Positions 1 through 49,177 of a stretch of 49,177 nucleotides of DNA are shown here, piece after piece. Positions within the stretch are counted from its first letter, which is position 1. Each line of letters starts with the position of its first letter. The DNA comes from a virus: positions 1-49,177 of the IMG/VR virus record IMGVR_UViG_3300036799_000080. One strand, given 5' to 3'. The position numbers were made by a program, and so were the translations under genes. Below the pieces are notes generated by a model. It did no database searches, had not been told where the DNA came from, and was given only the letters and a program-made list of their open reading frames with translations.

Positions 1-127
1 GTCCTGGGGGGCCAGGGATGAAGCTGTCACGTCCAGCTTTACCATCAAGGCCAGGGATTGACAGTCCATTCTTACCAGCAGTGCCAGGTGCTCCAGCTGC
101 GCCCGCTGGACCTGTCGTGCCCGGAAG
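1..127. repeat. Terminal direct repeat, left copy
   Basis: These 127 bases are identical to 49051-49177. Both copies lie inside one collagen-like gene whose reading frame continues correctly across the join, so the contig closes into a 49,050-bp circle. The repeat most likely reflects assembler overlap on a circular or circularly permuted genome. A biological terminal repeat is less likely, because 127 is a common assembly k-mer length and the ends fall in the middle of a gene. Confidence 0.9.
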
Positions 128-328
128 TCCTTGCGGTCCTTCAGGCCCAGGAACACCAATAGGACCTGGGTTGCCCTGCGGACCTTGTGGACCAGTGACA
201 CCGAGACCTCCTTGATTCGCTTCTACGATAAGTGCATTGACGCGCTCTACGATCTGTTCAATAGCCACACGGAGAGTGGCAGGCGCCTTCTCAGTGAGCT
301 GTGTGATCGTTAAGCGCGGAATCGGCAT
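1..328 (-). CDS. Collagen-like virion protein, N-terminal part (continues at 49050)
   Basis: The gene starts with ATG at 328 on the minus strand and runs off the left edge. Because the genome is circular it continues at 49050 and stops at 48863, giving 171 residues in total. Residues 1-40 form a short helical, non-collagenous head. From about residue 42 the chain is a run of Gly-X-Y triplets rich in proline ([12 protein letters not shown] and so on), typical of collagen-like phage fiber proteins that trimerise. The ATG overlaps the TGA of the 535-residue gene upstream in the same operon (TGATG), suggesting translational coupling. A role as a tail fiber or appendage is inferred from the repeat and from neighbouring tail genes. 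Confidence 0.85.
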
Positions 329-1935
329 CAGTGAGCATCCACGATGCGAGCCCCTTCACGCACCATCGCTTGGAGGGCAACTATCCTACACCGAGTGGCG
401 ACGTCTGTGGATATGGCTAGTTGAACGTGATCCCTCTCAAACGAGCGATCGACGCTCAACGGGTTGGTTCGCCTTCCAGTCAGCGGCCCATCGGCGATGC
501 TAATAAGCTCCCACGTAAGGGAGTCAGAGCAGTTCTCGAATACGAAGGTCATTGCGAGATCCGCTTCGTACAGGAGGATGAGCTGTCCCACTTCAATTCG
601 CTTCGTGGGATCAGTAATGCGGATGTCCCCTGACTCCACCCGGAAGCCTGAAGCAATCCGAGTGCCGTCGAAGTTGATATCCTTCGTTGCGGTGTTAGTC
701 ATCAAGGGTTCATCTCTCACCACCCATCGAGCCGCGTCTTTCATAGCGTACATGAAGCCCTTGTTCTTCTTCGGCACTCCGAGATCATCAGTGGCACCGA
801 CAAGGGCGTCCGTCGTGCCTACGAGCTCATCGGTGCTCATGCCAGTGACGATCAGTGTGTAGGCAATCGACTTGATAGGGAATGGATAGATGTCGCGAGT
901 CCATGCCTTATTCAAAAATGAATACCTCAACACCAAACCTGAGTCAATGGCCCCTGAAGGAATAGAGAGCCGGTATTCAGCAAACTTGGCATCATACGCA
1001 GCTGACATCTGTTCCTCCAGGGGGATATCGAGGTCGATGTCATCGGCTATCCGCATGCCAATGTCTTCGATTCCCTCGGGAGACACTGACCAAATCTGAC
1101 CACCCTCGCCTACGCAGGTGAAGCCTCTCTCGTTCGACACGCAGGTCTGTGGCAGTCGAGAGCCCACATGGGTCCAGGATCTCGTGAATGAGAAGGGTGC
1201 GTCGAACGACCCTGTATTCCCCACCTGCCACACACTCGCAGTGCGGACACAGTATGCCAACTCGTCGGAGACAGGGATGATCGCTGTCTGCTGATCCGGC
1301 TTGCCACCAGCGGATGATTGCAGATCTTCGAATCCCGATCCCTCACCGGACCAATCAGTGTGGTCGAACTTCACGCTCCACTGCACCCGAGTGCCGTAGA
1401 TCGACGCCATCACTCGACCGTTGAAAGTCGCTAGATGGATGATCTTTCCTGGTGAGTCAGGGATTTGCCTGATGCTGAATCCGGGACTGAAGGTGAGTTC
1501 ATACATCCTACCGATACCAGCGCTGAAAAGGATCCTGTCATTCCAGCCTGTGATCGCGAAGGGCCATGTCTTTGATCCTGCGAAGGCGTCACCCGTGGCT
1601 GGGACCCAGACTCCTGCCGAGAGGACATCGACTCCATCGACACGCCATCTGACATTATATGCACTCCCATTGACGAGATGGACGTCACAAGCATATAACA
1701 GGTCCGACGGCGAGACTGTGCCAACTGCATCTGTGCCATCGCGTGTCTCATACGCACCGAACCTGATGATGAGGTTCTCGACGAGATACAGAGCTGTCGG
1801 ATCGAGGTTAGTCAGTGGAGACTTGCGATCCTCGCCGCCGAATCCTCCGATGGGAACAGGCTTGTATAGCATGTCCTCCGTCGGCTGGAACTGCGACGCG
1901 TCAAACCTCGGATTGGGTCTCAGCGAGCGAGCCAT
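328..1935 (-). CDS. Structural tail protein, nozzle/stabilisation-like (535 aa)
   Basis: This is a beta-rich protein of 535 residues with no membrane segment, lying between the repeat-rich fiber gene and the collagen-like gene. Its repeated short sheets (for example around residues 115-125 and 245-275, with W/F and G at turns) suggest a beta-propeller. The size and location resemble tail nozzle or stabilisation proteins of podoviruses (P22 gp10 class). I assign it by context and general character, not by a clear motif. The ATG at 1935 overlaps the stop of the upstream fiber gene, as everywhere in this operon. It also carries one copy of the genome-wide palindrome at 906-927. An alternative is a receptor-binding hub protein. 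Confidence 0.6.
906..927 (-). repeat. Dispersed palindrome copy 1 (inside tail gene)
   Basis: The core is ATTCA, four A, TGAAT, followed by ACCT. Read on the minus strand it matches the genome-wide consensus except for the outer bases of the second arm. It lies inside the coding region of the 535-residue tail protein, so it is tolerated or selected within an open reading frame. Confidence 0.7.
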
Positions 1936-2780
1936 CAGTGGTTATCCAAGTACTTGACCTGAGCCACTACGACGGTTGCTCCTGTCGGGCCCATGTCTAC
2001 GTTGCCACCAGTACGGTTCACGATCCTTATACGGATCTTGTCAGCCGTGATGCACCACGCTCGGAGTAGCAACCCATCGCCAGGCTGCCACCCACCGAAG
2101 GTGGCCACAGGGTTCGGATAGCCAGAGTTCGACCACTGAACCATCACTGGCTTGCCGACTTGCGCGCCTGCGCAGTTGATATCGTACTCAATGTAGACGC
2201 CATCGAGGACGGAGGTCTCAGCCTGCGTTAGGAGGCGCTGAGCCATAACCATCGTGGTGAGGAGAGCCTGCAGAGCTACGCTGATCTTTGGCTGGTTGAT
2301 GCTGGCATCAGCATACTTCGGATCAGTCACTGACGCGTCAATCAACTGGGGCGTGCCCACTGAGATGTCAGCAAGAGTACGCTGATCAACTGCATCATCG
2401 GCCAGCTTTACATTCGTTACGTTGCTGTCGATGAGCTCTGGGGTGCCAACAGACAGTGGACCGAGCACCCGCTGGTCAACAGAGTCAGAGATGAGCACTC
2501 GATTGCTAACAGCGTTGTCAGCCATCTTCGGCTCAGTGACACTGAGGCCAATGAGCTCCGCTGTCCCCACGCTGGCGTCAGCCATCTTCACGTTCGTAAC
2601 AGAGTCATCAGCGATGGGAGCACTAACGCTCAAGACCATCGGATCAGCGTCCACATCCTCGACTATCGTTGCGAGGCGCTCTCTGACGGCATTGGTGAGG
2701 TCTCTGATAGCATCATCGAGGAACCTCGCCTGATCGCCGCCAGCTGGCTCTGCTGGATTGAGACTATTCGCAAACGGCAT
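1935..2780 (-). CDS. Tail fiber protein with decapeptide repeats (281 aa)
   Basis: The N-terminus (residues 14-40, with LDDAIRDL and AVRERL) matches the helical attachment region found at the start of many phage tail fibers. From residue 60 to about 165 there is an exact 10-residue period: S or A followed by V at 60/61, 70/71, 80/81, 90/91, 100/101, 110/111, 120/121, 130/131, 140/141, 150/151 and 160/161, often with K(M/L)AD inside. Such repeats form trimeric fiber shafts. The C-terminal 110 residues are non-repetitive and probably form a beta-rich head that binds a receptor. The gene starts next to the stop of no other gene: the adaptor gene ends at 2781, one base away. Confidence 0.85.
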   Translation of the reverse strand: MPFANSLNPAEPAGGDQARFLDDAIRDLTNAVRERLATIVEDVDADPMVLSVSAPIADDSVTNVKMADASVGTAELIGLSVTEPKMADNAVSNRVLISDSVDQRVLGPLSVGTPELIDSNVTNVKLADDAVDQRTLADISVGTPQLIDASVTDPKYADASINQPKISVALQALLTTMVMAQRLLTQAETSVLDGVYIEYDINCAGAQVGKPVMVQWSNSGYPNPVATFGGWQPGDGLLLRAWCITADKIRIRIVNRTGGNVDMGPTGATVVVAQVKYLDNH

Positions 2781-3479
2781 CTACCGATCCTCGAAGTCGA
2801 AGCGAGTGGGGAAGTGGCGATAGTCCCCATACAGTCCTCGAGAGTGAGAATGCTCACCGCCGAGCGTCGGGATGACAACGCCTGTGTCGTCAAGGTCATC
2901 CTTCTCGAGATCAATCTCCGAAGGCTTGTCAGCCACCCAATCCTTCCACTCGTTCTTGGAGTAGATCGCCTTGCCGATGTCTCCCCGTTCGTCGTAGTAG
3001 ATATGCCGTGCCTTGAGCACCAAGCCATCGTGCCACGGCAGAGGGAGGACTGGCTCGTCAGTATCTAGCACCATGTCCCCGATCTCGGTCAGGTAGTAGA
3101 TCATGAGAGCATAGATGTCGTCTGGCGTGGGCACGAGTTGGATGTAATCCCTCACTCGCACATAGCTCACCGGCTTGCCAGGTTGGACATTCTTCGGCTG
3201 GGTAGCAAGGTACCGAACGCCACGCTTCCGGAGCTTCTTCTTATTCGTGTCATCCCAGAGGCGATACAACACTGCGAGATCTACTGGGATGTCGTAGCGA
3301 TCTGTCCCCACAGCGGTGTTGAACGACTTGATGCAACGCACTTCGGTGAAGGGATACTTCGATGCGACTTCCCTGTACGCCGCATTGCAGATTCTCGTCA
3401 GCGTACTGTCGGGCACATCCTGTATATTCGGAGTGCCGATCTTCGACCGAAGCGCGTCGCGCATGGTGCTTAGGTTCAT
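2781..3479 (-). CDS. Head-tail adaptor protein (232 aa)
   Basis: The opening MNLSTMRDALRSKIG, the helical NAAYREVASKYPF and the later Y-rich beta segments are typical of podovirus adaptor proteins (T7 gp11 / P22 gp4 class), which bind under the portal and connect it to the tail. Its position, two genes before the nozzle-like protein in transcription order, fits. ATG at 3479 overlaps the TGA of the 146-residue gene (ATGA). The last 40 residues are charged and probably flexible. Family assignment rests on sequence character and gene order, not on a catalytic motif. Confidence 0.75.
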   Translation of the reverse strand: MNLSTMRDALRSKIGTPNIQDVPDSTLTRICNAAYREVASKYPFTEVRCIKSFNTAVGTDRYDIPVDLAVLYRLWDDTNKKKLRKRGVRYLATQPKNVQPGKPVSYVRVRDYIQLVPTPDDIYALMIYYLTEIGDMVLDTDEPVLPLPWHDGLVLKARHIYYDERGDIGKAIYSKNEWKDWVADKPSEIDLEKDDLDDTGVVIPTLGGEHSHSRGLYGDYRHFPTRFDFEDR

Positions 3480-3916
3480 GGCTCTTCCGTGTATACTGTG
3501 GGAGTGCCAACGATTTCGACAGGATCAGTGACTTCGCCTTCCTGAGGACTGCCGAACAGTGGAACAGTTGCTACTAGACCATCAACGCAGGCGAGCTGCG
3601 TGTAAGCATCAAATTCAAAGAACATCGACAACACGGGAGGGTTGAACGAATCGACTAAGATAGCGCCGAAGACTTCATCGCGACTGAGGACGACAACCAG
3701 CGTTGATGCGTGGTTGCTATCGAATCCTGCAGAGAAGGAGTCGTGAGCCCCAATCTCAATGGCACTGAATTCTTTCCATTCTTCCGGAGCAACGGTGTCT
3801 ACAGAGGATCCTCCCTCAGAGTAATTACCAGTGAACGGAGTTGGAAGCGGAATGGTCGGAGTAGTAATCTCCGTGAGGATATCCGCTGGCAACCACCCTG
3901 AGGGAGGAAGACTCAC
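3476..3916 (-). CDS. Uncharacterised structural-region protein (146 aa, GTG start)
   Basis: I do not recognise this protein. A longer in-frame reading back to 4102 is possible, but its N-terminal part would only be a shadow of the small basic gene at 3913-4086. The GTG at 3916 overlaps that gene's TGA (GTGA), the pattern used throughout this operon, so I start here. The product is proline-rich at its start (PTIPLPTPF), then beta-rich with many aromatic and acidic residues. It lies between tail genes and is probably a minor virion or adaptor-region protein; that is inference. Confidence 0.65.
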   Translation of the reverse strand: MSLPPSGWLPADILTEITTPTIPLPTPFTGNYSEGGSSVDTVAPEEWKEFSAIEIGAHDSFSAGFDSNHASTLVVVLSRDEVFGAILVDSFNPPVLSMFFEFDAYTQLACVDGLVATVPLFGSPQEGEVTDPVEIVGTPTVYTEEP

Positions 3917-4086
3917 CGCTTGCCGCTCCTGCCGCCCTTCGATTGGCCGCCGTGAGACGAGCCCTTCGACTTGCCGGCTTGACGCAAGGCGATGGCGACC
4001 GCTTGCTTCTGAGGCTTGCCAGCCGCTATCTCGGCCTTGATGTTCTGGGAGACGGTCTTGTTGGAAGATCCTTTTTTCAAAGGCAT
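3913..4086 (-). CDS. Small basic conserved phage protein (57 aa)
   Basis: The N-terminus MPLKKGSSNKTVSQNI, the central GKPQKQAVAIAL and the Lys/Gly/Ser-rich tail are a recurrent small phage protein type seen in structural or replication operons, with unknown role. The Lys-rich ends suggest nucleic-acid or capsid-interior contact. ATG at 4086 overlaps the TAA of the 340-residue gene (TAATG) and its TGA overlaps the GTG of the next gene, so the frame is well supported even though it is short. Confidence 0.8.
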   Translation of the reverse strand: MPLKKGSSNKTVSQNIKAEIAAGKPQKQAVAIALRQAGKSKGSSHGGQSKGGRSGKR

Positions 4087-5108
4087 TACGGATACCTCCC
4101 AAATGGGAAGCGCCAGACCAACGTCAGACGCTTCGTGTTGTCTTTCGGGATTGCAGCACTGAGCTGCGCCTGGTGTGTGAGAGAGTTTGCACTCCCATGT
4201 GGAGCGAAAGCAAAGCCAGAGACACCTCCTGATCCGCCAGTGAAGTTTGCGATCCCCGCACTCCAAATGTACGTCCACTCACGATAGAACGAGCCTGCGA
4301 CATAGGACGTCATAGTGATAGTGTCCGCCGTCGCTGACGCCGTGGACCCTGTTGGGCCCGCTTGTGACGTTGTTCCTATGGCCGTCGAGTTCATAGCATT
4401 CGCGTACGCACCACTTGAGCTACCGAAGTTGACCAGCATCCCGGTGGCGCCACCTGAACCCCACGCCGTAGCAGTGCCAATGTTGGCCGCTCGAGATGTG
4501 TAGTTGTAGTTCGTCCCTCCGATCGAGATGGGACCACCTACCTGATCCGCCGTGGGAGGATAGATGCGAACCTCGTAGGTGATACGAAGTTGCTCCGCAC
4601 TCGTCTTCACGATCGTAGTGGGTGTCCCGGTGCCGTCTTTGAACAACTGCCTCGCGAACATCGTGCTGGCCGTGGACAGATTGAAGACGCCGAACTCGGT
4701 CAGGTTCCCGTTGGCGTTCGCCTCGAGGAAGATGCGAGTCATCCGGTAGTACCAATAGGCGAACGCCGCGCCTGAGCCGGTCACATCTGCGATGCCACCG
4801 TTTGAGTTCGACCGCGTCCCTATCTCCGCGACGAGGCCAGTCTGATTCGCGGCGGGCGCTGTCGATCCAGTGCCTACTCCAATCCAGCCCTGAGCGAATG
4901 CATTCAGGTGGGTCGCACCACCAGTGCCAAGAACATCCAGCGCCGCATCCATGATGAGGTTGCGGAACTGGAGTCGCTGTTTGATGAGCCCTGTCCGAGC
5001 ATGAATAAGCTCAGCGGTGCACCATCCTTCCAAGGCCACTGTAGGAGCTTGCATGAAGATCTCCCGTGACCTACCACCGCGTATGATCTGGAATGCAGGC
5101 CTAATCAT
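4086..5108 (-). CDS. Uncharacterised virion protein, Gly/Ser/Thr/Ala-rich (340 aa)
   Basis: The sequence has a mid-region with GVGTGSTAPAA followed by Gly, Ser, Thr and Ala-rich beta-like stretches, as in phage tail or fiber-associated proteins of unknown function. An early segment (LIHARTGLIKQ, then RNLIMDAALD) resembles proteins that open with a short beta hairpin before the sentence VGTGxTAP. I cannot assign a specific role. ATG at 5108 overlaps the upstream gene's stop (ATGA); an internal ATG at about 5054 is an alternative start but lacks this coupling. Confidence 0.65.
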   Translation of the reverse strand: MIRPAFQIIRGGRSREIFMQAPTVALEGWCTAELIHARTGLIKQRLQFRNLIMDAALDVLGTGGATHLNAFAQGWIGVGTGSTAPAANQTGLVAEIGTRSNSNGGIADVTGSGAAFAYWYYRMTRIFLEANANGNLTEFGVFNLSTASTMFARQLFKDGTGTPTTIVKTSAEQLRITYEVRIYPPTADQVGGPISIGGTNYNYTSRAANIGTATAWGSGGATGMLVNFGSSSGAYANAMNSTAIGTTSQAGPTGSTASATADTITMTSYVAGSFYREWTYIWSAGIANFTGGSGGVSGFAFAPHGSANSLTHQAQLSAAIPKDNTKRLTLVWRFPFGRYP

Positions 5109-6307
5109 ACAAGCGACCCTGATTGGAGTGTTGGACTTGGTTCTTTGATAAGATCTTCAGGCGATGGCGTGACGGTGCTATCGTATACGAAGATGTATGT
5201 GACAAGTGACCCGCTCTGAAGAGTCTGACTCGGTTCCTTGATGTTATCCTCTTGGAATGTCCCAGCATCGTACAGGATGATTATGGAGGCGAGTATGCCG
5301 CTCTGCAGAGTCGTGTTGGGTTCTTTGAGATTGTCCTCTTGAAACGTGCCAGAATCATAGACGATAGGTGGAAAGACGAGAATCACCAGGTCACCCGACT
5401 GCAGAACGGCCGCAGGTTCCCCTATCTGGCTCTCATTCCAGTACGCATATACGTCAGGGAACAGTGGCGGAGCATCGCTTGGATCGCTGATAATGACCAG
5501 AGCGAAGTCGATTGATCCACCCTCCCAGAGTGCATTAGGCTGAGCCATCTCAGCTTGCGGTGGGAAGAATGGATACATCGCAGATGCCAATGTCCTGAAG
5601 TTGTATCTCCCGCCCTCGTGTGCAGTGCATAACACCGAGAGTCGATTGTCAGTCGTACGAATTACATCTTCCACGTACAACCTATCGGATGTCGGCAGGA
5701 ATACGCCAGGAGAAGCCTCCGCGCCCTGAAGGAACGGCGTCGGATACTCAATTCCGTAGCGATCTCTCTGCTGTCTGTAGCAAACACCACCGATAGTGTC
5801 GTTAATGTAGAAGATCATGATGTCTGAGTCGGTTATATCCAGCGGATTGTCGATCAGACACCGAGGAGTTCGCCCTTCTCCGAAGAAATCGAACTCAAAA
5901 GCTGAAGTAGTAGGGCTGAACCAGTAGATCCACACCTCTTCCGCACCGCCAGCCCCAGTTTTGCGACTTGCGCACACAAGAGGACGACCAGCCTGCTCAA
6001 AAGCGAGGTCAATCTCCTCAATATCAACTCCGATGAAGGTGAAAAGCTCCACCTCCGGGAGCCATCCAGTGTTATCGTCGGTCTGCCTAGCGATATACAC
6101 TGCCTTTCCAGCGTTATCTGCCCTGATGTACCAGGAGAAGTTGACGATGTCCTGGCTCACATCACCAATTGCCACTGGCCCAAGGCTGAAAGCTGTGTGA
6201 TTCTCGAAAGCAATCGCATCCGGACGCTTGGTTAAGGACAGATTCCCCGAGGTTTCCCCCTGAAAATCCGCTCGGAACTCGTGCACTCCTATGCGATAGC
6301 GGCTCAA
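5105..6307 (-). CDS. Uncharacterised virion protein with C-terminal tandem repeats (400 aa)
   Basis: The first 290 residues are beta-rich with many aromatic residues and look like a propeller or fiber head. The last 105 residues are a tandem repeat: units beginning EP, then TLQSG (or VLQSG), a hydrophobic strand, YD, then GTFQED and N(L/I)K, with lengths of about 32, 29 and 31 residues and a final partial unit of 12. Repeats of this type usually form a beta-solenoid or stacked shaft. The gene sits between the capsid gene and the tail genes. ATGA overlap at its start. Function unknown; an appendage protein is my best inference. Confidence 0.65.
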   Translation of the reverse strand: MSRYRIGVHEFRADFQGETSGNLSLTKRPDAIAFENHTAFSLGPVAIGDVSQDIVNFSWYIRADNAGKAVYIARQTDDNTGWLPEVELFTFIGVDIEEIDLAFEQAGRPLVCASRKTGAGGAEEVWIYWFSPTTSAFEFDFFGEGRTPRCLIDNPLDITDSDIMIFYINDTIGGVCYRQQRDRYGIEYPTPFLQGAEASPGVFLPTSDRLYVEDVIRTTDNRLSVLCTAHEGGRYNFRTLASAMYPFFPPQAEMAQPNALWEGGSIDFALVIISDPSDAPPLFPDVYAYWNESQIGEPAAVLQSGDLVILVFPPIVYDSGTFQEDNLKEPNTTLQSGILASIIILYDAGTFQEDNIKEPSQTLQSGSLVTYIFVYDSTVTPSPEDLIKEPSPTLQSGSLV

Positions 6308-6570
6308 CCGACGACAAGCTCCACAGATGTGGGCTTCACGCCGCCCAGCTTCTTGAATGAAATACGAGAGAATCCCTTTGGGAGAGGGAAAGTACCTTCG
6401 TTATACAGTACAGTCTCGCACACTTCCGGGGTGCCATTCTGGTAGCGCATAACTATGTACTCTCCATCTCCCAAACAGGTGACTCTAACACCCGTCTCGT
6501 TCCCACGAGCACGAAGCCACGGGCCCTCATGCGGACCGTAGCAGGCTACCATAGCCAATCGTGTTTTCAT
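6304..6570 (-). CDS. Small hypothetical protein after the capsid gene (88 aa)
   Basis: This 88-residue protein has no motif I recognise. It contains two cysteines near the start (C10, C32) and a beta-like body. ATG at 6570 is directly preceded by the palindromic repeat, whose last bases (ACCT on the coding strand) abut the start codon, so there is no normal ribosome-binding site. The stop overlaps the next gene (ATGA). Its position after the capsid gene suggests a structural or assembly role. Confidence 0.6.
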   Translation of the reverse strand: MKTRLAMVACYGPHEGPWLRARGNETGVRVTCLGDGEYIVMRYQNGTPEVCETVLYNEGTFPLPKGFSRISFKKLGGVKPTSVELVVG

Positions 6571-6592
6571 AGGTATTCAGATTTGAATGTCT
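6571..6592 (+). repeat. Dispersed palindrome copy 2 (before 88-aa gene)
   Basis: AGGTATTCA, four bases, then TGAATGTCT. It fills most of the 30-base gap between the capsid gene and the 88-residue gene and directly abuts the latter's start codon on the minus strand. Confidence 0.85.
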
Positions 6593-6600
6593 TCGTCGGC

Positions 6601-7506
6601 TCAGACGCCAGACGAACCGTACACACCTCTCCAGCCACCGAAGCCGGCGCCGTTACGGAGAGAGCCCTTGAACTTGGCATCTCCCGTCTCGAAGTCGTCC
6701 ATGTTCGCCATAGTGAACGGACGACGGCTGAAGTAGTTGATGTCTGTGTCGTCGGCCAGCACGAACCAGGCATCTGGATCGGTGAGGTAGTGCACCAGCG
6801 TCGGCGTGATCCCTTCCCGCGCGATCTGGTTGATGTCGTTCTGGTTCCCGCCCGGAAGGAACTGAGACTTGAGGATCTGATTCGCGATCCAGTAGTCCCC
6901 GATCGAGTGAACGAGCTTCGCAGGGCGATACATCGCAGCGATGCCCGAATCATCCTTCAGGTTGTGGAAGTGCTCGAACGCCGCCTGGAGAGCCGGAAGT
7001 GTCAGGTCGGTGGGAGTCGCCGGAGCGTTGCTCAGCGTCGCGCCGCGCAAGCCGACGTGGTTGCCGATGAGTGCCTCACCCGCTCGGAAGCCATTCACTG
7101 TGGTGTCGAAGGCGTTGTTGAACGGAGAGAACATCACCACTTCTTGGTTGTTCCGAGCCGACTTGCCGAGAGCCTTCGACATCTTGTTGCCGAAGATCGC
7201 GTACAGGTCGTCTTCCATCATCTCCTGCGTGATGCGGAACCCGAGGGCGAACGTCGTCCAGGTGTACCGCTTCGGTGTACCAGTGGGAATGTCCTGGTAC
7301 GTGATCGGGCCGCCTTCGACCTTCGGCTGGAGAGTGCCGAAGCCAGCGACCTCGATGTCTTCCACCCAGGCACGTGAACGCTCAGTGTTCTGATTCACGA
7401 GCTTGGGACCTTCAGCCGGACGCTCCTTATTCGTGAAAGCCGTAAAGACGATCTTACGGAATCCAGGAGCCAAGAACCGACTGAAACCACCTCTGAACAT
7501 GGTCAT
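6601..7506 (-). CDS. Major capsid protein (301 aa)
   Basis: The protein has the expected length and the order decoration protein, capsid gene, tail genes. The N-terminus is basic, and the segments around RAWVEDIEVAGFG, then YTWTTFALGFRITQEMMEDD (residues about 45-105) resemble the strand-helix layout of HK97-fold capsid subunits of the Mu gpT-like group. The ATG at 7506 has GAGG eight bases upstream; a second ATG two codons later is possible. Followed immediately by the palindromic repeat. The HK97 fold is inferred from family resemblance and order. Confidence 0.85.
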   Translation of the reverse strand: MTMFRGGFSRFLAPGFRKIVFTAFTNKERPAEGPKLVNQNTERSRAWVEDIEVAGFGTLQPKVEGGPITYQDIPTGTPKRYTWTTFALGFRITQEMMEDDLYAIFGNKMSKALGKSARNNQEVVMFSPFNNAFDTTVNGFRAGEALIGNHVGLRGATLSNAPATPTDLTLPALQAAFEHFHNLKDDSGIAAMYRPAKLVHSIGDYWIANQILKSQFLPGGNQNDINQIAREGITPTLVHYLTDPDAWFVLADDTDINYFSRRPFTMANMDDFETGDAKFKGSLRNGAGFGGWRGVYGSSGV

Positions 7507-7520
7507 TAGTCAGTCCTCGG

Positions 7521-7976
7521 TTATGGAGCGGTGGCGATATTCGCCCTGAGCACCTTGACGTACCAGATGCCTTTGGCGATATCGAGGCGGTCGACGTACA
7601 CTCGAGCGGCTGCGCCAGTCTTGGCCACATCGACTTTCCAGTAGCCAGTGGTGCCGTCCTTCGTGATCCCGTACTGCTGACCGAGGTGAGTTGCCTCGAC
7701 AGGAGTGGTATCGCTGCACATCTGCAAGACATGCATCGAAGTGATCTGACGCACCGGGACCTTGCCATTCGGCGTCAGGAGCTTTGCATCCTCGCTTCGG
7801 ACCTCGGAAAATCCGAGTATCGCAGCGGGGTCAACTCCAGCAACGTTCGCTGTGCCCCCACTGAAAACCACGAAGTCCCCGACAACGAAGGCGCTCGCGC
7901 CTACTCCAGGCGTGTACTCCTCCACTGTCGAGTTGTCGTGGCCGTAAGCGGTCTGCATGGGGAACATACTGGCCAT
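7521..7976 (-). CDS. Capsid decoration/head-fiber-like protein (151 aa)
   Basis: A small beta-rich protein (many G, V, T) encoded directly upstream of the capsid gene in transcription order. Segments such as VVGDFVVFSGG and the ILGFSEVRSED stretch are typical of phage capsid cement or decoration proteins. Seven of the eight structural proteins around it are also in canonical order. Start ATG at 7976. Decoration is an inference from size, composition and position. Confidence 0.65.
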   Translation of the reverse strand: MASMFPMQTAYGHDNSTVEEYTPGVGASAFVVGDFVVFSGGTANVAGVDPAAILGFSEVRSEDAKLLTPNGKVPVRQITSMHVLQMCSDTTPVEATHLGQQYGITKDGTTGYWKVDVAKTGAAARVYVDRLDIAKGIWYVKVLRANIATAP

Positions 7977-7987
7977 GCCATGACCTC

Positions 7988-8416
7988 CTATCTCTCGGTC
8001 TCGTCAATCAGCAGCCGTTCGGCGCTGACATCGAGACCAGCCTGATCCCGAAGCTGCTTGGCACCTTGCTCGGCAGCGCGGCGCATCTCCGCCTTGTGTG
8101 CGTTGAGACGCATCTCGTTCTCTTCCCGATGCGCCAGCCGCATCTCCTCAGCCTGTTCCTTCGGGATTGCGAACAGGGCTGCCTGATCCCCGATCTGGCG
8201 ACCGCCCTCTTCAGAGGTCAGCCGCTTGTAGCCGTCCTCCTTGCGAGCTTCCGCCTTCTCGGGATCCTTGATGTTCACCCACCTGACATGCTTATCAGGG
8301 TGCTTGGCCTGAACTTCACTCGCATCGAGGATACGCTGACGCGGAGTACGAATCCGAAGCCCAGGGACTTCCTTCTCCTCTTGCCGACGGAGAGCTTGCA
8401 ATTCTGCTAAGCCCAT
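7988..8416 (-). CDS. Charged helical protein between scaffold and decoration genes (142 aa)
   Basis: The protein is very rich in E, K, R, Q and A, predicted to be a long helix or coiled coil from about residue 90 onward. It has a conserved-looking middle part (HVRWVNIKDPEKAEARK, then GYKRL) seen in phage proteins of unknown role found between scaffold and capsid genes. Start ATG at 8416 lies one base from the scaffold stop. It may be an assembly or capsid-associated protein. Confidence 0.65.
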   Translation of the reverse strand: MGLAELQALRRQEEKEVPGLRIRTPRQRILDASEVQAKHPDKHVRWVNIKDPEKAEARKEDGYKRLTSEEGGRQIGDQAALFAIPKEQAEEMRLAHREENEMRLNAHKAEMRRAAEQGAKQLRDQAGLDVSAERLLIDETER

Positions 8417-8417
8417 C

Positions 8418-9272
8418 TCAGCCTCCCATCTTCTGCCACTTGCGGTACTCGTTCATGTCCTTGAAAGTACCGTCGTTGATAAATCGCTGCGCGATTTGGC
8501 GCTCCTCGTCCCCCATGTCAGCATCCTGTCGGGACGAGGTTTCACGACGGGTGCTTGTTGCAACAGTAGTGCGGCCGGAGAAGCCAGCACTGGCACGCTC
8601 ACGCTCTCTGGCGTTGCCGAGCTCTTCCGAGTTGTTCTTGTTGTTCTTGTGCTCGATGAACTTCTCGAAATTGCCCTTCTGCCCACGAATGTAGGCGACG
8701 GCATCTTCCCATCCTTTCTTCGTGCTGAACACTTGCTTGTTCGGAATGGAGTCAACCATCCCCTTGATCTTGTCACCGAAGAGCTCGAATTCATCAGCGT
8801 ATTCCTGACGAGCCCAGTTCTCCGCGGCATTGACAGTGCCATCCGTGAGAGGAGCGATCCTCGACTCGACGTGGTTGGTCACTCGAGTCAGGAGTTGCGT
8901 CTCCATGATCTCGAGGGCCTTCATCGGATCCTCGTCGTAGATCGCCTTGATCTCCTCGCGAGTGAGTTCCTTGACCTTCTCTTCCGGCGGCGGTGGAGTG
9001 CCACGACCAGCCATCTCGGCTGCTCGCTGAGCGGACTCCCTCGCCTCCTTCGCGGCCAGGACAGACTCGTTCATCTGAGTCCTTGCGCCCTCGGCCATCT
9101 TGATGATCTCGTCGACAGACTTGCCCCGATACGCTTCGGGGACAGCGTCGCCTTCCGCCTTGACGGTGGTGAGATCTACCGGAGGCTTCTCATCACCCTC
9201 GAGAGATGCCCCGATCTCGTCCATCGTCATCGCTTGCCCTAACGGGCTAAGTCCTTCATTGTCACCCGGCAC
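8418..9272 (-). CDS. Scaffolding protein (284 aa)
   Basis: This acidic, highly helical, Glu/Lys/Ala-rich protein lies between the portal and capsid genes, where podovirus scaffolds are encoded. Residues about 75-110 are coiled-coil-like with a PPPPEE hinge, and the C-terminal 90 residues are charged and end with a short helix (EYRKWQKMG), as in scaffolds that bind capsid subunits through their C-terminus. Start ATG at 9272, four bases after the 84-residue gene. Assignment is by composition and order. Confidence 0.8.
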   Translation of the reverse strand: MPGDNEGLSPLGQAMTMDEIGASLEGDEKPPVDLTTVKAEGDAVPEAYRGKSVDEIIKMAEGARTQMNESVLAAKEARESAQRAAEMAGRGTPPPPEEKVKELTREEIKAIYDEDPMKALEIMETQLLTRVTNHVESRIAPLTDGTVNAAENWARQEYADEFELFGDKIKGMVDSIPNKQVFSTKKGWEDAVAYIRGQKGNFEKFIEHKNNKNNSEELGNARERERASAGFSGRTTVATSTRRETSSRQDADMGDEERQIAQRFINDGTFKDMNEYRKWQKMGG

Positions 9273-9276
9273 TATG

Positions 9277-9531
9277 CTAGGTCTCCGACTTGAGTTCCTT
9301 CTCGATGTCGTCGAGAACGCGAATGGCCTTCTTTAGGCCAAGAGATTCACCCTGTAGCTGACGTAATCGGCGCAGATTGATCTCCGACTCCAATGCGCGC
9401 TGCGTAAGCTGCAGTTGGGTTTGGAGGACCTGCTGGGACAGGAGGTACCCCTTGTGGTCCCGGAGGTCCTCCAGGGCCAGGAGGAGGTCCTCCGCCTTGT
9501 CCTTGTCCACCTTGTGTGGCAATAGCGGCAT
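9277..9531 (-). CDS. Coiled-coil protein overlapping the portal C-terminus (84 aa)
   Basis: The reading frame extends upstream to 9708, but the ATG at 9531 is the sensible start: from here the protein is a continuous amphipathic helix (LLLALEDL, LQTQLQLTQRAL, LRRLRQLQ and so on) with heptad-like leucines. About 185 bases overlap the portal gene in another frame. It ends four bases before the scaffold gene, so without it there would be an unusual 74-base gap in an operon where genes abut. Function unknown; a small assembly or portal-associated protein is possible. Confidence 0.7.
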   Translation of the reverse strand: MPLLPHKVDKDKAEDLLLALEDLRDHKGYLLSQQVLQTQLQLTQRALESEINLRRLRQLQGESLGLKKAIRVLDDIEKELKSET

Positions 9532-11413
9532 TGAGATACTTCTCCAGATCGGGAAGGTATTCCTCTGGGTTCCTGACATCGTAACGCGTGAGGAGGTCGG
9601 TAAACATCTTCCGAGCACTCTCCATGACGTCTCCGATAAGCGCAGTGAGCGCTGGCTGCGACGCAGCAGCCGACAGGGCGAGTTGTCCTGCTTGCACGAG
9701 CTTATCAAGGTACTGCATCATCACTTGGATGATCGCAAGTTGCACCTGCTGCTGGACGCTCTTGTTATTCGCAGCATCCGTGGCGGCGAGGTCAATCGCG
9801 ACCATGCCTACGATGTTATCCGCTGTGACCTTGTCAAAGAAGTCCTTGACCTTCTGCCCGATGGTGTCGTCTCCGAAGACAACGTCATCTATCCCATCCA
9901 GACCGTACTGAATCCAGATGTAGATGCACATCATCATCATCTCGGAGAACCCACCTCTCACGTTCTCGAGAACCTCCTCGACACGGCGAGTACCCTCTTG
10001 TATGAGAGCGACCGTGGATGTGGCAGTCGCCCTAGACCCAACGATCGGAGACTCACGTCCTGTGAGGTAATCCGAGATGCCGGTTCTTTTCTCATTAAGG
10101 CCAAACAGGTTCTGACGTTCCTGAAGGGTCGACGCATAGACATCCGCGGCAGCGAAGGGAACGAAGTCGGTCTGAGGGTTGTCGACGAAGAACGTGCGGC
10201 CAGTGTAGAGCTTGGGCACCTCCTCGATGCCACAGTCTCTCTTCGCAATGAACATCCTGATGTTGGCAAGGTAGGCGTTGTCAGTCGCCATCCGATGCCA
10301 CTTCGTCTGCGCATCTTGGAAGAACGCAGACATCTCACAGATGCCGAGGCCATATAGGGAATCATTCGTGACTTGATAGGGAATGATTGTGTATGGCTTC
10401 CGCTGATGGAAGTACCAGTTGTATCTGACTTGGAGGAATGTGCGAGTGGCTTCGTGGTAAGTGATGACCAGTCGGACAGGGATACCAGTCACCTTATCCA
10501 TGACGTAGTCACACCAAATCTCCCAGACCTCGATGTAATCACTCGTCGTACGCACCGAGTCTTGGTGATTAGCGGACATCTGCCGCTCTTCACGAAGCTG
10601 ATCCTTTGTCGAGACCTCTTGATTCTCGAGGGCCTCGCAGTTCTTGATCTTGTTACTCGCCTCGGCAATACGCAGGTTGCCGTAGGTCGTGCGGATGCGT
10701 TCCGCTACGAACGGGCAGTCGTTGAGATGCTGATAGCCCGGAGGGAAGAGGAGGTCCTGAATGCTGATGCCGTAGATCTTCGGACCAGCGAAGGTGGTGA
10801 TCTCCTTATCGACAACCTCCCACTTCTTGCCCTTCTTATAGCCCTTGGTCTTGTAGGTCTCCCTCTCATAGACCGTCTTAAAGACCATCGTGCCGTGCTT
10901 CGTCATCTCGAGGATGCGCGGGGAGCAGACGGCACGGAACTTGAGGCGATGCTTCTGGTAGTATTCAATCCACTGCTCGAGTGGGTCGATGTAGTCGAGC
11001 ATGGACTTCTTCAGGCCTGTGAGCTTGAACACCGGACGAGCTTTGAAGATTCCAGTGTCCAGCCTCGCGTGGATAGGGTCGACTGCCATCGCGATCACAG
11101 GCACCACATCACCGCAGGCGCCAACGAACGGAGTGTTCAGCGGGCCCATTGACTTCGCGCGGTACATCAGTTCCTGATCAGCCCACTCGTCGACCTTATC
11201 TTGCTGGGATGATTTCAGAGATTGAAGCCACTCATCGCAGAAGCCTCTGAGCGATTCCTGCTGCTCATTGGTCAACTCGATGATGGGATCAGGGAATGGG
11301 TTCTCGTCGCTCGTCGTCTGCCGCTCCCCAATGGGAATGCCAGTAGCGACGTCGACCTCTTCAGGCCGATTGTCGAGTTGTCCCTGATCGCCTATGAACT
11401 GAATGTCAGCCAT
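9347..11413 (-). CDS. Portal protein (688 aa)
   Basis: The length, the place between terminase and scaffold, and the sequence match large podovirus portal proteins: a helical N-terminal part, a PGYQHLNDCPFVAERI segment, a WYFHQRKPYTIIPYQV strand region, then a long helical region with GISDYLTGRESPIVGSRATATS and GGFSEMMMMCIYIW (about residues 440-490), which forms the wing and crown. The C-terminal 60 residues are unusually Gly/Pro-rich and lie in the part overlapped by the 84-residue gene in another frame. The start codon is preceded by the palindromic repeat (11417-11438). Confidence 0.9.
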   Translation of the reverse strand: MADIQFIGDQGQLDNRPEEVDVATGIPIGERQTTSDENPFPDPIIELTNEQQESLRGFCDEWLQSLKSSQQDKVDEWADQELMYRAKSMGPLNTPFVGACGDVVPVIAMAVDPIHARLDTGIFKARPVFKLTGLKKSMLDYIDPLEQWIEYYQKHRLKFRAVCSPRILEMTKHGTMVFKTVYERETYKTKGYKKGKKWEVVDKEITTFAGPKIYGISIQDLLFPPGYQHLNDCPFVAERIRTTYGNLRIAEASNKIKNCEALENQEVSTKDQLREERQMSANHQDSVRTTSDYIEVWEIWCDYVMDKVTGIPVRLVITYHEATRTFLQVRYNWYFHQRKPYTIIPYQVTNDSLYGLGICEMSAFFQDAQTKWHRMATDNAYLANIRMFIAKRDCGIEEVPKLYTGRTFFVDNPQTDFVPFAAADVYASTLQERQNLFGLNEKRTGISDYLTGRESPIVGSRATATSTVALIQEGTRRVEEVLENVRGGFSEMMMMCIYIWIQYGLDGIDDVVFGDDTIGQKVKDFFDKVTADNIVGMVAIDLAATDAANNKSVQQQVQLAIIQVMMQYLDKLVQAGQLALSAAASQPALTALIGDVMESARKMFTDLLTRYDVRNPEEYLPDLEKYLNAAIATQGGQGQGGGPPPGPGGPPGPQGVPPVPAGPPNPTAAYAARIGVGDQSAPITSATG

Positions 11414-11416
11414 GGA

Positions 11417-11438
11417 AGATATTCAAAAATGAATTACT
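11417..11438 (-). repeat. Dispersed palindrome copy 3 (before portal gene)
   Basis: The core ATTCA, four A, TGAAT occupies the whole short gap between the amidase stop (TAA at 11434-11436, inside the right arm) and the portal start (11413). Both outer arms deviate from the consensus by one or two bases. Confidence 0.75.
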
Positions 11439-12126
11439 TCGGTTGGGCGAGCGGGAACTGGGATAGCGGCGCTCCAGCGCGAACACCTTCTCTGACGAGG
11501 AACTTCATCTGGACGTAGTACCACTCGTCGTCTGAGATCCTCCGGGTGACAACGAGGTAATCACGGAGAAAGTTACTCCACACAATGCGAGGAATAGGGA
11601 TGTCAGGAGAACCAGGATGGCTATCAAGCGCACACTGGTCCACAAGGAGATCAACGTCGATCTCGCCGGGACATCTCTTGAGCGAGTAGACCTCATGATG
11701 GCCTACAATGTGAGTGCGGTCGATAGGGATGGAGTGCCGCTGACAAATGCCCCTTATCAGCTCGATTGATGCTTTACGCTGCAGGTCCGTGAGGTCCCTC
11801 GTCCCATCACCTTCATGCTCTATGCCGATTGACCAGCCGTTGGGATTCTTCCCTGGGCGCTGCAGCACGAGAGGCGCCGTGGGGTGGTCCACTCGCCCGT
11901 TGTGAAAGGCCTCATCCTCCTCGTCAACGAACTGCACGATCGAGCCATCCTTGGCGACCATGTAGTGCGCCGAGACTTCAGCCTTCGGATCGTCGAACCA
12001 CTCTATCACCGACTCCCTCGAACCCTCGGTGACATGGATAGTGATCTGATCCACAGGCCCATCCCACCTACGACCTTTGTGGAAGTTGCCAGGCGCAACG
12101 TTCGCTTTGACGAAGGCGATGGTCAT
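11434..12126 (-). CDS. N-acetylmuramoyl-L-alanine amidase, endolysin (230 aa)
   Basis: This is an Amidase_2 / peptidoglycan-recognition-fold enzyme that cuts the bond between MurNAc and the stem peptide. Residues 28-34 give the first zinc ligand (ITIHVTE, H31), HIVGHHEV supplies the second histidine (H143 or H144), and KRCPGEID contributes C152. The IEHEGDG segment holds the catalytic-site acid. After residue 160 there is an extra 70-residue C-terminal segment with no known cell-wall-binding repeat, and there is no signal peptide, so it needs a holin. It lies with two putative membrane proteins, forming a likely lysis group. Confidence 0.9.
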   Translation of the reverse strand: MTIAFVKANVAPGNFHKGRRWDGPVDQITIHVTEGSRESVIEWFDDPKAEVSAHYMVAKDGSIVQFVDEEDEAFHNGRVDHPTAPLVLQRPGKNPNGWSIGIEHEGDGTRDLTDLQRKASIELIRGICQRHSIPIDRTHIVGHHEVYSLKRCPGEIDVDLLVDQCALDSHPGSPDIPIPRIVWSNFLRDYLVVTRRISDDEWYYVQMKFLVREGVRAGAPLSQFPLAQPK

Positions 12127-12133
12127 GGTCAGC

Positions 12134-12427
12134 TCACTTGGGAGGGATGACTACGGTATCGCCAGCCATCGGATTGTTGGCTGCTGCATTCTCGCCAGCC
12201 GCCACACGGCCAGTGGCTGCATCGCCTGGATTCGGACTGATCGCGGTGACAGTTCTATGGGCGACGGCGTAGGTGCCGATCATCGTAGTGACGATCTCAG
12301 CGACCTGCGTGGGATCGACAGTGACGGCGCCCTTCGTCTTGGCATAGATGACGCCGGCCGCTCCCGCTGCGGCTGCGCCAATGAGCCGAGGGCCGACCAC
12401 CTTCATCACGTTTGTGAGCCAGTTCAT
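12134..12427 (-). CDS. Small membrane protein, possible holin (97 aa)
   Basis: Residues about 8-30 (VMKVVGPRLIGAAAAGAAGV) form an Ala/Gly-rich membrane helix preceded by a short polar N-terminus. A second hydrophobic stretch is weaker, so a single membrane span is likely. A GTG at 12433 also overlaps the upstream stop, but the ATG at 12427 has GGAG at good distance and is preferred. It is directly upstream of the amidase gene, which fits a holin or another lysis-associated membrane protein. No clear family match. Confidence 0.55.
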   Translation of the reverse strand: MNWLTNVMKVVGPRLIGAAAAGAAGVIYAKTKGAVTVDPTQVAEIVTTMIGTYAVAHRTVTAISPNPGDAATGRVAAGENAAANNPMAGDTVVIPPK

Positions 12428-12429
12428 CC

Positions 12430-12843
12430 TCACTCCACTGGAATAGGTCCGATTTTCTTCTCGATCTGCTGGACAGTCTCAATCCTCACAAGGCGGTTGG
12501 AAGTCTCCTTATCCGACTTCGTGATGGCTCTCATGAGTTCATTGAGCTGTGATCCCAATGCAAGGTTGCCGTTCGTCACGGCGTCTCCCACATCAGCTAT
12601 GCCCTTCTCCACCCTCGAGAGACGATCAGAGGTTGAGCGGGCTTCACCTCGGAATTCTGAAAGGTCCCTTTCCAACTTGTCCATTTGTGCACCCTGAGCT
12701 TCACACGAAGCTTCAACTTTTCTGACTCGTCCACCGAGTCCGTTGAGTCTAGTCTTCAACATCGTCCACTGGATGGCGCTCGTAACTACCCATCCAGAGA
12801 TTGACGCTATTACTGGCCACCAATCAAGGAGGCTGTCTTTCAT
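12430..12843 (-). CDS. Membrane-anchored coiled-coil protein in lysis group (137 aa)
   Basis: The reading frame is open upstream to 13026, but that part is only a shadow of the terminase gene; the ATG at 12843 overlaps the terminase TGA (TGATG) and is the likely start. Residues 9-27 (WWPVIASISGWVVTSAIQW) form one membrane helix, and the rest is an acidic/basic coiled coil (residues 30-125, with DKLERDLSEF and SDRLSRVEKGI). This one-span plus coiled-coil layout is common in phage lysis cassettes (for example spanin or hemolysin-XhlA-like) but could also be a virion-entry protein. No motif settles which. Confidence 0.6.
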   Translation of the reverse strand: MKDSLLDWWPVIASISGWVVTSAIQWTMLKTRLNGLGGRVRKVEASCEAQGAQMDKLERDLSEFRGEARSTSDRLSRVEKGIADVGDAVTNGNLALGSQLNELMRAITKSDKETSNRLVRIETVQQIEKKIGPIPVE

Positions 12844-14471
12844 CCGATAATCATCTCGCTCCACCTTTGTGGGACATCCTCTTCCTCTTCCACATCGAGG
12901 ATGCCTTTGTTCTTCATGGAGGGCGTGATAGCGAGACCATGCTGGTCCACTAAGACGCCAGGGTCGCGAGCCTTCCCTGTGAGAATGCGAAGGAGCTTCC
13001 TCTCCGATTGCTTGTACTTCTCCCACCTCTTTGGTGACATGAGGTGGTTGAACATTTGGAGCTGGAGGGCGAGTGCGTCTAAGACGTCATCGTGCTCGCC
13101 GAGTGGATAGTCCGCCGCCTCGTTGCGGAGAATGTGCTGACATGGATGGATGTAGAGACGCCCTGTGGCCATGAGTGGTTGGACGCCTCTGATGTGAGGC
13201 TTCCCCTTCCCACCGGGCTTGACAGGTACGACGTTGAGATAGGTATCATTGCCGGCTGCGAGTTCTCGAACAATCCACTTCAGCGACTTCTGGTAACCAA
13301 CATCTTCAATGCCAAAAGCCCTGGGACCAAAGCGACGCTTGACCCAGAACATATGTCTAATGACGTCGAGGGGTGGGCAACGCTTACCCCAAGCATCGAG
13401 TACGATTGCCTGACCTTTAGGGCTAACCCCGCAGGTGACCACTGCGTTTCGATCCGAGTCAACCTTTTCGGCTGCTGCGAGATCAACGGTAGTGGTGATG
13501 TCGAGTTGGTCGAGCCGCCAGCGGTCAAGTTCCTCTCCATTGCGACCGAAGAGGATGACATGCGTCTCTCCGTCCCAGCTCCAAAAGCGAAAGTCGTCTA
13601 CATTGAGATCCTGAAGTTCCGCATTGCGAGGATTGTTCATCTGAGTGCAGCTGAACAAATACTCGCCGAGGAGGGCCCGCTTCAGGGCGATGCCTTCCAT
13701 CGTAAAGCGTTCGGGCCAAATGAGCTTGTCGTCTTCGATGACACTGCGGACGAATCTCCCTAGCCGACCGCCGAAGGTATCCATCCACTCGGAGTAGACG
13801 TCCCACAGTGCCCATCGAGTTCCGACTAACCAGATCGTATTCTTTTCCTGCTCTACGAGAAGGTCGAGGGAAGTGCTCATGCGAGCCACTGTTTCCTTCA
13901 TGACCTTCTCAGACTTCACTGCTTCTTCCGAGATTGGATCGTCATAGGTGATATGGGTGTAGTGTCGAGACGTCGCACTACCCGTCATACCTATGGCTTC
14001 AATCGAGGGCTCGGGATAATTGCCCTGACGATTGAACACTAACTCCGTGTTATTCCAAGCGACCTTCCTCGTGTCCTTCGGAATGAGATCGCTGTACAGC
14101 GCTCGGAAGACTCTGTTCTTTTCAGCGTGTTGCTTGATCGAACCGAGGAAGTGCTCGGCATTCGTAGCCGTCTCATTCCTCAGAAGCTGTCGGTGTTCAG
14201 CATTGCGGCACTGCCTCTGCACCGTGCCGCCGATAGTGATGCAACTCGTCTTCAGGTGATCGCGAGGCATTAACATGAGTTTGAACTGACGCTGGTTGCG
14301 ATCAGCAAACTCACACAGCGGACCGTGACAATCTTCCGTCAGGTCCCTATAACCCATCACCGCTCGATTGAACCAGAACAGCGATGAGCGACCAGTCTCT
14401 GCTAGATCTTCTCGGAGGTCAGAGTCTAGTCGCTCAATGCTTGGGTCAAGGAACGGAATATCCTGAGCCAT
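12840..14471 (-). CDS. terL: Terminase large subunit (543 aa)
   Basis: This is the DNA-packaging motor. The N-terminal ATPase has a degenerate Walker A (MPRDHLKTS, residues 68-76) and a Walker B followed by acidic residues (HITYDDP, about 173-179). The C-terminal nuclease has the RNase H-like strand TTTVDLAAAEK with D330 as first metal ligand, IEDVGYQKS in the middle, and HDDVLDALA near residue 470 as the last acidic site. Lengths and order fit podovirus terminases. Start ATG at 14471. The degenerate Walker A with Arg-Asp instead of the usual Gly is typical of one branch of these enzymes. Confidence 0.93.
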   Translation of the reverse strand: MAQDIPFLDPSIERLDSDLREDLAETGRSSLFWFNRAVMGYRDLTEDCHGPLCEFADRNQRQFKLMLMPRDHLKTSCITIGGTVQRQCRNAEHRQLLRNETATNAEHFLGSIKQHAEKNRVFRALYSDLIPKDTRKVAWNNTELVFNRQGNYPEPSIEAIGMTGSATSRHYTHITYDDPISEEAVKSEKVMKETVARMSTSLDLLVEQEKNTIWLVGTRWALWDVYSEWMDTFGGRLGRFVRSVIEDDKLIWPERFTMEGIALKRALLGEYLFSCTQMNNPRNAELQDLNVDDFRFWSWDGETHVILFGRNGEELDRWRLDQLDITTTVDLAAAEKVDSDRNAVVTCGVSPKGQAIVLDAWGKRCPPLDVIRHMFWVKRRFGPRAFGIEDVGYQKSLKWIVRELAAGNDTYLNVVPVKPGGKGKPHIRGVQPLMATGRLYIHPCQHILRNEAADYPLGEHDDVLDALALQLQMFNHLMSPKRWEKYKQSERKLLRILTGKARDPGVLVDQHGLAITPSMKNKGILDVEEEEDVPQRWSEMIIG

Positions 14472-14480
14472 GCCGCCTGG

Positions 14481-14648
14481 CTATCGCGAGGGCAAGAACT
14501 GCCAGAGCCAAACGATAGCAACGAGGACTACAAGGATGTAGAGGATCGTCCTGATAGCCGGGGGTGCTGTCGGTGGCAGCGGGATGATGCTGATGATCCA
14601 TAGCACGAGCAGCAGGACCACCAGCATGATCACAATGCTAATGAGCAT
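14481..14648 (-). CDS. Tiny two-helix membrane protein, holin-like (55 aa)
   Basis: The frame starts at ATG 14648 and stops at 14481. Two hydrophobic segments (residues about 3-22 and 31-49) flank a short proline turn (IPLPPTAPPA), and the end is PSR. This layout matches the small Thivi_2564-like family of phage and bacterial membrane proteins, often named holin-like. It lies between the large terminase and the low-complexity protein with four to nine base gaps. Membrane topology is visible; the holin role is inference. Confidence 0.65.
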   Translation of the reverse strand: MLISIVIMLVVLLLVLWIISIIPLPPTAPPAIRTILYILVVLVAIVWLWQFLPSR

Positions 14649-14652
14649 CGGA

Positions 14653-15468
14653 CTATATCGTCCGAGCCTTCGCTTCCGCCTTGAAGGCAGGCTCCGTCTC
14701 GTCTTCCTCGGTGTTCACCTTCGCCGCGTCGCGAAGTTGCTGGTGAGCCAGAGCCTGCCGGCTACCACCCTCCGAGGTGGCATCGTGAGGAGACTCCGAG
14801 CCATCTTCCTTGAGGTCGTCGAGGCGGACAGTCGGCAGCGCGCCAGCTGTGTCCTTCGGGCCGTCCTTGCGAGTCGACTGATCGCCGAGCATGACGTCGT
14901 TGCTTTCGGGAACGATCGAGGTCGATGTGGCCCTTGCCCTCTCGCCCGTCTTCGAGCCGTCGGTCACGCGGCCAGTGCCCTGATCCGCGAGTTGCTGACT
15001 CGCCGTGGCAGTGTCGGTGTTCGGCGCTGGGTTGCCACGAGGACCGATGCCGCGAAGCGTGGTGGCGCCAGCGGCGACTGTCGCGTCGGCTCTGACGTGC
15101 TGCGTGGAGGCCGCCTGCTGAGGATCCGAAGCATTCCGTGTGGCGGAAGCGGCGGTCGTGCTCTTGTTCGAGGACTCCGCGAGACCTGTGGTCGGCGAGG
15201 ATGTCGTCTCACGCTGAGCCTCTTCCCTCTTGATGCGAGCGATGCGCTCCGAGAGAGATTCCCCTGTGTTGATCGGCGAGCTGGGCGCAGCATCACTTGC
15301 CGCACCAGCTTCGCTCTCCCTCTGCGACTGCGTGGTCTGCGGAGCCTGCTGAGTGCTGGCTTGCGGACTGCGCTGCGGTGAGGGTGGCGTCGCATTTGCT
15401 GGCGGAGTTGCCGGAGTGGACGTCATCATGGGAGTCGGTGCTGTTGGATTCTTCGTCTCGTCAGCCAC
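14653..15468 (-). CDS. Low-complexity, probably disordered protein (271 aa)
   Basis: The protein is dominated by A, T, S, P, Q, E, D, G and N with almost no aromatic residues, so it is probably disordered, with short charged helices such as LSERIARIKREEAQRE. I start at GTG 15468 because GAGGAG lies about eight bases upstream; the in-frame extension to 15525 is AT-rich and looks like an intergenic leader. It is encoded just after the decoration-type and terminase genes. No function can be assigned; packaging or capsid interior roles are possible. Confidence 0.6.
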   Translation of the reverse strand: MADETKNPTAPTPMMTSTPATPPANATPPSPQRSPQASTQQAPQTTQSQRESEAGAASDAAPSSPINTGESLSERIARIKREEAQRETTSSPTTGLAESSNKSTTAASATRNASDPQQAASTQHVRADATVAAGATTLRGIGPRGNPAPNTDTATASQQLADQGTGRVTDGSKTGERARATSTSIVPESNDVMLGDQSTRKDGPKDTAGALPTVRLDDLKEDGSESPHDATSEGGSRQALAHQQLRDAAKVNTEEDETEPAFKAEAKARTI

Positions 15469-15528
15469 TGGTTGTTCTCCTCTGAGGGTATATACTACGG
15501 GAACGTCGAGCCGAACAACAACCACCTC

Positions 15529-15879
15529 CTAGTCCATCTCGATCTGGAACGAGACGACGAAGTCGCGCTGTGCTGCCTCTGCGCCAGCGGAGTGGATGCG
15601 AAGATCTTCGATTGCGGCGCCATAGATGTTTGCAGCCTTGCCAGCACCGATGGCCACGTCGGCTCCATTCTGTTGAAGCGTGACCCACGGACCTACGCCG
15701 TATTGCGAGCGAACCTGCGCGGTGCAGACACCGGTAAGCGCTGCGGGTGCGAAGATGGTGATCTCTTCCGAGTTGCCAAGCGTGGAGCGGAGATTGCCTT
15801 TGCTGAGCAACGTGCTGAGCGCGGGAGAATCCGTCCCTGCGTTCGGGATGGAGAGAGTGAACGGCGCCTGATGGCTCAT
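15529..15879 (-). CDS. Small beta-rich virion-type protein (116 aa)
   Basis: The protein is beta-rich (ITIFAPAALTGVCTAQVRSQYGVG, then WVTLQQNGADVAIGAGKAANI) and resembles other small phage capsid or tail decoration proteins. ATG at 15879 overlaps the stop of the small terminase gene (ATGA). It is the second gene of the late unit. The decoration role is inferred from composition and position only. Confidence 0.55.
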   Translation of the reverse strand: MSHQAPFTLSIPNAGTDSPALSTLLSKGNLRSTLGNSEEITIFAPAALTGVCTAQVRSQYGVGPWVTLQQNGADVAIGAGKAANIYGAAIEDLRIHSAGAEAAQRDFVVSFQIEMD

Positions 15880-16496
15880 GGCTCGAGTTTCAGTTGAGGG
15901 TTGGGCACAATGACAGGGATAGCCTCTTCGACAGCATCAAGATTGACGCGATCGAAGTTCTCCGTCTCGAGGTTGCCGTGCTTTGCGCGGAGGGCAGCGG
16001 CCTGCACCATCGACTCGGCGATTGCCCTTGCGTCATCAGTGCCGAGGGTGAACGACTCCACTTGATGCTTATGGATCTTCGATGTCTCCGCTCCTCGATC
16101 TGCGAGGTCGATGGCAGCCTTGAGCCTCAGCCCCTCGGAGGATCCATCCTCCATCGTAGTGCCAATGACTTCTATCGCGCGCCGGCTGAGCTTCTCAATC
16201 AGCTGGTTAGTGTTCAGCGCTGTGTTGTTTATGAGCTCGTGAGCCGATGCCATGAACCGCTGCCCTGCCGGAGTGTTGTGGACTTTGGAGAGATATGCCG
16301 GATGCAGTCCCACAGCTCTCGCAGCTTCAGAGAGGCTAGGCACTGCTCCATGCACATATAAACGAAGAGCCATCTTCGCCCTGGGACGAAGTTGGCTCTC
16401 ATCTCGAAGCCCTCTATAGTACGCACGATTTCGGTCAGCGTCCGACTGATCGTGCGTAGTGCTATACTCTGGAAGTGTTCTGAAAGGTGATCCCAT
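15876..16496 (-). CDS. terS: Terminase small subunit with HTH (206 aa)
   Basis: A helix-turn-helix-like segment (SEAARAVGLHPAYLSKVHNTP, residues about 55-75) and the position as first gene of the late unit upstream of the large terminase identify the DNA-recognition subunit of packaging. The ATG at 16553 with an extra 19 residues is rejected because it lies inside the promoter's -35 box and upstream of the expected transcript start. The ATG at 16496 is preceded by GGGGAGAA at a short distance. The C-terminal 60 residues are acidic and charged. Confidence 0.8.
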   Translation of the reverse strand: MGSPFRTLPEYSTTHDQSDADRNRAYYRGLRDESQLRPRAKMALRLYVHGAVPSLSEAARAVGLHPAYLSKVHNTPAGQRFMASAHELINNTALNTNQLIEKLSRRAIEVIGTTMEDGSSEGLRLKAAIDLADRGAETSKIHKHQVESFTLGTDDARAIAESMVQAAALRAKHGNLETENFDRVNLDAVEEAIPVIVPNPQLKLEP

Positions 16497-16517
16497 TTCT
16501 CCCCGGTCACTGCCACC

Positions 16518-16553
16518 CTGATACAATATAATACACGTGTCCATAGTTGTCAA
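16518..16553 (-). promoter_or_regulatory. Late leftward sigma70 promoter
   Basis: On the minus strand a perfect TTGACA (16553-16548) is followed by a 17-base spacer and TATATT (16530-16525), matching the consensus sigma70 promoter at eleven of twelve positions. Predicted start of transcription is about 16518, leaving a leader of about 22 bases before the small-terminase ATG at 16496. This is the only strong promoter I find for the leftward unit. Confidence 0.85.
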
Positions 16554-16584
16554 CAGTTTTTTCCTACCTCACGCTGTGAATGGA

Positions 16585-16606
16585 AGGTATGCAAAATTGA
16601 ATACCT
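16585..16606 (-). repeat. Dispersed palindrome copy 4 (divergent control region)
   Basis: AGGTATGCA, AAAT, TGAATACCT: a nearly perfect inverted repeat with one mismatch, extended by A and T to 24 bases. It lies 32 bases upstream of the -35 box of the leftward promoter and about 85 bases upstream of the rightward promoter, so it is placed as an operator could be. Confidence 0.85.
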
Positions 16607-16689
16607 TACATGTTTTAAGTTGGTGAGTTTTGGTGAGGATTGACCTTTGCGGGGTCGGTCGCGAGGTTCGGGGCTCCCCCACCCCCGAT

Positions 16690-16718
16690 TTGACTTCCCG
16701 GCCGGAAAGGTGTACCAT
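16690..16718 (+). promoter_or_regulatory. Early rightward promoter (sigma70 type)
   Basis: TTGACT (16690-16695), a 17-base spacer and TACCAT (16713-16718). The -35 matches at five of six positions, the -10 at four. Predicted start about 16725 with a leader of about 190 bases before the first early gene. It shares ACTTCCC with the promoter at 17882 but at a different place in the spacer. Confidence 0.7.
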
Positions 16719-16916
16719 TATTGTGTCGGCGATGACGAAAGCGCCGCACGGATCAAAGCGCCACGTGGCGAAGCGGATGCACAACGTGTATCTTGCGACA
16801 ACGTGGAGGTGGCGATCGCTTATTGACAATCGAAGCACCCATGCGCCCATGCCAAAGTGGGGAAGCACCAATCGCGCAAGTTTCGTACCACACACTTTGG
16901 ACATGGGGATAGAACA

Positions 16917-17396
16917 ATGGACAGCATCAATTGGGCAGACCGCGGCATCTCGTGGATGACGGAAGACGTGTCAAAGCAACACGGCTCGCATGCGACTGAC
17001 AAAGTCGTCATCGGGAAAGCACAGATTCCGGTAGTGACGGACCTCGAGAAGTTCCGCGCTGAGTACGGCGACTCCTGCGTGCTGGGGATCTTGGACGGCA
17101 CTTCCATCCGAGTGATGGCGCAGGACGTCAACCGCTCGGGTCTGGCGAAGGGGCTCAAGCCCTCGGAGATCCAAGCACGTATCGACGCTCGTCTGCGTGG
17201 CATCAGAAACCGTCCGCTGGGCGGAACTACGGTCGTCACGAAGTTGGTCTACGTCTTGCCGAATGGCGAGAAGTTCACTGGCCAGACGCTCGTGGAGTTC
17301 CAGCAGGCGTACCTCGCGGCACTCGTGGACGCTAACGTCCCGGTGGAAGTGGCAAAGACGTTGGCCGCACAGCAGAATCCGGAAGGCCTGAAGTAA
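16917..17396 (+). CDS. First early protein, paralog of the gene at 27013 (159 aa)
   Basis: Start is ATG 16917 with GGGGAT eight bases upstream; a longer frame from 16857 has no ribosome site. The middle (PVVTDLEKFRAEYGD, then LDGTSIRV and QDVNRS) aligns with the product of 27013-27444 (PILVWDSLDKARVFYGD, MDGTSLRV, QNIARR), so the two are diverged paralogs. Unlike the paralog, this one has a GTT-VVTKLVYVLPNGEKF insert and a longer C-terminus. Each gene directly follows a promoter and is followed by a terminator or structured RNA region, suggesting separately regulated early products. Function unknown. Confidence 0.75.
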   Translation: MDSINWADRGISWMTEDVSKQHGSHATDKVVIGKAQIPVVTDLEKFRAEYGDSCVLGILDGTSIRVMAQDVNRSGLAKGLKPSEIQARIDARLRGIRNRPLGGTTVVTKLVYVLPNGEKFTGQTLVEFQQAYLAALVDANVPVEVAKTLAAQQNPEGLK

Positions 17397-17426
17397 TTGG
17401 CAGGGCGCATGGGGGCGAGCATGAAA

Positions 17427-17459
17427 GGGTCTACGACGGATAGTCGTGGGCCCTTTTTT
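17427..17459 (+). terminator. Strong intrinsic terminator after the first early gene
   Basis: GGGTCTACGAC (17427-17437) pairs with GTCGTGGGCCC (17443-17453) over 11 base pairs including two G-T pairs, with a five-base loop, followed by six T (17454-17459). Three A precede the stem. It separates the first early gene from the origin-like region and the second promoter. Confidence 0.92.
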
Positions 17460-17525
17460 GCGTTCATAGTGCCAATGGCGCTTGGGAAGTAAGAATGTTT
17501 GCTAGTGGCGTTGGCTACTCGTGGC

Positions 17526-17551
17526 GATGGCTAGTGGTGATGGCTAGTGGT
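17526..17551 (+). repeat. Tandem 13-bp repeat in noncoding region
   Basis: GATGGCTAGTGGT occurs twice in tandem (17526-17538, 17539-17551), with degenerate copies just upstream (about 17500-17525). It belongs to the origin-like region and resembles the GATGGCTAGGG stem at 27782. Confidence 0.75.
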
Positions 17552-17622
17552 CAGGCAGCTGGCAGGATCCGTACGGTCGGAACGAGGATTCGTAAGTCGT
17601 TACGCTGCAATGGGTTACGGGT

Positions 17623-17836
17623 CAGGCAGCAGGCAGACGAGCATAAGCTGACGGGGTGCATGCAACAGGGAAGATGTCAGTAAGTAGCCTTTTTTACTCA
17701 CATAAATGGGAGTGTTTGTAAGCAGGTATTCATATATGTATATCTATAAATATATATAGTATATATAGTATATAAACCACCTCCTCACACCTCGTGCATG
17801 GGGGGCGTCAGTTTTCTGGTCACTGCCTGCTGCCTG
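17623..17836. other. Candidate replication origin: AT-rich core between inverted repeats
   Basis: The 14-bp sequence CAGGCAGCAGGCAG (17623-17636) recurs in inverted form (CTGCCTGCTGCCTG, 17823-17836), and a related form lies at about 17551-17566. Between them a run of about 50 bases (17731-17780) is almost pure A and T, made of TATA-type repeats, in an otherwise GC-rich genome, and palindrome copy 5 sits at its left edge. The region 17460-17975 has no gene. AT-rich DNA flanked by iterated repeats is the usual form of a phage origin; this is inference from sequence only. Confidence 0.55.
17724..17745 (+). repeat. Dispersed palindrome copy 5 (edge of AT-rich region)
   Basis: AGGTATTCA, TATA, TGTATATCT: left arm exact, right arm with two changes. 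It forms the left border of the AT-rich tract in the origin-like region. Confidence 0.65.
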
Positions 17837-17881
17837 CCTGTCGGAGTCAGGCAACCGTCAGTCAGACGTCAATACCGGGCA

Positions 17882-17910
17882 TTGACAACTTCCCCAAGCG
17901 GTGTTAAGTT
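17882..17910 (+). promoter_or_regulatory. Early promoter, family member A
   Basis: TTGACA, a 17-base spacer beginning ACTTCCCCAAG, and TAAGTT followed by GGTG. It is closely related to the promoters at 26929 and 28665 across both boxes and the spacer, so the spacer is conserved as well as the boxes. It drives the small-gene cluster. Confidence 0.75.
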
Positions 17911-17975
17911 GGTGATGTCGGCCATCGTGGGCTGACAGTGGTCAACGGAAGTACCCACTGGACATGGGAGGAAGG

Positions 17976-18110
17976 ATGAACGACAGGAAGAGATGGATGA
18001 GCATGGCGAAGAAGTGCTATGCCGCGCAGTGGATCATCGCTCGAGAGGATGCCACGCGGGAGACGGAAGTGTGGCACTGGATGTACCTCGCGATGCTGAG
18101 GATGGCATGA
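17976..18110 (+). CDS. Small early protein (44 aa)
   Basis: The frame opens at ATG 17976 after a strong GGAGGAAGG ribosome-binding site and encodes a small basic/aromatic helical protein (KRWMSMAKKCYAAQW, then ATRETEVWHWMYLAML). It is the first gene after promoter A and its stop overlaps the next start (ATGA). No family recognised. Confidence 0.7.
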   Translation: MNDRKRWMSMAKKCYAAQWIIAREDATRETEVWHWMYLAMLRMA

Positions 18111-18415
18111 GGCTCGAGATGGCGGGACCTCTGGTTGAAGAGGAGCAGTCACCGAGTTGGCCAGATGATCGCTTGGTGAAGTGCTGTCCGCGCGGGAAGC
18201 ACATCGCGCTGACATGCAAGGACCATCCGACACTGAAGTGGTCAACGAAGAACATTCATGGGAGGACACTGTTCTTCTTTGGCCTCCGGAAGGGATTCGG
18301 ACTGCCAACGGAGGGTGGTTGGGAGAATGAGTTCATCACCGCTGAGGGAGAACTCGTGAAAGAGTGCAACTGTCCGGCATCATCGCTCGTCCACATCCAC
18401 GAGGAGGGGAAGTGA
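18107..18415 (+). CDS. Hypothetical early protein with Cys/His (102 aa)
   Basis: Starts at ATG 18107 within the previous gene's stop (ATGA). A longer upstream frame is only a shadow. The middle has CCPRGKHIALTC and the end CNCPASSLVHIHEEGK, so a metal-binding Cys/His pair is possible; a short FFFGLRKGFG segment lies between. Function unknown. Confidence 0.7.
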   Translation: MRLEMAGPLVEEEQSPSWPDDRLVKCCPRGKHIALTCKDHPTLKWSTKNIHGRTLFFFGLRKGFGLPTEGGWENEFITAEGELVKECNCPASSLVHIHEEGK

Positions 18416-18684
18416 AGAAGGAGATCGCTGTCGAGCGGGCGCGCAAGGCTGAACATGAGCGTGCGCTCGCATTCGTCAAGAGGCCAATCAACTGGCCGCT
18501 GTGGCCACGCCTGCCGATGAAGCGGGGCGAGCAGAACAGGGAACTCGCCACGCTCTACCCGACTGGCCCAAACGAGTACACGTTGTTCCTCACGGATGCA
18601 TTCTCGCCGATCACTGACAAGACGCCGAAGATCGAGTATCCGACCGCTGAGGCGGTCCTCGCTGATGGTTGGAGGGTCGACTGA
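18412..18684 (+). CDS. Hypothetical early protein (90 aa, GTG start)
   Basis: GTG at 18412 overlaps the preceding TGA and follows a GAGGAGGGGAA ribosome site. The N-terminal half is charged and helical (KKEIAVERARKAEHER), followed by NWPLWPRLPMKRGEQNRELATLYP and a small beta segment. No known family. Stop overlaps the next start (TGATG). Confidence 0.7.
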   Translation: MKKEIAVERARKAEHERALAFVKRPINWPLWPRLPMKRGEQNRELATLYPTGPNEYTLFLTDAFSPITDKTPKIEYPTAEAVLADGWRVD

Positions 18685-18884
18685 TGACGAGAGGATCAAT
18701 GAAGCGTGCGCGCTTCTGGGCGATGATTGGTCTCATGGCCATGTCGCTGTACACGATCTGGACGGGAGGAGTGATAGTCTTGATTGATCCCAACTTCATT
18801 CCGACCTCGATAGGGTTCGGGATCATGGCTATCGGCTTCATGGGAGCGACGATCGCTCTCGTGGACATGGAGTTCCGCTGCTGA
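18684..18884 (+). CDS. Two-span membrane protein (66 aa)
   Basis: ATG 18684 overlaps the preceding TGA. Two hydrophobic segments (residues about 11-31 and 39-59) separated by a short polar turn (DPNFIPTS) give a small two-span membrane protein with a basic N-terminus. No family recognised; possible roles include superinfection exclusion, but nothing supports a choice. Confidence 0.65.
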   Translation: MTRGSMKRARFWAMIGLMAMSLYTIWTGGVIVLIDPNFIPTSIGFGIMAIGFMGATIALVDMEFRC

Positions 18885-19054
18885 TGGCAGATACGGATAC
18901 CGTGCAGCGTGCACTGGACTACTATCGGGCGCTCGCAACAGCGGATGATGCGACGCTAGTCGCAGAGGAAATTGAGCGCATCCGCGCCGAAGGAATCATC
19001 GCGGGACTGGAGATTGCTATGCAGATTCTTGACGACGGCGGGAGGATTCGGTGA
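18884..19054 (+). CDS. Small helical early protein (56 aa)
   Basis: ATG 18884 overlaps the previous TGA (TGATG) and the TGA at 19052 overlaps the next GTG (GTGA). The product is acidic and helical (ADDATLVAEEIERIRAEG) with no known motif. It is supported by the unbroken chain of overlaps on both sides. Confidence 0.65.
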   Translation: MADTDTVQRALDYYRALATADDATLVAEEIERIRAEGIIAGLEIAMQILDDGGRIR

Positions 19055-19347
19055 GAGTGGCCATCCTCGACATGCAGACCGGCGCTATCACAGGTGTGGG
19101 CGAGTGCGACGGGAAGTACTATGATGGCATGTATGTGAAGGTCTTCCGCGACGGAGTGAGTGACAAGTCCGCTGCGATGACCCTCACATTCGCTGGCGCG
19201 GTGTTCCCAGAGGGTGAAGTGGCCAAAGCAGTGAGTGCCAAGCTCATGGCACTCCATGCTGAGCGGAAGGCCGCTGATGATCGCTACTACAAGGCCATGT
19301 ATGAGGCGGTCAACCAGTACAAAGCATTCGGAGGGACGAAGCTGTGA
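19051..19347 (+). CDS. Hypothetical early protein (98 aa, GTG start)
   Basis: GTG at 19051 overlaps the preceding stop. The N-terminal half is beta-rich (RVAILDMQTGAITGVG) and the C-terminal half a charged helix (AKLMALHAERKAADDRYYKA). No motif. It ends with GTGA overlapping the next start. Confidence 0.7.
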   Translation: MRVAILDMQTGAITGVGECDGKYYDGMYVKVFRDGVSDKSAAMTLTFAGAVFPEGEVAKAVSAKLMALHAERKAADDRYYKAMYEAVNQYKAFGGTKL

Positions 19348-19547
19348 CAGGTGTGTGCCAATGCGAGCATGCACACCACTTCGAGGGGCGCTGGGAGAAA
19401 GTCCCAGGGCCCCGTCGTGGTACTCGCAATCATGAGTATGGGGAAGTGTTCGATGAGTCGGAACTGATGACGGTGCACACTATGTCGGGTGACTTCAATG
19501 TGTGCAAGTCGTGCAGTGCCGAGTGTTTGAAGGGGCATGTGAAGTGA
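19344..19547 (+). CDS. Small Cys/His protein, possible zinc-binding (67 aa)
   Basis: GTG at 19344. Cysteines and histidines are concentrated (VCQCEHAHH near the start, NVCKSCSAECLKGH near the end), so two CxC/CxxC-type sites could hold one zinc. Basic middle (RRGTRNHEYG). Role unknown; GTGA overlap to the next gene. Confidence 0.7.
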   Translation: MTGVCQCEHAHHFEGRWEKVPGPRRGTRNHEYGEVFDESELMTVHTMSGDFNVCKSCSAECLKGHVK

Positions 19548-19630
19548 GTAAGAAATGGGCGCTGGGTTGCTTCCTATTCTGGGTCGTGGCTCAGGTGGTA
19601 GTGTACATCAGCATCAGGAGTTGCCGATAA
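19544..19630 (+). CDS. Tiny membrane protein (28 aa)
   Basis: GTG 19544 overlaps the previous TGA and the TAA at 19628 overlaps the next ATG. One hydrophobic segment (GCFLFWVVAQVVVYISI) with lysines before it makes a single-span peptide. Its reality rests mainly on the overlaps, so confidence is limited. Confidence 0.5.
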   Translation: MSKKWALGCFLFWVVAQVVVYISIRSCR

Positions 19631-19983
19631 TGGATGCTTTCAAGCACAAAAACACTATGCCAGATGGCAGCACGGTCTACGCTGCGCCTCACGAGTTGAA
19701 CAATGAGGTGCTCATCGTGTTTCCATCTGGCTACTGGGACATGAGTCCGCCAAGCGAGATTCGCATCGCTGATTTCTCAGTCAGCGTGGGAGTGCAGCCG
19801 CTGGCCGATGCTAACCCTGATTCACCTTATGGTGTCATCTGTGAAGACACTTGTGGTCATCAGGGGCTGAGCGAGAAGGAATACGATCGGCAGATGAGCA
19901 AGCCTGATCAGACATGGATCTGCCCACGGTGCCGAGGCTTCGCCTACTGGGATGACGATCGCTATGACGCCAAAAGTAAATAA
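19630..19983 (+). CDS. Zinc-ribbon-like protein (117 aa)
   Basis: ATG at 19630 follows AGGAG. The first 70 residues are beta-rich; near the end CEDTCGHQG and CPRCRGFAYWD give two C-x(2-3)-C knuckles, a likely zinc ribbon. Such small ribbon proteins are common in phage early regions, role unknown. An upstream in-frame extension to 19555 is a shadow of the tiny membrane gene. Confidence 0.7.
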   Translation: MDAFKHKNTMPDGSTVYAAPHELNNEVLIVFPSGYWDMSPPSEIRIADFSVSVGVQPLADANPDSPYGVICEDTCGHQGLSEKEYDRQMSKPDQTWICPRCRGFAYWDDDRYDAKSK

Positions 19984-20227
19984 GTGGCGCATCAACTCTC
20001 CACAAGTCGGCAGTGAGCAAGGTGAACTCTCTGTCGAACTCAACGGCTCGTGGATCGAGTTGTCCACTGATGGCGGGACGGGAGATCCTCAGGATATCAC
20101 CCTCCATGAGGATGAAGCGATCGAACTCATTGGGATCCTATTCAAGGAACGTCCCTTGATTCAACGCCAGATCATCGCGAAGTGCCTTCCGGGCCTCGCC
20201 AAGCATGTGGGAGCGATTCAAATATGA
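19952..20227 (+). CDS. Hypothetical early protein (91 aa)
   Basis: Start ATG 19952 or 19964, overlapping the previous gene by 20-32 bases; neither has a clear ribosome site. The protein has a beta N-terminal half (GELSVELNGSWIELS) and a short acidic/helical C-terminal half. Stop lies in the palindromic repeat at 20212-20233 and overlaps the next start (ATGA). Confidence 0.65.
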   Translation: MTIAMTPKVNKWRINSPQVGSEQGELSVELNGSWIELSTDGGTGDPQDITLHEDEAIELIGILFKERPLIQRQIIAKCLPGLAKHVGAIQI

Positions 20228-20233
20228 ATACCT
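20212..20233 (-). repeat. Dispersed palindrome copy 6 (contains a start codon)
   Basis: GATTCA, AATA, TGAATACCT: the ATG of the next gene is inside the spacer and right arm, so this copy spans the gene junction. The outer left arm deviates from the consensus. Confidence 0.75.
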
Positions 20234-20511
20234 TCTCCACCTTCACCCCGACCACGCTGAAGCCAGAGCCAGGCAAGCGTGTGATGAGCGCGAAGGATCT
20301 GAGGAAGCAACTCCTCGACATCAGCGCGGTGATAGCGGATACGAAGGTGTGCCGCGATCGCGCTATGCGATGGGATGCCTCGCCGACGAAACTCTGGACG
20401 ATCCAGTGCTATGACAATCGAGTGGCGGACCTCATGGATCAGGCCACTGTCACCGCGCGTCTCCTGGCATCCGCGCCAGTGGAGATCGCTGTGGAGCATC
20501 CGGATGTGTGA
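20224..20511 (+). CDS. Hypothetical early protein (95 aa)
   Basis: ATG 20224, inside palindrome copy 6, overlaps the previous TGA. The first 25 residues are Thr/Pro-rich, the rest helical with CRDRAMRWD. The palindrome takes the place of a ribosome-binding site, so translation may depend on coupling. No family. Confidence 0.65.
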   Translation: MNTFSTFTPTTLKPEPGKRVMSAKDLRKQLLDISAVIADTKVCRDRAMRWDASPTKLWTIQCYDNRVADLMDQATVTARLLASAPVEIAVEHPDV

Positions 20512-20695
20512 GATCAATCCCGCTCACACAATCATCTTCCGGTTGGAGTGTTTCACTTCCGATCGTAAGATGACGGCACAGCAATTCGTCACTCAGGTGA
20601 TGACTCGGTTGCTCAAAGCCGAGATGGATCTGAACGCAGATGGCAAGTTTCGCTTTCACATTCACGAGATGCCGTCGGAGGATCTGAATGCCTAG
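20504..20695 (+). CDS. Hypothetical early protein (63 aa)
   Basis: ATG 20504 overlaps the previous gene by eight bases. A short beta segment (TIIFRLECF) then a helical middle (MTAQQFVTQVMTRLLKAEMD) and beta end. No family. The next gene starts eight bases before its stop. Confidence 0.6.
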   Translation: MCEINPAHTIIFRLECFTSDRKMTAQQFVTQVMTRLLKAEMDLNADGKFRFHIHEMPSEDLNA

Positions 20696-20933
20696 GGTAT
20701 GCAAAGGGTGTTCGGAGCAAGTGGATAGGCTGGTCCCTGGGTTCATCAAGCCCTTCGATCCAGCCTATTCGAGTTACATCAAGCCAGCGTGGCTCTGTGA
20801 GCAATGTTGGCTTGTCATCGACACTTGCGATCCCATCACAGGTGCATATGGTGCGGCCTCGTGTGATTGCAAGCGTGGGACATTCCTCGAGTGGGCTAAG
20901 GCCCCGGAGATACCAGAGTGGCAACCAACCTGA
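20688..20933 (+). CDS. Small CxxC protein, possible zinc-binding (81 aa)
   Basis: The N-terminus MPRVCKGCSE and the mid-segment LCEQCWL give two C-x2-C pairs, plus a further CDPIT and SCDCKRG, a likely zinc-binding fold. ATG 20688 overlaps the previous stop. Role unknown; similar small ribbon proteins appear in phage early operons. Confidence 0.7.
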   Translation: MPRVCKGCSEQVDRLVPGFIKPFDPAYSSYIKPAWLCEQCWLVIDTCDPITGAYGAASCDCKRGTFLEWAKAPEIPEWQPT

Positions 20934-21109
20934 AACTCGTCGACCACTCGCCGGCGTTCACTGAGTTCTGTGAAGGCTGTGGGAAGACGAAAGAAGGTGT
21001 GAGAGACATCGAACTCCAGTCTCGCACTGGTCGACAGATCGCGCGCACATTCTTGTGCCCACCTTGCCGTAAGGAAGCGGCTGAACTCTTAACTGGAGCA
21101 GTGAAGTGA
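20918..21109 (+). CDS. Small zinc-finger-like protein (63 aa, GTG start)
   Basis: GTG 20918 overlaps the previous gene by 16 bases. FCEGCGKTKEGV and LCPPCRKEAAEL give two CxxC pairs 40 residues apart, typical of a treble-clef or ribbon zinc site. Role unknown. Confidence 0.7.
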   Translation: MATNLKLVDHSPAFTEFCEGCGKTKEGVRDIELQSRTGRQIARTFLCPPCRKEAAELLTGAVK

Positions 21110-21432
21110 CGTACTGGGTGCAGTTCAATGACGGCACCGCTGGGTGCATTGAGTTGGTCAATGGGGAGCGGCCCGCTTCGCCTCCTTCGACTGGCGCCAG
21201 CATGATCGAACTTCGAGAGATATGGAAGGCGTACTTTACTGCGTGCACTGACGCAGTGAAGAAGAAGGCTGCCGAGGTCAAGCCTGGCGTGGAGACCACG
21301 GTGATTAGCTCACTGCCATATCCGGCAGATCCTCGCCTCGGCACGACGAGTACGTGTCCACCATTCTGCTACAGTCCCTCTGTGTGTGCTGGTCGCTCAT
21401 CGTGCCCCAAGTCGTACGCGTGTAGCGAATGA
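21106..21432 (+). CDS. Hypothetical early protein with Cys-rich tail (108 aa)
   Basis: GTG 21106 overlaps the previous TGA. The C-terminal 30 residues hold five cysteines (TCPPFCYSPSVCAGRSSC), possibly a disulfide- or metal-stabilised tail. The middle is helical. Unknown function. Confidence 0.65.
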   Translation: MTYWVQFNDGTAGCIELVNGERPASPPSTGASMIELREIWKAYFTACTDAVKKKAAEVKPGVETTVISSLPYPADPRLGTTSTCPPFCYSPSVCAGRSSCPKSYACSE

Positions 21433-21647
21433 GCCAGAACTTCCTCGTAACCGTGAAGTTCGACAGGACCATTCACACCGAGGCTGAGATCGAAGCCGCT
21501 GTGCGCGAGGGACTCCAGCGCATGGCGGTGAGGGCTTGGCGAGAGCGCAATGGGTCGCAGACGTGGCCGCCTCTTGCGTTCCTTCGGCATTACGAAGAGG
21601 TCCGCTGCACGATGGTGTCTTTCACTCCAGATGAGGAGAAGCCATGA
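21429..21647 (+). CDS. Hypothetical early protein (72 aa)
   Basis: ATG 21429 (ATGA). A beta N-terminus (FLVTVKFDRT), a basic helix (EAEIEAAVREGLQRMAVRAW) and a beta C-terminus. No known family. Confidence 0.65.
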   Translation: MSQNFLVTVKFDRTIHTEAEIEAAVREGLQRMAVRAWRERNGSQTWPPLAFLRHYEEVRCTMVSFTPDEEKP

Positions 21648-21886
21648 TCGTGCTCATCATGTCGATCAAGAATAAAGAGCCTGGTGTGGTGACGACTACC
21701 GAGACCATCGCGAACTCGGCAGCATCTTCACTCATCGAAGCAACAATCTCTGTGGTTGGAGAGACGCTTACCAAGATCGTGGGCATAGCGCCTCATTCGG
21801 TCACTATAAAGGTCGAGTGGGCAGGAGAGAGTGGAGAAGCCAGTCAGATCCACTCATTCAAGAACGCTGACCATAACCTCAACTAG
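21644..21886 (+). CDS. Hypothetical early protein (80 aa)
   Basis: ATG 21644 (ATGA). Low-complexity, Thr/Ser/Ala and Glu-rich with one longer helix. Ends eight bases before the next TTG start. No family recognised. Confidence 0.6.
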   Translation: MIVLIMSIKNKEPGVVTTTETIANSAASSLIEATISVVGETLTKIVGIAPHSVTIKVEWAGESGEASQIHSFKNADHNLN

Positions 21887-21894
21887 GGCCACAC

Positions 21895-22527
21895 TTGTTC
21901 ACACCCGCACAACTCGAAGCCCTCGAGGCGGCCATAGACGTCGCCTTCGATGGCACTCCTGATGATGACAAGGAGAGACTCGAGATGGAGGATCAGGCTC
22001 GCAGAGGTCTCGCGAAGGCGAGAGAGATCGCTGACCTGCCCGTTCCGAGCAGCAAGAGATGTCGTCTCATCACGACAGCAACCACAGCGGCTAACATCCT
22101 CATGGGTGTTAAGACTGTGATGAATCAAGATCCCAGTCGCAAGGTCGTCATCCAGCCGCAGGCTGACTACATTCGCCTCTGGGCACAGGTCAACCGGCTC
22201 GAGGCTGAGTACAAGATCATGTATGGGAAGCTCCAGAGAGCCAAGGATGAGATCGACGACCTCACGCACGTGAACGCTGAGTACGTCGATGCTGAGCCGG
22301 AAGTAAAGGCCTCGGATCTCTCACAGGTGCTCGAGCAAGTGCCGGTCAGCACTACAATCGAGCGCAGTGATGCCGACGCTGAGTATGAGATGGATACGAT
22401 CAGCGAGAGCGTGCCGCCCACTCCCTTCGCCGCGCACCTCCTCACGTGTGCGAAGTGCCAGTCCGATCCTCTTCACCCCTGTCCAATCGGAGCGATTCTT
22501 CTCCGAAAGATGGTGAGCCATGCCTGA
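21895..22527 (+). CDS. Hypothetical protein before the AAA+ ATPase (210 aa, TTG start)
   Basis: Start TTG 21895 after a weak AGGG site; the first internal ATG would remove thirty residues. The protein is helical with a coiled-coil-like middle (VNRLEAEYKIMYGKLQRAKDEIDDL) and a Cys-containing C-terminus (CAKCQSDPLHPCPIG). It overlaps the AAA+ gene by eight bases, so it may be a partner or adaptor, but nothing in the sequence shows this. Confidence 0.6.
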   Translation: MFTPAQLEALEAAIDVAFDGTPDDDKERLEMEDQARRGLAKAREIADLPVPSSKRCRLITTATTAANILMGVKTVMNQDPSRKVVIQPQADYIRLWAQVNRLEAEYKIMYGKLQRAKDEIDDLTHVNAEYVDAEPEVKASDLSQVLEQVPVSTTIERSDADAEYEMDTISESVPPTPFAAHLLTCAKCQSDPLHPCPIGAILLRKMVSHA

Positions 22528-23893
22528 CCCGTCCGACGCGTTCTTCAGACAGAGCATCTCCTTCCCTCCGACCGCTGCATCCGTGGTCACGAGGGCGAAG
22601 TACGACGCTCTCGAGGAACGTCTTCAAGCCGCAATCGAGAAGCTCAAGGAGCAAGACGAGTTCATCAAGCAGGTCTCCGCGCAGCCTGCTATCCCTGGCA
22701 TCGTGGTGGCTACTCACGAGGCAATGAGGGAAGGGATGGCACCTTCGGTCGATGTCATCTCGAACGGCAGCCTCGTGAGATTGCCAGTGATGGATCGGGC
22801 CCTCTGGAATGACCTCAGCGAAGGGAGTTACGTCCTCGTGATTGTTGGGAGCGGGATCGTCGCAGAGATTGATCCACTCCCTTCGATGGGCAAGGTGGTG
22901 CATGTCAAGCAGTCACTCGGTCCCACGAAGGTGGAAGTCTCCCTTGGCGGCGAGAGTGCCGTCATCTGGAATATCAATGAGATACCACTCAAAGAGGGTG
23001 ATCGAGTGGTCATTGATCAGACGAACACCTGCATCCTCGATGTGCTGCCACCGCCGCCAGCTCCGACGGCCAAGGCTCAGATCGAGCGCGTGACATGGGA
23101 AGACATCATCGTCCATGAGGACGTACGCGACGCTATCGAGCAGGCTGTCGTGTGGCCGAAGAAGCATGCCTTGATCCTCAAGGCGTATGGCCAGCGTGAG
23201 GCCAAAGGCGTATTGTTCTGGGGCCCTCCGGGATGTGGCAAGACGTTGGTCGCCAAGGTGACGGCCACGCTCCTCGCCGACGATCACGAGGGTGGATTCT
23301 TCAGCGTGCGTGGACCCGAGTTGATGAATCCCTTCGTGGGAGAGACAGAGCGCCTCATCCGAGAGCTCTTCGCAGCTGCTCGGAAGCATCAGCGAGACAC
23401 CGGCGATCGTGCTGTGGTGTTCATAGACGAGGCGGACTCGTGTCTCGGACGCCGCGGACGGCATCTTCACAGTGACATCAGTGTCCCGGCATTCTTGACA
23501 GAGATGGATGGCCTCGATGCTCGCGATCAGCCGCTCGTCATCCTCGCGACCAATCGTCCTCATGATCTCGATGAGGCCATTGTCCGTGAGGGACGAGTCG
23601 ATTCTCGCATCGAGATCAAGAGACCAGAGCTCGCTGATGTCCGCTCGTTGTTCGCGCTGTACATGAACAAGCGTCCGCACGAAGGTGGGGCAATCCATCT
23701 CGCGGCGGAGCTGCTCAGTCGTTCACCTCTCTGGAATGATCGGAGCGGTGCGTTGGTCGCTGCACTGGTCGACAAGATGACCGCACGAGCAATCACTCGT
23801 GATCTTGCAAGTGGAGTTGCCGTCCCCTCGGGCATCACAGCCAATGATGTTCAAGAGGCGATCGTTGCTCACGCGCTGAACCATCAACTGTAG
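22520..23893 (+). CDS. AAA+ ATPase of proteasomal-ATPase (PAN/ARC/Mpa) type (457 aa)
   Basis: This has the domain order of proteasome-associated ATPases: a coiled coil (residues about 27-50), an OB-like beta domain (about 75-180, with a conserved GKVVHVKQSLG turn), then one AAA+ domain. Walker A GPPGCGKT (235-242), pore-loop aromatic in PELMNPFVGE (about 266-276), Walker B VVFIDEAD (299-306), sensor ATN (343-345) and arginine-finger segment REGRVDSRIEI (357-367) are all present. It should unfold protein substrates with ATP. The C-terminus NHQL lacks the penultimate tyrosine of the proteasome-docking signal, and no peptidase or Pup-like gene is visible nearby. Confidence 0.88.
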   Translation: MPDPSDAFFRQSISFPPTAASVVTRAKYDALEERLQAAIEKLKEQDEFIKQVSAQPAIPGIVVATHEAMREGMAPSVDVISNGSLVRLPVMDRALWNDLSEGSYVLVIVGSGIVAEIDPLPSMGKVVHVKQSLGPTKVEVSLGGESAVIWNINEIPLKEGDRVVIDQTNTCILDVLPPPPAPTAKAQIERVTWEDIIVHEDVRDAIEQAVVWPKKHALILKAYGQREAKGVLFWGPPGCGKTLVAKVTATLLADDHEGGFFSVRGPELMNPFVGETERLIRELFAAARKHQRDTGDRAVVFIDEADSCLGRRGRHLHSDISVPAFLTEMDGLDARDQPLVILATNRPHDLDEAIVREGRVDSRIEIKRPELADVRSLFALYMNKRPHEGGAIHLAAELLSRSPLWNDRSGALVAALVDKMTARAITRDLASGVAVPSGITANDVQEAIVAHALNHQL

Positions 23894-23903
23894 GAGGCTC
23901 GTG

Positions 23904-24176
23904 ATGGATAGGAAGGAACGAAAAGCTGGCGATCCTTTCGGAGGCGCGCCGATGAAGCGTCTCGAGGTTCCCAGCCAGCTCCCGGCTCCACCTAGCATCG
24001 AAGAGGAGGTGAAGCCCATCGAGGCTCCGGCTCAGGAAGAGGAGCGCCAGTGTCCTCTTGAGTGGCGTGACCTCCGCTGTGGATGTGGGATGAAGTATGA
24101 GGACTGCAATGGCACTATTGCTTTCACGAAGGATCAGCTCTTCACGATGATCGCAGCAGCGAGCCGTGGGCCATGA
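23904..24176 (+). CDS. Small Cys-containing early protein (90 aa)
   Basis: ATG 23904 follows GGAGG at good distance; a GTG at 23901 is less likely. A Pro-rich acidic middle (PAPPSIEEEVKPIEAP) and CGCGMKYEDC give a possible metal site. Directly downstream of the AAA+ ATPase gene. Role unknown. Confidence 0.65.
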   Translation: MDRKERKAGDPFGGAPMKRLEVPSQLPAPPSIEEEVKPIEAPAQEEERQCPLEWRDLRCGCGMKYEDCNGTIAFTKDQLFTMIAAASRGP

Positions 24177-24736
24177 CTATCCTTGACAAGATGAGCGTCG
24201 ATGACCTCATGAAGGTTCGGAAGATGAACAAGGGTGAGGCTGAGCAATACCTCAAGTCGTTCAACCTTACACATGAAGAAGTCGTCACGGCGCGGAAGCT
24301 GGTGACAGTCAAGGACAAGCACCATGACAATAGGCTCTGGCTTGCCACAGCATGGCTCCTCGGTGCTACGTTCGCCCAGCTCGCGCGGGACAAGGGAGTG
24401 ACGAAGCAGTCCGTTATGGTGCAGGTGGACAAGCTTCTCCCTCTCGAGGAGAGGAAGGCTGGCCGCATGAGTGGCATGGCCCTCTCACTCGAAGCTCTCT
24501 CGGAGTACAAAGTGAAGTTCTTCGAGAGCATTGGAACAATCACTGATTTCACCCCAAAGGAGGCCGCATTATGGCTGCTGACCCACACGAGCCTGGACAT
24601 CCCCGAGTCCGTAAGCATCTCGCAGAGCAGATCGAAAACGGACCTCGACCCCTCCGCGATGGGAGAGGAGGACGACAGTATTGGCTCAAGCGAGTCTCCA
24701 CCAGCCAACTCTCTCCCGGACTCCGATCAGTCGTAA
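24173..24736 (+). CDS. Hypothetical protein with HTH-like segment (187 aa)
   Basis: A middle segment (LGATFAQLARDKGVTKQSVM) looks like a helix-turn-helix DNA-binding unit, and an early region (EAEQYLKSFNLTHEEVVTARKL) is helical. The C-terminal 60 residues are Ser/Asp-rich and probably disordered; they are overlapped by the next gene in another frame. Could be a transcription or replication regulator; that is inference. Confidence 0.6.
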   Translation: MTILDKMSVDDLMKVRKMNKGEAEQYLKSFNLTHEEVVTARKLVTVKDKHHDNRLWLATAWLLGATFAQLARDKGVTKQSVMVQVDKLLPLEERKAGRMSGMALSLEALSEYKVKFFESIGTITDFTPKEAALWLLTHTSLDIPESVSISQSRSKTDLDPSAMGEEDDSIGSSESPPANSLPDSDQS

Positions 24737-25068
24737 GCGATTTCGAACGAGCTGCTCGTGATCACGCCTTCAGGGGCGCCGAGCATCCGGATGAGTGGCC
24801 GGCGATTGACGCCTATTTCGACAGACGCAAGCAAGCCCTGCTTCGGAAACTTCTCCGCATCCAGTACGGGGAAGAGTACACCGACGTCGAGGAGCTCAAG
24901 CGCCATGTCAGGCGGATGGCTCGAGTGATGAAGCAGATCTCCACGATAGTGAATTCGCCCACTCTCCAGAACGATAAAAAAGCGGGGATCGTTCAGGACC
25001 TCTTCAAGGCGCAGCCGGAAGTCATGGCTGACGTCGAGCGGATCATTTCCAAGAGGAGGTCTTGGTGA
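24571..25068 (+). CDS. Hypothetical early protein with perfect ribosome-binding site (165 aa)
   Basis: AAAGGAGG precedes ATG 24571 at nine bases, the best ribosome site in this cluster, so the start is firm even though 166 bases overlap the previous gene out of frame. The product is helical and charged (FERAARDHAF, YFDRRKQALLRKLLR). No known family. Its stop overlaps the next GTG. Confidence 0.7.
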   Translation: MAADPHEPGHPRVRKHLAEQIENGPRPLRDGRGGRQYWLKRVSTSQLSPGLRSVVSDFERAARDHAFRGAEHPDEWPAIDAYFDRRKQALLRKLLRIQYGEEYTDVEELKRHVRRMARVMKQISTIVNSPTLQNDKKAGIVQDLFKAQPEVMADVERIISKRRSW

Positions 25069-25298
25069 TCGAGTACATCAGCAGAGATGACCCGTCCATC
25101 ATCTGCGCGAAGATCAACGAGCTGGTAGATGCGGTCAACGAGATCATTCGTCAGCAGCGCCAGCGCAATCGGGACAGTCACAAGAACATCGAGAAGGTCG
25201 GTGAGGGTGAACTGCTGTGGTGCAAGGACTGCAACGGTGGGGAGATTGATCTATGGGACGCCTCATGTGGCCAGCGTCAGGGCAAGGAGTCCTTTTGA
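25065..25298 (+). CDS. Hypothetical early protein (77 aa, GTG start)
   Basis: GTG 25065 lies seven bases after GAGGAGG and overlaps the previous TGA; a TTG three bases earlier is also possible. A helical N-terminal half (AKINELVDAVNEIIRQQRQRNR) and a C-terminus with WCKDCNGG and SCGQR (possible zinc site). Unknown role. Confidence 0.65.
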   Translation: MIEYISRDDPSIICAKINELVDAVNEIIRQQRQRNRDSHKNIEKVGEGELLWCKDCNGGEIDLWDASCGQRQGKESF

Positions 25299-25513
25299 GG
25301 GACCTCTCATGGATCGGCCTTCCCAAAGAGCTGGTCATCCCTGAGCACGAGTGCATTGTGGTATCTGAGTACACTAGCACAGCATACTACAAGTACTGTG
25401 ACGTCGGGTACTCGGCGCGAGTCTTATTCAATCCCACAACTCAGATATTCTACAAGATCATCAAGGAGGGCACAACGGGGCCAGAGTTTCGCCGTTACGC
25501 TCACATCAGTTGA
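25253..25513 (+). CDS. Hypothetical early protein (86 aa)
   Basis: ATG 25253 overlaps the previous gene by 46 bases; GGGGAG lies nine bases upstream. Beta-rich with aromatic residues (CIVVSEYTSTAYYKYCDVG). A later TTG at 25295 is possible. It ends two bases before palindrome copy 7. Unknown role. Confidence 0.55.
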   Translation: MGRLMWPASGQGVLLRDLSWIGLPKELVIPEHECIVVSEYTSTAYYKYCDVGYSARVLFNPTTQIFYKIIKEGTTGPEFRRYAHIS

Positions 25514-25515
25514 AA

Positions 25516-25537
25516 AGACATTCAAACGTGAATACCT
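25516..25537 (-). repeat. Dispersed palindrome copy 7 (fills an intergenic gap)
   Basis: GACATTCA, AACG, TGAATACCT: the whole 24-base gap between two genes is this palindrome, and its last base abuts the ATG at 25538. The right arm is an exact consensus arm. Confidence 0.85.
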
Positions 25538-25759
25538 ATGCGTGAATACTTCTTCACCATGAGCAGGAGCCAACTCGTTCAGCACTTTCCTGAGCGGAAG
25601 CATTTACTCGGCGGCTACGTGAAGATCAGGGCTGACACGAAGTTTGAAGCCGAGCAGGAGATGTTCAAGCTCTATGGTCGCAAGTGGGCATTCTCATACT
25701 ATGCCCTCGACGACATTCACCCTCTCGATCGCGTCTGTCTAGCGGAGCATGTAGCATGA
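25538..25759 (+). CDS. Hypothetical early protein (73 aa)
   Basis: ATG 25538 directly follows palindrome copy 7, with no separate ribosome-binding site. The protein has basic and aromatic residues (MREYFFTMSRSQLVQHFPERK) and an alternating beta-helix body. Unknown function. Confidence 0.65.
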   Translation: MREYFFTMSRSQLVQHFPERKHLLGGYVKIRADTKFEAEQEMFKLYGRKWAFSYYALDDIHPLDRVCLAEHVA

Positions 25760-26232
25760 ACCCTGATCGCCCTATCGAGATCCGAGAGAAGCTACTGAAG
25801 GACAGCTTCAATCGGATCGCAGAGACCAGCGACGATGTGACTAAGGTCCTCGTCGATCTGAGGAAAGACACTCACGATGTGGTCCACGTCTACATTCGTG
25901 GCACAGTGTGTGGTCAGCTCGTGACTGACAAGAACGACAGCGTGACCATCGCTCGGAGGCTCATCCCCGAGTCGATGAAGTACGGCAAAGAACCTGCGAC
26001 CATTGTCAGGAACATGGAGCAACTCGGTCAGGCCTACGGAGAGTTGTTCATGGAAGTCCGGACAGCACTTTCACACGGCTCTGTGGACTCCCTCCGAGCC
26101 TACATGAAGAGGATTGATGCCACTAGCGTGGGGGGTGGGAGCTTGCCTGGTGACGGGCATCTGTTCATATCTGCTGGGATGGCAAGGGCACAGGCAGAAG
26201 ATCAGAAACATAATCAAGCACATGGATCCTAA
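25756..26232 (+). CDS. Hypothetical early protein (158 aa)
   Basis: ATG 25756 overlaps the previous TGA (ATGA); the longer frame from 25684 is a shadow. A helical N-terminus, a beta middle (DVVHVYIRGTVCGQLV) and a helical C-terminal half with GGGSLPGDGHLFIS. No known family. Confidence 0.65.
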   Translation: MNPDRPIEIREKLLKDSFNRIAETSDDVTKVLVDLRKDTHDVVHVYIRGTVCGQLVTDKNDSVTIARRLIPESMKYGKEPATIVRNMEQLGQAYGELFMEVRTALSHGSVDSLRAYMKRIDATSVGGGSLPGDGHLFISAGMARAQAEDQKHNQAHGS

Positions 26233-26262
26233 CACTCCGGTGTTGAGGATACAGAGGTGGCT

Positions 26263-26505
26263 ATGACAGACATGGGACGGATACTTCCCGACCCCTACGT
26301 GAAGGTGCCTGAGGAGATGTACCGTCAGATCGAGCGTCGTGCTATGCGTGCCACAGAGCTTGAAGAGGCGATGCTCCAAGCGAACGACGTCCTCAAGAAG
26401 TACAAAGTGATCGGCGTCATGACCTTGCCTCCAACTGGAGATGACGCACCTAAGGTCTTCCAGGCTGTGGAGACCCTCATTCAAATCGCACAGGGGGTAA
26501 AGTGA
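26263..26505 (+). CDS. Hypothetical early protein (80 aa)
   Basis: ATG 26263 has GAGG upstream; an in-frame GTG at 26257 is less likely. A charged helical middle (EEMYRQIERRAMRATELEEAM) suggests a coiled coil. No family. Its stop overlaps the next GTG. Confidence 0.6.
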   Translation: MTDMGRILPDPYVKVPEEMYRQIERRAMRATELEEAMLQANDVLKKYKVIGVMTLPPTGDDAPKVFQAVETLIQIAQGVK

Positions 26506-26903
26506 GCGACAATCAAGACCTGCTCAGCCGAATCAGGAGCGCGGTCAACGCGGCTAGCGTGGAGAACGTCTCGAACACTCCCGACTTCGTCATCGCGGAG
26601 TTCCTCGTCGACGTGCTCGGTGCACTGAACAAGGCGATCAACTCGAGAGAGCGCTGGTACGACAAGGTGGCCACTGGCGACGCCGAGGGGTCACTCAATG
26701 TGCCACCGGCCGAGCCTGGCCCTACGGCCGCCACCCTCGCATTCGCAGCGTGGCTCACGACTCGCAATAAGCCGGTGACCATTGGCAGCACACACAATGC
26801 TGCTATCGTCGCTGAGTTGGTCGACGAGTTCCGTATCTCGCAGGGCTGGTCGGTCCCGGCAGAGGGTTGGCGCGAGCAACTCAAGCCCTATCCGAAGGGC
26901 TGA
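26502..26903 (+). CDS. Hypothetical early protein (133 aa, GTG start)
   Basis: GTG 26502 overlaps the previous TGA. Helical, Ala/Glu-rich N-terminal half with an acidic turn and a C-terminal half with PTAATLAFAAWLTTRNKPVT and TIGSTHNAAIVAELVDEF. It is the last gene before promoter B. Unknown function. Confidence 0.65.
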   Translation: MSDNQDLLSRIRSAVNAASVENVSNTPDFVIAEFLVDVLGALNKAINSRERWYDKVATGDAEGSLNVPPAEPGPTAATLAFAAWLTTRNKPVTIGSTHNAAIVAELVDEFRISQGWSVPAEGWREQLKPYPKG

Positions 26904-26928
26904 ATCTTCCGAGGGGATTAAGAAACCA

Positions 26929-26957
26929 TTGCCAACTTCCCCAAGGTATGTTAAATT
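26929..26957 (+). promoter_or_regulatory. Early promoter, family member B
   Basis: TTGCCA, 17-base spacer beginning ACTTCCCCAAG, TAAATT followed by GGTG. Nearly identical to the promoter at 17882 over the spacer as well as the boxes. It drives the paralog gene and the structured noncoding region. Confidence 0.75.
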
Positions 26958-27012
26958 GGTGGTTCAGTGAGTCATCGCGCATTGTGCGCCACATCCACAG
27001 GAGTCACACCCT

Positions 27013-27444
27013 ATGCCCGAACTTGCAACTGCTGCGCCCGACGGCGCTCACTTCGACTACGAGGAGGTCAAGACCGCGAAGGGCCAGTCCTCGCTCGGCA
27101 ACGTGCCGATCTTGGTCTGGGATTCACTCGACAAGGCCCGCGTCTTCTACGGCGACGAGGCCATCTGCGATGTGATGGATGGCACTTCGCTCCGCGTGAG
27201 CTTCCAGAACATCGCTCGTCGCTACAAGATCGCCGCCAAGGGCGATGAAGAGATCGCTACGGCGATGGTCCAGTTCCGTCCCGGCAAGCGCGTGGTTGGC
27301 GCTTCGACGCCCGCAAGCCGTGCGGCGCGCCTGGCCAAGACCGCGACCGAGAAGGTCGGCGGTGGAGAGACGGTCGAGAAGCTCCTGGCGAAGATCGCCT
27401 CCGGCGAACTCTCGCAGGCGGATCTCGAGGCACTGGTCGCGTAA
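27013..27444 (+). CDS. Promoter-B early protein, paralog of 16917 (143 aa)
   Basis: ATG 27013 follows AGGAG nine bases upstream. Residues about 30-75 (PILVWDSLDKARVFYGD, DGTSLRV, QNIARR) align with the gene at 16917, and the C-terminal third is an Ala/Arg-rich helix that the other copy lacks. Both genes follow related promoters and end before unusual noncoding regions. Function unknown; a duplicated early effector is the simplest reading. Confidence 0.75.
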   Translation: MPELATAAPDGAHFDYEEVKTAKGQSSLGNVPILVWDSLDKARVFYGDEAICDVMDGTSLRVSFQNIARRYKIAAKGDEEIATAMVQFRPGKRVVGASTPASRAARLAKTATEKVGGGETVEKLLAKIASGELSQADLEALVA

Positions 27445-27477
27445 CTTCGGCTGGCGCCGAGGGAAGTGTTTGGTTGT

Positions 27478-27506
27478 GGAGGTCGGGGTTCGATTCCCTG
27501 ACCTTC
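27478..27506 (+). ncRNA. Hairpin with tRNA T-loop (possible tRNA mimic)
   Basis: GGAGGTCGGGG pairs with CCCTGACCTTC over 11 positions with two G-T pairs around a seven-base TTCGATT loop, which is the tRNA T-loop consensus. It equals the acceptor-plus-T-arm half of a tRNA. I find no matching D- or anticodon-arm beside it, so it is not a complete tRNA. It lies 34 bases after the paralog gene stop. Confidence 0.55.
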
Positions 27507-27511
27507 TCATT

Positions 27512-27573
27512 GGGGATGACTGGTAAGCCGCAAGGCCTCCTTCACTCGGAGTGGAGTTCCGAGAGTCATCCCC
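27512..27573 (+). ncRNA. 62-base three-way-junction element
   Basis: GGGGATGACT (27512-27521) pairs perfectly with AGTCATCCCC (27564-27573). Inside are a GCAA tetraloop hairpin (GCC-GGC) and a five-base-pair stem CTCGG/CCGAG with a nine-base loop. The layout is compact and tRNA-like but does not satisfy tRNA rules. Function unknown. Confidence 0.55.
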
Positions 27574-27781
27574 TTGAATTGGTGGTGTTAGCGTGTTGAC
27601 GGGCAGAGGAGCCAAAGCCTAATAAGCGAGGCTGAAGACGTGGGATGCTACTGCGGTGGCTACTGCGATCCACTGCGAAAAGCCGGTCAGGGTTCCGTAT
27701 ACGGTGAGGCTGACTAACTCACTAGACCCGAAAGGGTATTCATACACCTTGTGTGTATACGCTAACATCACCATCAAGTTG
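27574..27781 (+). other. Noncoding stretch with nested inverted repeats
   Basis: No gene is seen. It contains GTCAG/CTGAC (27686-27690, 27710-27714) enclosing a perfect ten-base palindrome CCGTATACGG (27695-27704), an ATACAC/GTGTAT stem near 27745-27760, three nearby copies of ACTGCG (about 27640-27680), and a CCC-GAAA-GGG hairpin near 27735 that recurs near 32805. It looks like structured RNA, not a coding gene. Confidence 0.5.
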
Positions 27782-27876
27782 GATGGCTAGGGCAGTTGCG
27801 AGACCCCCGCAGCGACGGGACTTGTTGCCTAGTCGGGGCATGGCGAAGCAATTCGAATCTGTCAGCCCTAGCCATC
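27782..27876 (+). ncRNA. 95-base tRNA-like element with 12-bp closing stem
   Basis: GATGGCTAGGGC (27782-27793) pairs perfectly with GCCCTAGCCATC (27865-27876). Inside are TGCG/CGCA with a seven-base loop and, directly after, GCGAC/GTTGC with a seven-base loop, matching D- and anticodon-arm sizes, and a TTCGAAT segment near the 3' side. The anticodon-type loop lacks the usual U before the anticodon and the T-type stem is weak, so I call it tRNA-like, not a tRNA. Confidence 0.5.
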
Positions 27877-27878
27877 AT

Positions 27879-27900
27879 AGGTATTCATGTTTGAATAACT
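27879..27900 (+). repeat. Dispersed palindrome copy 8 (intergenic)
   Basis: AGGTATTCA, TGTT, TGAATAACT, immediately after the tRNA-like element. One of the best matches to the oriented consensus. Confidence 0.85.
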
Positions 27901-28050
27901 CGGGTAGTGGTTGGTTAGTTGAAACGGTTTGCAGCAGGAGGACGGCCCCTAATTAAGCCTACCAAGGCTCAGGGTTGAGAGCGTAGTCTTTGAGCTGCGC
28001 CGCTGATCCCGATAACGCACCTAACGACAGCCTTCCACTACCCATCTTCA

Positions 28051-28122
28051 CCCCCGCTGACAGACCGGATATAGTCTGTTCCATGTCCCCCGCTGGCAGA
28101 CCGGGAAAAGTCTGCCCCACCT
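28051..28122 (+). repeat. Tandem 36-base hairpin repeat before the HD gene
   Basis: Two 36-base units each form a hairpin: ACAGAC/GTCTGT with an eight-base loop (28060-28079) and GGCAGAC/GTCTGCC with an eight-base loop (28095-28116). Between them one A-T pair becomes G-C, a compensatory change that supports RNA or DNA secondary structure. They lie 13 bases before the HD gene, which lacks a ribosome-binding site, so translational control is possible. Confidence 0.65.
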
Positions 28123-28134
28123 TCTACCACTACG

Positions 28135-28653
28135 ATGACCTTCATCCAAGTTTCGTCGGGCAAGAAGTTCGACGTTATCAGCTGCACTCTCGACGAGATT
28201 GAGATCGAGGACATCGCTCATGGACTGAGCAACATCTGCCGCTTCACTGGCCAGATCCCAGTGTTCTATAGCGTGGCCCAGCACTGCATTGAGATGTCCT
28301 ACTATGCCCCGGAAAGCGTCCGGCTCGAGGCTCTCATGCACGATGCGAGTGAGGCCTACCTTGGGGATGTCTCGAAGCACTTGAAAGAGATGCTTGGCGT
28401 CCCTTACAAGGCGCTCGAAGATGATCTCATGGTGAAGATCTCCACGAAGTTCGCCTTCGCTTGGCCGTGCCCTACGGTCATCAAGGTCCTCGATCACGAC
28501 ATGCTCGAGACCGAGTTCAAGCAGATATGGAGGAAGCGTGATCCGTCGATCCCTTCCTACGGTGTGGAGCTGCCAGTCAAGCTCCGCCCAATCGCTCCCA
28601 CCCTTGCACAGGAGATCTTCCTATCGAGATATGAAGCTCTGAAACGCGTGTAG
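28135..28653 (+). CDS. HD-domain phosphohydrolase, nucleotidase-like (172 aa)
   Basis: The HD metal motif is seen: H50 in SVAQHCIEM, H69-D70 in LEALMHDASEAYLGD, and D120 or D122 in VLDHDMLE, the layout of YfbR-type 5'-deoxynucleotidases and related hydrolases. It probably trims nucleotide pools for phage DNA synthesis. No ribosome-binding site precedes ATG 28135; the tandem hairpins lie there. Followed by promoter C. Confidence 0.85.
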   Translation: MTFIQVSSGKKFDVISCTLDEIEIEDIAHGLSNICRFTGQIPVFYSVAQHCIEMSYYAPESVRLEALMHDASEAYLGDVSKHLKEMLGVPYKALEDDLMVKISTKFAFAWPCPTVIKVLDHDMLETEFKQIWRKRDPSIPSYGVELPVKLRPIAPTLAQEIFLSRYEALKRV

Positions 28654-28664
28654 CCGCCGCGGTA

Positions 28665-28693
28665 TTGCCAACTCCCCCTAGGAGTGGTATATT
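28665..28693 (+). promoter_or_regulatory. Early promoter, family member C
   Basis: TTGCCA, 17-base spacer beginning ACTCCCC, TATATT followed by G-run. It shares the boxes and part of the spacer with the promoters at 17882 and 26929 and starts the replication gene block. Confidence 0.75.
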
Positions 28694-28746
28694 GGGGGGT
28701 ACAATTCAGTCAACATTGCTGCTAGGCCCTAGGCCTAATTGAGCGA

Positions 28747-29157
28747 ATGCCAGACGATCTATACCCTGGACAGGTCAATCCTGTTCTCTTCCACGATGCG
28801 TACGAGCTGCATCGCGCAGCCGCGCAGACGTATCGACTCGCGAACAAGCCGCTACCTCCTGGCATGACGCCTGAGGTCCACGCCCAGCGGCGAGCCATCC
28901 TCACAATTGATGCTCAGTTACTCGTCCTGGAGCGCGATAGGCTCTTGGACGCTTTCTGCGTTTCATGGCTCAAGTATCGCTCCATTCCTATTCCCGAGAA
29001 GGACAATGGCCCGTCAAGTACTGTGGGCGTGCAAGGTCCCCAAGGATCTGATGGACGCCTTCGTGGCCAAGGTGGGGTCAACGAGGGGGGACAGGCGCCG
29101 CTTCACAATCCAAGCACTCAGGCAAGCACTCAACCTGGAGGAGTCTCCGTACCGTGA
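28747..29157 (+). CDS. Hypothetical protein overlapping an RHH-like gene (136 aa)
   Basis: ATG 28747, after promoter C. Residues 1-88 are helical (ILTIDAQLLVLERDRLLDAFC) and look real; after about residue 89 the chain is low-complexity and lies over the RHH-like gene at 29006. Its TGA overlaps the GTG of the nuclease gene. The N-terminal part is better supported than the tail. Confidence 0.6.
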   Translation: MPDDLYPGQVNPVLFHDAYELHRAAAQTYRLANKPLPPGMTPEVHAQRRAILTIDAQLLVLERDRLLDAFCVSWLKYRSIPIPEKDNGPSSTVGVQGPQGSDGRLRGQGGVNEGGQAPLHNPSTQASTQPGGVSVP

Positions 29158-29281
29158 AGATCGACAACTTCGCGCTCACGATGCATCAGACATGCCCAGC
29201 GAAGTACGATCTTCGCATCAGGCAGAACTGGACGTCGAGGGGCAAATCGGCCGCGCTAGGCTTCGGCGGCGCACTTCATAG
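29006..29281 (+). CDS. RHH-like small protein nested between two genes (91 aa)
   Basis: ATG 29006 has AAGGA five bases upstream. The first 50 residues (VPKDLMDAFVAKVGSTRGDRRR, FTIQALRQAL) resemble a ribbon-helix-helix DNA-binding unit. It overlaps the previous gene by 152 bases and the nuclease gene by 128 bases, all out of frame. The C-terminal 40 residues are low-complexity and may only exist because of the overlap. Confidence 0.5.
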   Translation: MARQVLWACKVPKDLMDAFVAKVGSTRGDRRRFTIQALRQALNLEESPYREDRQLRAHDASDMPSEVRSSHQAELDVEGQIGRARLRRRTS

Positions 29282-30104
29282 TGGCATGGCGCACTGGTAT
29301 AAGACGCACGATCTCGGTCAGGCGCTGCTTGCCATCGCTGGGGGATGGAATGAAGATGTCCCCGTCGATGACTGGCGCACGAAGGAGAAGTGCATCACTA
29401 CCATGATCGAGTACTCGAAGATGTATCCGGCCGAGAGCTTCCAAGTGGTGGGCCTCGTCGACGGCAATCCTATGATCGAAGTCCCTTTCACCATCGAGAT
29501 GGACGGGCTTCGAGTCCCATTCTGTGGGCGGTGGGTAGATGTCTTCGGAGAGGAGCATCCGGGTTGCGGCTACATGGTTCGGGACTTCACCGCAACAGTG
29601 TGTCCTCAGTGTGGCGCACCTCTCGAGCCCATCGAGTACGGTGGCATCTTCGACGGACTCATCGAGTTCAGCGGTCAGGTCTACATCCTCGAGCACAAGT
29701 CGACATCGGTCCTTGGCTCGACGTACTTCAATCAATTCAAGCCGAACAATCAGGTGTGCGGTTACATCTGGGCGGCAGGCAAACTGTCGGGCAAGAAAGT
29801 GGTCGGCGCTCTAGTGAACGCAATCGGCGTCTACAAGGCGTCGGCCACTAAGTTCGAGCGGGAGATTACGTCTCGCTCTGAGACCGCGCTGCTTGAATGG
29901 AAGAAGAATGTCCAGTCGACTTGCGCGGAGATCCGCTTCCATGAGCATCATGAGTTCTGGCCTATGCGGACGATGGCTTGCACCCTCTACGGGCGGTGCG
30001 AGTTCCTCGACGTACACGTGCTGGAGCATCAGGCGGAGAGGGAGAAGCGGCTCGAGAACGACTTCATCCGCGAAACCTGGGACTACGAACTGAGGGAAGC
30101 ATGA
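29154..30104 (+). CDS. PD-(D/E)XK nuclease, RecB/Cas4-like (316 aa)
   Basis: GTG 29154. The nuclease motif is GGIFDGLIEF (D167) followed by LEHKST (E180, K182), with Q200 downstream, the RecB/Cas4 order. An early C14 and later C276 and C282 could ligate an iron-sulfur cluster, and a CPQCG at 150-154 is a small zinc-like insert. Probably a single-strand exonuclease used in replication or recombination, next to the Sak4-like and polymerase genes. Confidence 0.85.
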   Translation: MKIDNFALTMHQTCPAKYDLRIRQNWTSRGKSAALGFGGALHSGMAHWYKTHDLGQALLAIAGGWNEDVPVDDWRTKEKCITTMIEYSKMYPAESFQVVGLVDGNPMIEVPFTIEMDGLRVPFCGRWVDVFGEEHPGCGYMVRDFTATVCPQCGAPLEPIEYGGIFDGLIEFSGQVYILEHKSTSVLGSTYFNQFKPNNQVCGYIWAAGKLSGKKVVGALVNAIGVYKASATKFEREITSRSETALLEWKKNVQSTCAEIRFHEHHEFWPMRTMACTLYGRCEFLDVHVLEHQAEREKRLENDFIRETWDYELREA

Positions 30105-30490
30105 GCGACGACATCCACAAGATGGTGCAAGAGTACGGCGAGGAGCCTGCCGCCAAGAGGCCTTCCGCCAAGAAGCCATTCCCCTTCAATCCGGCCGGCA
30201 CCTGGCTCGTCGTGAAGATGGAAGGCGCCCGAGACAAGACCTCATCGGGAATGCTCTACGTCCCCGACACTGCGAAGGATGCTCCTCAAGTCGGCATGGT
30301 GCTCGCGAAGGGACCTGGCCAGTGGGTCGTCGGCGCGACTGAGACCGAGGGCTACTGGGACCAGCTGGTTACCAAGGTTGGTGATCGCATCTTGTTCCAG
30401 AAGTACGCTGGCTCGGAAATCGACTGGACGGACGGGAACACCTACCTTTTCGTGAAGGAATCCGACGTAGTAGCATACGTCAAGGAGTGA
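30101..30490 (+). CDS. GroES-like co-chaperonin (129 aa)
   Basis: ATG 30101 (ATGA). A lysine-rich N-terminal 30 residues precede a Cpn10 barrel: WLVVKM, a mobile-loop region DKTSSGMLYVP (about 45-55), GMVLAKGPGQ, VGDRILFQKYAGSEI and the final DVVAYVKE. It should cap host GroEL to fold phage proteins, as phage co-chaperonins do. The mobile-loop region is short and Gly-containing as in GroES. Length is above the bacterial 95-97 owing to the N-terminal extension. Confidence 0.88.
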   Translation: MSDDIHKMVQEYGEEPAAKRPSAKKPFPFNPAGTWLVVKMEGARDKTSSGMLYVPDTAKDAPQVGMVLAKGPGQWVVGATETEGYWDQLVTKVGDRILFQKYAGSEIDWTDGNTYLFVKESDVVAYVKE

Positions 30491-30492
30491 CG

Positions 30493-30993
30493 ATGGCGGA
30501 CATCTCTCAAATCTTCTACTCCGGAATTCGCGAGCAGGTCAAGCGGGTCGTGGGCTTGCTCGGCGAGGAGAGGACAGAGAAGGGGCTGAAGGCTTTCACG
30601 AATGGCAGCTCGACTTGGTCGCACTGCTTCTTCGCGCAGGCCCTCGCCCCGGAGCATGAGTTGCATGGCGAGAACGATGTGGCTCGCATCCTCGGTCTCG
30701 TAAATGCAGACGGGCGACTGAACCTCGTGCCCGTCAGGATCGTGTGGCACACCTTCGATCGTATGTCCTCGATGATTTCGAAGCAGCAACTTGCTCAGTT
30801 GATCCACGATCTCCTGGACGAGTACCGTCGAGAGAATTCGATCCCGGAGCTGCCGGACACAAGCAGTACCATCAAGGTGGCGACGAAGCATCTCGCGGAA
30901 TCATCGACGCTGATGGACGTCCTGAAGAAGATCGACTACACTGGCGTCGCGAAGAAGAAGCTCACCTTCGAGGGGCCATCTTGTGCCACATGA
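30493..30993 (+). CDS. Hypothetical protein after the co-chaperonin (166 aa)
   Basis: ATG 30493 has AAGGAG five bases upstream; a GTG at 30487 overlaps this site and is unlikely. All-helical with HCFFAQALAPEHELHGENDVARILG in the middle. No known family. Next gene overlaps its end. Confidence 0.6.
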   Translation: MADISQIFYSGIREQVKRVVGLLGEERTEKGLKAFTNGSSTWSHCFFAQALAPEHELHGENDVARILGLVNADGRLNLVPVRIVWHTFDRMSSMISKQQLAQLIHDLLDEYRRENSIPELPDTSSTIKVATKHLAESSTLMDVLKKIDYTGVAKKKLTFEGPSCAT

Positions 30994-31375
30994 GCTGCAG
31001 CAGTTCATCGGTACCGTGAGGGTCGTCTTGAACGTCGAGGACGAGATCGAGGCCACCCTCACGATGGATCGCCTCCAGACGGAGTGCGAGGGGTTGCTCG
31101 ACGAAGAGGATGGCGACGAAGTCATCATCACACAGATCACACCATTCACCACTGACGTATCCCCCGAGGAGGTGCTGACCATCTTCCGTCGGGCGCGCAA
31201 TGCTCTCATCCGTACCAGGGTGAAAGACTGCTTCGACATCGCGCGCTCACTGGACATGGTGATCTACAATCTGGCGATTCAGCAAGACCCAACGATGTCC
31301 ACTACCTACGACTACAGTAGGATGATGGGCTTCTTGGAACGTATCCTTCTCAATAAGGAAGAGCCCAATGAGTGA
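30983..31375 (+). CDS. Acidic hypothetical protein (130 aa, GTG start)
   Basis: GTG 30983 follows GAGGGG at nine bases. Acidic, with alternating helix and strand (ATLTMDRLQTECEGLLDEEDGDEVI). The stop is overlapped by the acidic 57-residue gene. Role unknown. Confidence 0.65.
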   Translation: MPHELQQFIGTVRVVLNVEDEIEATLTMDRLQTECEGLLDEEDGDEVIITQITPFTTDVSPEEVLTIFRRARNALIRTRVKDCFDIARSLDMVIYNLAIQQDPTMSTTYDYSRMMGFLERILLNKEEPNE

Positions 31376-31541
31376 CAGCGCAGACAAGACGCCTGATCCC
31401 GAAGAGGATCTGGACGACAGCGAGGGTGACGAGGGCGAGGATGTGGTCCTCGATGACGAGGATGAACTCGACGAGGATGATGACGAACTCGACGAGGAAG
31501 AGGAAGACGAGGATGAAGACGAGGATGAGGACGAACTCTGA
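31368..31541 (+). CDS. Extremely acidic small protein (57 aa)
   Basis: ATG 31368. After a short N-terminus nearly every residue is D or E, so it could mimic DNA or act as an acidic tail protein. It lies between the previous gene and the Sak4-like gene with overlaps at both ends (eight bases; TGATG). Acidic DNA mimics in phages often act against host nucleases or nucleoid proteins; no such activity can be claimed here. Confidence 0.75.
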   Translation: MSDSADKTPDPEEDLDDSEGDEGEDVVLDDEDELDEDDDELDEEEEDEDEDEDEDEL

Positions 31542-32389
31542 TGCCAGGCCTTGGTGATTTTCAGCCAAATCCCAGGATCAAGGCGATCATTGTGTCCTCT
31601 CCCAAAATCGGCAAGACGGTCGGGGCAGCGACATTCCCTCGCGCGAACTTCATCTCGTTCGATGAAGAGGGCCTGACCAGCCTGAAGAATCCCCTCATGG
31701 AGGCCAAGTTCGGATTCTCGAAGAAGGGGATCATGTACGAGGTCTTCAAGGACGACTTCGCACCGAACGGAGTAGTAAAGGCTCACAAGGCGCTCGACAA
31801 CGCGTGTAGGTACTTCGATGCATGTATGTCGAAGACCACTCAGGCGTGGCGGTCGCTTTCGGACGGCAAGAGCTACCCGGTCGGAGTCGACATGTTCGAC
31901 ACTTGGGTCATTGACTCGGGCAGTACGCTCGTCAAAGCATCGACGAACAAGGCGATCATTCTCGCTGGCTCGAGTGCGATTCCCGGTCTCGTATCTTCGA
32001 CATGGAAGAAGGCACAAGAAACAGGCATGATGCACAGGAAGCTCCAGGACATGGGAGCGGAGCGCTCGATGACGGAGCAGTTCATCGACATGGTGAGGAG
32101 AACCGACAAGCATGTTCTCGTCCTCTGTCATGAACGCGAGGTTTGGGAAGGCGAGGGAGAGAACGCGAAGCTCATAGCGATCACCCCTCTCTTCACCGGA
32201 CAGTCGACCGAGCTGATTCCTGGCGAGTTCAACGAGGTGTGGTGGGTGGACACTCGGCCGAAAGGTCCAGAAGTCCTCCGGTTGTTGCAGACTGTACCAA
32301 GCCAAAAGCGCATCGCAGGGTCGCGCCTTGGCCTCCCGAATGAGACCCTGTTCGAGTGGGAAGCAATTCGTCAAGCCCTCAAATTCTAG
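31541..32389 (+). CDS. Sak4-like RecA-fold ATPase (282 aa)
   Basis: Walker A SSPKIGKT (19-26), a hydrophobic Walker B DTWVIDSGST (about 120-129) and a sensor-type strand DKHVLVLCHER (about 190) match Sak4-type single-strand annealing/recombination ATPases. It probably coats or handles single-stranded DNA with the nuclease and DUF669-like proteins nearby. ATG 31541 overlaps the acidic gene stop. Confidence 0.85.
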   Translation: MPGLGDFQPNPRIKAIIVSSPKIGKTVGAATFPRANFISFDEEGLTSLKNPLMEAKFGFSKKGIMYEVFKDDFAPNGVVKAHKALDNACRYFDACMSKTTQAWRSLSDGKSYPVGVDMFDTWVIDSGSTLVKASTNKAIILAGSSAIPGLVSSTWKKAQETGMMHRKLQDMGAERSMTEQFIDMVRRTDKHVLVLCHEREVWEGEGENAKLIAITPLFTGQSTELIPGEFNEVWWVDTRPKGPEVLRLLQTVPSQKRIAGSRLGLPNETLFEWEAIRQALKF

Positions 32390-32402
32390 GAGAACACAAG
32401 CA

Positions 32403-32795
32403 ATGCCTATCATCAATCCCGACACTACCCAGATGCTCGAGATGGGCGCCATCGAGCCTGGCACCTACCTCGCAGAGATCTCCGCCGTCGAGTCGAAGCT
32501 CTCGAAGGCTGGCAACCCGATGATCGTAGTAGACTTCGGGATTCAGGTCGGTGACTCTGTTCGCCCCCGGAAGTCGTACCTCGTCATCACAGGCGAGGGT
32601 GCGTACAACTTCGACCAGCTCCTTCGTGCGTGCGGCTTCCACCAACTGGCCGATCAGTACAAGGACAAGAACGTCTCGCCGAAGCCCTCCTTCGACACGG
32701 ACCAGCTCATCGGTCAGCGAGTGAACGTCGTCGTCGAGCCGAATCTGTACAACGGTGAGATGCGCGATCAGATCAAGAGCTACCTGCCGGCGTAG
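32403..32795 (+). CDS. DUF669-like phage protein (130 aa)
   Basis: ATG 32403 with AGGAGA upstream; a longer frame from 32328 is a shadow. The start (EPGTYLAEISAVESKLSKAGNPM) and the later GEGAYNFDQLLRACGF, INEVRVNVVVEP match DUF669-type proteins, which are common beside Sak4 and often considered single-strand-binding-like. Function is inferred from family context. Confidence 0.8.
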   Translation: MPIINPDTTQMLEMGAIEPGTYLAEISAVESKLSKAGNPMIVVDFGIQVGDSVRPRKSYLVITGEGAYNFDQLLRACGFHQLADQYKDKNVSPKPSFDTDQLIGQRVNVVVEPNLYNGEMRDQIKSYLPA

Positions 32796-32831
32796 TCGGA
32801 CTAGTCCCGAAAGGGGCTCCTAAGAGGCGCT

Positions 32832-32856
32832 GGCATACCGCCTGTCCACGTATGCC
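32832..32856 (+). other. Short hairpin in the 32.8-kb gap
   Basis: GGCATAC and GTATGCC form a perfect seven-base-pair inverted repeat with an eleven-base loop. No T-run follows, so it is not a terminator. A CCC-GAAA-GGG hairpin lies upstream (about 32805), similar to one near 27735, and palindrome copy 9 lies just downstream. Confidence 0.5.
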
Positions 32857-32870
32857 TTCCACCATCCGAC

Positions 32871-32892
32871 AGGTATTCAAAATTGGATAACT
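32871..32892 (+). repeat. Dispersed palindrome copy 9 (contains a TTG start)
   Basis: AGGTATTCA, AAAT, TGGATAACT. The TTG start of the next gene overlaps its second arm, so the junction is again filled by the palindrome. Confidence 0.8.
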
Positions 32893-33122
32893 TTCCCCTC
32901 TACCGCCTCCAGATTGCATTGAAGTCTGGGAGCGGTTTCGAGCTTTTATGCACCATGAGTGAGCAGGCACTGGTCGACGAGATCACGGCGGCCAAGAGGG
33001 AAGGTCGCTTCGCTCGGGTGTCCTCTCCTCAGTCCGGTGCAGAGCTCGCCGCATCCTCGTTCGACCCCAAAGACCTCTCTGGCTATATGCACATGCCAGT
33101 ACAACGCATCCAAAGGGCATGA
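32883..33122 (+). CDS. Small protein before the ParB-methyltransferase (79 aa, TTG start)
   Basis: TTG 32883 lies inside palindrome copy 9; an ATG at 32955 is the alternative. The N-terminal 24 residues (LYRLQIALKSGSGFELL) look like a beta strand that fits a real protein, and the rest is helical. No family. Its stop overlaps the ParB-methyltransferase start. Confidence 0.5.
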   Translation: MDNFPLYRLQIALKSGSGFELLCTMSEQALVDEITAAKREGRFARVSSPQSGAELAASSFDPKDLSGYMHMPVQRIQRA

Positions 33123-34372
33123 TGACACAACTCCTAACCTTAGACATCGCTGACGTCATCGTCACTCGCAGACGAGAGCGAGAGGAACTAGGTGACCTCG
33201 ACTCACTGGCGCAGTCCCTGATTCAGTTCGGGCAGCTCCAGCCAGTCGTAGTCGATGACAACAACGAGCTGATTGCCGGCTTCCGAAGGTTATCGGCCAC
33301 GCAGCTCAACGGCTCATCAACCATCCTCGCGATCAGGAAGAATGACATCGACGAGGTGGTTGCGAAAGAGATGGAACTGGAGGAGAACTTCCAGCGCAAG
33401 GACATGACGACGAAGGAGAGGATCCGTGGTCTCGCGGAGTTGGATAGGCTCCGCCGCATCAAGGATCCAAACTGGACGCAGCAGCAGACCGCCGCTCTGG
33501 CTGGGGCGAAGACGAGCCAACGTGACGTCTCGATCGCCGTCCAACTCGACAAGGCGATGGAGCTCTTCCCTGAACTCGGGCAGGCGAAGTCGATCAATCA
33601 AGCAAGGCGCATGCTCGAGGCGAAGATCGCTAACGTCACGCGAGTGCTCGACGTCCAGAACTCTCCGAAAGACTTCAGCGACATCGAGGCGAAGTTCCTC
33701 CTTGGTGATAGCGTCGAGGTCATCAAGGGCCTCCCGGACGAGTCCTTCCATGTCATCATCACTGATCCTCCCTTCGGCGTGGACTACGAGGTTCGCACCG
33801 AGAACTCGATCGTCGGGCAGACGTCCGGCTACGAGGATGATCGCGGGAAGTACATGAACATTCTGTCGATGATCCCTGACATGTACCGAGTGCTGAAGCC
33901 AGACGCATTCTGCATCTTCTTTCTCGGCATGTCTTGGTACGAGCATGTCAAGGGCGAGTTCCGCAAAGCTGGGTTCACCGTAGACGAAATCCCCATCATC
34001 TGGGACCGGAGCGATGGACGCACCTTCACGAACAGGCCTGACAGGTGGTTCACCAAGGGCTACGACATCGCCCTTCACTGCATCAAGGGAAATCCCCGAC
34101 TCGCTATTCAGGGCAAGAGCAACATTATTCGAGTGCCTCCTGTCCCATCAGCGGAACGAGATATTCTTGTTGAGAGGCCAGTGGAACTTTACGCTGAGCT
34201 CATCCGACGCACAACTATTGAGGGTGAGATCGTCGCCGACTTCTTCGGCGGTGGCGGAGGATGTCCCGCAGCAGCGTCGTCCCTCAAGAGGGGATGGCTC
34301 GCGGTAGAGAAGGACATCGAGCGGAGAGCCAAGGGCATCACGAAGGTCAAGGCTCACACGCCGGAGAAGTAG
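33119..34372 (+). CDS. ParB-domain DNA methyltransferase fusion (417 aa)
   Basis: Residues 1-110 match ParB/RepB/Spo0J N-domains (LIAGFRRLSA at 51-60; ELEENFQRKDM at 86-96), residues about 115-175 are helix-turn-helix-like, and residues about 185-400 are a beta-class DNA methyltransferase: motif IV TDPPFG (215-220) then motif I-type DFFGGGGG (about 373-380). It probably methylates adenine or cytosine at a specific site, with the ParB part giving DNA targeting. Function of the fusion is inference. Confidence 0.88.
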   Translation: MMTQLLTLDIADVIVTRRREREELGDLDSLAQSLIQFGQLQPVVVDDNNELIAGFRRLSATQLNGSSTILAIRKNDIDEVVAKEMELEENFQRKDMTTKERIRGLAELDRLRRIKDPNWTQQQTAALAGAKTSQRDVSIAVQLDKAMELFPELGQAKSINQARRMLEAKIANVTRVLDVQNSPKDFSDIEAKFLLGDSVEVIKGLPDESFHVIITDPPFGVDYEVRTENSIVGQTSGYEDDRGKYMNILSMIPDMYRVLKPDAFCIFFLGMSWYEHVKGEFRKAGFTVDEIPIIWDRSDGRTFTNRPDRWFTKGYDIALHCIKGNPRLAIQGKSNIIRVPPVPSAERDILVERPVELYAELIRRTTIEGEIVADFFGGGGGCPAAASSLKRGWLAVEKDIERRAKGITKVKAHTPEK

Positions 34373-34373
34373 C

Positions 34374-36854
34374 ATGGGCTTCGTTGAGCGAGGTCCACGA
34401 AGCAGCAAGGTCATGATAGTCTCCGAGGCACCGACTGCAACGGAGGCCGCAACTGGCACGCCATTCGCAGGCGGCGCTGGGCAGATGCTCTCGCATATGC
34501 TCAGTCGAGCCGGCCTCTCGATGTCGCAGTGCTTCATGACGAACGTCTGCCACACACCATCACCAGAGAACAAGTTCGAGAACTTCTACAAGAAGCAGCA
34601 TCTTCTCCAGTACGCCGTCGGGGTCCAGCGGCTCAAGTTCAATCTCCAGGATATCAAGCCTAACCTGGTGATCGCCTTGGGCAATGGACCCCTTCGTGCA
34701 CTCACTGGAAAGCAAGGCATCGACAAGTGGCGTGGCTCAATTCTCGAGTCCACCCTCGTGCCAGGACGCAAGATCATTGCCACGTACAGCCACGGCTTCC
34801 CGTTGAAGGTATGGCAAGCCAAGGCGGTGATGGAGATTGACTTTGCCCGCTGCGCCATCGACGCTGAGTTTCCCGAACTCCGGCTCCCAGTTCGCAACCA
34901 TGCTTTGAATCCCGACAGGGCAGATGCCCTCATGATCGCGAATGAGATGGTGAAAGCGGAGTGGCTCGCCATTGACATCGAGTGTGCGTTCGACGAGAAA
35001 ACCGGACTCTGGAAGCTCGTCTGCGTGGGCTTCAGTGATCGCCCAGATCGAACGATGGTCCTCCCATCTGACAATCCCTTCAACCAGCATCTCATTCGGT
35101 TGCTCGCTGAATGCGATGTGAAGAAGGTTTACCAGAATGGGATGTTCGATGTCTCAGTCCTTCGCGGTGAGGGATACAATCCGAGGAACTTCGCGTGGGA
35201 CACTATGAGTGGTCATCACTGCCTCATGCCCGAGTGTGCTTCGGGTGAAGATGAGATGCAGCTCCTCATGGGGAAGAAGAAGTTCAGCGTGCTCCGGAAG
35301 GGGCTTGGCTTCCAGACGTCCATCTACACGCGGGAGCCGTACTACAAGGACGACGGCAAGGTGTCCGACTCAGGCATCAAGGACTGGCCGACGTTCTGGC
35401 TGTATAACGGCCGCGACGCTGCGGTTACACGTGAGATCAGGGATGTTCAAGCCGAGGAGATTGCCGCTCTTGATTGCGGTGAGTCCCTCAAGACGGAGAT
35501 GTCTCTCGTCGATCCTCTGATGGCCGCAACGAAGCGGGGCATTCTCATTGATATGGAGTTCAGGGACTGGCTCCGGAAGGACTTCGATCAGAAGATCGCA
35601 AACTTTCAGAATGCTCTGGATTCAGGTTCGGGTAGACCTATCAATGTAAAGTCTACCCACCAGGGCGGAGACATGCAATGGCTACTGTACGAACATCTCA
35701 AGTTACCAGTGAAGCTCAATCACAAGACGAGGAATCCAACCTCAGACAAAGATGCGATCAACGAGCTTGCAGGGAAGTACGAGAATCCTCTCCTTCACAT
35801 CGTCCTGAGGTTGAGGGAATACCGGGACTTCGTCGAGAGGTATTTGGAAGCGAAGGTTGGACCAGATGGGCGGATGAGGTGCTCATTCGATATTACAGGG
35901 ACGAAATCAGGGAGGCTTTCATCAAGAGCCTCGCTCGACGGAACGGGCACTAATCTCCACACGATCCCTGTCCGGAAGAAAGAAGGCGCACAAGTCCGGC
36001 AGATGTTCATCGCCGATCCTGGCAAAGTCCTCGTGAGTCGGGACTACAAGCAGGGAGAGACTTGGTTCGTGGCGTATCTGGCGCGATGCGAGGCGTTGAT
36101 CGAACTCCTCAATGATCCGACCAGAGACATCCACAAAGAGACCGCCGCTCGGATGTATATGATAGCGGTGTACGATGTGACTTTTGAGCAACGCTATTTG
36201 GCGAAGCGCACTGGTCACGGATCGAACTACGGTCTCACGGGCGATAAGCTCAGTCACATGATCGCTGAGGATGCCGAAGCCACTGGCGTCCGTGCGTCTC
36301 CACGGGAAGCCCAGACGCTTATCGACAAGTACTTCCTACTCTACCCAGAGATCAAGTCGAACTTCTGGAGGGAGATTGAACAAGCCATTGATCGCACGCG
36401 CTTCCTTCGTACTCCTCATGGTCGCGTTAGGGCTTTCTATGGAGACATGCGGAGTGCTCAGGCTCGAGAGGCAGTTATGCGGGACGCATACTCATGGATT
36501 CCGCAGTCTGGTCTCGGCGATCTGGGAAACAAGGCAACCGTGCGGTGCTACAATGAGATTGAGCTTGGCCGTCCTGATCTTGGGGCTGAATATCTCCTTT
36601 CCGTTCACGACTCTATTATGTTCCAGTGCAATGAAGGCGCTGAAGAGGAAGTATCATCGTTGATGGCAGAGTGCATGAAGATCCCGACTACCATACACGG
36701 TCGGACCTTCATCGTACCCTCGGACTGCCAGATCGGGTACAACTGGAACAAGCGCTCGGTGGACAAGAAGTCAGGTGAGGTCAAGAACCCCCGCGGCTTA
36801 ATGGAGAGCGACGATTGGTTCTCCTTCAAGAAGCCGGCAGGTATTCACGTTTGA
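34374..36854 (+). CDS. Glycosylase-type domain fused to family A DNA polymerase (826 aa)
   Basis: Residues about 10-165 resemble uracil-DNA glycosylase superfamily domains (family 4/5 class): IVSEAPTATE, TPFAGGAGQML, CFMTNVCHTPSPENK, IKPNLVIALG and YSH. Residues about 195-370 are a DnaQ-like 3'-5' exonuclease (DIE 201-203; QNGMFDV; YNGRDAA). The rest is a family A polymerase: motif A SRDYKQGE (D557), motif B RYLAKRTGHGSNYG (R607, K611), motif C SVHDSIMF (D746), where the usual acidic residue after HD is Ser. Stop lies in palindrome copy 10. Confidence 0.9.
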   Translation: MGFVERGPRSSKVMIVSEAPTATEAATGTPFAGGAGQMLSHMLSRAGLSMSQCFMTNVCHTPSPENKFENFYKKQHLLQYAVGVQRLKFNLQDIKPNLVIALGNGPLRALTGKQGIDKWRGSILESTLVPGRKIIATYSHGFPLKVWQAKAVMEIDFARCAIDAEFPELRLPVRNHALNPDRADALMIANEMVKAEWLAIDIECAFDEKTGLWKLVCVGFSDRPDRTMVLPSDNPFNQHLIRLLAECDVKKVYQNGMFDVSVLRGEGYNPRNFAWDTMSGHHCLMPECASGEDEMQLLMGKKKFSVLRKGLGFQTSIYTREPYYKDDGKVSDSGIKDWPTFWLYNGRDAAVTREIRDVQAEEIAALDCGESLKTEMSLVDPLMAATKRGILIDMEFRDWLRKDFDQKIANFQNALDSGSGRPINVKSTHQGGDMQWLLYEHLKLPVKLNHKTRNPTSDKDAINELAGKYENPLLHIVLRLREYRDFVERYLEAKVGPDGRMRCSFDITGTKSGRLSSRASLDGTGTNLHTIPVRKKEGAQVRQMFIADPGKVLVSRDYKQGETWFVAYLARCEALIELLNDPTRDIHKETAARMYMIAVYDVTFEQRYLAKRTGHGSNYGLTGDKLSHMIAEDAEATGVRASPREAQTLIDKYFLLYPEIKSNFWREIEQAIDRTRFLRTPHGRVRAFYGDMRSAQAREAVMRDAYSWIPQSGLGDLGNKATVRCYNEIELGRPDLGAEYLLSVHDSIMFQCNEGAEEEVSSLMAECMKIPTTIHGRTFIVPSDCQIGYNWNKRSVDKKSGEVKNPRGLMESDDWFSFKKPAGIHV

Positions 36855-36860
36855 ATAACT
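36839..36860 (+). repeat. Dispersed palindrome copy 10 (after the polymerase gene)
   Basis: AGGTATTCA, CGTT, TGAATAACT. It spans the polymerase stop codon (TGA in the spacer/right arm) and leads into the next gene at 36870. Confidence 0.85.
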
Positions 36861-36869
36861 GGAGATAGC

Positions 36870-37082
36870 ATGGCAAAGAAGGAGCAAGTAAATCATCCCG
36901 CTCACTACAATGCGGGCAGCATCGAATGCATCGACTACATCGACGATCAGGACCTCGGCTTCTACGAGGGCAACATCGTCAAGTACATCGTGCGTGCGAA
37001 GCACAAAGGAGACGAGGTTGGCGACTTGAAGAAGGCGAAGTTCTATCTCGACCGTCTCATCGCCAACAAGGAAGCCAAGTGA
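36870..37082 (+). CDS. DUF3310-like small phage protein (70 aa)
   Basis: NHPAHYNAGSIECIDYID at the start and IVKYIVRAKHKGDEVGDLKKAKFYLDRLI match DUF3310, a small helical family sometimes called nucleotide kinase-like but of unproven role. ATG 36870; the TGA overlaps the next GTG. Confidence 0.88.
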   Translation: MAKKEQVNHPAHYNAGSIECIDYIDDQDLGFYEGNIVKYIVRAKHKGDEVGDLKKAKFYLDRLIANKEAK

Positions 37083-37882
37083 AGTGGATCATCGAGCCAC
37101 ATGTCCACGTCCTCTCGGCCCCGGTGTTCTTCGATCATCCGGAGTATAAGCTGCCAGAGGGCGGGACACCAAGTGAGAGGCTCATCGCTCATGCCGGGAA
37201 GGGGTGCTATGACTCCTACGGGGTGGATGGTCGCTCGATCCGCGAGCACATAGATGGGCTCCGGAAGTCTCGTCATGGGTCAGTCTTCGAGCACGCGAAC
37301 ATCTCAGTGTTCATCCAAGGGATATCGCGTGGACTCTCCCATGAGCTCGTTCGCCATCGAGCGGGGTTCGCGTACTCCCAACGCTCAACGAGGTACACGA
37401 AGGAAGAGAACGCCTGCTTCGTCCTCGAGCCGTACTATGCCTCGCTCGAACTCAAGAGGATGCAAGCGGAAGTGAGCGAGCGATCACCTCTCGAGATGGA
37501 CGAATCTGCCGTCCTCAATCAGTTCAAGCACCAGTGCCAGGTTGCTCTGGAGGCGTACACTCGAGCGGTCGAGTGGCTCTTTGAACTCGCCCCTCGTGAA
37601 CTGAACGGAGTGGATCGTCGCAAGTGGGCTCGCGGGAAGGCTCGGCAACTCCTACCCCACGCACTCGAGACGAGGGTCACCATGACTGGCAACTTGCGGG
37701 CGTGGAGGTTCTTCATCGAAGAGCGTAGTGGTCGTGGTGCCGAGCCTGAGATTCGCCGCTTGGCAACAGCCGTCATGGATGCTATCCAGTCGTATGCTCC
37801 GAGAGTCTTCGAGGATATGGTAGACAACATGGAGACCTACGACGGCTTCCCAGTCTTCATCCCAGAGGTGGCAAAGATATGA
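37079..37882 (+). CDS. thyX: Flavin-dependent thymidylate synthase ThyX (267 aa)
   Basis: The ThyX signature RHRAGFAYSQRSTRY (residues 92-106) contains the RHR triad; it is one residue longer than the common 14-residue form. The C-terminal NLRAWRFFIEERSG region is the second conserved segment. It makes dTMP from dUMP using FAD and folate, fitting the DNA-replication block. GTG 37079 overlaps the previous stop; the frame upstream to 36926 is a shadow. Confidence 0.92.
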   Translation: MKWIIEPHVHVLSAPVFFDHPEYKLPEGGTPSERLIAHAGKGCYDSYGVDGRSIREHIDGLRKSRHGSVFEHANISVFIQGISRGLSHELVRHRAGFAYSQRSTRYTKEENACFVLEPYYASLELKRMQAEVSERSPLEMDESAVLNQFKHQCQVALEAYTRAVEWLFELAPRELNGVDRRKWARGKARQLLPHALETRVTMTGNLRAWRFFIEERSGRGAEPEIRRLATAVMDAIQSYAPRVFEDMVDNMETYDGFPVFIPEVAKI

Positions 37883-38262
37883 CTCAGATTCGAGATCAAG
37901 TGTTCGAGCAGACCCTCGAGGCAATGCTATCGCGGTTCCCTGACCTTGTGGGAGGCGCTCCCGCATGGCCACGCTTCGATCGGTTCAAGCAGGTGTTCTC
38001 CTCAATGACAGCATCGAGGATCTCACTGGAACAAGCTGTCACTGACACGAACTTCAACGCGACAGTGATACAGATTTGCGAGTGCATCTCTGGCCTCCAG
38101 GCGCTGGCCATCACTCTGGGCGTTGACACTCGTCCGGTGATGCAGGCTATCCACCGCAGGGACATGGGGCAGACGGAAGTGGATCTGGCCCCTATCGTGG
38201 GAGAACTCCTCGAATATCAGAACCCTCTGAAGCCTGCCTCCCTCGAGGCTGTAGGAGCCTGA
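37879..38262 (+). CDS. Hypothetical helical protein, weakly MazG-like (127 aa)
   Basis: An all-helical protein. The stretch ALAITLGVDTRPVMQAIHRRDMGQ resembles the end of MazG-type NTP pyrophosphohydrolases, but the expected acidic EExxE motif is not seen, so activity is uncertain. ATG 37879 overlaps ThyX, its stop overlaps the helicase-like gene. Confidence 0.55.
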   Translation: MTQIRDQVFEQTLEAMLSRFPDLVGGAPAWPRFDRFKQVFSSMTASRISLEQAVTDTNFNATVIQICECISGLQALAITLGVDTRPVMQAIHRRDMGQTEVDLAPIVGELLEYQNPLKPASLEAVGA

Positions 38263-39419
38263 TGGCACGACTTCTCCCAGGCAGTTGGCTTACCGCATAC
38301 CTGGCTTACACGGCGGAGAGTGAGTCCCCGGAGGAGTATCATCTGTGGACTGCCATATCAGTGATAGCTGGCGCCCTACGGCGTTCAGTGTTCTTCGATA
38401 TGGGATACTTTCTCATGTACCCTAACATGTACGTCGTACTCGTCGGACCGCCAGGAAGATGCAAGAAGTCAACTGCCATGAGGATCGGGAGAGACATTCT
38501 CAAGGCTACACCGGGAGCGAAGTTTACCGCAGACAGCACGACGCGTGAGAAGCTTATCATCAACCTCACGCAAGCCCACAAGGATGGGTCCTCTTGCATG
38601 ACCGCACACTCGACTGAGTTCGCTACTATGCTCACGTCGAGCGGAATGGACATGGTAGTATTTCTCACGGACATCTTCGATTGCCCCGCTGTGTGGGAGC
38701 ATGATACGAAGTCAGGTGGGAAGAACACGATTAAAGGCCCTTTTCTCAATCTCCTCGGTGCGACGACGCCTGACTGGATATCGAGGGCCATGCCCTTGGA
38801 CACCATCGGAGTGGGTCTTACGTCTCGGATCATCTTTATCTTCCACGATACGCCTAGGGAAGCCGATCCGATCCCGAAGCTAACCCCCGCGCAGAAGGCG
38901 CTTCAGCAACTCCTCGTCACGGACCTCATCGAGATCAGCACCCTCTCGGGCGAATTCAAGCTCGACGACGAAGCGGACAAGTTCCACACTGAGTGGTATC
39001 GTGAACGAGTAAACAACCCTAACCCCACTGGCGATCCGCGGCTAGCTGGGTATTTCGAGCGGAAGCAGACGCACTTGATCAAGCTCGCTATGATCGTGGC
39101 TGCGTCGAAACGAGATGGACTCCTCATCTCTCTCGATGACCTCAAGGATGCCATGAAGATGATGGAATCCATTGAGTCTCGAATGATGAAGGTCTTCTCT
39201 GGTGTAGGTAAGAATCCCATCTATGCAGACAAAGAGGCCATCCTCTCTGCTATCATCAACGCAGGAGTCAATGGCCTCTCGATGGGGGAACTGCTGGCGA
39301 GGTTCAACTACTCGCTCAGGAAAGACGAGCTTGCCGAAGTGCTGGACACTCTCGTGATTATTGGTGCTATCACCGTCAAGAGTGGAAAGTACGTGGCAAT
39401 CGAGTCTTTCAATGCCTAG
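38262..39419 (+). CDS. DUF3987-like ATPase, putative helicase/primase-associated (385 aa)
   Basis: An N-terminal YHLWTAISVIAGALRR segment precedes a variant P-loop (VGPPGRCKKST, 61-71), with VFLTDIFDCPAVWE and SRIIFIFHDTPRE further on; the C-terminal 60 residues look like a winged helix. These match DUF3987-type ATPases, linked to replicative helicases. ATG 38262 overlaps the previous stop. Its TAG at 39417-39419 overlaps the opposite-strand stop. Confidence 0.8.
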   Translation: MARLLPGSWLTAYLAYTAESESPEEYHLWTAISVIAGALRRSVFFDMGYFLMYPNMYVVLVGPPGRCKKSTAMRIGRDILKATPGAKFTADSTTREKLIINLTQAHKDGSSCMTAHSTEFATMLTSSGMDMVVFLTDIFDCPAVWEHDTKSGGKNTIKGPFLNLLGATTPDWISRAMPLDTIGVGLTSRIIFIFHDTPREADPIPKLTPAQKALQQLLVTDLIEISTLSGEFKLDDEADKFHTEWYRERVNNPNPTGDPRLAGYFERKQTHLIKLAMIVAASKRDGLLISLDDLKDAMKMMESIESRMMKVFSGVGKNPIYADKEAILSAIINAGVNGLSMGELLARFNYSLRKDELAEVLDTLVIIGAITVKSGKYVAIESFNA

Positions 39420-42400
39420 CGATTGGGCATGGCTTTGTCAACCTCACTCGCAAAGACGTTAGCCTGGCGAGCGGTCTCAATCATCATGACTTGATACTGC
39501 TTGATCATAGCCCTTCGATCCGATGCAGAGATCGCTTCGCCAGGCATGTCTTTCACATCTTGTAGGGCTCGTCTGAAGTTCGCGATGTCTTGACGAGTCT
39601 TAGTGAACACTCCTAACAACGCATAGTCCGCTTGATTACTCGTCATGTAGGGCAACAACCGAGTGGGATCCTCACCGACAAGATGATTGATAGTTGCTCC
39701 GACGGTCTGCACCTGTGCCGCTCGATCGTAGAACCTACGAATTGGAGCGACGTTCATAGCAGGGTAAGCTGCGAAGACCTTACTGACGATCGGAAGCTCC
39801 TCTTTAGCCGGAGGATACCCTTTTGTCTCAGCTTCTACCGCCTGAGAGATGGCGAGCATCCCGTCTTGTCCCAGCATGCCACCGACACTGTTCATTATGT
39901 AGTCAAGTCCTGCTGGAGTTGTAGCGTTCTTAATGAGGTCGGGAGTATTTGGCCCGACGAGGGGGGATATCTTCTGGGCGACGGTCCTCGATACCCAGCT
40001 GGCACGGTCCTCCCCTTGATGTTCAGGGGCGAGATTTTCGTCTCCTTGAGGGATGAGGCTCCCGCCGAGAGGGATGTTTCGATTGAACTGGAGACCGTAG
40101 TACAGTACTCCCGCCGTTGGAAGGATATTGAAGGAGATGTCCTTAGCCATAGCAGCACCCGCTGCAGACATCTGGCTAGGATCATTCCCGTACGCCTTAT
40201 CAAGATACGCTTCCATCGAGGTCCCAAAGACCTGCCCGTCCACGATTGGCTTAGGGATCTTTACGATGTCGCCTTTCTGGAGACCCATCTTCGGGGCGTC
40301 GACGGGTGAGCGCATGAACCAGTACTTTTCCCCTGACGGGGTCTTACGGAGGTCGTTGATCTCTTGATCGTCTTTATTCATGAACCAGAAGTACATGGAT
40401 GGCAGAGTTATCCCAACGAATGCCTTCGACAAGTACTTCGCAGCGGCCGCCTTTCGTCCCTCTTCAGGGACACGGAAGGGATTAATGCCGGCACGGAAGG
40501 TTGCCTGGTCAAGGCCCTGAATTGCGGGGTTGAGGAACATGGAAGCCCTATCGAGCCCTCGCATTGCAGTGAAACCACCCCGCTGCTGAAAATTCGCTGT
40601 GACGTGCTTGGCTGCATAAAGCGCGTCCAAGGGAGATGCGCCGTGATTTCTAGCTCTGAGATACTCCCCGACCCTTGCGGACTCACTGAAGGGGACGATT
40701 AGTGTCTTCCACGCTTCGACAGGTTTGAATTGCTTGAGCTGGTTCACCGCTGTGCTAAGGGGCCCACCACCGCCACCTTTGACAGCCGCAATTGCAGTCT
40801 TCACATTTGCATAGTCATGTGACTGGAGGGTCGAGTGTCCACCACCCGCAGCAATGAACCCTTGATATTCAGGCGTGTGCCTGACAATGTTCATCCAGCC
40901 AATGAACTGGTCAACTCCCGGTCGGAAGCCGTACTGACTATTCAGCATGGCCTGCCAGCCGTCGATGAAGCTCTGCTTCGCAACGAAGTAGGGATTCAAG
41001 ACGACGCCCTTCTTGGCCATATTAGCTGGCATTCCGAGGACCTTCCACATACCCTCGAGCTCGTCAGGGGTCAAGGAGGCGAGGGACTGAGCGACGTGTT
41101 CGTCCACCTTGTACGCCCGCATAACGCCTTCACGATAGACCGTCATGATGTTGCTACGAGGGTCGAGAGACTTCGGGTCGAAAGCAGAAACGAGCGACTC
41201 AGCGTCCCCCTGAGAAAGGCCCTTGATTTCCTGCTTGAGCGCGTCGATTCGAAGCTGCTGGTCTCCGGAGATCGTCTGCTTGCGACGCTCGATCTGCTTG
41301 AGCATGTAGTCGGGCTTTCCTGCGGCTTCCCACAGATCGACGAAGCGACTCTTGATTGAGTTCAGCTCCGCTGCACGGTAGATCTGCGGCACCATACTGG
41401 CTGTGGTCTCAGCGGGGTTGTAGACCTTTGAGCCCACGCCAGTCTTGCGGCCCTTGACAGGGTTCGGTTGAATGAGAATCTTCTTCGTCTTAGGATCGCG
41501 GACGACCTTCGATGGCCCTCCGTCGGGATCGAAGACCTTCTTCAGCCCAGCGTAGAACTCCTCCATGCTAAACTTTCCCACTGCATCCGGTGAGAGGATC
41601 CCCTCGTTGGCGAGGACCTTCGTCATAGCAAGGTCGAACTGCCTCATGGCATCGGCAGCCTGGTGGTAGTTCTCTGGCGCTGAGTTGAAGACGAGATCCG
41701 ATGTTACTGGATCCAGCGGCACCGTTCGGAGACCTCTGCCTTCGATGGAAGTACGAGCGGTCATGAGCTTGCCGAGACCCTTGAGATCTCCCTCCACCAT
41801 CTCTACGATCTCTCGGTAGGATGGTACTCCGAGGTCCTGCACGTTGCCAGCATAGTCAACGTACGCTGGCCGATCCATCAGGGCACTCTCTGACATGCTG
41901 ATCCATCTGCCGAACATGGCAGCCAGCTTCGCTGGATTCTTGTGGGCGGCCAGTGATTCAGCTCCTCCTTTGGATCCAGTGAGGACGTTGACCGCTACGT
42001 CAATGCCGTGAGAACGCCTCACGATGCCTTGATACCACTCTCTCGCGCGCTCTCGCCACGATTGAGATGGATCTTCGGTGTCCTCGTAGTTGACGATCTT
42101 CTCAGCGGCTTTTCGGGAGCCTAGCCATTGATCAGAGGGCTCCGCCTTCACTTCCACTGCCCTGGCCTTGGCCCGCATCCTAGCGACTGCAAGGCCTCCT
42201 GCAAGACCGATGGCTGTCCACATGAGAGCATTCGTCATGCGGTCAGGGCCATCACTATCCTTGTTCTCTCCAGGTGCTGTGGCGAATCCAAAGGCGAATC
42301 CAGCTGTGCCTTCAATCGCCTTCCTCTCGATCGTAGGGATGACGCCGTTAGTGACCTTATCTCTGAAGGCACGCTCCTCGAGCGCTTTGTTCATGCGCTT

Positions 42401-45400
42401 CTGAAGTTCGGCGATCCGCTGAGGATCTTCTTCGACCTTCTGCATGCCTTCGAGGTCAGCGATGTGGGAGTTCAGCTCATCGCCTGTCATCTTCCGCGGC
42501 GATATGCTCCGCAGGCGAGCCACTTCTGGAGGTGTCGTTGGCCCTTGCTCTGGCCTCGCTCCACCCTTCGCAATCTCGTCAGCGGGGTTACCGAAGCGTG
42601 CCGGGGCCGCAGGTTCCACTGCCGGCTTGTTAGCATTCAGCGCAGCGTTGCGGCGAGCATACTCATTATGCACAGCATCGAAATCGCTCTGTACGATGGC
42701 ACGCTCGGGAGAGTCCTTAGGCAACGACTCAACGGCGTCAGTGAGCTTGTCATCAACCTTCCCAAGCTCCTTCTCCGTCATATCTTCAAGGGCCTTCGCG
42801 TTTTCGATAGAGCGAAGCATGGTCTTCTGTGGGGGCGGGGCAGGTGTGGGCGACACCGTGCCTTCAGTCCCAGCCGCTGGGGTTTCCCCCACAGAAGGTG
42901 CTTGAGCCGCAGGTGCACTGAAATCTTCAGCGAATACGCGTGCAAGCCATTGATCATAGCTCTCACCAGGTCGCGTCTTGCCCAACTCACCTAGCGAGTC
43001 AGACATCGCCTGAATAGCCTTGTCAGCCTTCGCTGCATCACCGCTAGCACCCGATGTGCGGGCTTTGGCCTCTGCTGCCCGAGCAGTGGCTATCGCCTCA
43101 CGCTGGGCGCTAGTAACACGAGTCGTCGCTCCCGGTGCCTGCGCTGGAGGAGCCTTCACTGCCGGTGGTCCGCCTTCGGCCTCTGCGGGAGTGAAGTCCT
43201 CAATCAGTGACTGGAGTTCGGAAGCATGCTGGTCGGGCGGAAGTTGCTTATCGTAGAGGGACTTGATCTCCTCTGCGAAAGCCTTCTGAGATTCGGAGTC
43301 TCGCAATCCCCCTGCCTCATGGACTTGCCGCACAGCATCCATCGCGTCAGGAGGGAATGGATCAGTGACATCATACGGCTTGGCGGTCGCCGCTGCTGGA
43401 GCTGCTGCTGGCGGAGGGCTCGTGTTGATCCTCTCTCTCGCAGCATCAATGAGGGCCTGCTCCTCAGCATTGCGCCCAGGGATACCCTGCTTCGCCTTCG
43501 CTTCGAGCTTACGAGATGTAAGCTGGGCCTTCCCTTCGACAGACAGTGCATCGCCCATAGTATCATGAACAGCACCACTGAACGATCCAGTCTGATCGCC
43601 GTACTGCTTGACCGAGTTTTGCTCTACATGATCGAGAATGAGCTGCGCCTTGTCTTTAGGCACAATGGCTACTATCTCATCTCCACCATAGCGGAACAAG
43701 CGAGGCTGCACGCCATGAGCTTCATGTGCAGCGAGGATTGCATCTCTGCCATCAGTGAGAAGCTTATCCCCTACTGCATACCCCTGACCGTCATTGAGAG
43801 CCTTCTGCCCATTAGCATCGAAGAAGATGTATGATAGGCCAGAGTTCTTATCCGCTGCCGGCGCTGCACGATCGAGTGCTCCTCTATTGCCGATGTTCAG
43901 CTGTGCATCGGTCTCTGCCAGCCGCCGTGCGTCGTCTCGCTCACCACGAAGGGCATGGAGCTGCTCCTCCATCGCGACGAGTTGTTGCTGGACCTCGGGA
44001 GGGTTGCCTGTCGTGGGATCACTTACGGGCGTCCCAGGTGGCGCACCCACCGAGGTATTCACATTTGAATTCCTTCGTTGTTCACGGTAGTCATCGTAGA
44101 TCTTCCTCTTCGCCGTAGGCGCGAGTTCCTTCCACTCAGTGTCAGGATTCATGACCTGCCACTGTGATTGGGCCTGCGCCTTATCGAGGCGATCACGACG
44201 CTTTGCCGCCTGCTTCACAGCGTTCTGCGCCTTGACTTGGTCGAGCTGCGCCTGCCGTGCGGGTGTCAGGGGAGCCTCGGGAGGAGCCTCGACAACAGGC
44301 TCTCCGGGCTTCGCCTTTCCATGTGGAATGGCTCCGAAGAGGGCATCTGCTCCAATGCCGATGGCGAGGTTCTTGATCTTGTTAGCGACATTCGTCGAGC
44401 GAATGCGCTCCGCTTCTTCAGGCGTAGCACCCTCCGGGACATCGACACCTGGCGCGGCGAACGAGCTGACAGCAGTAATGGGAAGCCCTGTGATGACGTT
44501 GGATGCTACGCGCTGCACGAGTGATCCCTTATGCGCAGCTTCGATAGCCATAGCGATGCGCGTGGAGGGAGCAATCCTGATGAGGGTCTTACCAATCCCC
44601 TCAGCCACGCCACCAGCGGCGGGAGCCGATCCGACTACGTTGCCCGCAATCTCTCCCACAGTGCCAGCAGTGCCTCGAGGATTGAGGTCCTCGTTGATGA
44701 GGGCCCGATTCTCCTCGATGTAGTTCTGGAGGTCCTTGGCCCCGACGAGAGCCGCCGCATTCCCGGCTAGCTCTACTGGGAACTGGACACCTTCCGCTGC
44801 GCCAGCAGCTGTACCGCGGATGAAGTTCTCCAACATGCTTCGATTGCCAGGCTCCTTGCCGGCGATCTGCATGTCGAGCGCACTTACGAGCTTATCGAGC
44901 CGCGCCTTATGTCCAGCATTCGCAGGCTGGATTGCTTTCAGTCGATCCCTCGTAATGATCATAGACTGGAGCTCAGCAGCCTGCCTTCCCTTGCCAGTAT
45001 CAAGCCCAAGGTCGTGAATGGGAAGTTCCCCTGGCGCGCCCTCTTGCGAGATCGCTGGCTCAGGTGGAGCCCCCATGTTCAGGAAGGGATTGTCCGCTGA
45101 TGTGTCAGGAGGAGCGGCCACAGGCGCAGGCGGAACTGTATCCGCTGGCGCTCCCATAGTCATGAAAGGATTCGTCACGGTTGCTGAGCCCTGTTGAATC
45201 GGAGCGGGTGCTGCCACTGGCGGTGGTGCACCTCGGCTCGCCACAGCTGCCGCTGGCGGCATAGTATCCCCGAGCATCGCTACATGCCCAGGATCCATCT
45301 CTCCCATAGGAGTGAATCCGTACTTCGAGGCATTCGCTTGCAGCCACTTGAATGCTTCCGGCTTGCCATTGAAGTCGATGGCGTTGCCGGGAGTGTGATC

Positions 45401-45811
45401 ACTGGTGAGTGTCCAAGTGGCTACAGGACCTCGATCGTTGCGCCCTTTCTGGAACAACATCTCCTGCCGTTCTTGCGATCGCCTCGTCTCGGCCACGGTG
45501 AGGTGGACGCCTTCGTCCTTCGCCGCAGCCATGAGCTTTCGCGCACTATCAGCTACGGTGGGATTGAGTGCGCCAAGATCACTCCTCGCCGCGGTGTCAG
45601 GAGTGAACGTCCGCATAGCGAGAACGCGCTTCTCATAGTCAGCGAACGACTCACCTGGCAGGCGATTGGTCTCCTGATCGAGTCGATGAGTTGGGACATG
45701 CCCAGCGCTATCTCTCCGCTCTGTATCCACCACAGGGCGGCCATGCTTGACGTACCCACGCTTCGCATCTTCCGGGTTGACACCTGGGATGTCGAAGAAA
45801 GGATTAGTCAC
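39416..45811 (-). CDS. Large virion protein with M15 peptidase-like and GGDEF-like domains (2131 aa)
   Basis: GTG 45811 overlaps the upstream stop. Residues about 84-180 are an M15/VanY-like L-alanyl-D-glutamate peptidase: SDHTPGNAIDF (H139, D146) and MDPGHVAM (H176). Short NPF motifs (NPFFDIP, NPFMTMGAP, NPFLNMGAP) repeat in the first 260 residues. Residues about 655-780 are GGDEF-like: SYIFFDANGQKALND (D665), YAVGDKLL and RYGGDEIVAIVP (GGDE 709-712). A hydrophobic segment near 1192-1215 may cross a membrane. It is the last gene of the late unit, in the place of ejection proteins, so it is probably injected with the genome. Confidence 0.85.
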   Translation of the reverse strand: MTNPFFDIPGVNPEDAKRGYVKHGRPVVDTERRDSAGHVPTHRLDQETNRLPGESFADYEKRVLAMRTFTPDTAARSDLGALNPTVADSARKLMAAAKDEGVHLTVAETRRSQERQEMLFQKGRNDRGPVATWTLTSDHTPGNAIDFNGKPEAFKWLQANASKYGFTPMGEMDPGHVAMLGDTMPPAAAVASRGAPPPVAAPAPIQQGSATVTNPFMTMGAPADTVPPAPVAAPPDTSADNPFLNMGAPPEPAISQEGAPGELPIHDLGLDTGKGRQAAELQSMIITRDRLKAIQPANAGHKARLDKLVSALDMQIAGKEPGNRSMLENFIRGTAAGAAEGVQFPVELAGNAAALVGAKDLQNYIEENRALINEDLNPRGTAGTVGEIAGNVVGSAPAAGGVAEGIGKTLIRIAPSTRIAMAIEAAHKGSLVQRVASNVITGLPITAVSSFAAPGVDVPEGATPEEAERIRSTNVANKIKNLAIGIGADALFGAIPHGKAKPGEPVVEAPPEAPLTPARQAQLDQVKAQNAVKQAAKRRDRLDKAQAQSQWQVMNPDTEWKELAPTAKRKIYDDYREQRRNSNVNTSVGAPPGTPVSDPTTGNPPEVQQQLVAMEEQLHALRGERDDARRLAETDAQLNIGNRGALDRAAPAADKNSGLSYIFFDANGQKALNDGQGYAVGDKLLTDGRDAILAAHEAHGVQPRLFRYGGDEIVAIVPKDKAQLILDHVEQNSVKQYGDQTGSFSGAVHDTMGDALSVEGKAQLTSRKLEAKAKQGIPGRNAEEQALIDAARERINTSPPPAAAPAAATAKPYDVTDPFPPDAMDAVRQVHEAGGLRDSESQKAFAEEIKSLYDKQLPPDQHASELQSLIEDFTPAEAEGGPPAVKAPPAQAPGATTRVTSAQREAIATARAAEAKARTSGASGDAAKADKAIQAMSDSLGELGKTRPGESYDQWLARVFAEDFSAPAAQAPSVGETPAAGTEGTVSPTPAPPPQKTMLRSIENAKALEDMTEKELGKVDDKLTDAVESLPKDSPERAIVQSDFDAVHNEYARRNAALNANKPAVEPAAPARFGNPADEIAKGGARPEQGPTTPPEVARLRSISPRKMTGDELNSHIADLEGMQKVEEDPQRIAELQKRMNKALEERAFRDKVTNGVIPTIERKAIEGTAGFAFGFATAPGENKDSDGPDRMTNALMWTAIGLAGGLAVARMRAKARAVEVKAEPSDQWLGSRKAAEKIVNYEDTEDPSQSWRERAREWYQGIVRRSHGIDVAVNVLTGSKGGAESLAAHKNPAKLAAMFGRWISMSESALMDRPAYVDYAGNVQDLGVPSYREIVEMVEGDLKGLGKLMTARTSIEGRGLRTVPLDPVTSDLVFNSAPENYHQAADAMRQFDLAMTKVLANEGILSPDAVGKFSMEEFYAGLKKVFDPDGGPSKVVRDPKTKKILIQPNPVKGRKTGVGSKVYNPAETTASMVPQIYRAAELNSIKSRFVDLWEAAGKPDYMLKQIERRKQTISGDQQLRIDALKQEIKGLSQGDAESLVSAFDPKSLDPRSNIMTVYREGVMRAYKVDEHVAQSLASLTPDELEGMWKVLGMPANMAKKGVVLNPYFVAKQSFIDGWQAMLNSQYGFRPGVDQFIGWMNIVRHTPEYQGFIAAGGGHSTLQSHDYANVKTAIAAVKGGGGGPLSTAVNQLKQFKPVEAWKTLIVPFSESARVGEYLRARNHGASPLDALYAAKHVTANFQQRGGFTAMRGLDRASMFLNPAIQGLDQATFRAGINPFRVPEEGRKAAAAKYLSKAFVGITLPSMYFWFMNKDDQEINDLRKTPSGEKYWFMRSPVDAPKMGLQKGDIVKIPKPIVDGQVFGTSMEAYLDKAYGNDPSQMSAAGAAMAKDISFNILPTAGVLYYGLQFNRNIPLGGSLIPQGDENLAPEHQGEDRASWVSRTVAQKISPLVGPNTPDLIKNATTPAGLDYIMNSVGGMLGQDGMLAISQAVEAETKGYPPAKEELPIVSKVFAAYPAMNVAPIRRFYDRAAQVQTVGATINHLVGEDPTRLLPYMTSNQADYALLGVFTKTRQDIANFRRALQDVKDMPGEAISASDRRAMIKQYQVMMIETARQANVFASEVDKAMPNR
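44053..44074 (+). repeat. Dispersed palindrome copy 11 (inside the large virion gene)
   Basis: AGGTATTCA, CATT, TGAATTCCT, inside the coding sequence of the 2131-residue gene. Confidence 0.75.
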
Positions 45812-47172
45812 CGGGAGCCCTCAATAATGGCGTCGTACTGAGCGCGAGTGATCTTCTTCTTATCAAGGGCTTCCTTGAGTTGGGTTAGGTTGCCCTTCTT
45901 GGTCTTGAGGAGCTGGATGGCACTCGTCACTACGGGATCAGCCGCAGGCGGTGCTGCTGCCGCGGGTGCAGCCGCTTGTCCGGCTCTTCCCTGCCCAGCA
46001 GGAGACCTTCCTCCAGTAGATCCTCCGGCAGGTGCTGCAGATCTTCCTGTAGGCGGCGCAGCAGTTCTTGCTCCACCAGCTGCTGGACCAGCCCCTTGCG
46101 ACGAGATGGAGTCTGCTGCAGCGAGGAGGTCTGCGAGATTTCCAGGGACTTGTCCACTGGCGAGCGACCCCTGCGCACCACGAAAAGCTGTGGCCGTTTG
46201 CTCGAGGGCATTGTACTGGTCGAGCGCACCCTTGACAATCGGCGACTGAGCCATCGAAGGGTTGTCGAGAGCATAGAGTACGGCTGGATTAGCTTTCGTG
46301 ATGTTCGCTTGCGCCTTTCGCACGTTGTCGAGGGCGGTAGTGACCTTTCCGAACCACTGCATGCTGGTGTTCTGGCCAGCCGTTGACTTCGCTGCCTCAG
46401 CATGGATGCGACCAGTCTTCGCCTCGTACTCTGCGAGATCTTGCTTCTTCTGTGCGATGAGGGCATTCTCAGTGGCTCGGGCGAAATACTGTCGAGTGTA
46501 CTTCACCTGTTCAGGCGTGAGAGATCCTAGTCCATTCTGTGCGCGCTCAGCGACATACGTTGAGTATGCATTCTCACCGATCTGCTGAGCATTGTCAGGA
46601 TCAATGCGCCCACCTGACTTGATCATCTGCCCAGCGATGTAGCGCTCCCCAACGCCACTGAGGTATGGATCGAGCTGGCTGACTTCCTTCAGCTGTCGAT
46701 CAGATGCACCTGGCAACCCAATGGCTTCATTCTGCTGATCGCCGAGATTCTCCCCGTTCATGTAACGGGTGAGCAGGTCAGCCCTCTTCGTCTCGAGGTT
46801 GGCCCCAGCGACTTGCGCACCCTCCGTGGCAGCTTGCACTTTGGTCGTGAAGCCGAGGTTCTTCTTCTGCTCATCCGACAGCGTGGCCATCTGGTCAGGG
46901 TTGTCGAGATAGTGCTGGCGCTGTTCTGACTTCGATGGGATGACAGTGGGAGCCGGCAATCCCGTAGCCGTGAGTGCGCTCTGCAAGTCCTTCGATCCGA
47001 CAGCTCCGGATTGGAAGAGCTGCCCAATGAGCCCCGCTTGGGCTTGCGCCTCAGCGGTCTTCTTGTGAGCCTCTTCTCGAGCAATCTGTGCGTTCTGTCT
47101 CTGTAGATCAATACCCTTCTGGACACCCTGACCGAGGTAGTCCCAGAAGCCTGGTACCTGTTCAACTGGCAT
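45808..47172 (-). CDS. Ejection/internal virion-type protein (454 aa)
   Basis: Almost entirely helical, Ala/Gln-rich, with coiled-coil-like parts (residues about 18-55 and 210-285) and a Gly/Ala/Pro-rich linker near 360-410. This is typical of podovirus internal proteins ejected with DNA. ATG 47172; its stop overlaps the large virion gene. Role by composition and order. Confidence 0.7.
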   Translation of the reverse strand: MPVEQVPGFWDYLGQGVQKGIDLQRQNAQIAREEAHKKTAEAQAQAGLIGQLFQSGAVGSKDLQSALTATGLPAPTVIPSKSEQRQHYLDNPDQMATLSDEQKKNLGFTTKVQAATEGAQVAGANLETKRADLLTRYMNGENLGDQQNEAIGLPGASDRQLKEVSQLDPYLSGVGERYIAGQMIKSGGRIDPDNAQQIGENAYSTYVAERAQNGLGSLTPEQVKYTRQYFARATENALIAQKKQDLAEYEAKTGRIHAEAAKSTAGQNTSMQWFGKVTTALDNVRKAQANITKANPAVLYALDNPSMAQSPIVKGALDQYNALEQTATAFRGAQGSLASGQVPGNLADLLAAADSISSQGAGPAAGGARTAAPPTGRSAAPAGGSTGGRSPAGQGRAGQAAAPAAAAPPAADPVVTSAIQLLKTKKGNLTQLKEALDKKKITRAQYDAIIEGSR

Positions 47173-47180
47173 GGTCTACC

Positions 47181-48023
47181 TCAGCTAAAGAGTTTCTTAC
47201 CGACCTGAGCGCCGACAGCCGATCCTATCGGACCCATCATGCTGCCGATGGCCATACCTCCCAGCTGACCAGCAAACGATCCGAAGCCTGGAGTCTGCTG
47301 CACGGTATCTGGCCCGACGCCGAGAGATGCCTGCTGTCCGAGGAGCTGGAGGAAGTTGTTCGCGTTCTGCTGATTGACTCCAAGCTGGCCGCCATAGATC
47401 ATGGCATTGCGAGCCGCGTCCAACTGCGCCTGTGATTGCCCAAGCTGAGTTGCCTGGCCAGAGTTGAACTGCTGTGCCTGCGAAGCCATCTGCTGCGCTT
47501 GGAGCCCCTGATTGTTGCGCTGCAAGATGTTGTTCATGAAGCTGATGTCAGCCCCTTGATTCGCTTGCTGACGCTGCAATTCAGATTGCATTCCCTGAGT
47601 CGCGTAACTCGCGAGGGTGGCTTGCTGATTCCCTAGCGTTCGATTCAGATTTGAGCCGATCGAGTTGCCGAGCCCTGAGCCTGTCAGTGATCCGGTGGCT
47701 TCCTTCCCCGCGGCTGCGGCATCAGTGCGAGCTTGCTGGAAGGATGGACTGAGCTGAGACATCATGTTCTTGAAGAACGCACTGTTGGCGCCTCCAAGCT
47801 GATCCACGCTCTGAATGTCCCTGACACCACTTCGGCTGATGTCAGTACCGGAGTTGAAGGTCGTGCTGACTGGCTGACCCCCCATGATCTGCACTCTCCC
47901 CGGAGCATTCGGGGCGGTGGCAGTTCCTGGCCCGGTAGGGTTCATGATGTAGTCCTGAACCTGCTTCCGGAACTGCTGCGTTTGATAGGGAGTCGTGTCG
48001 ATGGTCTTGCTCGAGCCACCCAT
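47181..48023 (-). CDS. Ejection/internal virion-type protein, Gln-rich (280 aa)
   Basis: Gln, Ala, Asn and Gly-rich helical protein (QGMQSELQRQQANQGAD, QAQQMASQAQQF) with a Gly/Met-rich C-terminus (MAIGSMMGPIGSAVGAQVG) that may insert in a membrane, as in P22 gp7-type ejection proteins. ATG 48023 overlaps the GNAT gene stop (TAATG). Confidence 0.7.
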   Translation of the reverse strand: MGGSSKTIDTTPYQTQQFRKQVQDYIMNPTGPGTATAPNAPGRVQIMGGQPVSTTFNSGTDISRSGVRDIQSVDQLGGANSAFFKNMMSQLSPSFQQARTDAAAAGKEATGSLTGSGLGNSIGSNLNRTLGNQQATLASYATQGMQSELQRQQANQGADISFMNNILQRNNQGLQAQQMASQAQQFNSGQATQLGQSQAQLDAARNAMIYGGQLGVNQQNANNFLQLLGQQASLGVGPDTVQQTPGFGSFAGQLGGMAIGSMMGPIGSAVGAQVGKKLFS

Positions 48024-48484
48024 TACAGTACCTCCGAAGCGAGAAGACCAAAGATCATCTGGTCGATTCTGTTGCCTTTCATGAGAAGCGACTGGCGCTT
48101 ACGGCCCTCTTCCCTGAACCCTATGCGCTTGAGCAATCTCGAAGTGGCATGGAAGATCGACGGAATTGTAGCCGTCATCCTATGACACTCCGGAAAGTTC
48201 GTGAAGAACCACCATATCACCCGCTGGCATATCTCCACTTTGTTCGCCAGGTCGCGATCGAAGAACATGCAGTGTGCCTGCGCGTCCACGATCTGCACCA
48301 TGTCTGTCCAGTAGATTATGCCAACGATCTCGCCATCCTTCTGCACTTCGAGCCAGAAGCTATCCTTGGCCGTGAGGATGGCAAACCAACTGTTGAAGTC
48401 GCCACGAGTGAAATCATTCCACAAGGTGCGATACTTGTTCATCTCATTCCAGAGCCACTTCGCCTTCTCGAGAGTGAACTGCAT
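48023..48484 (-). CDS. GNAT-family acetyltransferase (153 aa from ATG 48484)
   Basis: The fold is suggested by EIVGIIYWTDMV (strand), AHCMFFDRDLANKVEICQRVIWWFFTNFP and the end LLKRIGFREEGRKRQSLL, matching a GNAT core with late strand and helix. I choose ATG 48484 with GAGG upstream; in-frame GTG starts at 48511, 48532 and 48580 would add 9, 16 or 32 residues. It lies among virion genes, so it may be packaged and act early in infection, which is inference. Confidence 0.75.
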   Translation of the reverse strand: MQFTLEKAKWLWNEMNKYRTLWNDFTRGDFNSWFAILTAKDSFWLEVQKDGEIVGIIYWTDMVQIVDAQAHCMFFDRDLANKVEICQRVIWWFFTNFPECHRMTATIPSIFHATSRLLKRIGFREEGRKRQSLLMKGNRIDQMIFGLLASEVL

Positions 48485-48536
48485 CTCGAATACCTCGTAG
48501 GGCTGAAGCACAATGACAGGCTCAGCAGCAACGAGG

Positions 48537-48854
48537 TTAGGCAACTTCGAGATCTCCGTCGACGATGAGGACGAGATCACCAGTCACCGAGCCAAACGCC
48601 TGCATGGCTTCGCCAGGCTCAATGGCGTAGATGCAGTAGTGATCGAGCACCGATCCTGCCGCGATGGGGTAGGCATCGAACACCCGAGTGCCAGCTGCAT
48701 CAAGCCCGATGGAGAGGGTGAGGTTTACTGGCCCCGCAGTGGGGTTACTTACATGGATATGACGAACTACCGCACGAATCCCAGCTGGTGCAGTGTACAC
48801 CGTTGCAGCGGCGTTGGTGAGTTGAGCGGGGCCGTACAGTCTGCGGAGTCCCAT
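48537..48854 (-). CDS. Small virion-type protein (105 aa)
   Basis: A beta-rich protein (VYTAPAGIRAVVRHIHVSNPT, LVLIVDGDLEVA) typical of small phage structural or head/tail proteins, with no named family. ATG 48854 is eight bases from the collagen-like gene stop. Confidence 0.6.
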   Translation of the reverse strand: MGLRRLYGPAQLTNAAATVYTAPAGIRAVVRHIHVSNPTAGPVNLTLSIGLDAAGTRVFDAYPIAAGSVLDHYCIYAIEPGEAMQAFGSVTGDLVLIVDGDLEVA

Positions 48855-48862
48855 GAGAGCCT

Positions 48863-49177
48863 CTATGTGGTCTGATCGTCGATCTCATTCTTCTGCGCCA
48901 GTGCACTCAGGAGAGATGCAAGGGCGGCGTTGCCACCTTTCGCCCCACTAATGATAGGTCTCGACACTGTGCCGATATTAAAAGCATCCTGTCCAGCTGG
49001 GCCTGGAGGTCCCGGAGTGTACGGTCCAGCAGGGCCAACATCACCTTTTCGTCCTGGGGGGCCAGGGATGAAGCTGTCACGTCCAGCTTTACCATCAAGG
49101 CCAGGGATTGACAGTCCATTCTTACCAGCAGTGCCAGGTGCTCCAGCTGCGCCCGCTGGACCTGTCGTGCCCGGAAG
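48863..49177 (-). CDS. Collagen-like virion protein, C-terminal part (joins 1-328)
   Basis: The reading frame from 328 continues here across the join and ends with TAG at 48865-48863. It adds more Gly-X-Y triplets ([12 protein letters not shown]) and then a non-collagenous C-terminus of about 40 residues ([13 protein letters not shown] and so on), likely the trimerisation head. The part 49051-49177 duplicates 1-127. Confidence 0.85.
49051..49177. repeat. Terminal direct repeat, right copy
   Basis: Identical to positions 1-127; see the left copy. It shows the contig is closed. Confidence 0.9.

Follow-up and report, generated by a model that had tools for sequence, protein, structure and literature searches.

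Genome organization and the ejection-type protein

The window, that is the whole stretch of DNA that was analysed, is an entire virus record of 49,177 bases, and its minus strand encodes the packaging, head and tail functions of a phage with a short tail (Table 1). Collagen-like or fibre-like ORFs run off both contig ends (2-328 and 48863-49177, minus strand). The genome is probably nearly complete and broken within a repetitive fibre gene, and a simple joining of the contig ends would break the frame of that gene. Two genes of the plus strand may also be mentioned: one encodes a 457-aa AAA ATPase (22520-23893), weakly similar to the proteasomal ATPase OB domain and unusual in a phage, and the other a DNA methyltransferase fused to a ParB-like nuclease/partition domain (33119-34372).

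At the far end of the window the genes encoding a GNAT acetyltransferase-like protein and proteins of 280, 454 and 2131 aa overlap or nearly touch each other, the GTG start of the last one overlapping the stop of the preceding gene by 4 bases. The order tail protein, GNAT acetyltransferase, "internal virion protein", hypothetical protein, homologue of the 2131-aa protein and tail fibre is common to a spring-water podovirus and three pelagiphages. By synteny, the 2131-aa gene is the last large gene of a gp14-gp15-gp16-type cluster, as in MW202898 and the pelagiphages. Moreover, the C-terminal core of its product presents 22-25% identity to pelagiphage and other podovirus proteins (tblastn, E 3e-23 to 6e-38). 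This shared gene order, along with the homologous C-terminal part, makes the protein the positional counterpart of T7 gp16, which is the largest of the ejection proteins. Neither Pfam and PHROGs nor a tblastn against phage records gave a match to T7 gp16 itself, and the homologues that were obtained are proteins without names in the same gene position.

The N-terminal half of the protein is not common to those podovirus homologues and carries two domains. The first is the peptidase-like domain that a sequence-only reading of this DNA had noticed in the protein; it is an M15/VanY domain with H139, D146 and H176 arranged as is usual for this motif. The second is a GGDEF domain flanked by Pro/Ala-rich linkers. 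Between the two lies a weakly hydrophobic stretch (435-453), which is too weak to prove topology. The C-terminal core contains LPD38, the "large polyvalent protein associated domain 38". A single phage ORF lying among late/virion genes joins the unrelated M15, GGDEF and LPD38 domains, and both its position and its composition are those of a polyvalent protein. Synteny agrees with the earlier view of a virion, likely ejected, protein. Taken together with the domain make-up, it suggests that the 2131-aa protein is probably an ejected internal virion protein, likely to be delivered during infection.

Table 1. Positions of the features discussed, in window coordinates
Feature	Position	Strand	Evidence
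SU10-type adaptor	2781-3479	minus	short-tailed phage gene set
Capsid	6601-7506	minus	short-tailed phage gene set
SU10-type portal	9347-11413	minus	short-tailed phage gene set
Terminase	12840-14471	minus	short-tailed phage gene set
Probable gp16-like ejection/polyvalent protein P0001, 2131 aa	39416..45811	minus	GTG start; gp16-like by synteny
Putative C-terminal ejection core, residues 1234-2116	39464..42112	minus	tblastn and alignment A1
LPD38, residues 1845-1996	39824..40279	minus	Pfam PF18857, 1.6e-10
GGDEF domain, residues 618-777	43481..43960	minus	Pfam, PDB sequence search, AlphaFold2, fold search, phage profile
RYGGDE signature loop, residues 707-712	43676..43693	minus	alignment
GDKLL, residues 681-685: base-binding D682	43757..43771	minus	alignment
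FFDANGQKALND, residues 663-674: metal-binding D665, K670, base-binding N673	43790..43825	minus	alignment
Predicted stalk helix ahead of the GGDEF fold, residues 613-633	43913..43975	minus	helix H2-22 of the AlphaFold2 model
M15/VanY peptidoglycan peptidase domain, residues 82-167	45311..45568	minus	Pfam PF02557, 3.7e-8; PHROG endolysin families
454-aa gene directly upstream of the 2131-aa gene, gp15 position	45808..47172	minus	synteny only
280-aa gene, internal virion (gp14-like) protein position	47181..48023	minus	synteny only
GNAT acetyltransferase-like gene before the ejection genes	48023..48580	minus	phrog_1249, 2.1e-9, and synteny

Identity and extent of the GGDEF domain

The GGDEF-like domain announced by the sequence-only reading inside this protein is a true GGDEF (diguanylate cyclase) domain. 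The Pfam GGDEF model (PF00990), whose cut-off is 23.8 bits, matched the whole protein with 26.1 bits and the six-frame translated genome with 30.5 bits. A profile built from 11 phage GGDEF domains of lineage A (see below), with the window left out, recognized the window domain among the 390 window ORFs with 100.9 bits (E=1.2e-30), and 2000 shuffles of the domain reached at most 8.9 bits against the same profile. In the PDB sequence search diguanylate cyclases came out on top (DgcB, 1.5e-5). The AlphaFold2 model of the domain, obtained with a 74-row alignment, had a pLDDT of 87.6 and a pTM of 0.78, with block means of 93-97 over the first 120 residues and a weak C-terminal helix region. All of its best 50 PDB fold matches were GGDEF structures (top 8.4e-10), with moderate TM-scores of 0.44-0.64. 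Structure prediction, which had been proposed as a check, returned this fold and no unrelated one. The profile, shuffle and fold tests rule out a chance motif, and contamination or a host gene is ruled out as the domain lies within a phage ORF of 2131 aa in a record that also holds portal, capsid and terminase.

The three motifs lie inside 43480-43860, where they had first been read. The extent of about 655-780 then given to the domain includes them and is too short: with the stalk helix, which is also seen in other GGDEF enzymes, the domain runs from about residue 612 to 780.

Active site and probable product

GGDEF enzymes convert two GTP into c-di-GMP and two pyrophosphates. By alignment, the window domain has the active-site residues D665, K670, N673, D674, G681-D682, R707 and G709-G710-D711-E712, and its metal, base and phosphate residues are intact. 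The start motif DxLTGLxNR reads DAQLNIGNR, with D, N and R kept and LTG lost (QLN). In addition, Tyr replaces the His of GHxxGD and Ile replaces the Phe of GGDEF. D665, N673, G710, D711 and E712 are kept across all complete phage domains compared, pairs of which are often less than 35% identical, and D682 is conserved in every one except L209; since the later family members were found by the patterns FD[AVC]NNF[KG] or [LVP]TG[LI][AG]NR[RA]A, conservation in the columns that these cover is partly ascertained, GGDE and D682 lying outside them. The script used for the active-site alignment required GDE[FI], and in a listing made without this requirement every complete domain has GDEF (or GEEF). 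The RxxD I-site is absent from the window domain and from 22 of the 23 phage domains, against 32 of the 69 cellular ones, so that by its sequence the window domain has no feedback I-site.

These features bear on whether the fold could be a non-catalytic module binding nucleotides or c-di-GMP, acting for instance as a sponge or, by sensing GTP, as a gate for ejection. Binding without catalysis is common among bacterial GGDEF domains, and the window domain lies on a long branch and has lost LTG, the His of GHxxGD and the Phe of GGDEF. Non-catalytic domains, however, are usually without the acidic GGDEF residues, whereas no complete member of the family has lost D665, D711 or E712. Moreover, such sensors usually bind c-di-GMP at the I-site, which the window domain lacks, and the pairing with a pyrophosphatase in three relatives, described below, fits catalysis. 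We therefore regard a pure binder as unlikely.

Concerning the product, hybrid-product (Hypr) GGDEF enzymes have Ser where the base-binding Asp stands, and the window domain has D682 there. The GGDEF motif, nearly absent from mCpol/OptS (PMC12657218), is represented in the window by GGDE. As Asn is the guanine-reading residue (PMC12657218), N673 and D682 point to guanine, which would favour c-di-GMP over a hybrid product. In lineage A an exchange of K670 for Gly is paired with one of D674 for Lys in L056, L061, L148, L149, L151, L154, L157 and L158, which include most of the giant proteins of this lineage, whereas the window retains K and D. This paired exchange may alter the chemistry or the substrate, which would then differ across the family. 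It could be taken, together with the synthesis of 2',3'-c-di-AMP by OptS/mCpol, a GGDEF relative (PMC12657218), as a sign of another product (cGAMP, c-di-AMP or a linear one) aimed at cyclic-nucleotide defence systems. To this we give little credence, as the guanine-reading N673 and D682 are kept in all phage domains but one and the window retains K670 and D674. The residues present suggest that the window domain is likely to be catalytic, with c-di-GMP as its probable product.

A phage family with two lineages

The family was opened with the peptide pattern FRYGGDE in viral contigs. Of its 26 matches, 24 were dismissed and L030 and L040 alone proved to be true GGDEF domains, L030 presenting 39% identity to the window domain (83.6 bits). 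On the window domain the lineage-A profile scored 100.9 bits, against 51.0 for a profile of 69 cellular cyclases and 17.6 for the lineage-B profile. The tree groups the window with lineage A (SH-aLRT 91) and sets lineage B apart (SH-aLRT 99). The window is the most divergent copy of its lineage (end branch 2.34), and as its long branch stands beside another one the profile contrast is trusted above the tree. By sequence comparison, the window domain belongs to a phage-specific lineage and is not an ordinary host cyclase.

Lineage A includes standalone GGDEF proteins of about 170-195 aa (L030, L055, L056 and L157) and nine giants, namely L061 (2462 aa), L148, L149, L151 (3355), L153 (3184), L154 (at least 4350), L158 (2474), L211 (845) and L212 (4009). 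Lineage B contains six giants (L201, L203, L204 of 3263 aa, L205 of 3864, L206, and L207 of 2569) together with standalone proteins from Yuavirus and Vojvodinavirus. The giant ORF L209 is unplaced. L201 (cut by a contig end), L211 and L212 were assigned by sequence, outside the tree. The scans of viral contigs gave at least 16 giant ORFs with the domain besides the window, some of them ended by a contig edge. What had been presented as a single case thus has many counterparts among phages.

Outside GGDEF, no significant similarity of the window protein to the other giants was found by all-against-all BLASTP; by profile, LPD38 is common to the window protein and L204. Single-protein scans of viral contigs gave no match, and the C-terminal alignment of the ejection protein was too divergent for scanning them. 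The scan of genome contigs returned mainly cellular cyclases, which were taken as the comparison set. No embedded GGDEF copy was found in a cultured phage among 50,697 phage records at the E-values applied. Matches labelled "Bacteriophage sp." or Acinetobacter "phage" were ordinary bacterial cyclases on bacterial-looking contigs and were excluded as virion examples. Similarly, the INPHARED records MT835472, MT835688, MT835770, CAKLQF020000044 and others are labelled as phage and contain bacterial GGDEF sensor proteins, CAKLQF020000044 also holding housekeeping genes; these are probably mislabelled bacterial contigs.

Recurrence in giant and ejection-type proteins

A second clear case is L061, whose 2462-aa protein is encoded after genes for tail tubes A and B, for a member of the gp14 family (above the Pfam T7_gp14 cut-off) and for an endolysin-type protein. 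Both phrog_376 (T7-type tail-tube-B) and phrog_418 (internal virion, gp14-like) occur on five contigs of GGDEF giants. Lineage-B giants gave no match to either of them, and their other domains (DarB-like helicase/methylase, ADP-ribosyltransferase, RadC or LPD38) are those usual in polyvalent proteins.

L144, L145 and L146, with 40-63% identity to the L061 protein, align on either side of its GGDEF domain and are without it, and the Bordetella BPP-1 and Caulobacter phage homologues are also without it in the aligned pieces. As these relatives match both flanks and not the domain, GGDEF sits in a variable slot. The L144 relative (9017-20638, 3874 aa) has other, longer inserts, as though the slot were freely exchanged. 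A variable slot with relatives that do without the domain, as in the L061 protein family, the long branch of the window copy and its Pro/Ala-rich linkers would suit a decaying passenger, recombined into a tolerant hypervariable region and functionless in this phage. We consider this very improbable, as the frame is open, all catalytic residues are kept despite strong divergence elsewhere, and 16 giant ORFs besides this one maintain the family.

In L201, L203 and L205 (records G008, G009 and G011) an inorganic pyrophosphatase (PF18823) shares one giant ORF with GGDEF, at a short distance and in varying order, once before and once after it. Two pyrophosphates are released per c-di-GMP, so the pairing is suggestive of an active enzyme whose by-product the pyrophosphatase would clear.

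The standalone relatives are early or middle genes and not virion genes, as in L055, where the GGDEF gene adjoins DNA polymerase/helicase and thymidylate synthase genes, or in the records where it adjoins an antirestriction gene, and such proteins would be useful in the cell without any delivery. The window protein could likewise be an active cyclase made late in the cell, before packaging, which alters the host late and not at entry. This would leave the fusion to giant ejection-type proteins in both phage lineages hard to explain, and we think it improbable, somewhat more so than a non-catalytic binder.

Proposed role at infection

The reading that we prefer, with a probability of about one half, is that the phage packs and ejects a gp16-like protein with an active diguanylate cyclase, and that a burst of c-di-GMP at entry favours the phage. 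The protein, which we infer to be packed in the virion, would exit the capsid through the tail on infection. Its N-terminal M15 peptidase would open the peptidoglycan, acting in the periplasm, and its C-terminal core would help to build the DNA passage. In T7, gp16 exits the head and becomes hexameric, with a periplasmic N-terminal hydrolase and a C-terminal part that is presumed to be cytoplasmic (PMC8954989). By this analogy the GGDEF domain, placed past the weakly hydrophobic stretch, may end up in the cytoplasm. Oligomerising copies would pair two GGDEF domains into the dimer required for catalysis, and these would turn two GTP into c-di-GMP before phage gene expression and with no product feedback. 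As the I-site is lacking, a small number of copies could suffice, with synthesis continuing until substrate or degradation sets a limit. The burst would shift host behaviour or disturb nucleotide-based defence to the benefit of the phage; our guess is less motility, a surface altered against superinfection, or interference with such defence.

The wider proposal is possible and more tentative: tailed phages of several unrelated kinds may use a phage-evolved, feedback-free cyclic-dinucleotide synthase as swappable cargo of ejection proteins, sometimes with its own pyrophosphatase, giving a messenger pulse before phage gene expression. Phages are known to remove host nucleotide signals, by degradation or by sequestration. 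A particle with a synthase of its own would do the opposite and set the signal state of the host at time zero. If this is true, infecting phages may bring a finished signalling enzyme with them from the start, which would act on motility, on the structures of the cell surface, on biofilm and perhaps on cyclic-nucleotide defence.

Comparison with known systems

A literature search for GGDEF or diguanylate cyclase domains joined with ejection or internal virion proteins found no report among the papers covered. The idea of GGDEF signalling by polyvalent proteins is nevertheless not new. In the passages of Iyer et al. (2017, PMC5512222) that deal with it, GGDEF is reported in polyvalent proteins as "not very widespread", with a prediction of nucleotide signalling, the one example named there being WP_004096050.1 of an Acetonema longum prophage. 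The window protein agrees with that description, as its domain is one of several in a very large phage protein presumed to be injected, for which a role in nucleotide signalling is proposed, and it has the polyvalent-associated LPD38. It differs from what those passages describe in being a gp16-like podovirus ejection protein with M15, with a defined lineage and 16 more giant ORFs. As far as could be checked, the following are additions to the 2017 account: the phage-specific lineages, their repeated insertion in gp16-type ejection proteins, the lack of a feedback site and the pairing with a pyrophosphatase. As the domain is small, separable and open to a simple assay, the prediction made then can be tested directly.

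The standalone GGDEF proteins of Yuavirus and Vojvodinavirus (phrog_5594; Bordetella phages CN1 and LK3, Pseudomonas phages AN14 and WP2) are also short phage-specific domains with catalytic residues and no I-site, but they are separate proteins of 152-156 aa in lineage B (AGDEF/SGDEF), whereas the window belongs to lineage A. In the three records read the gene (L050:5944-6402, L051:4932-5402, L052:2932-3396) is followed by an antirestriction gene. Phage LK3, a close relative of CN1, encodes a GGDEF protein, and Bordetella LK3 lysogens form more biofilm, yet they are also more motile, so that this correlation, which is no more than that, is mixed (PMC8471281).

With the bacterial diguanylate cyclases PleD, WspR, DgcB and SadC the window domain shares the fold, the metal, base and phosphate residues and the stalk helix. 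It differs from them in having no sensor domain and no I-site, in an identity of about 25% and in its place in a virion-type protein. T7 gp16, a protein of 1318 aa that is not known to hold a GGDEF domain, is likewise encoded by the large last gene of an ejection cluster and has an N-terminal peptidoglycan hydrolase; this is a transglycosylase in T7 and an M15 peptidase in the window, and no sequence similarity between the two proteins was detected. Finally, mCpol/OptS of the Panoptes defence is a related palm-fold cyclic-nucleotide synthase acting in the conflict between phage and host, but it acts on the side of the host and is nearly without the GGDEF motif (PMC12657218), whereas the window domain retains this motif and belongs to the phage.
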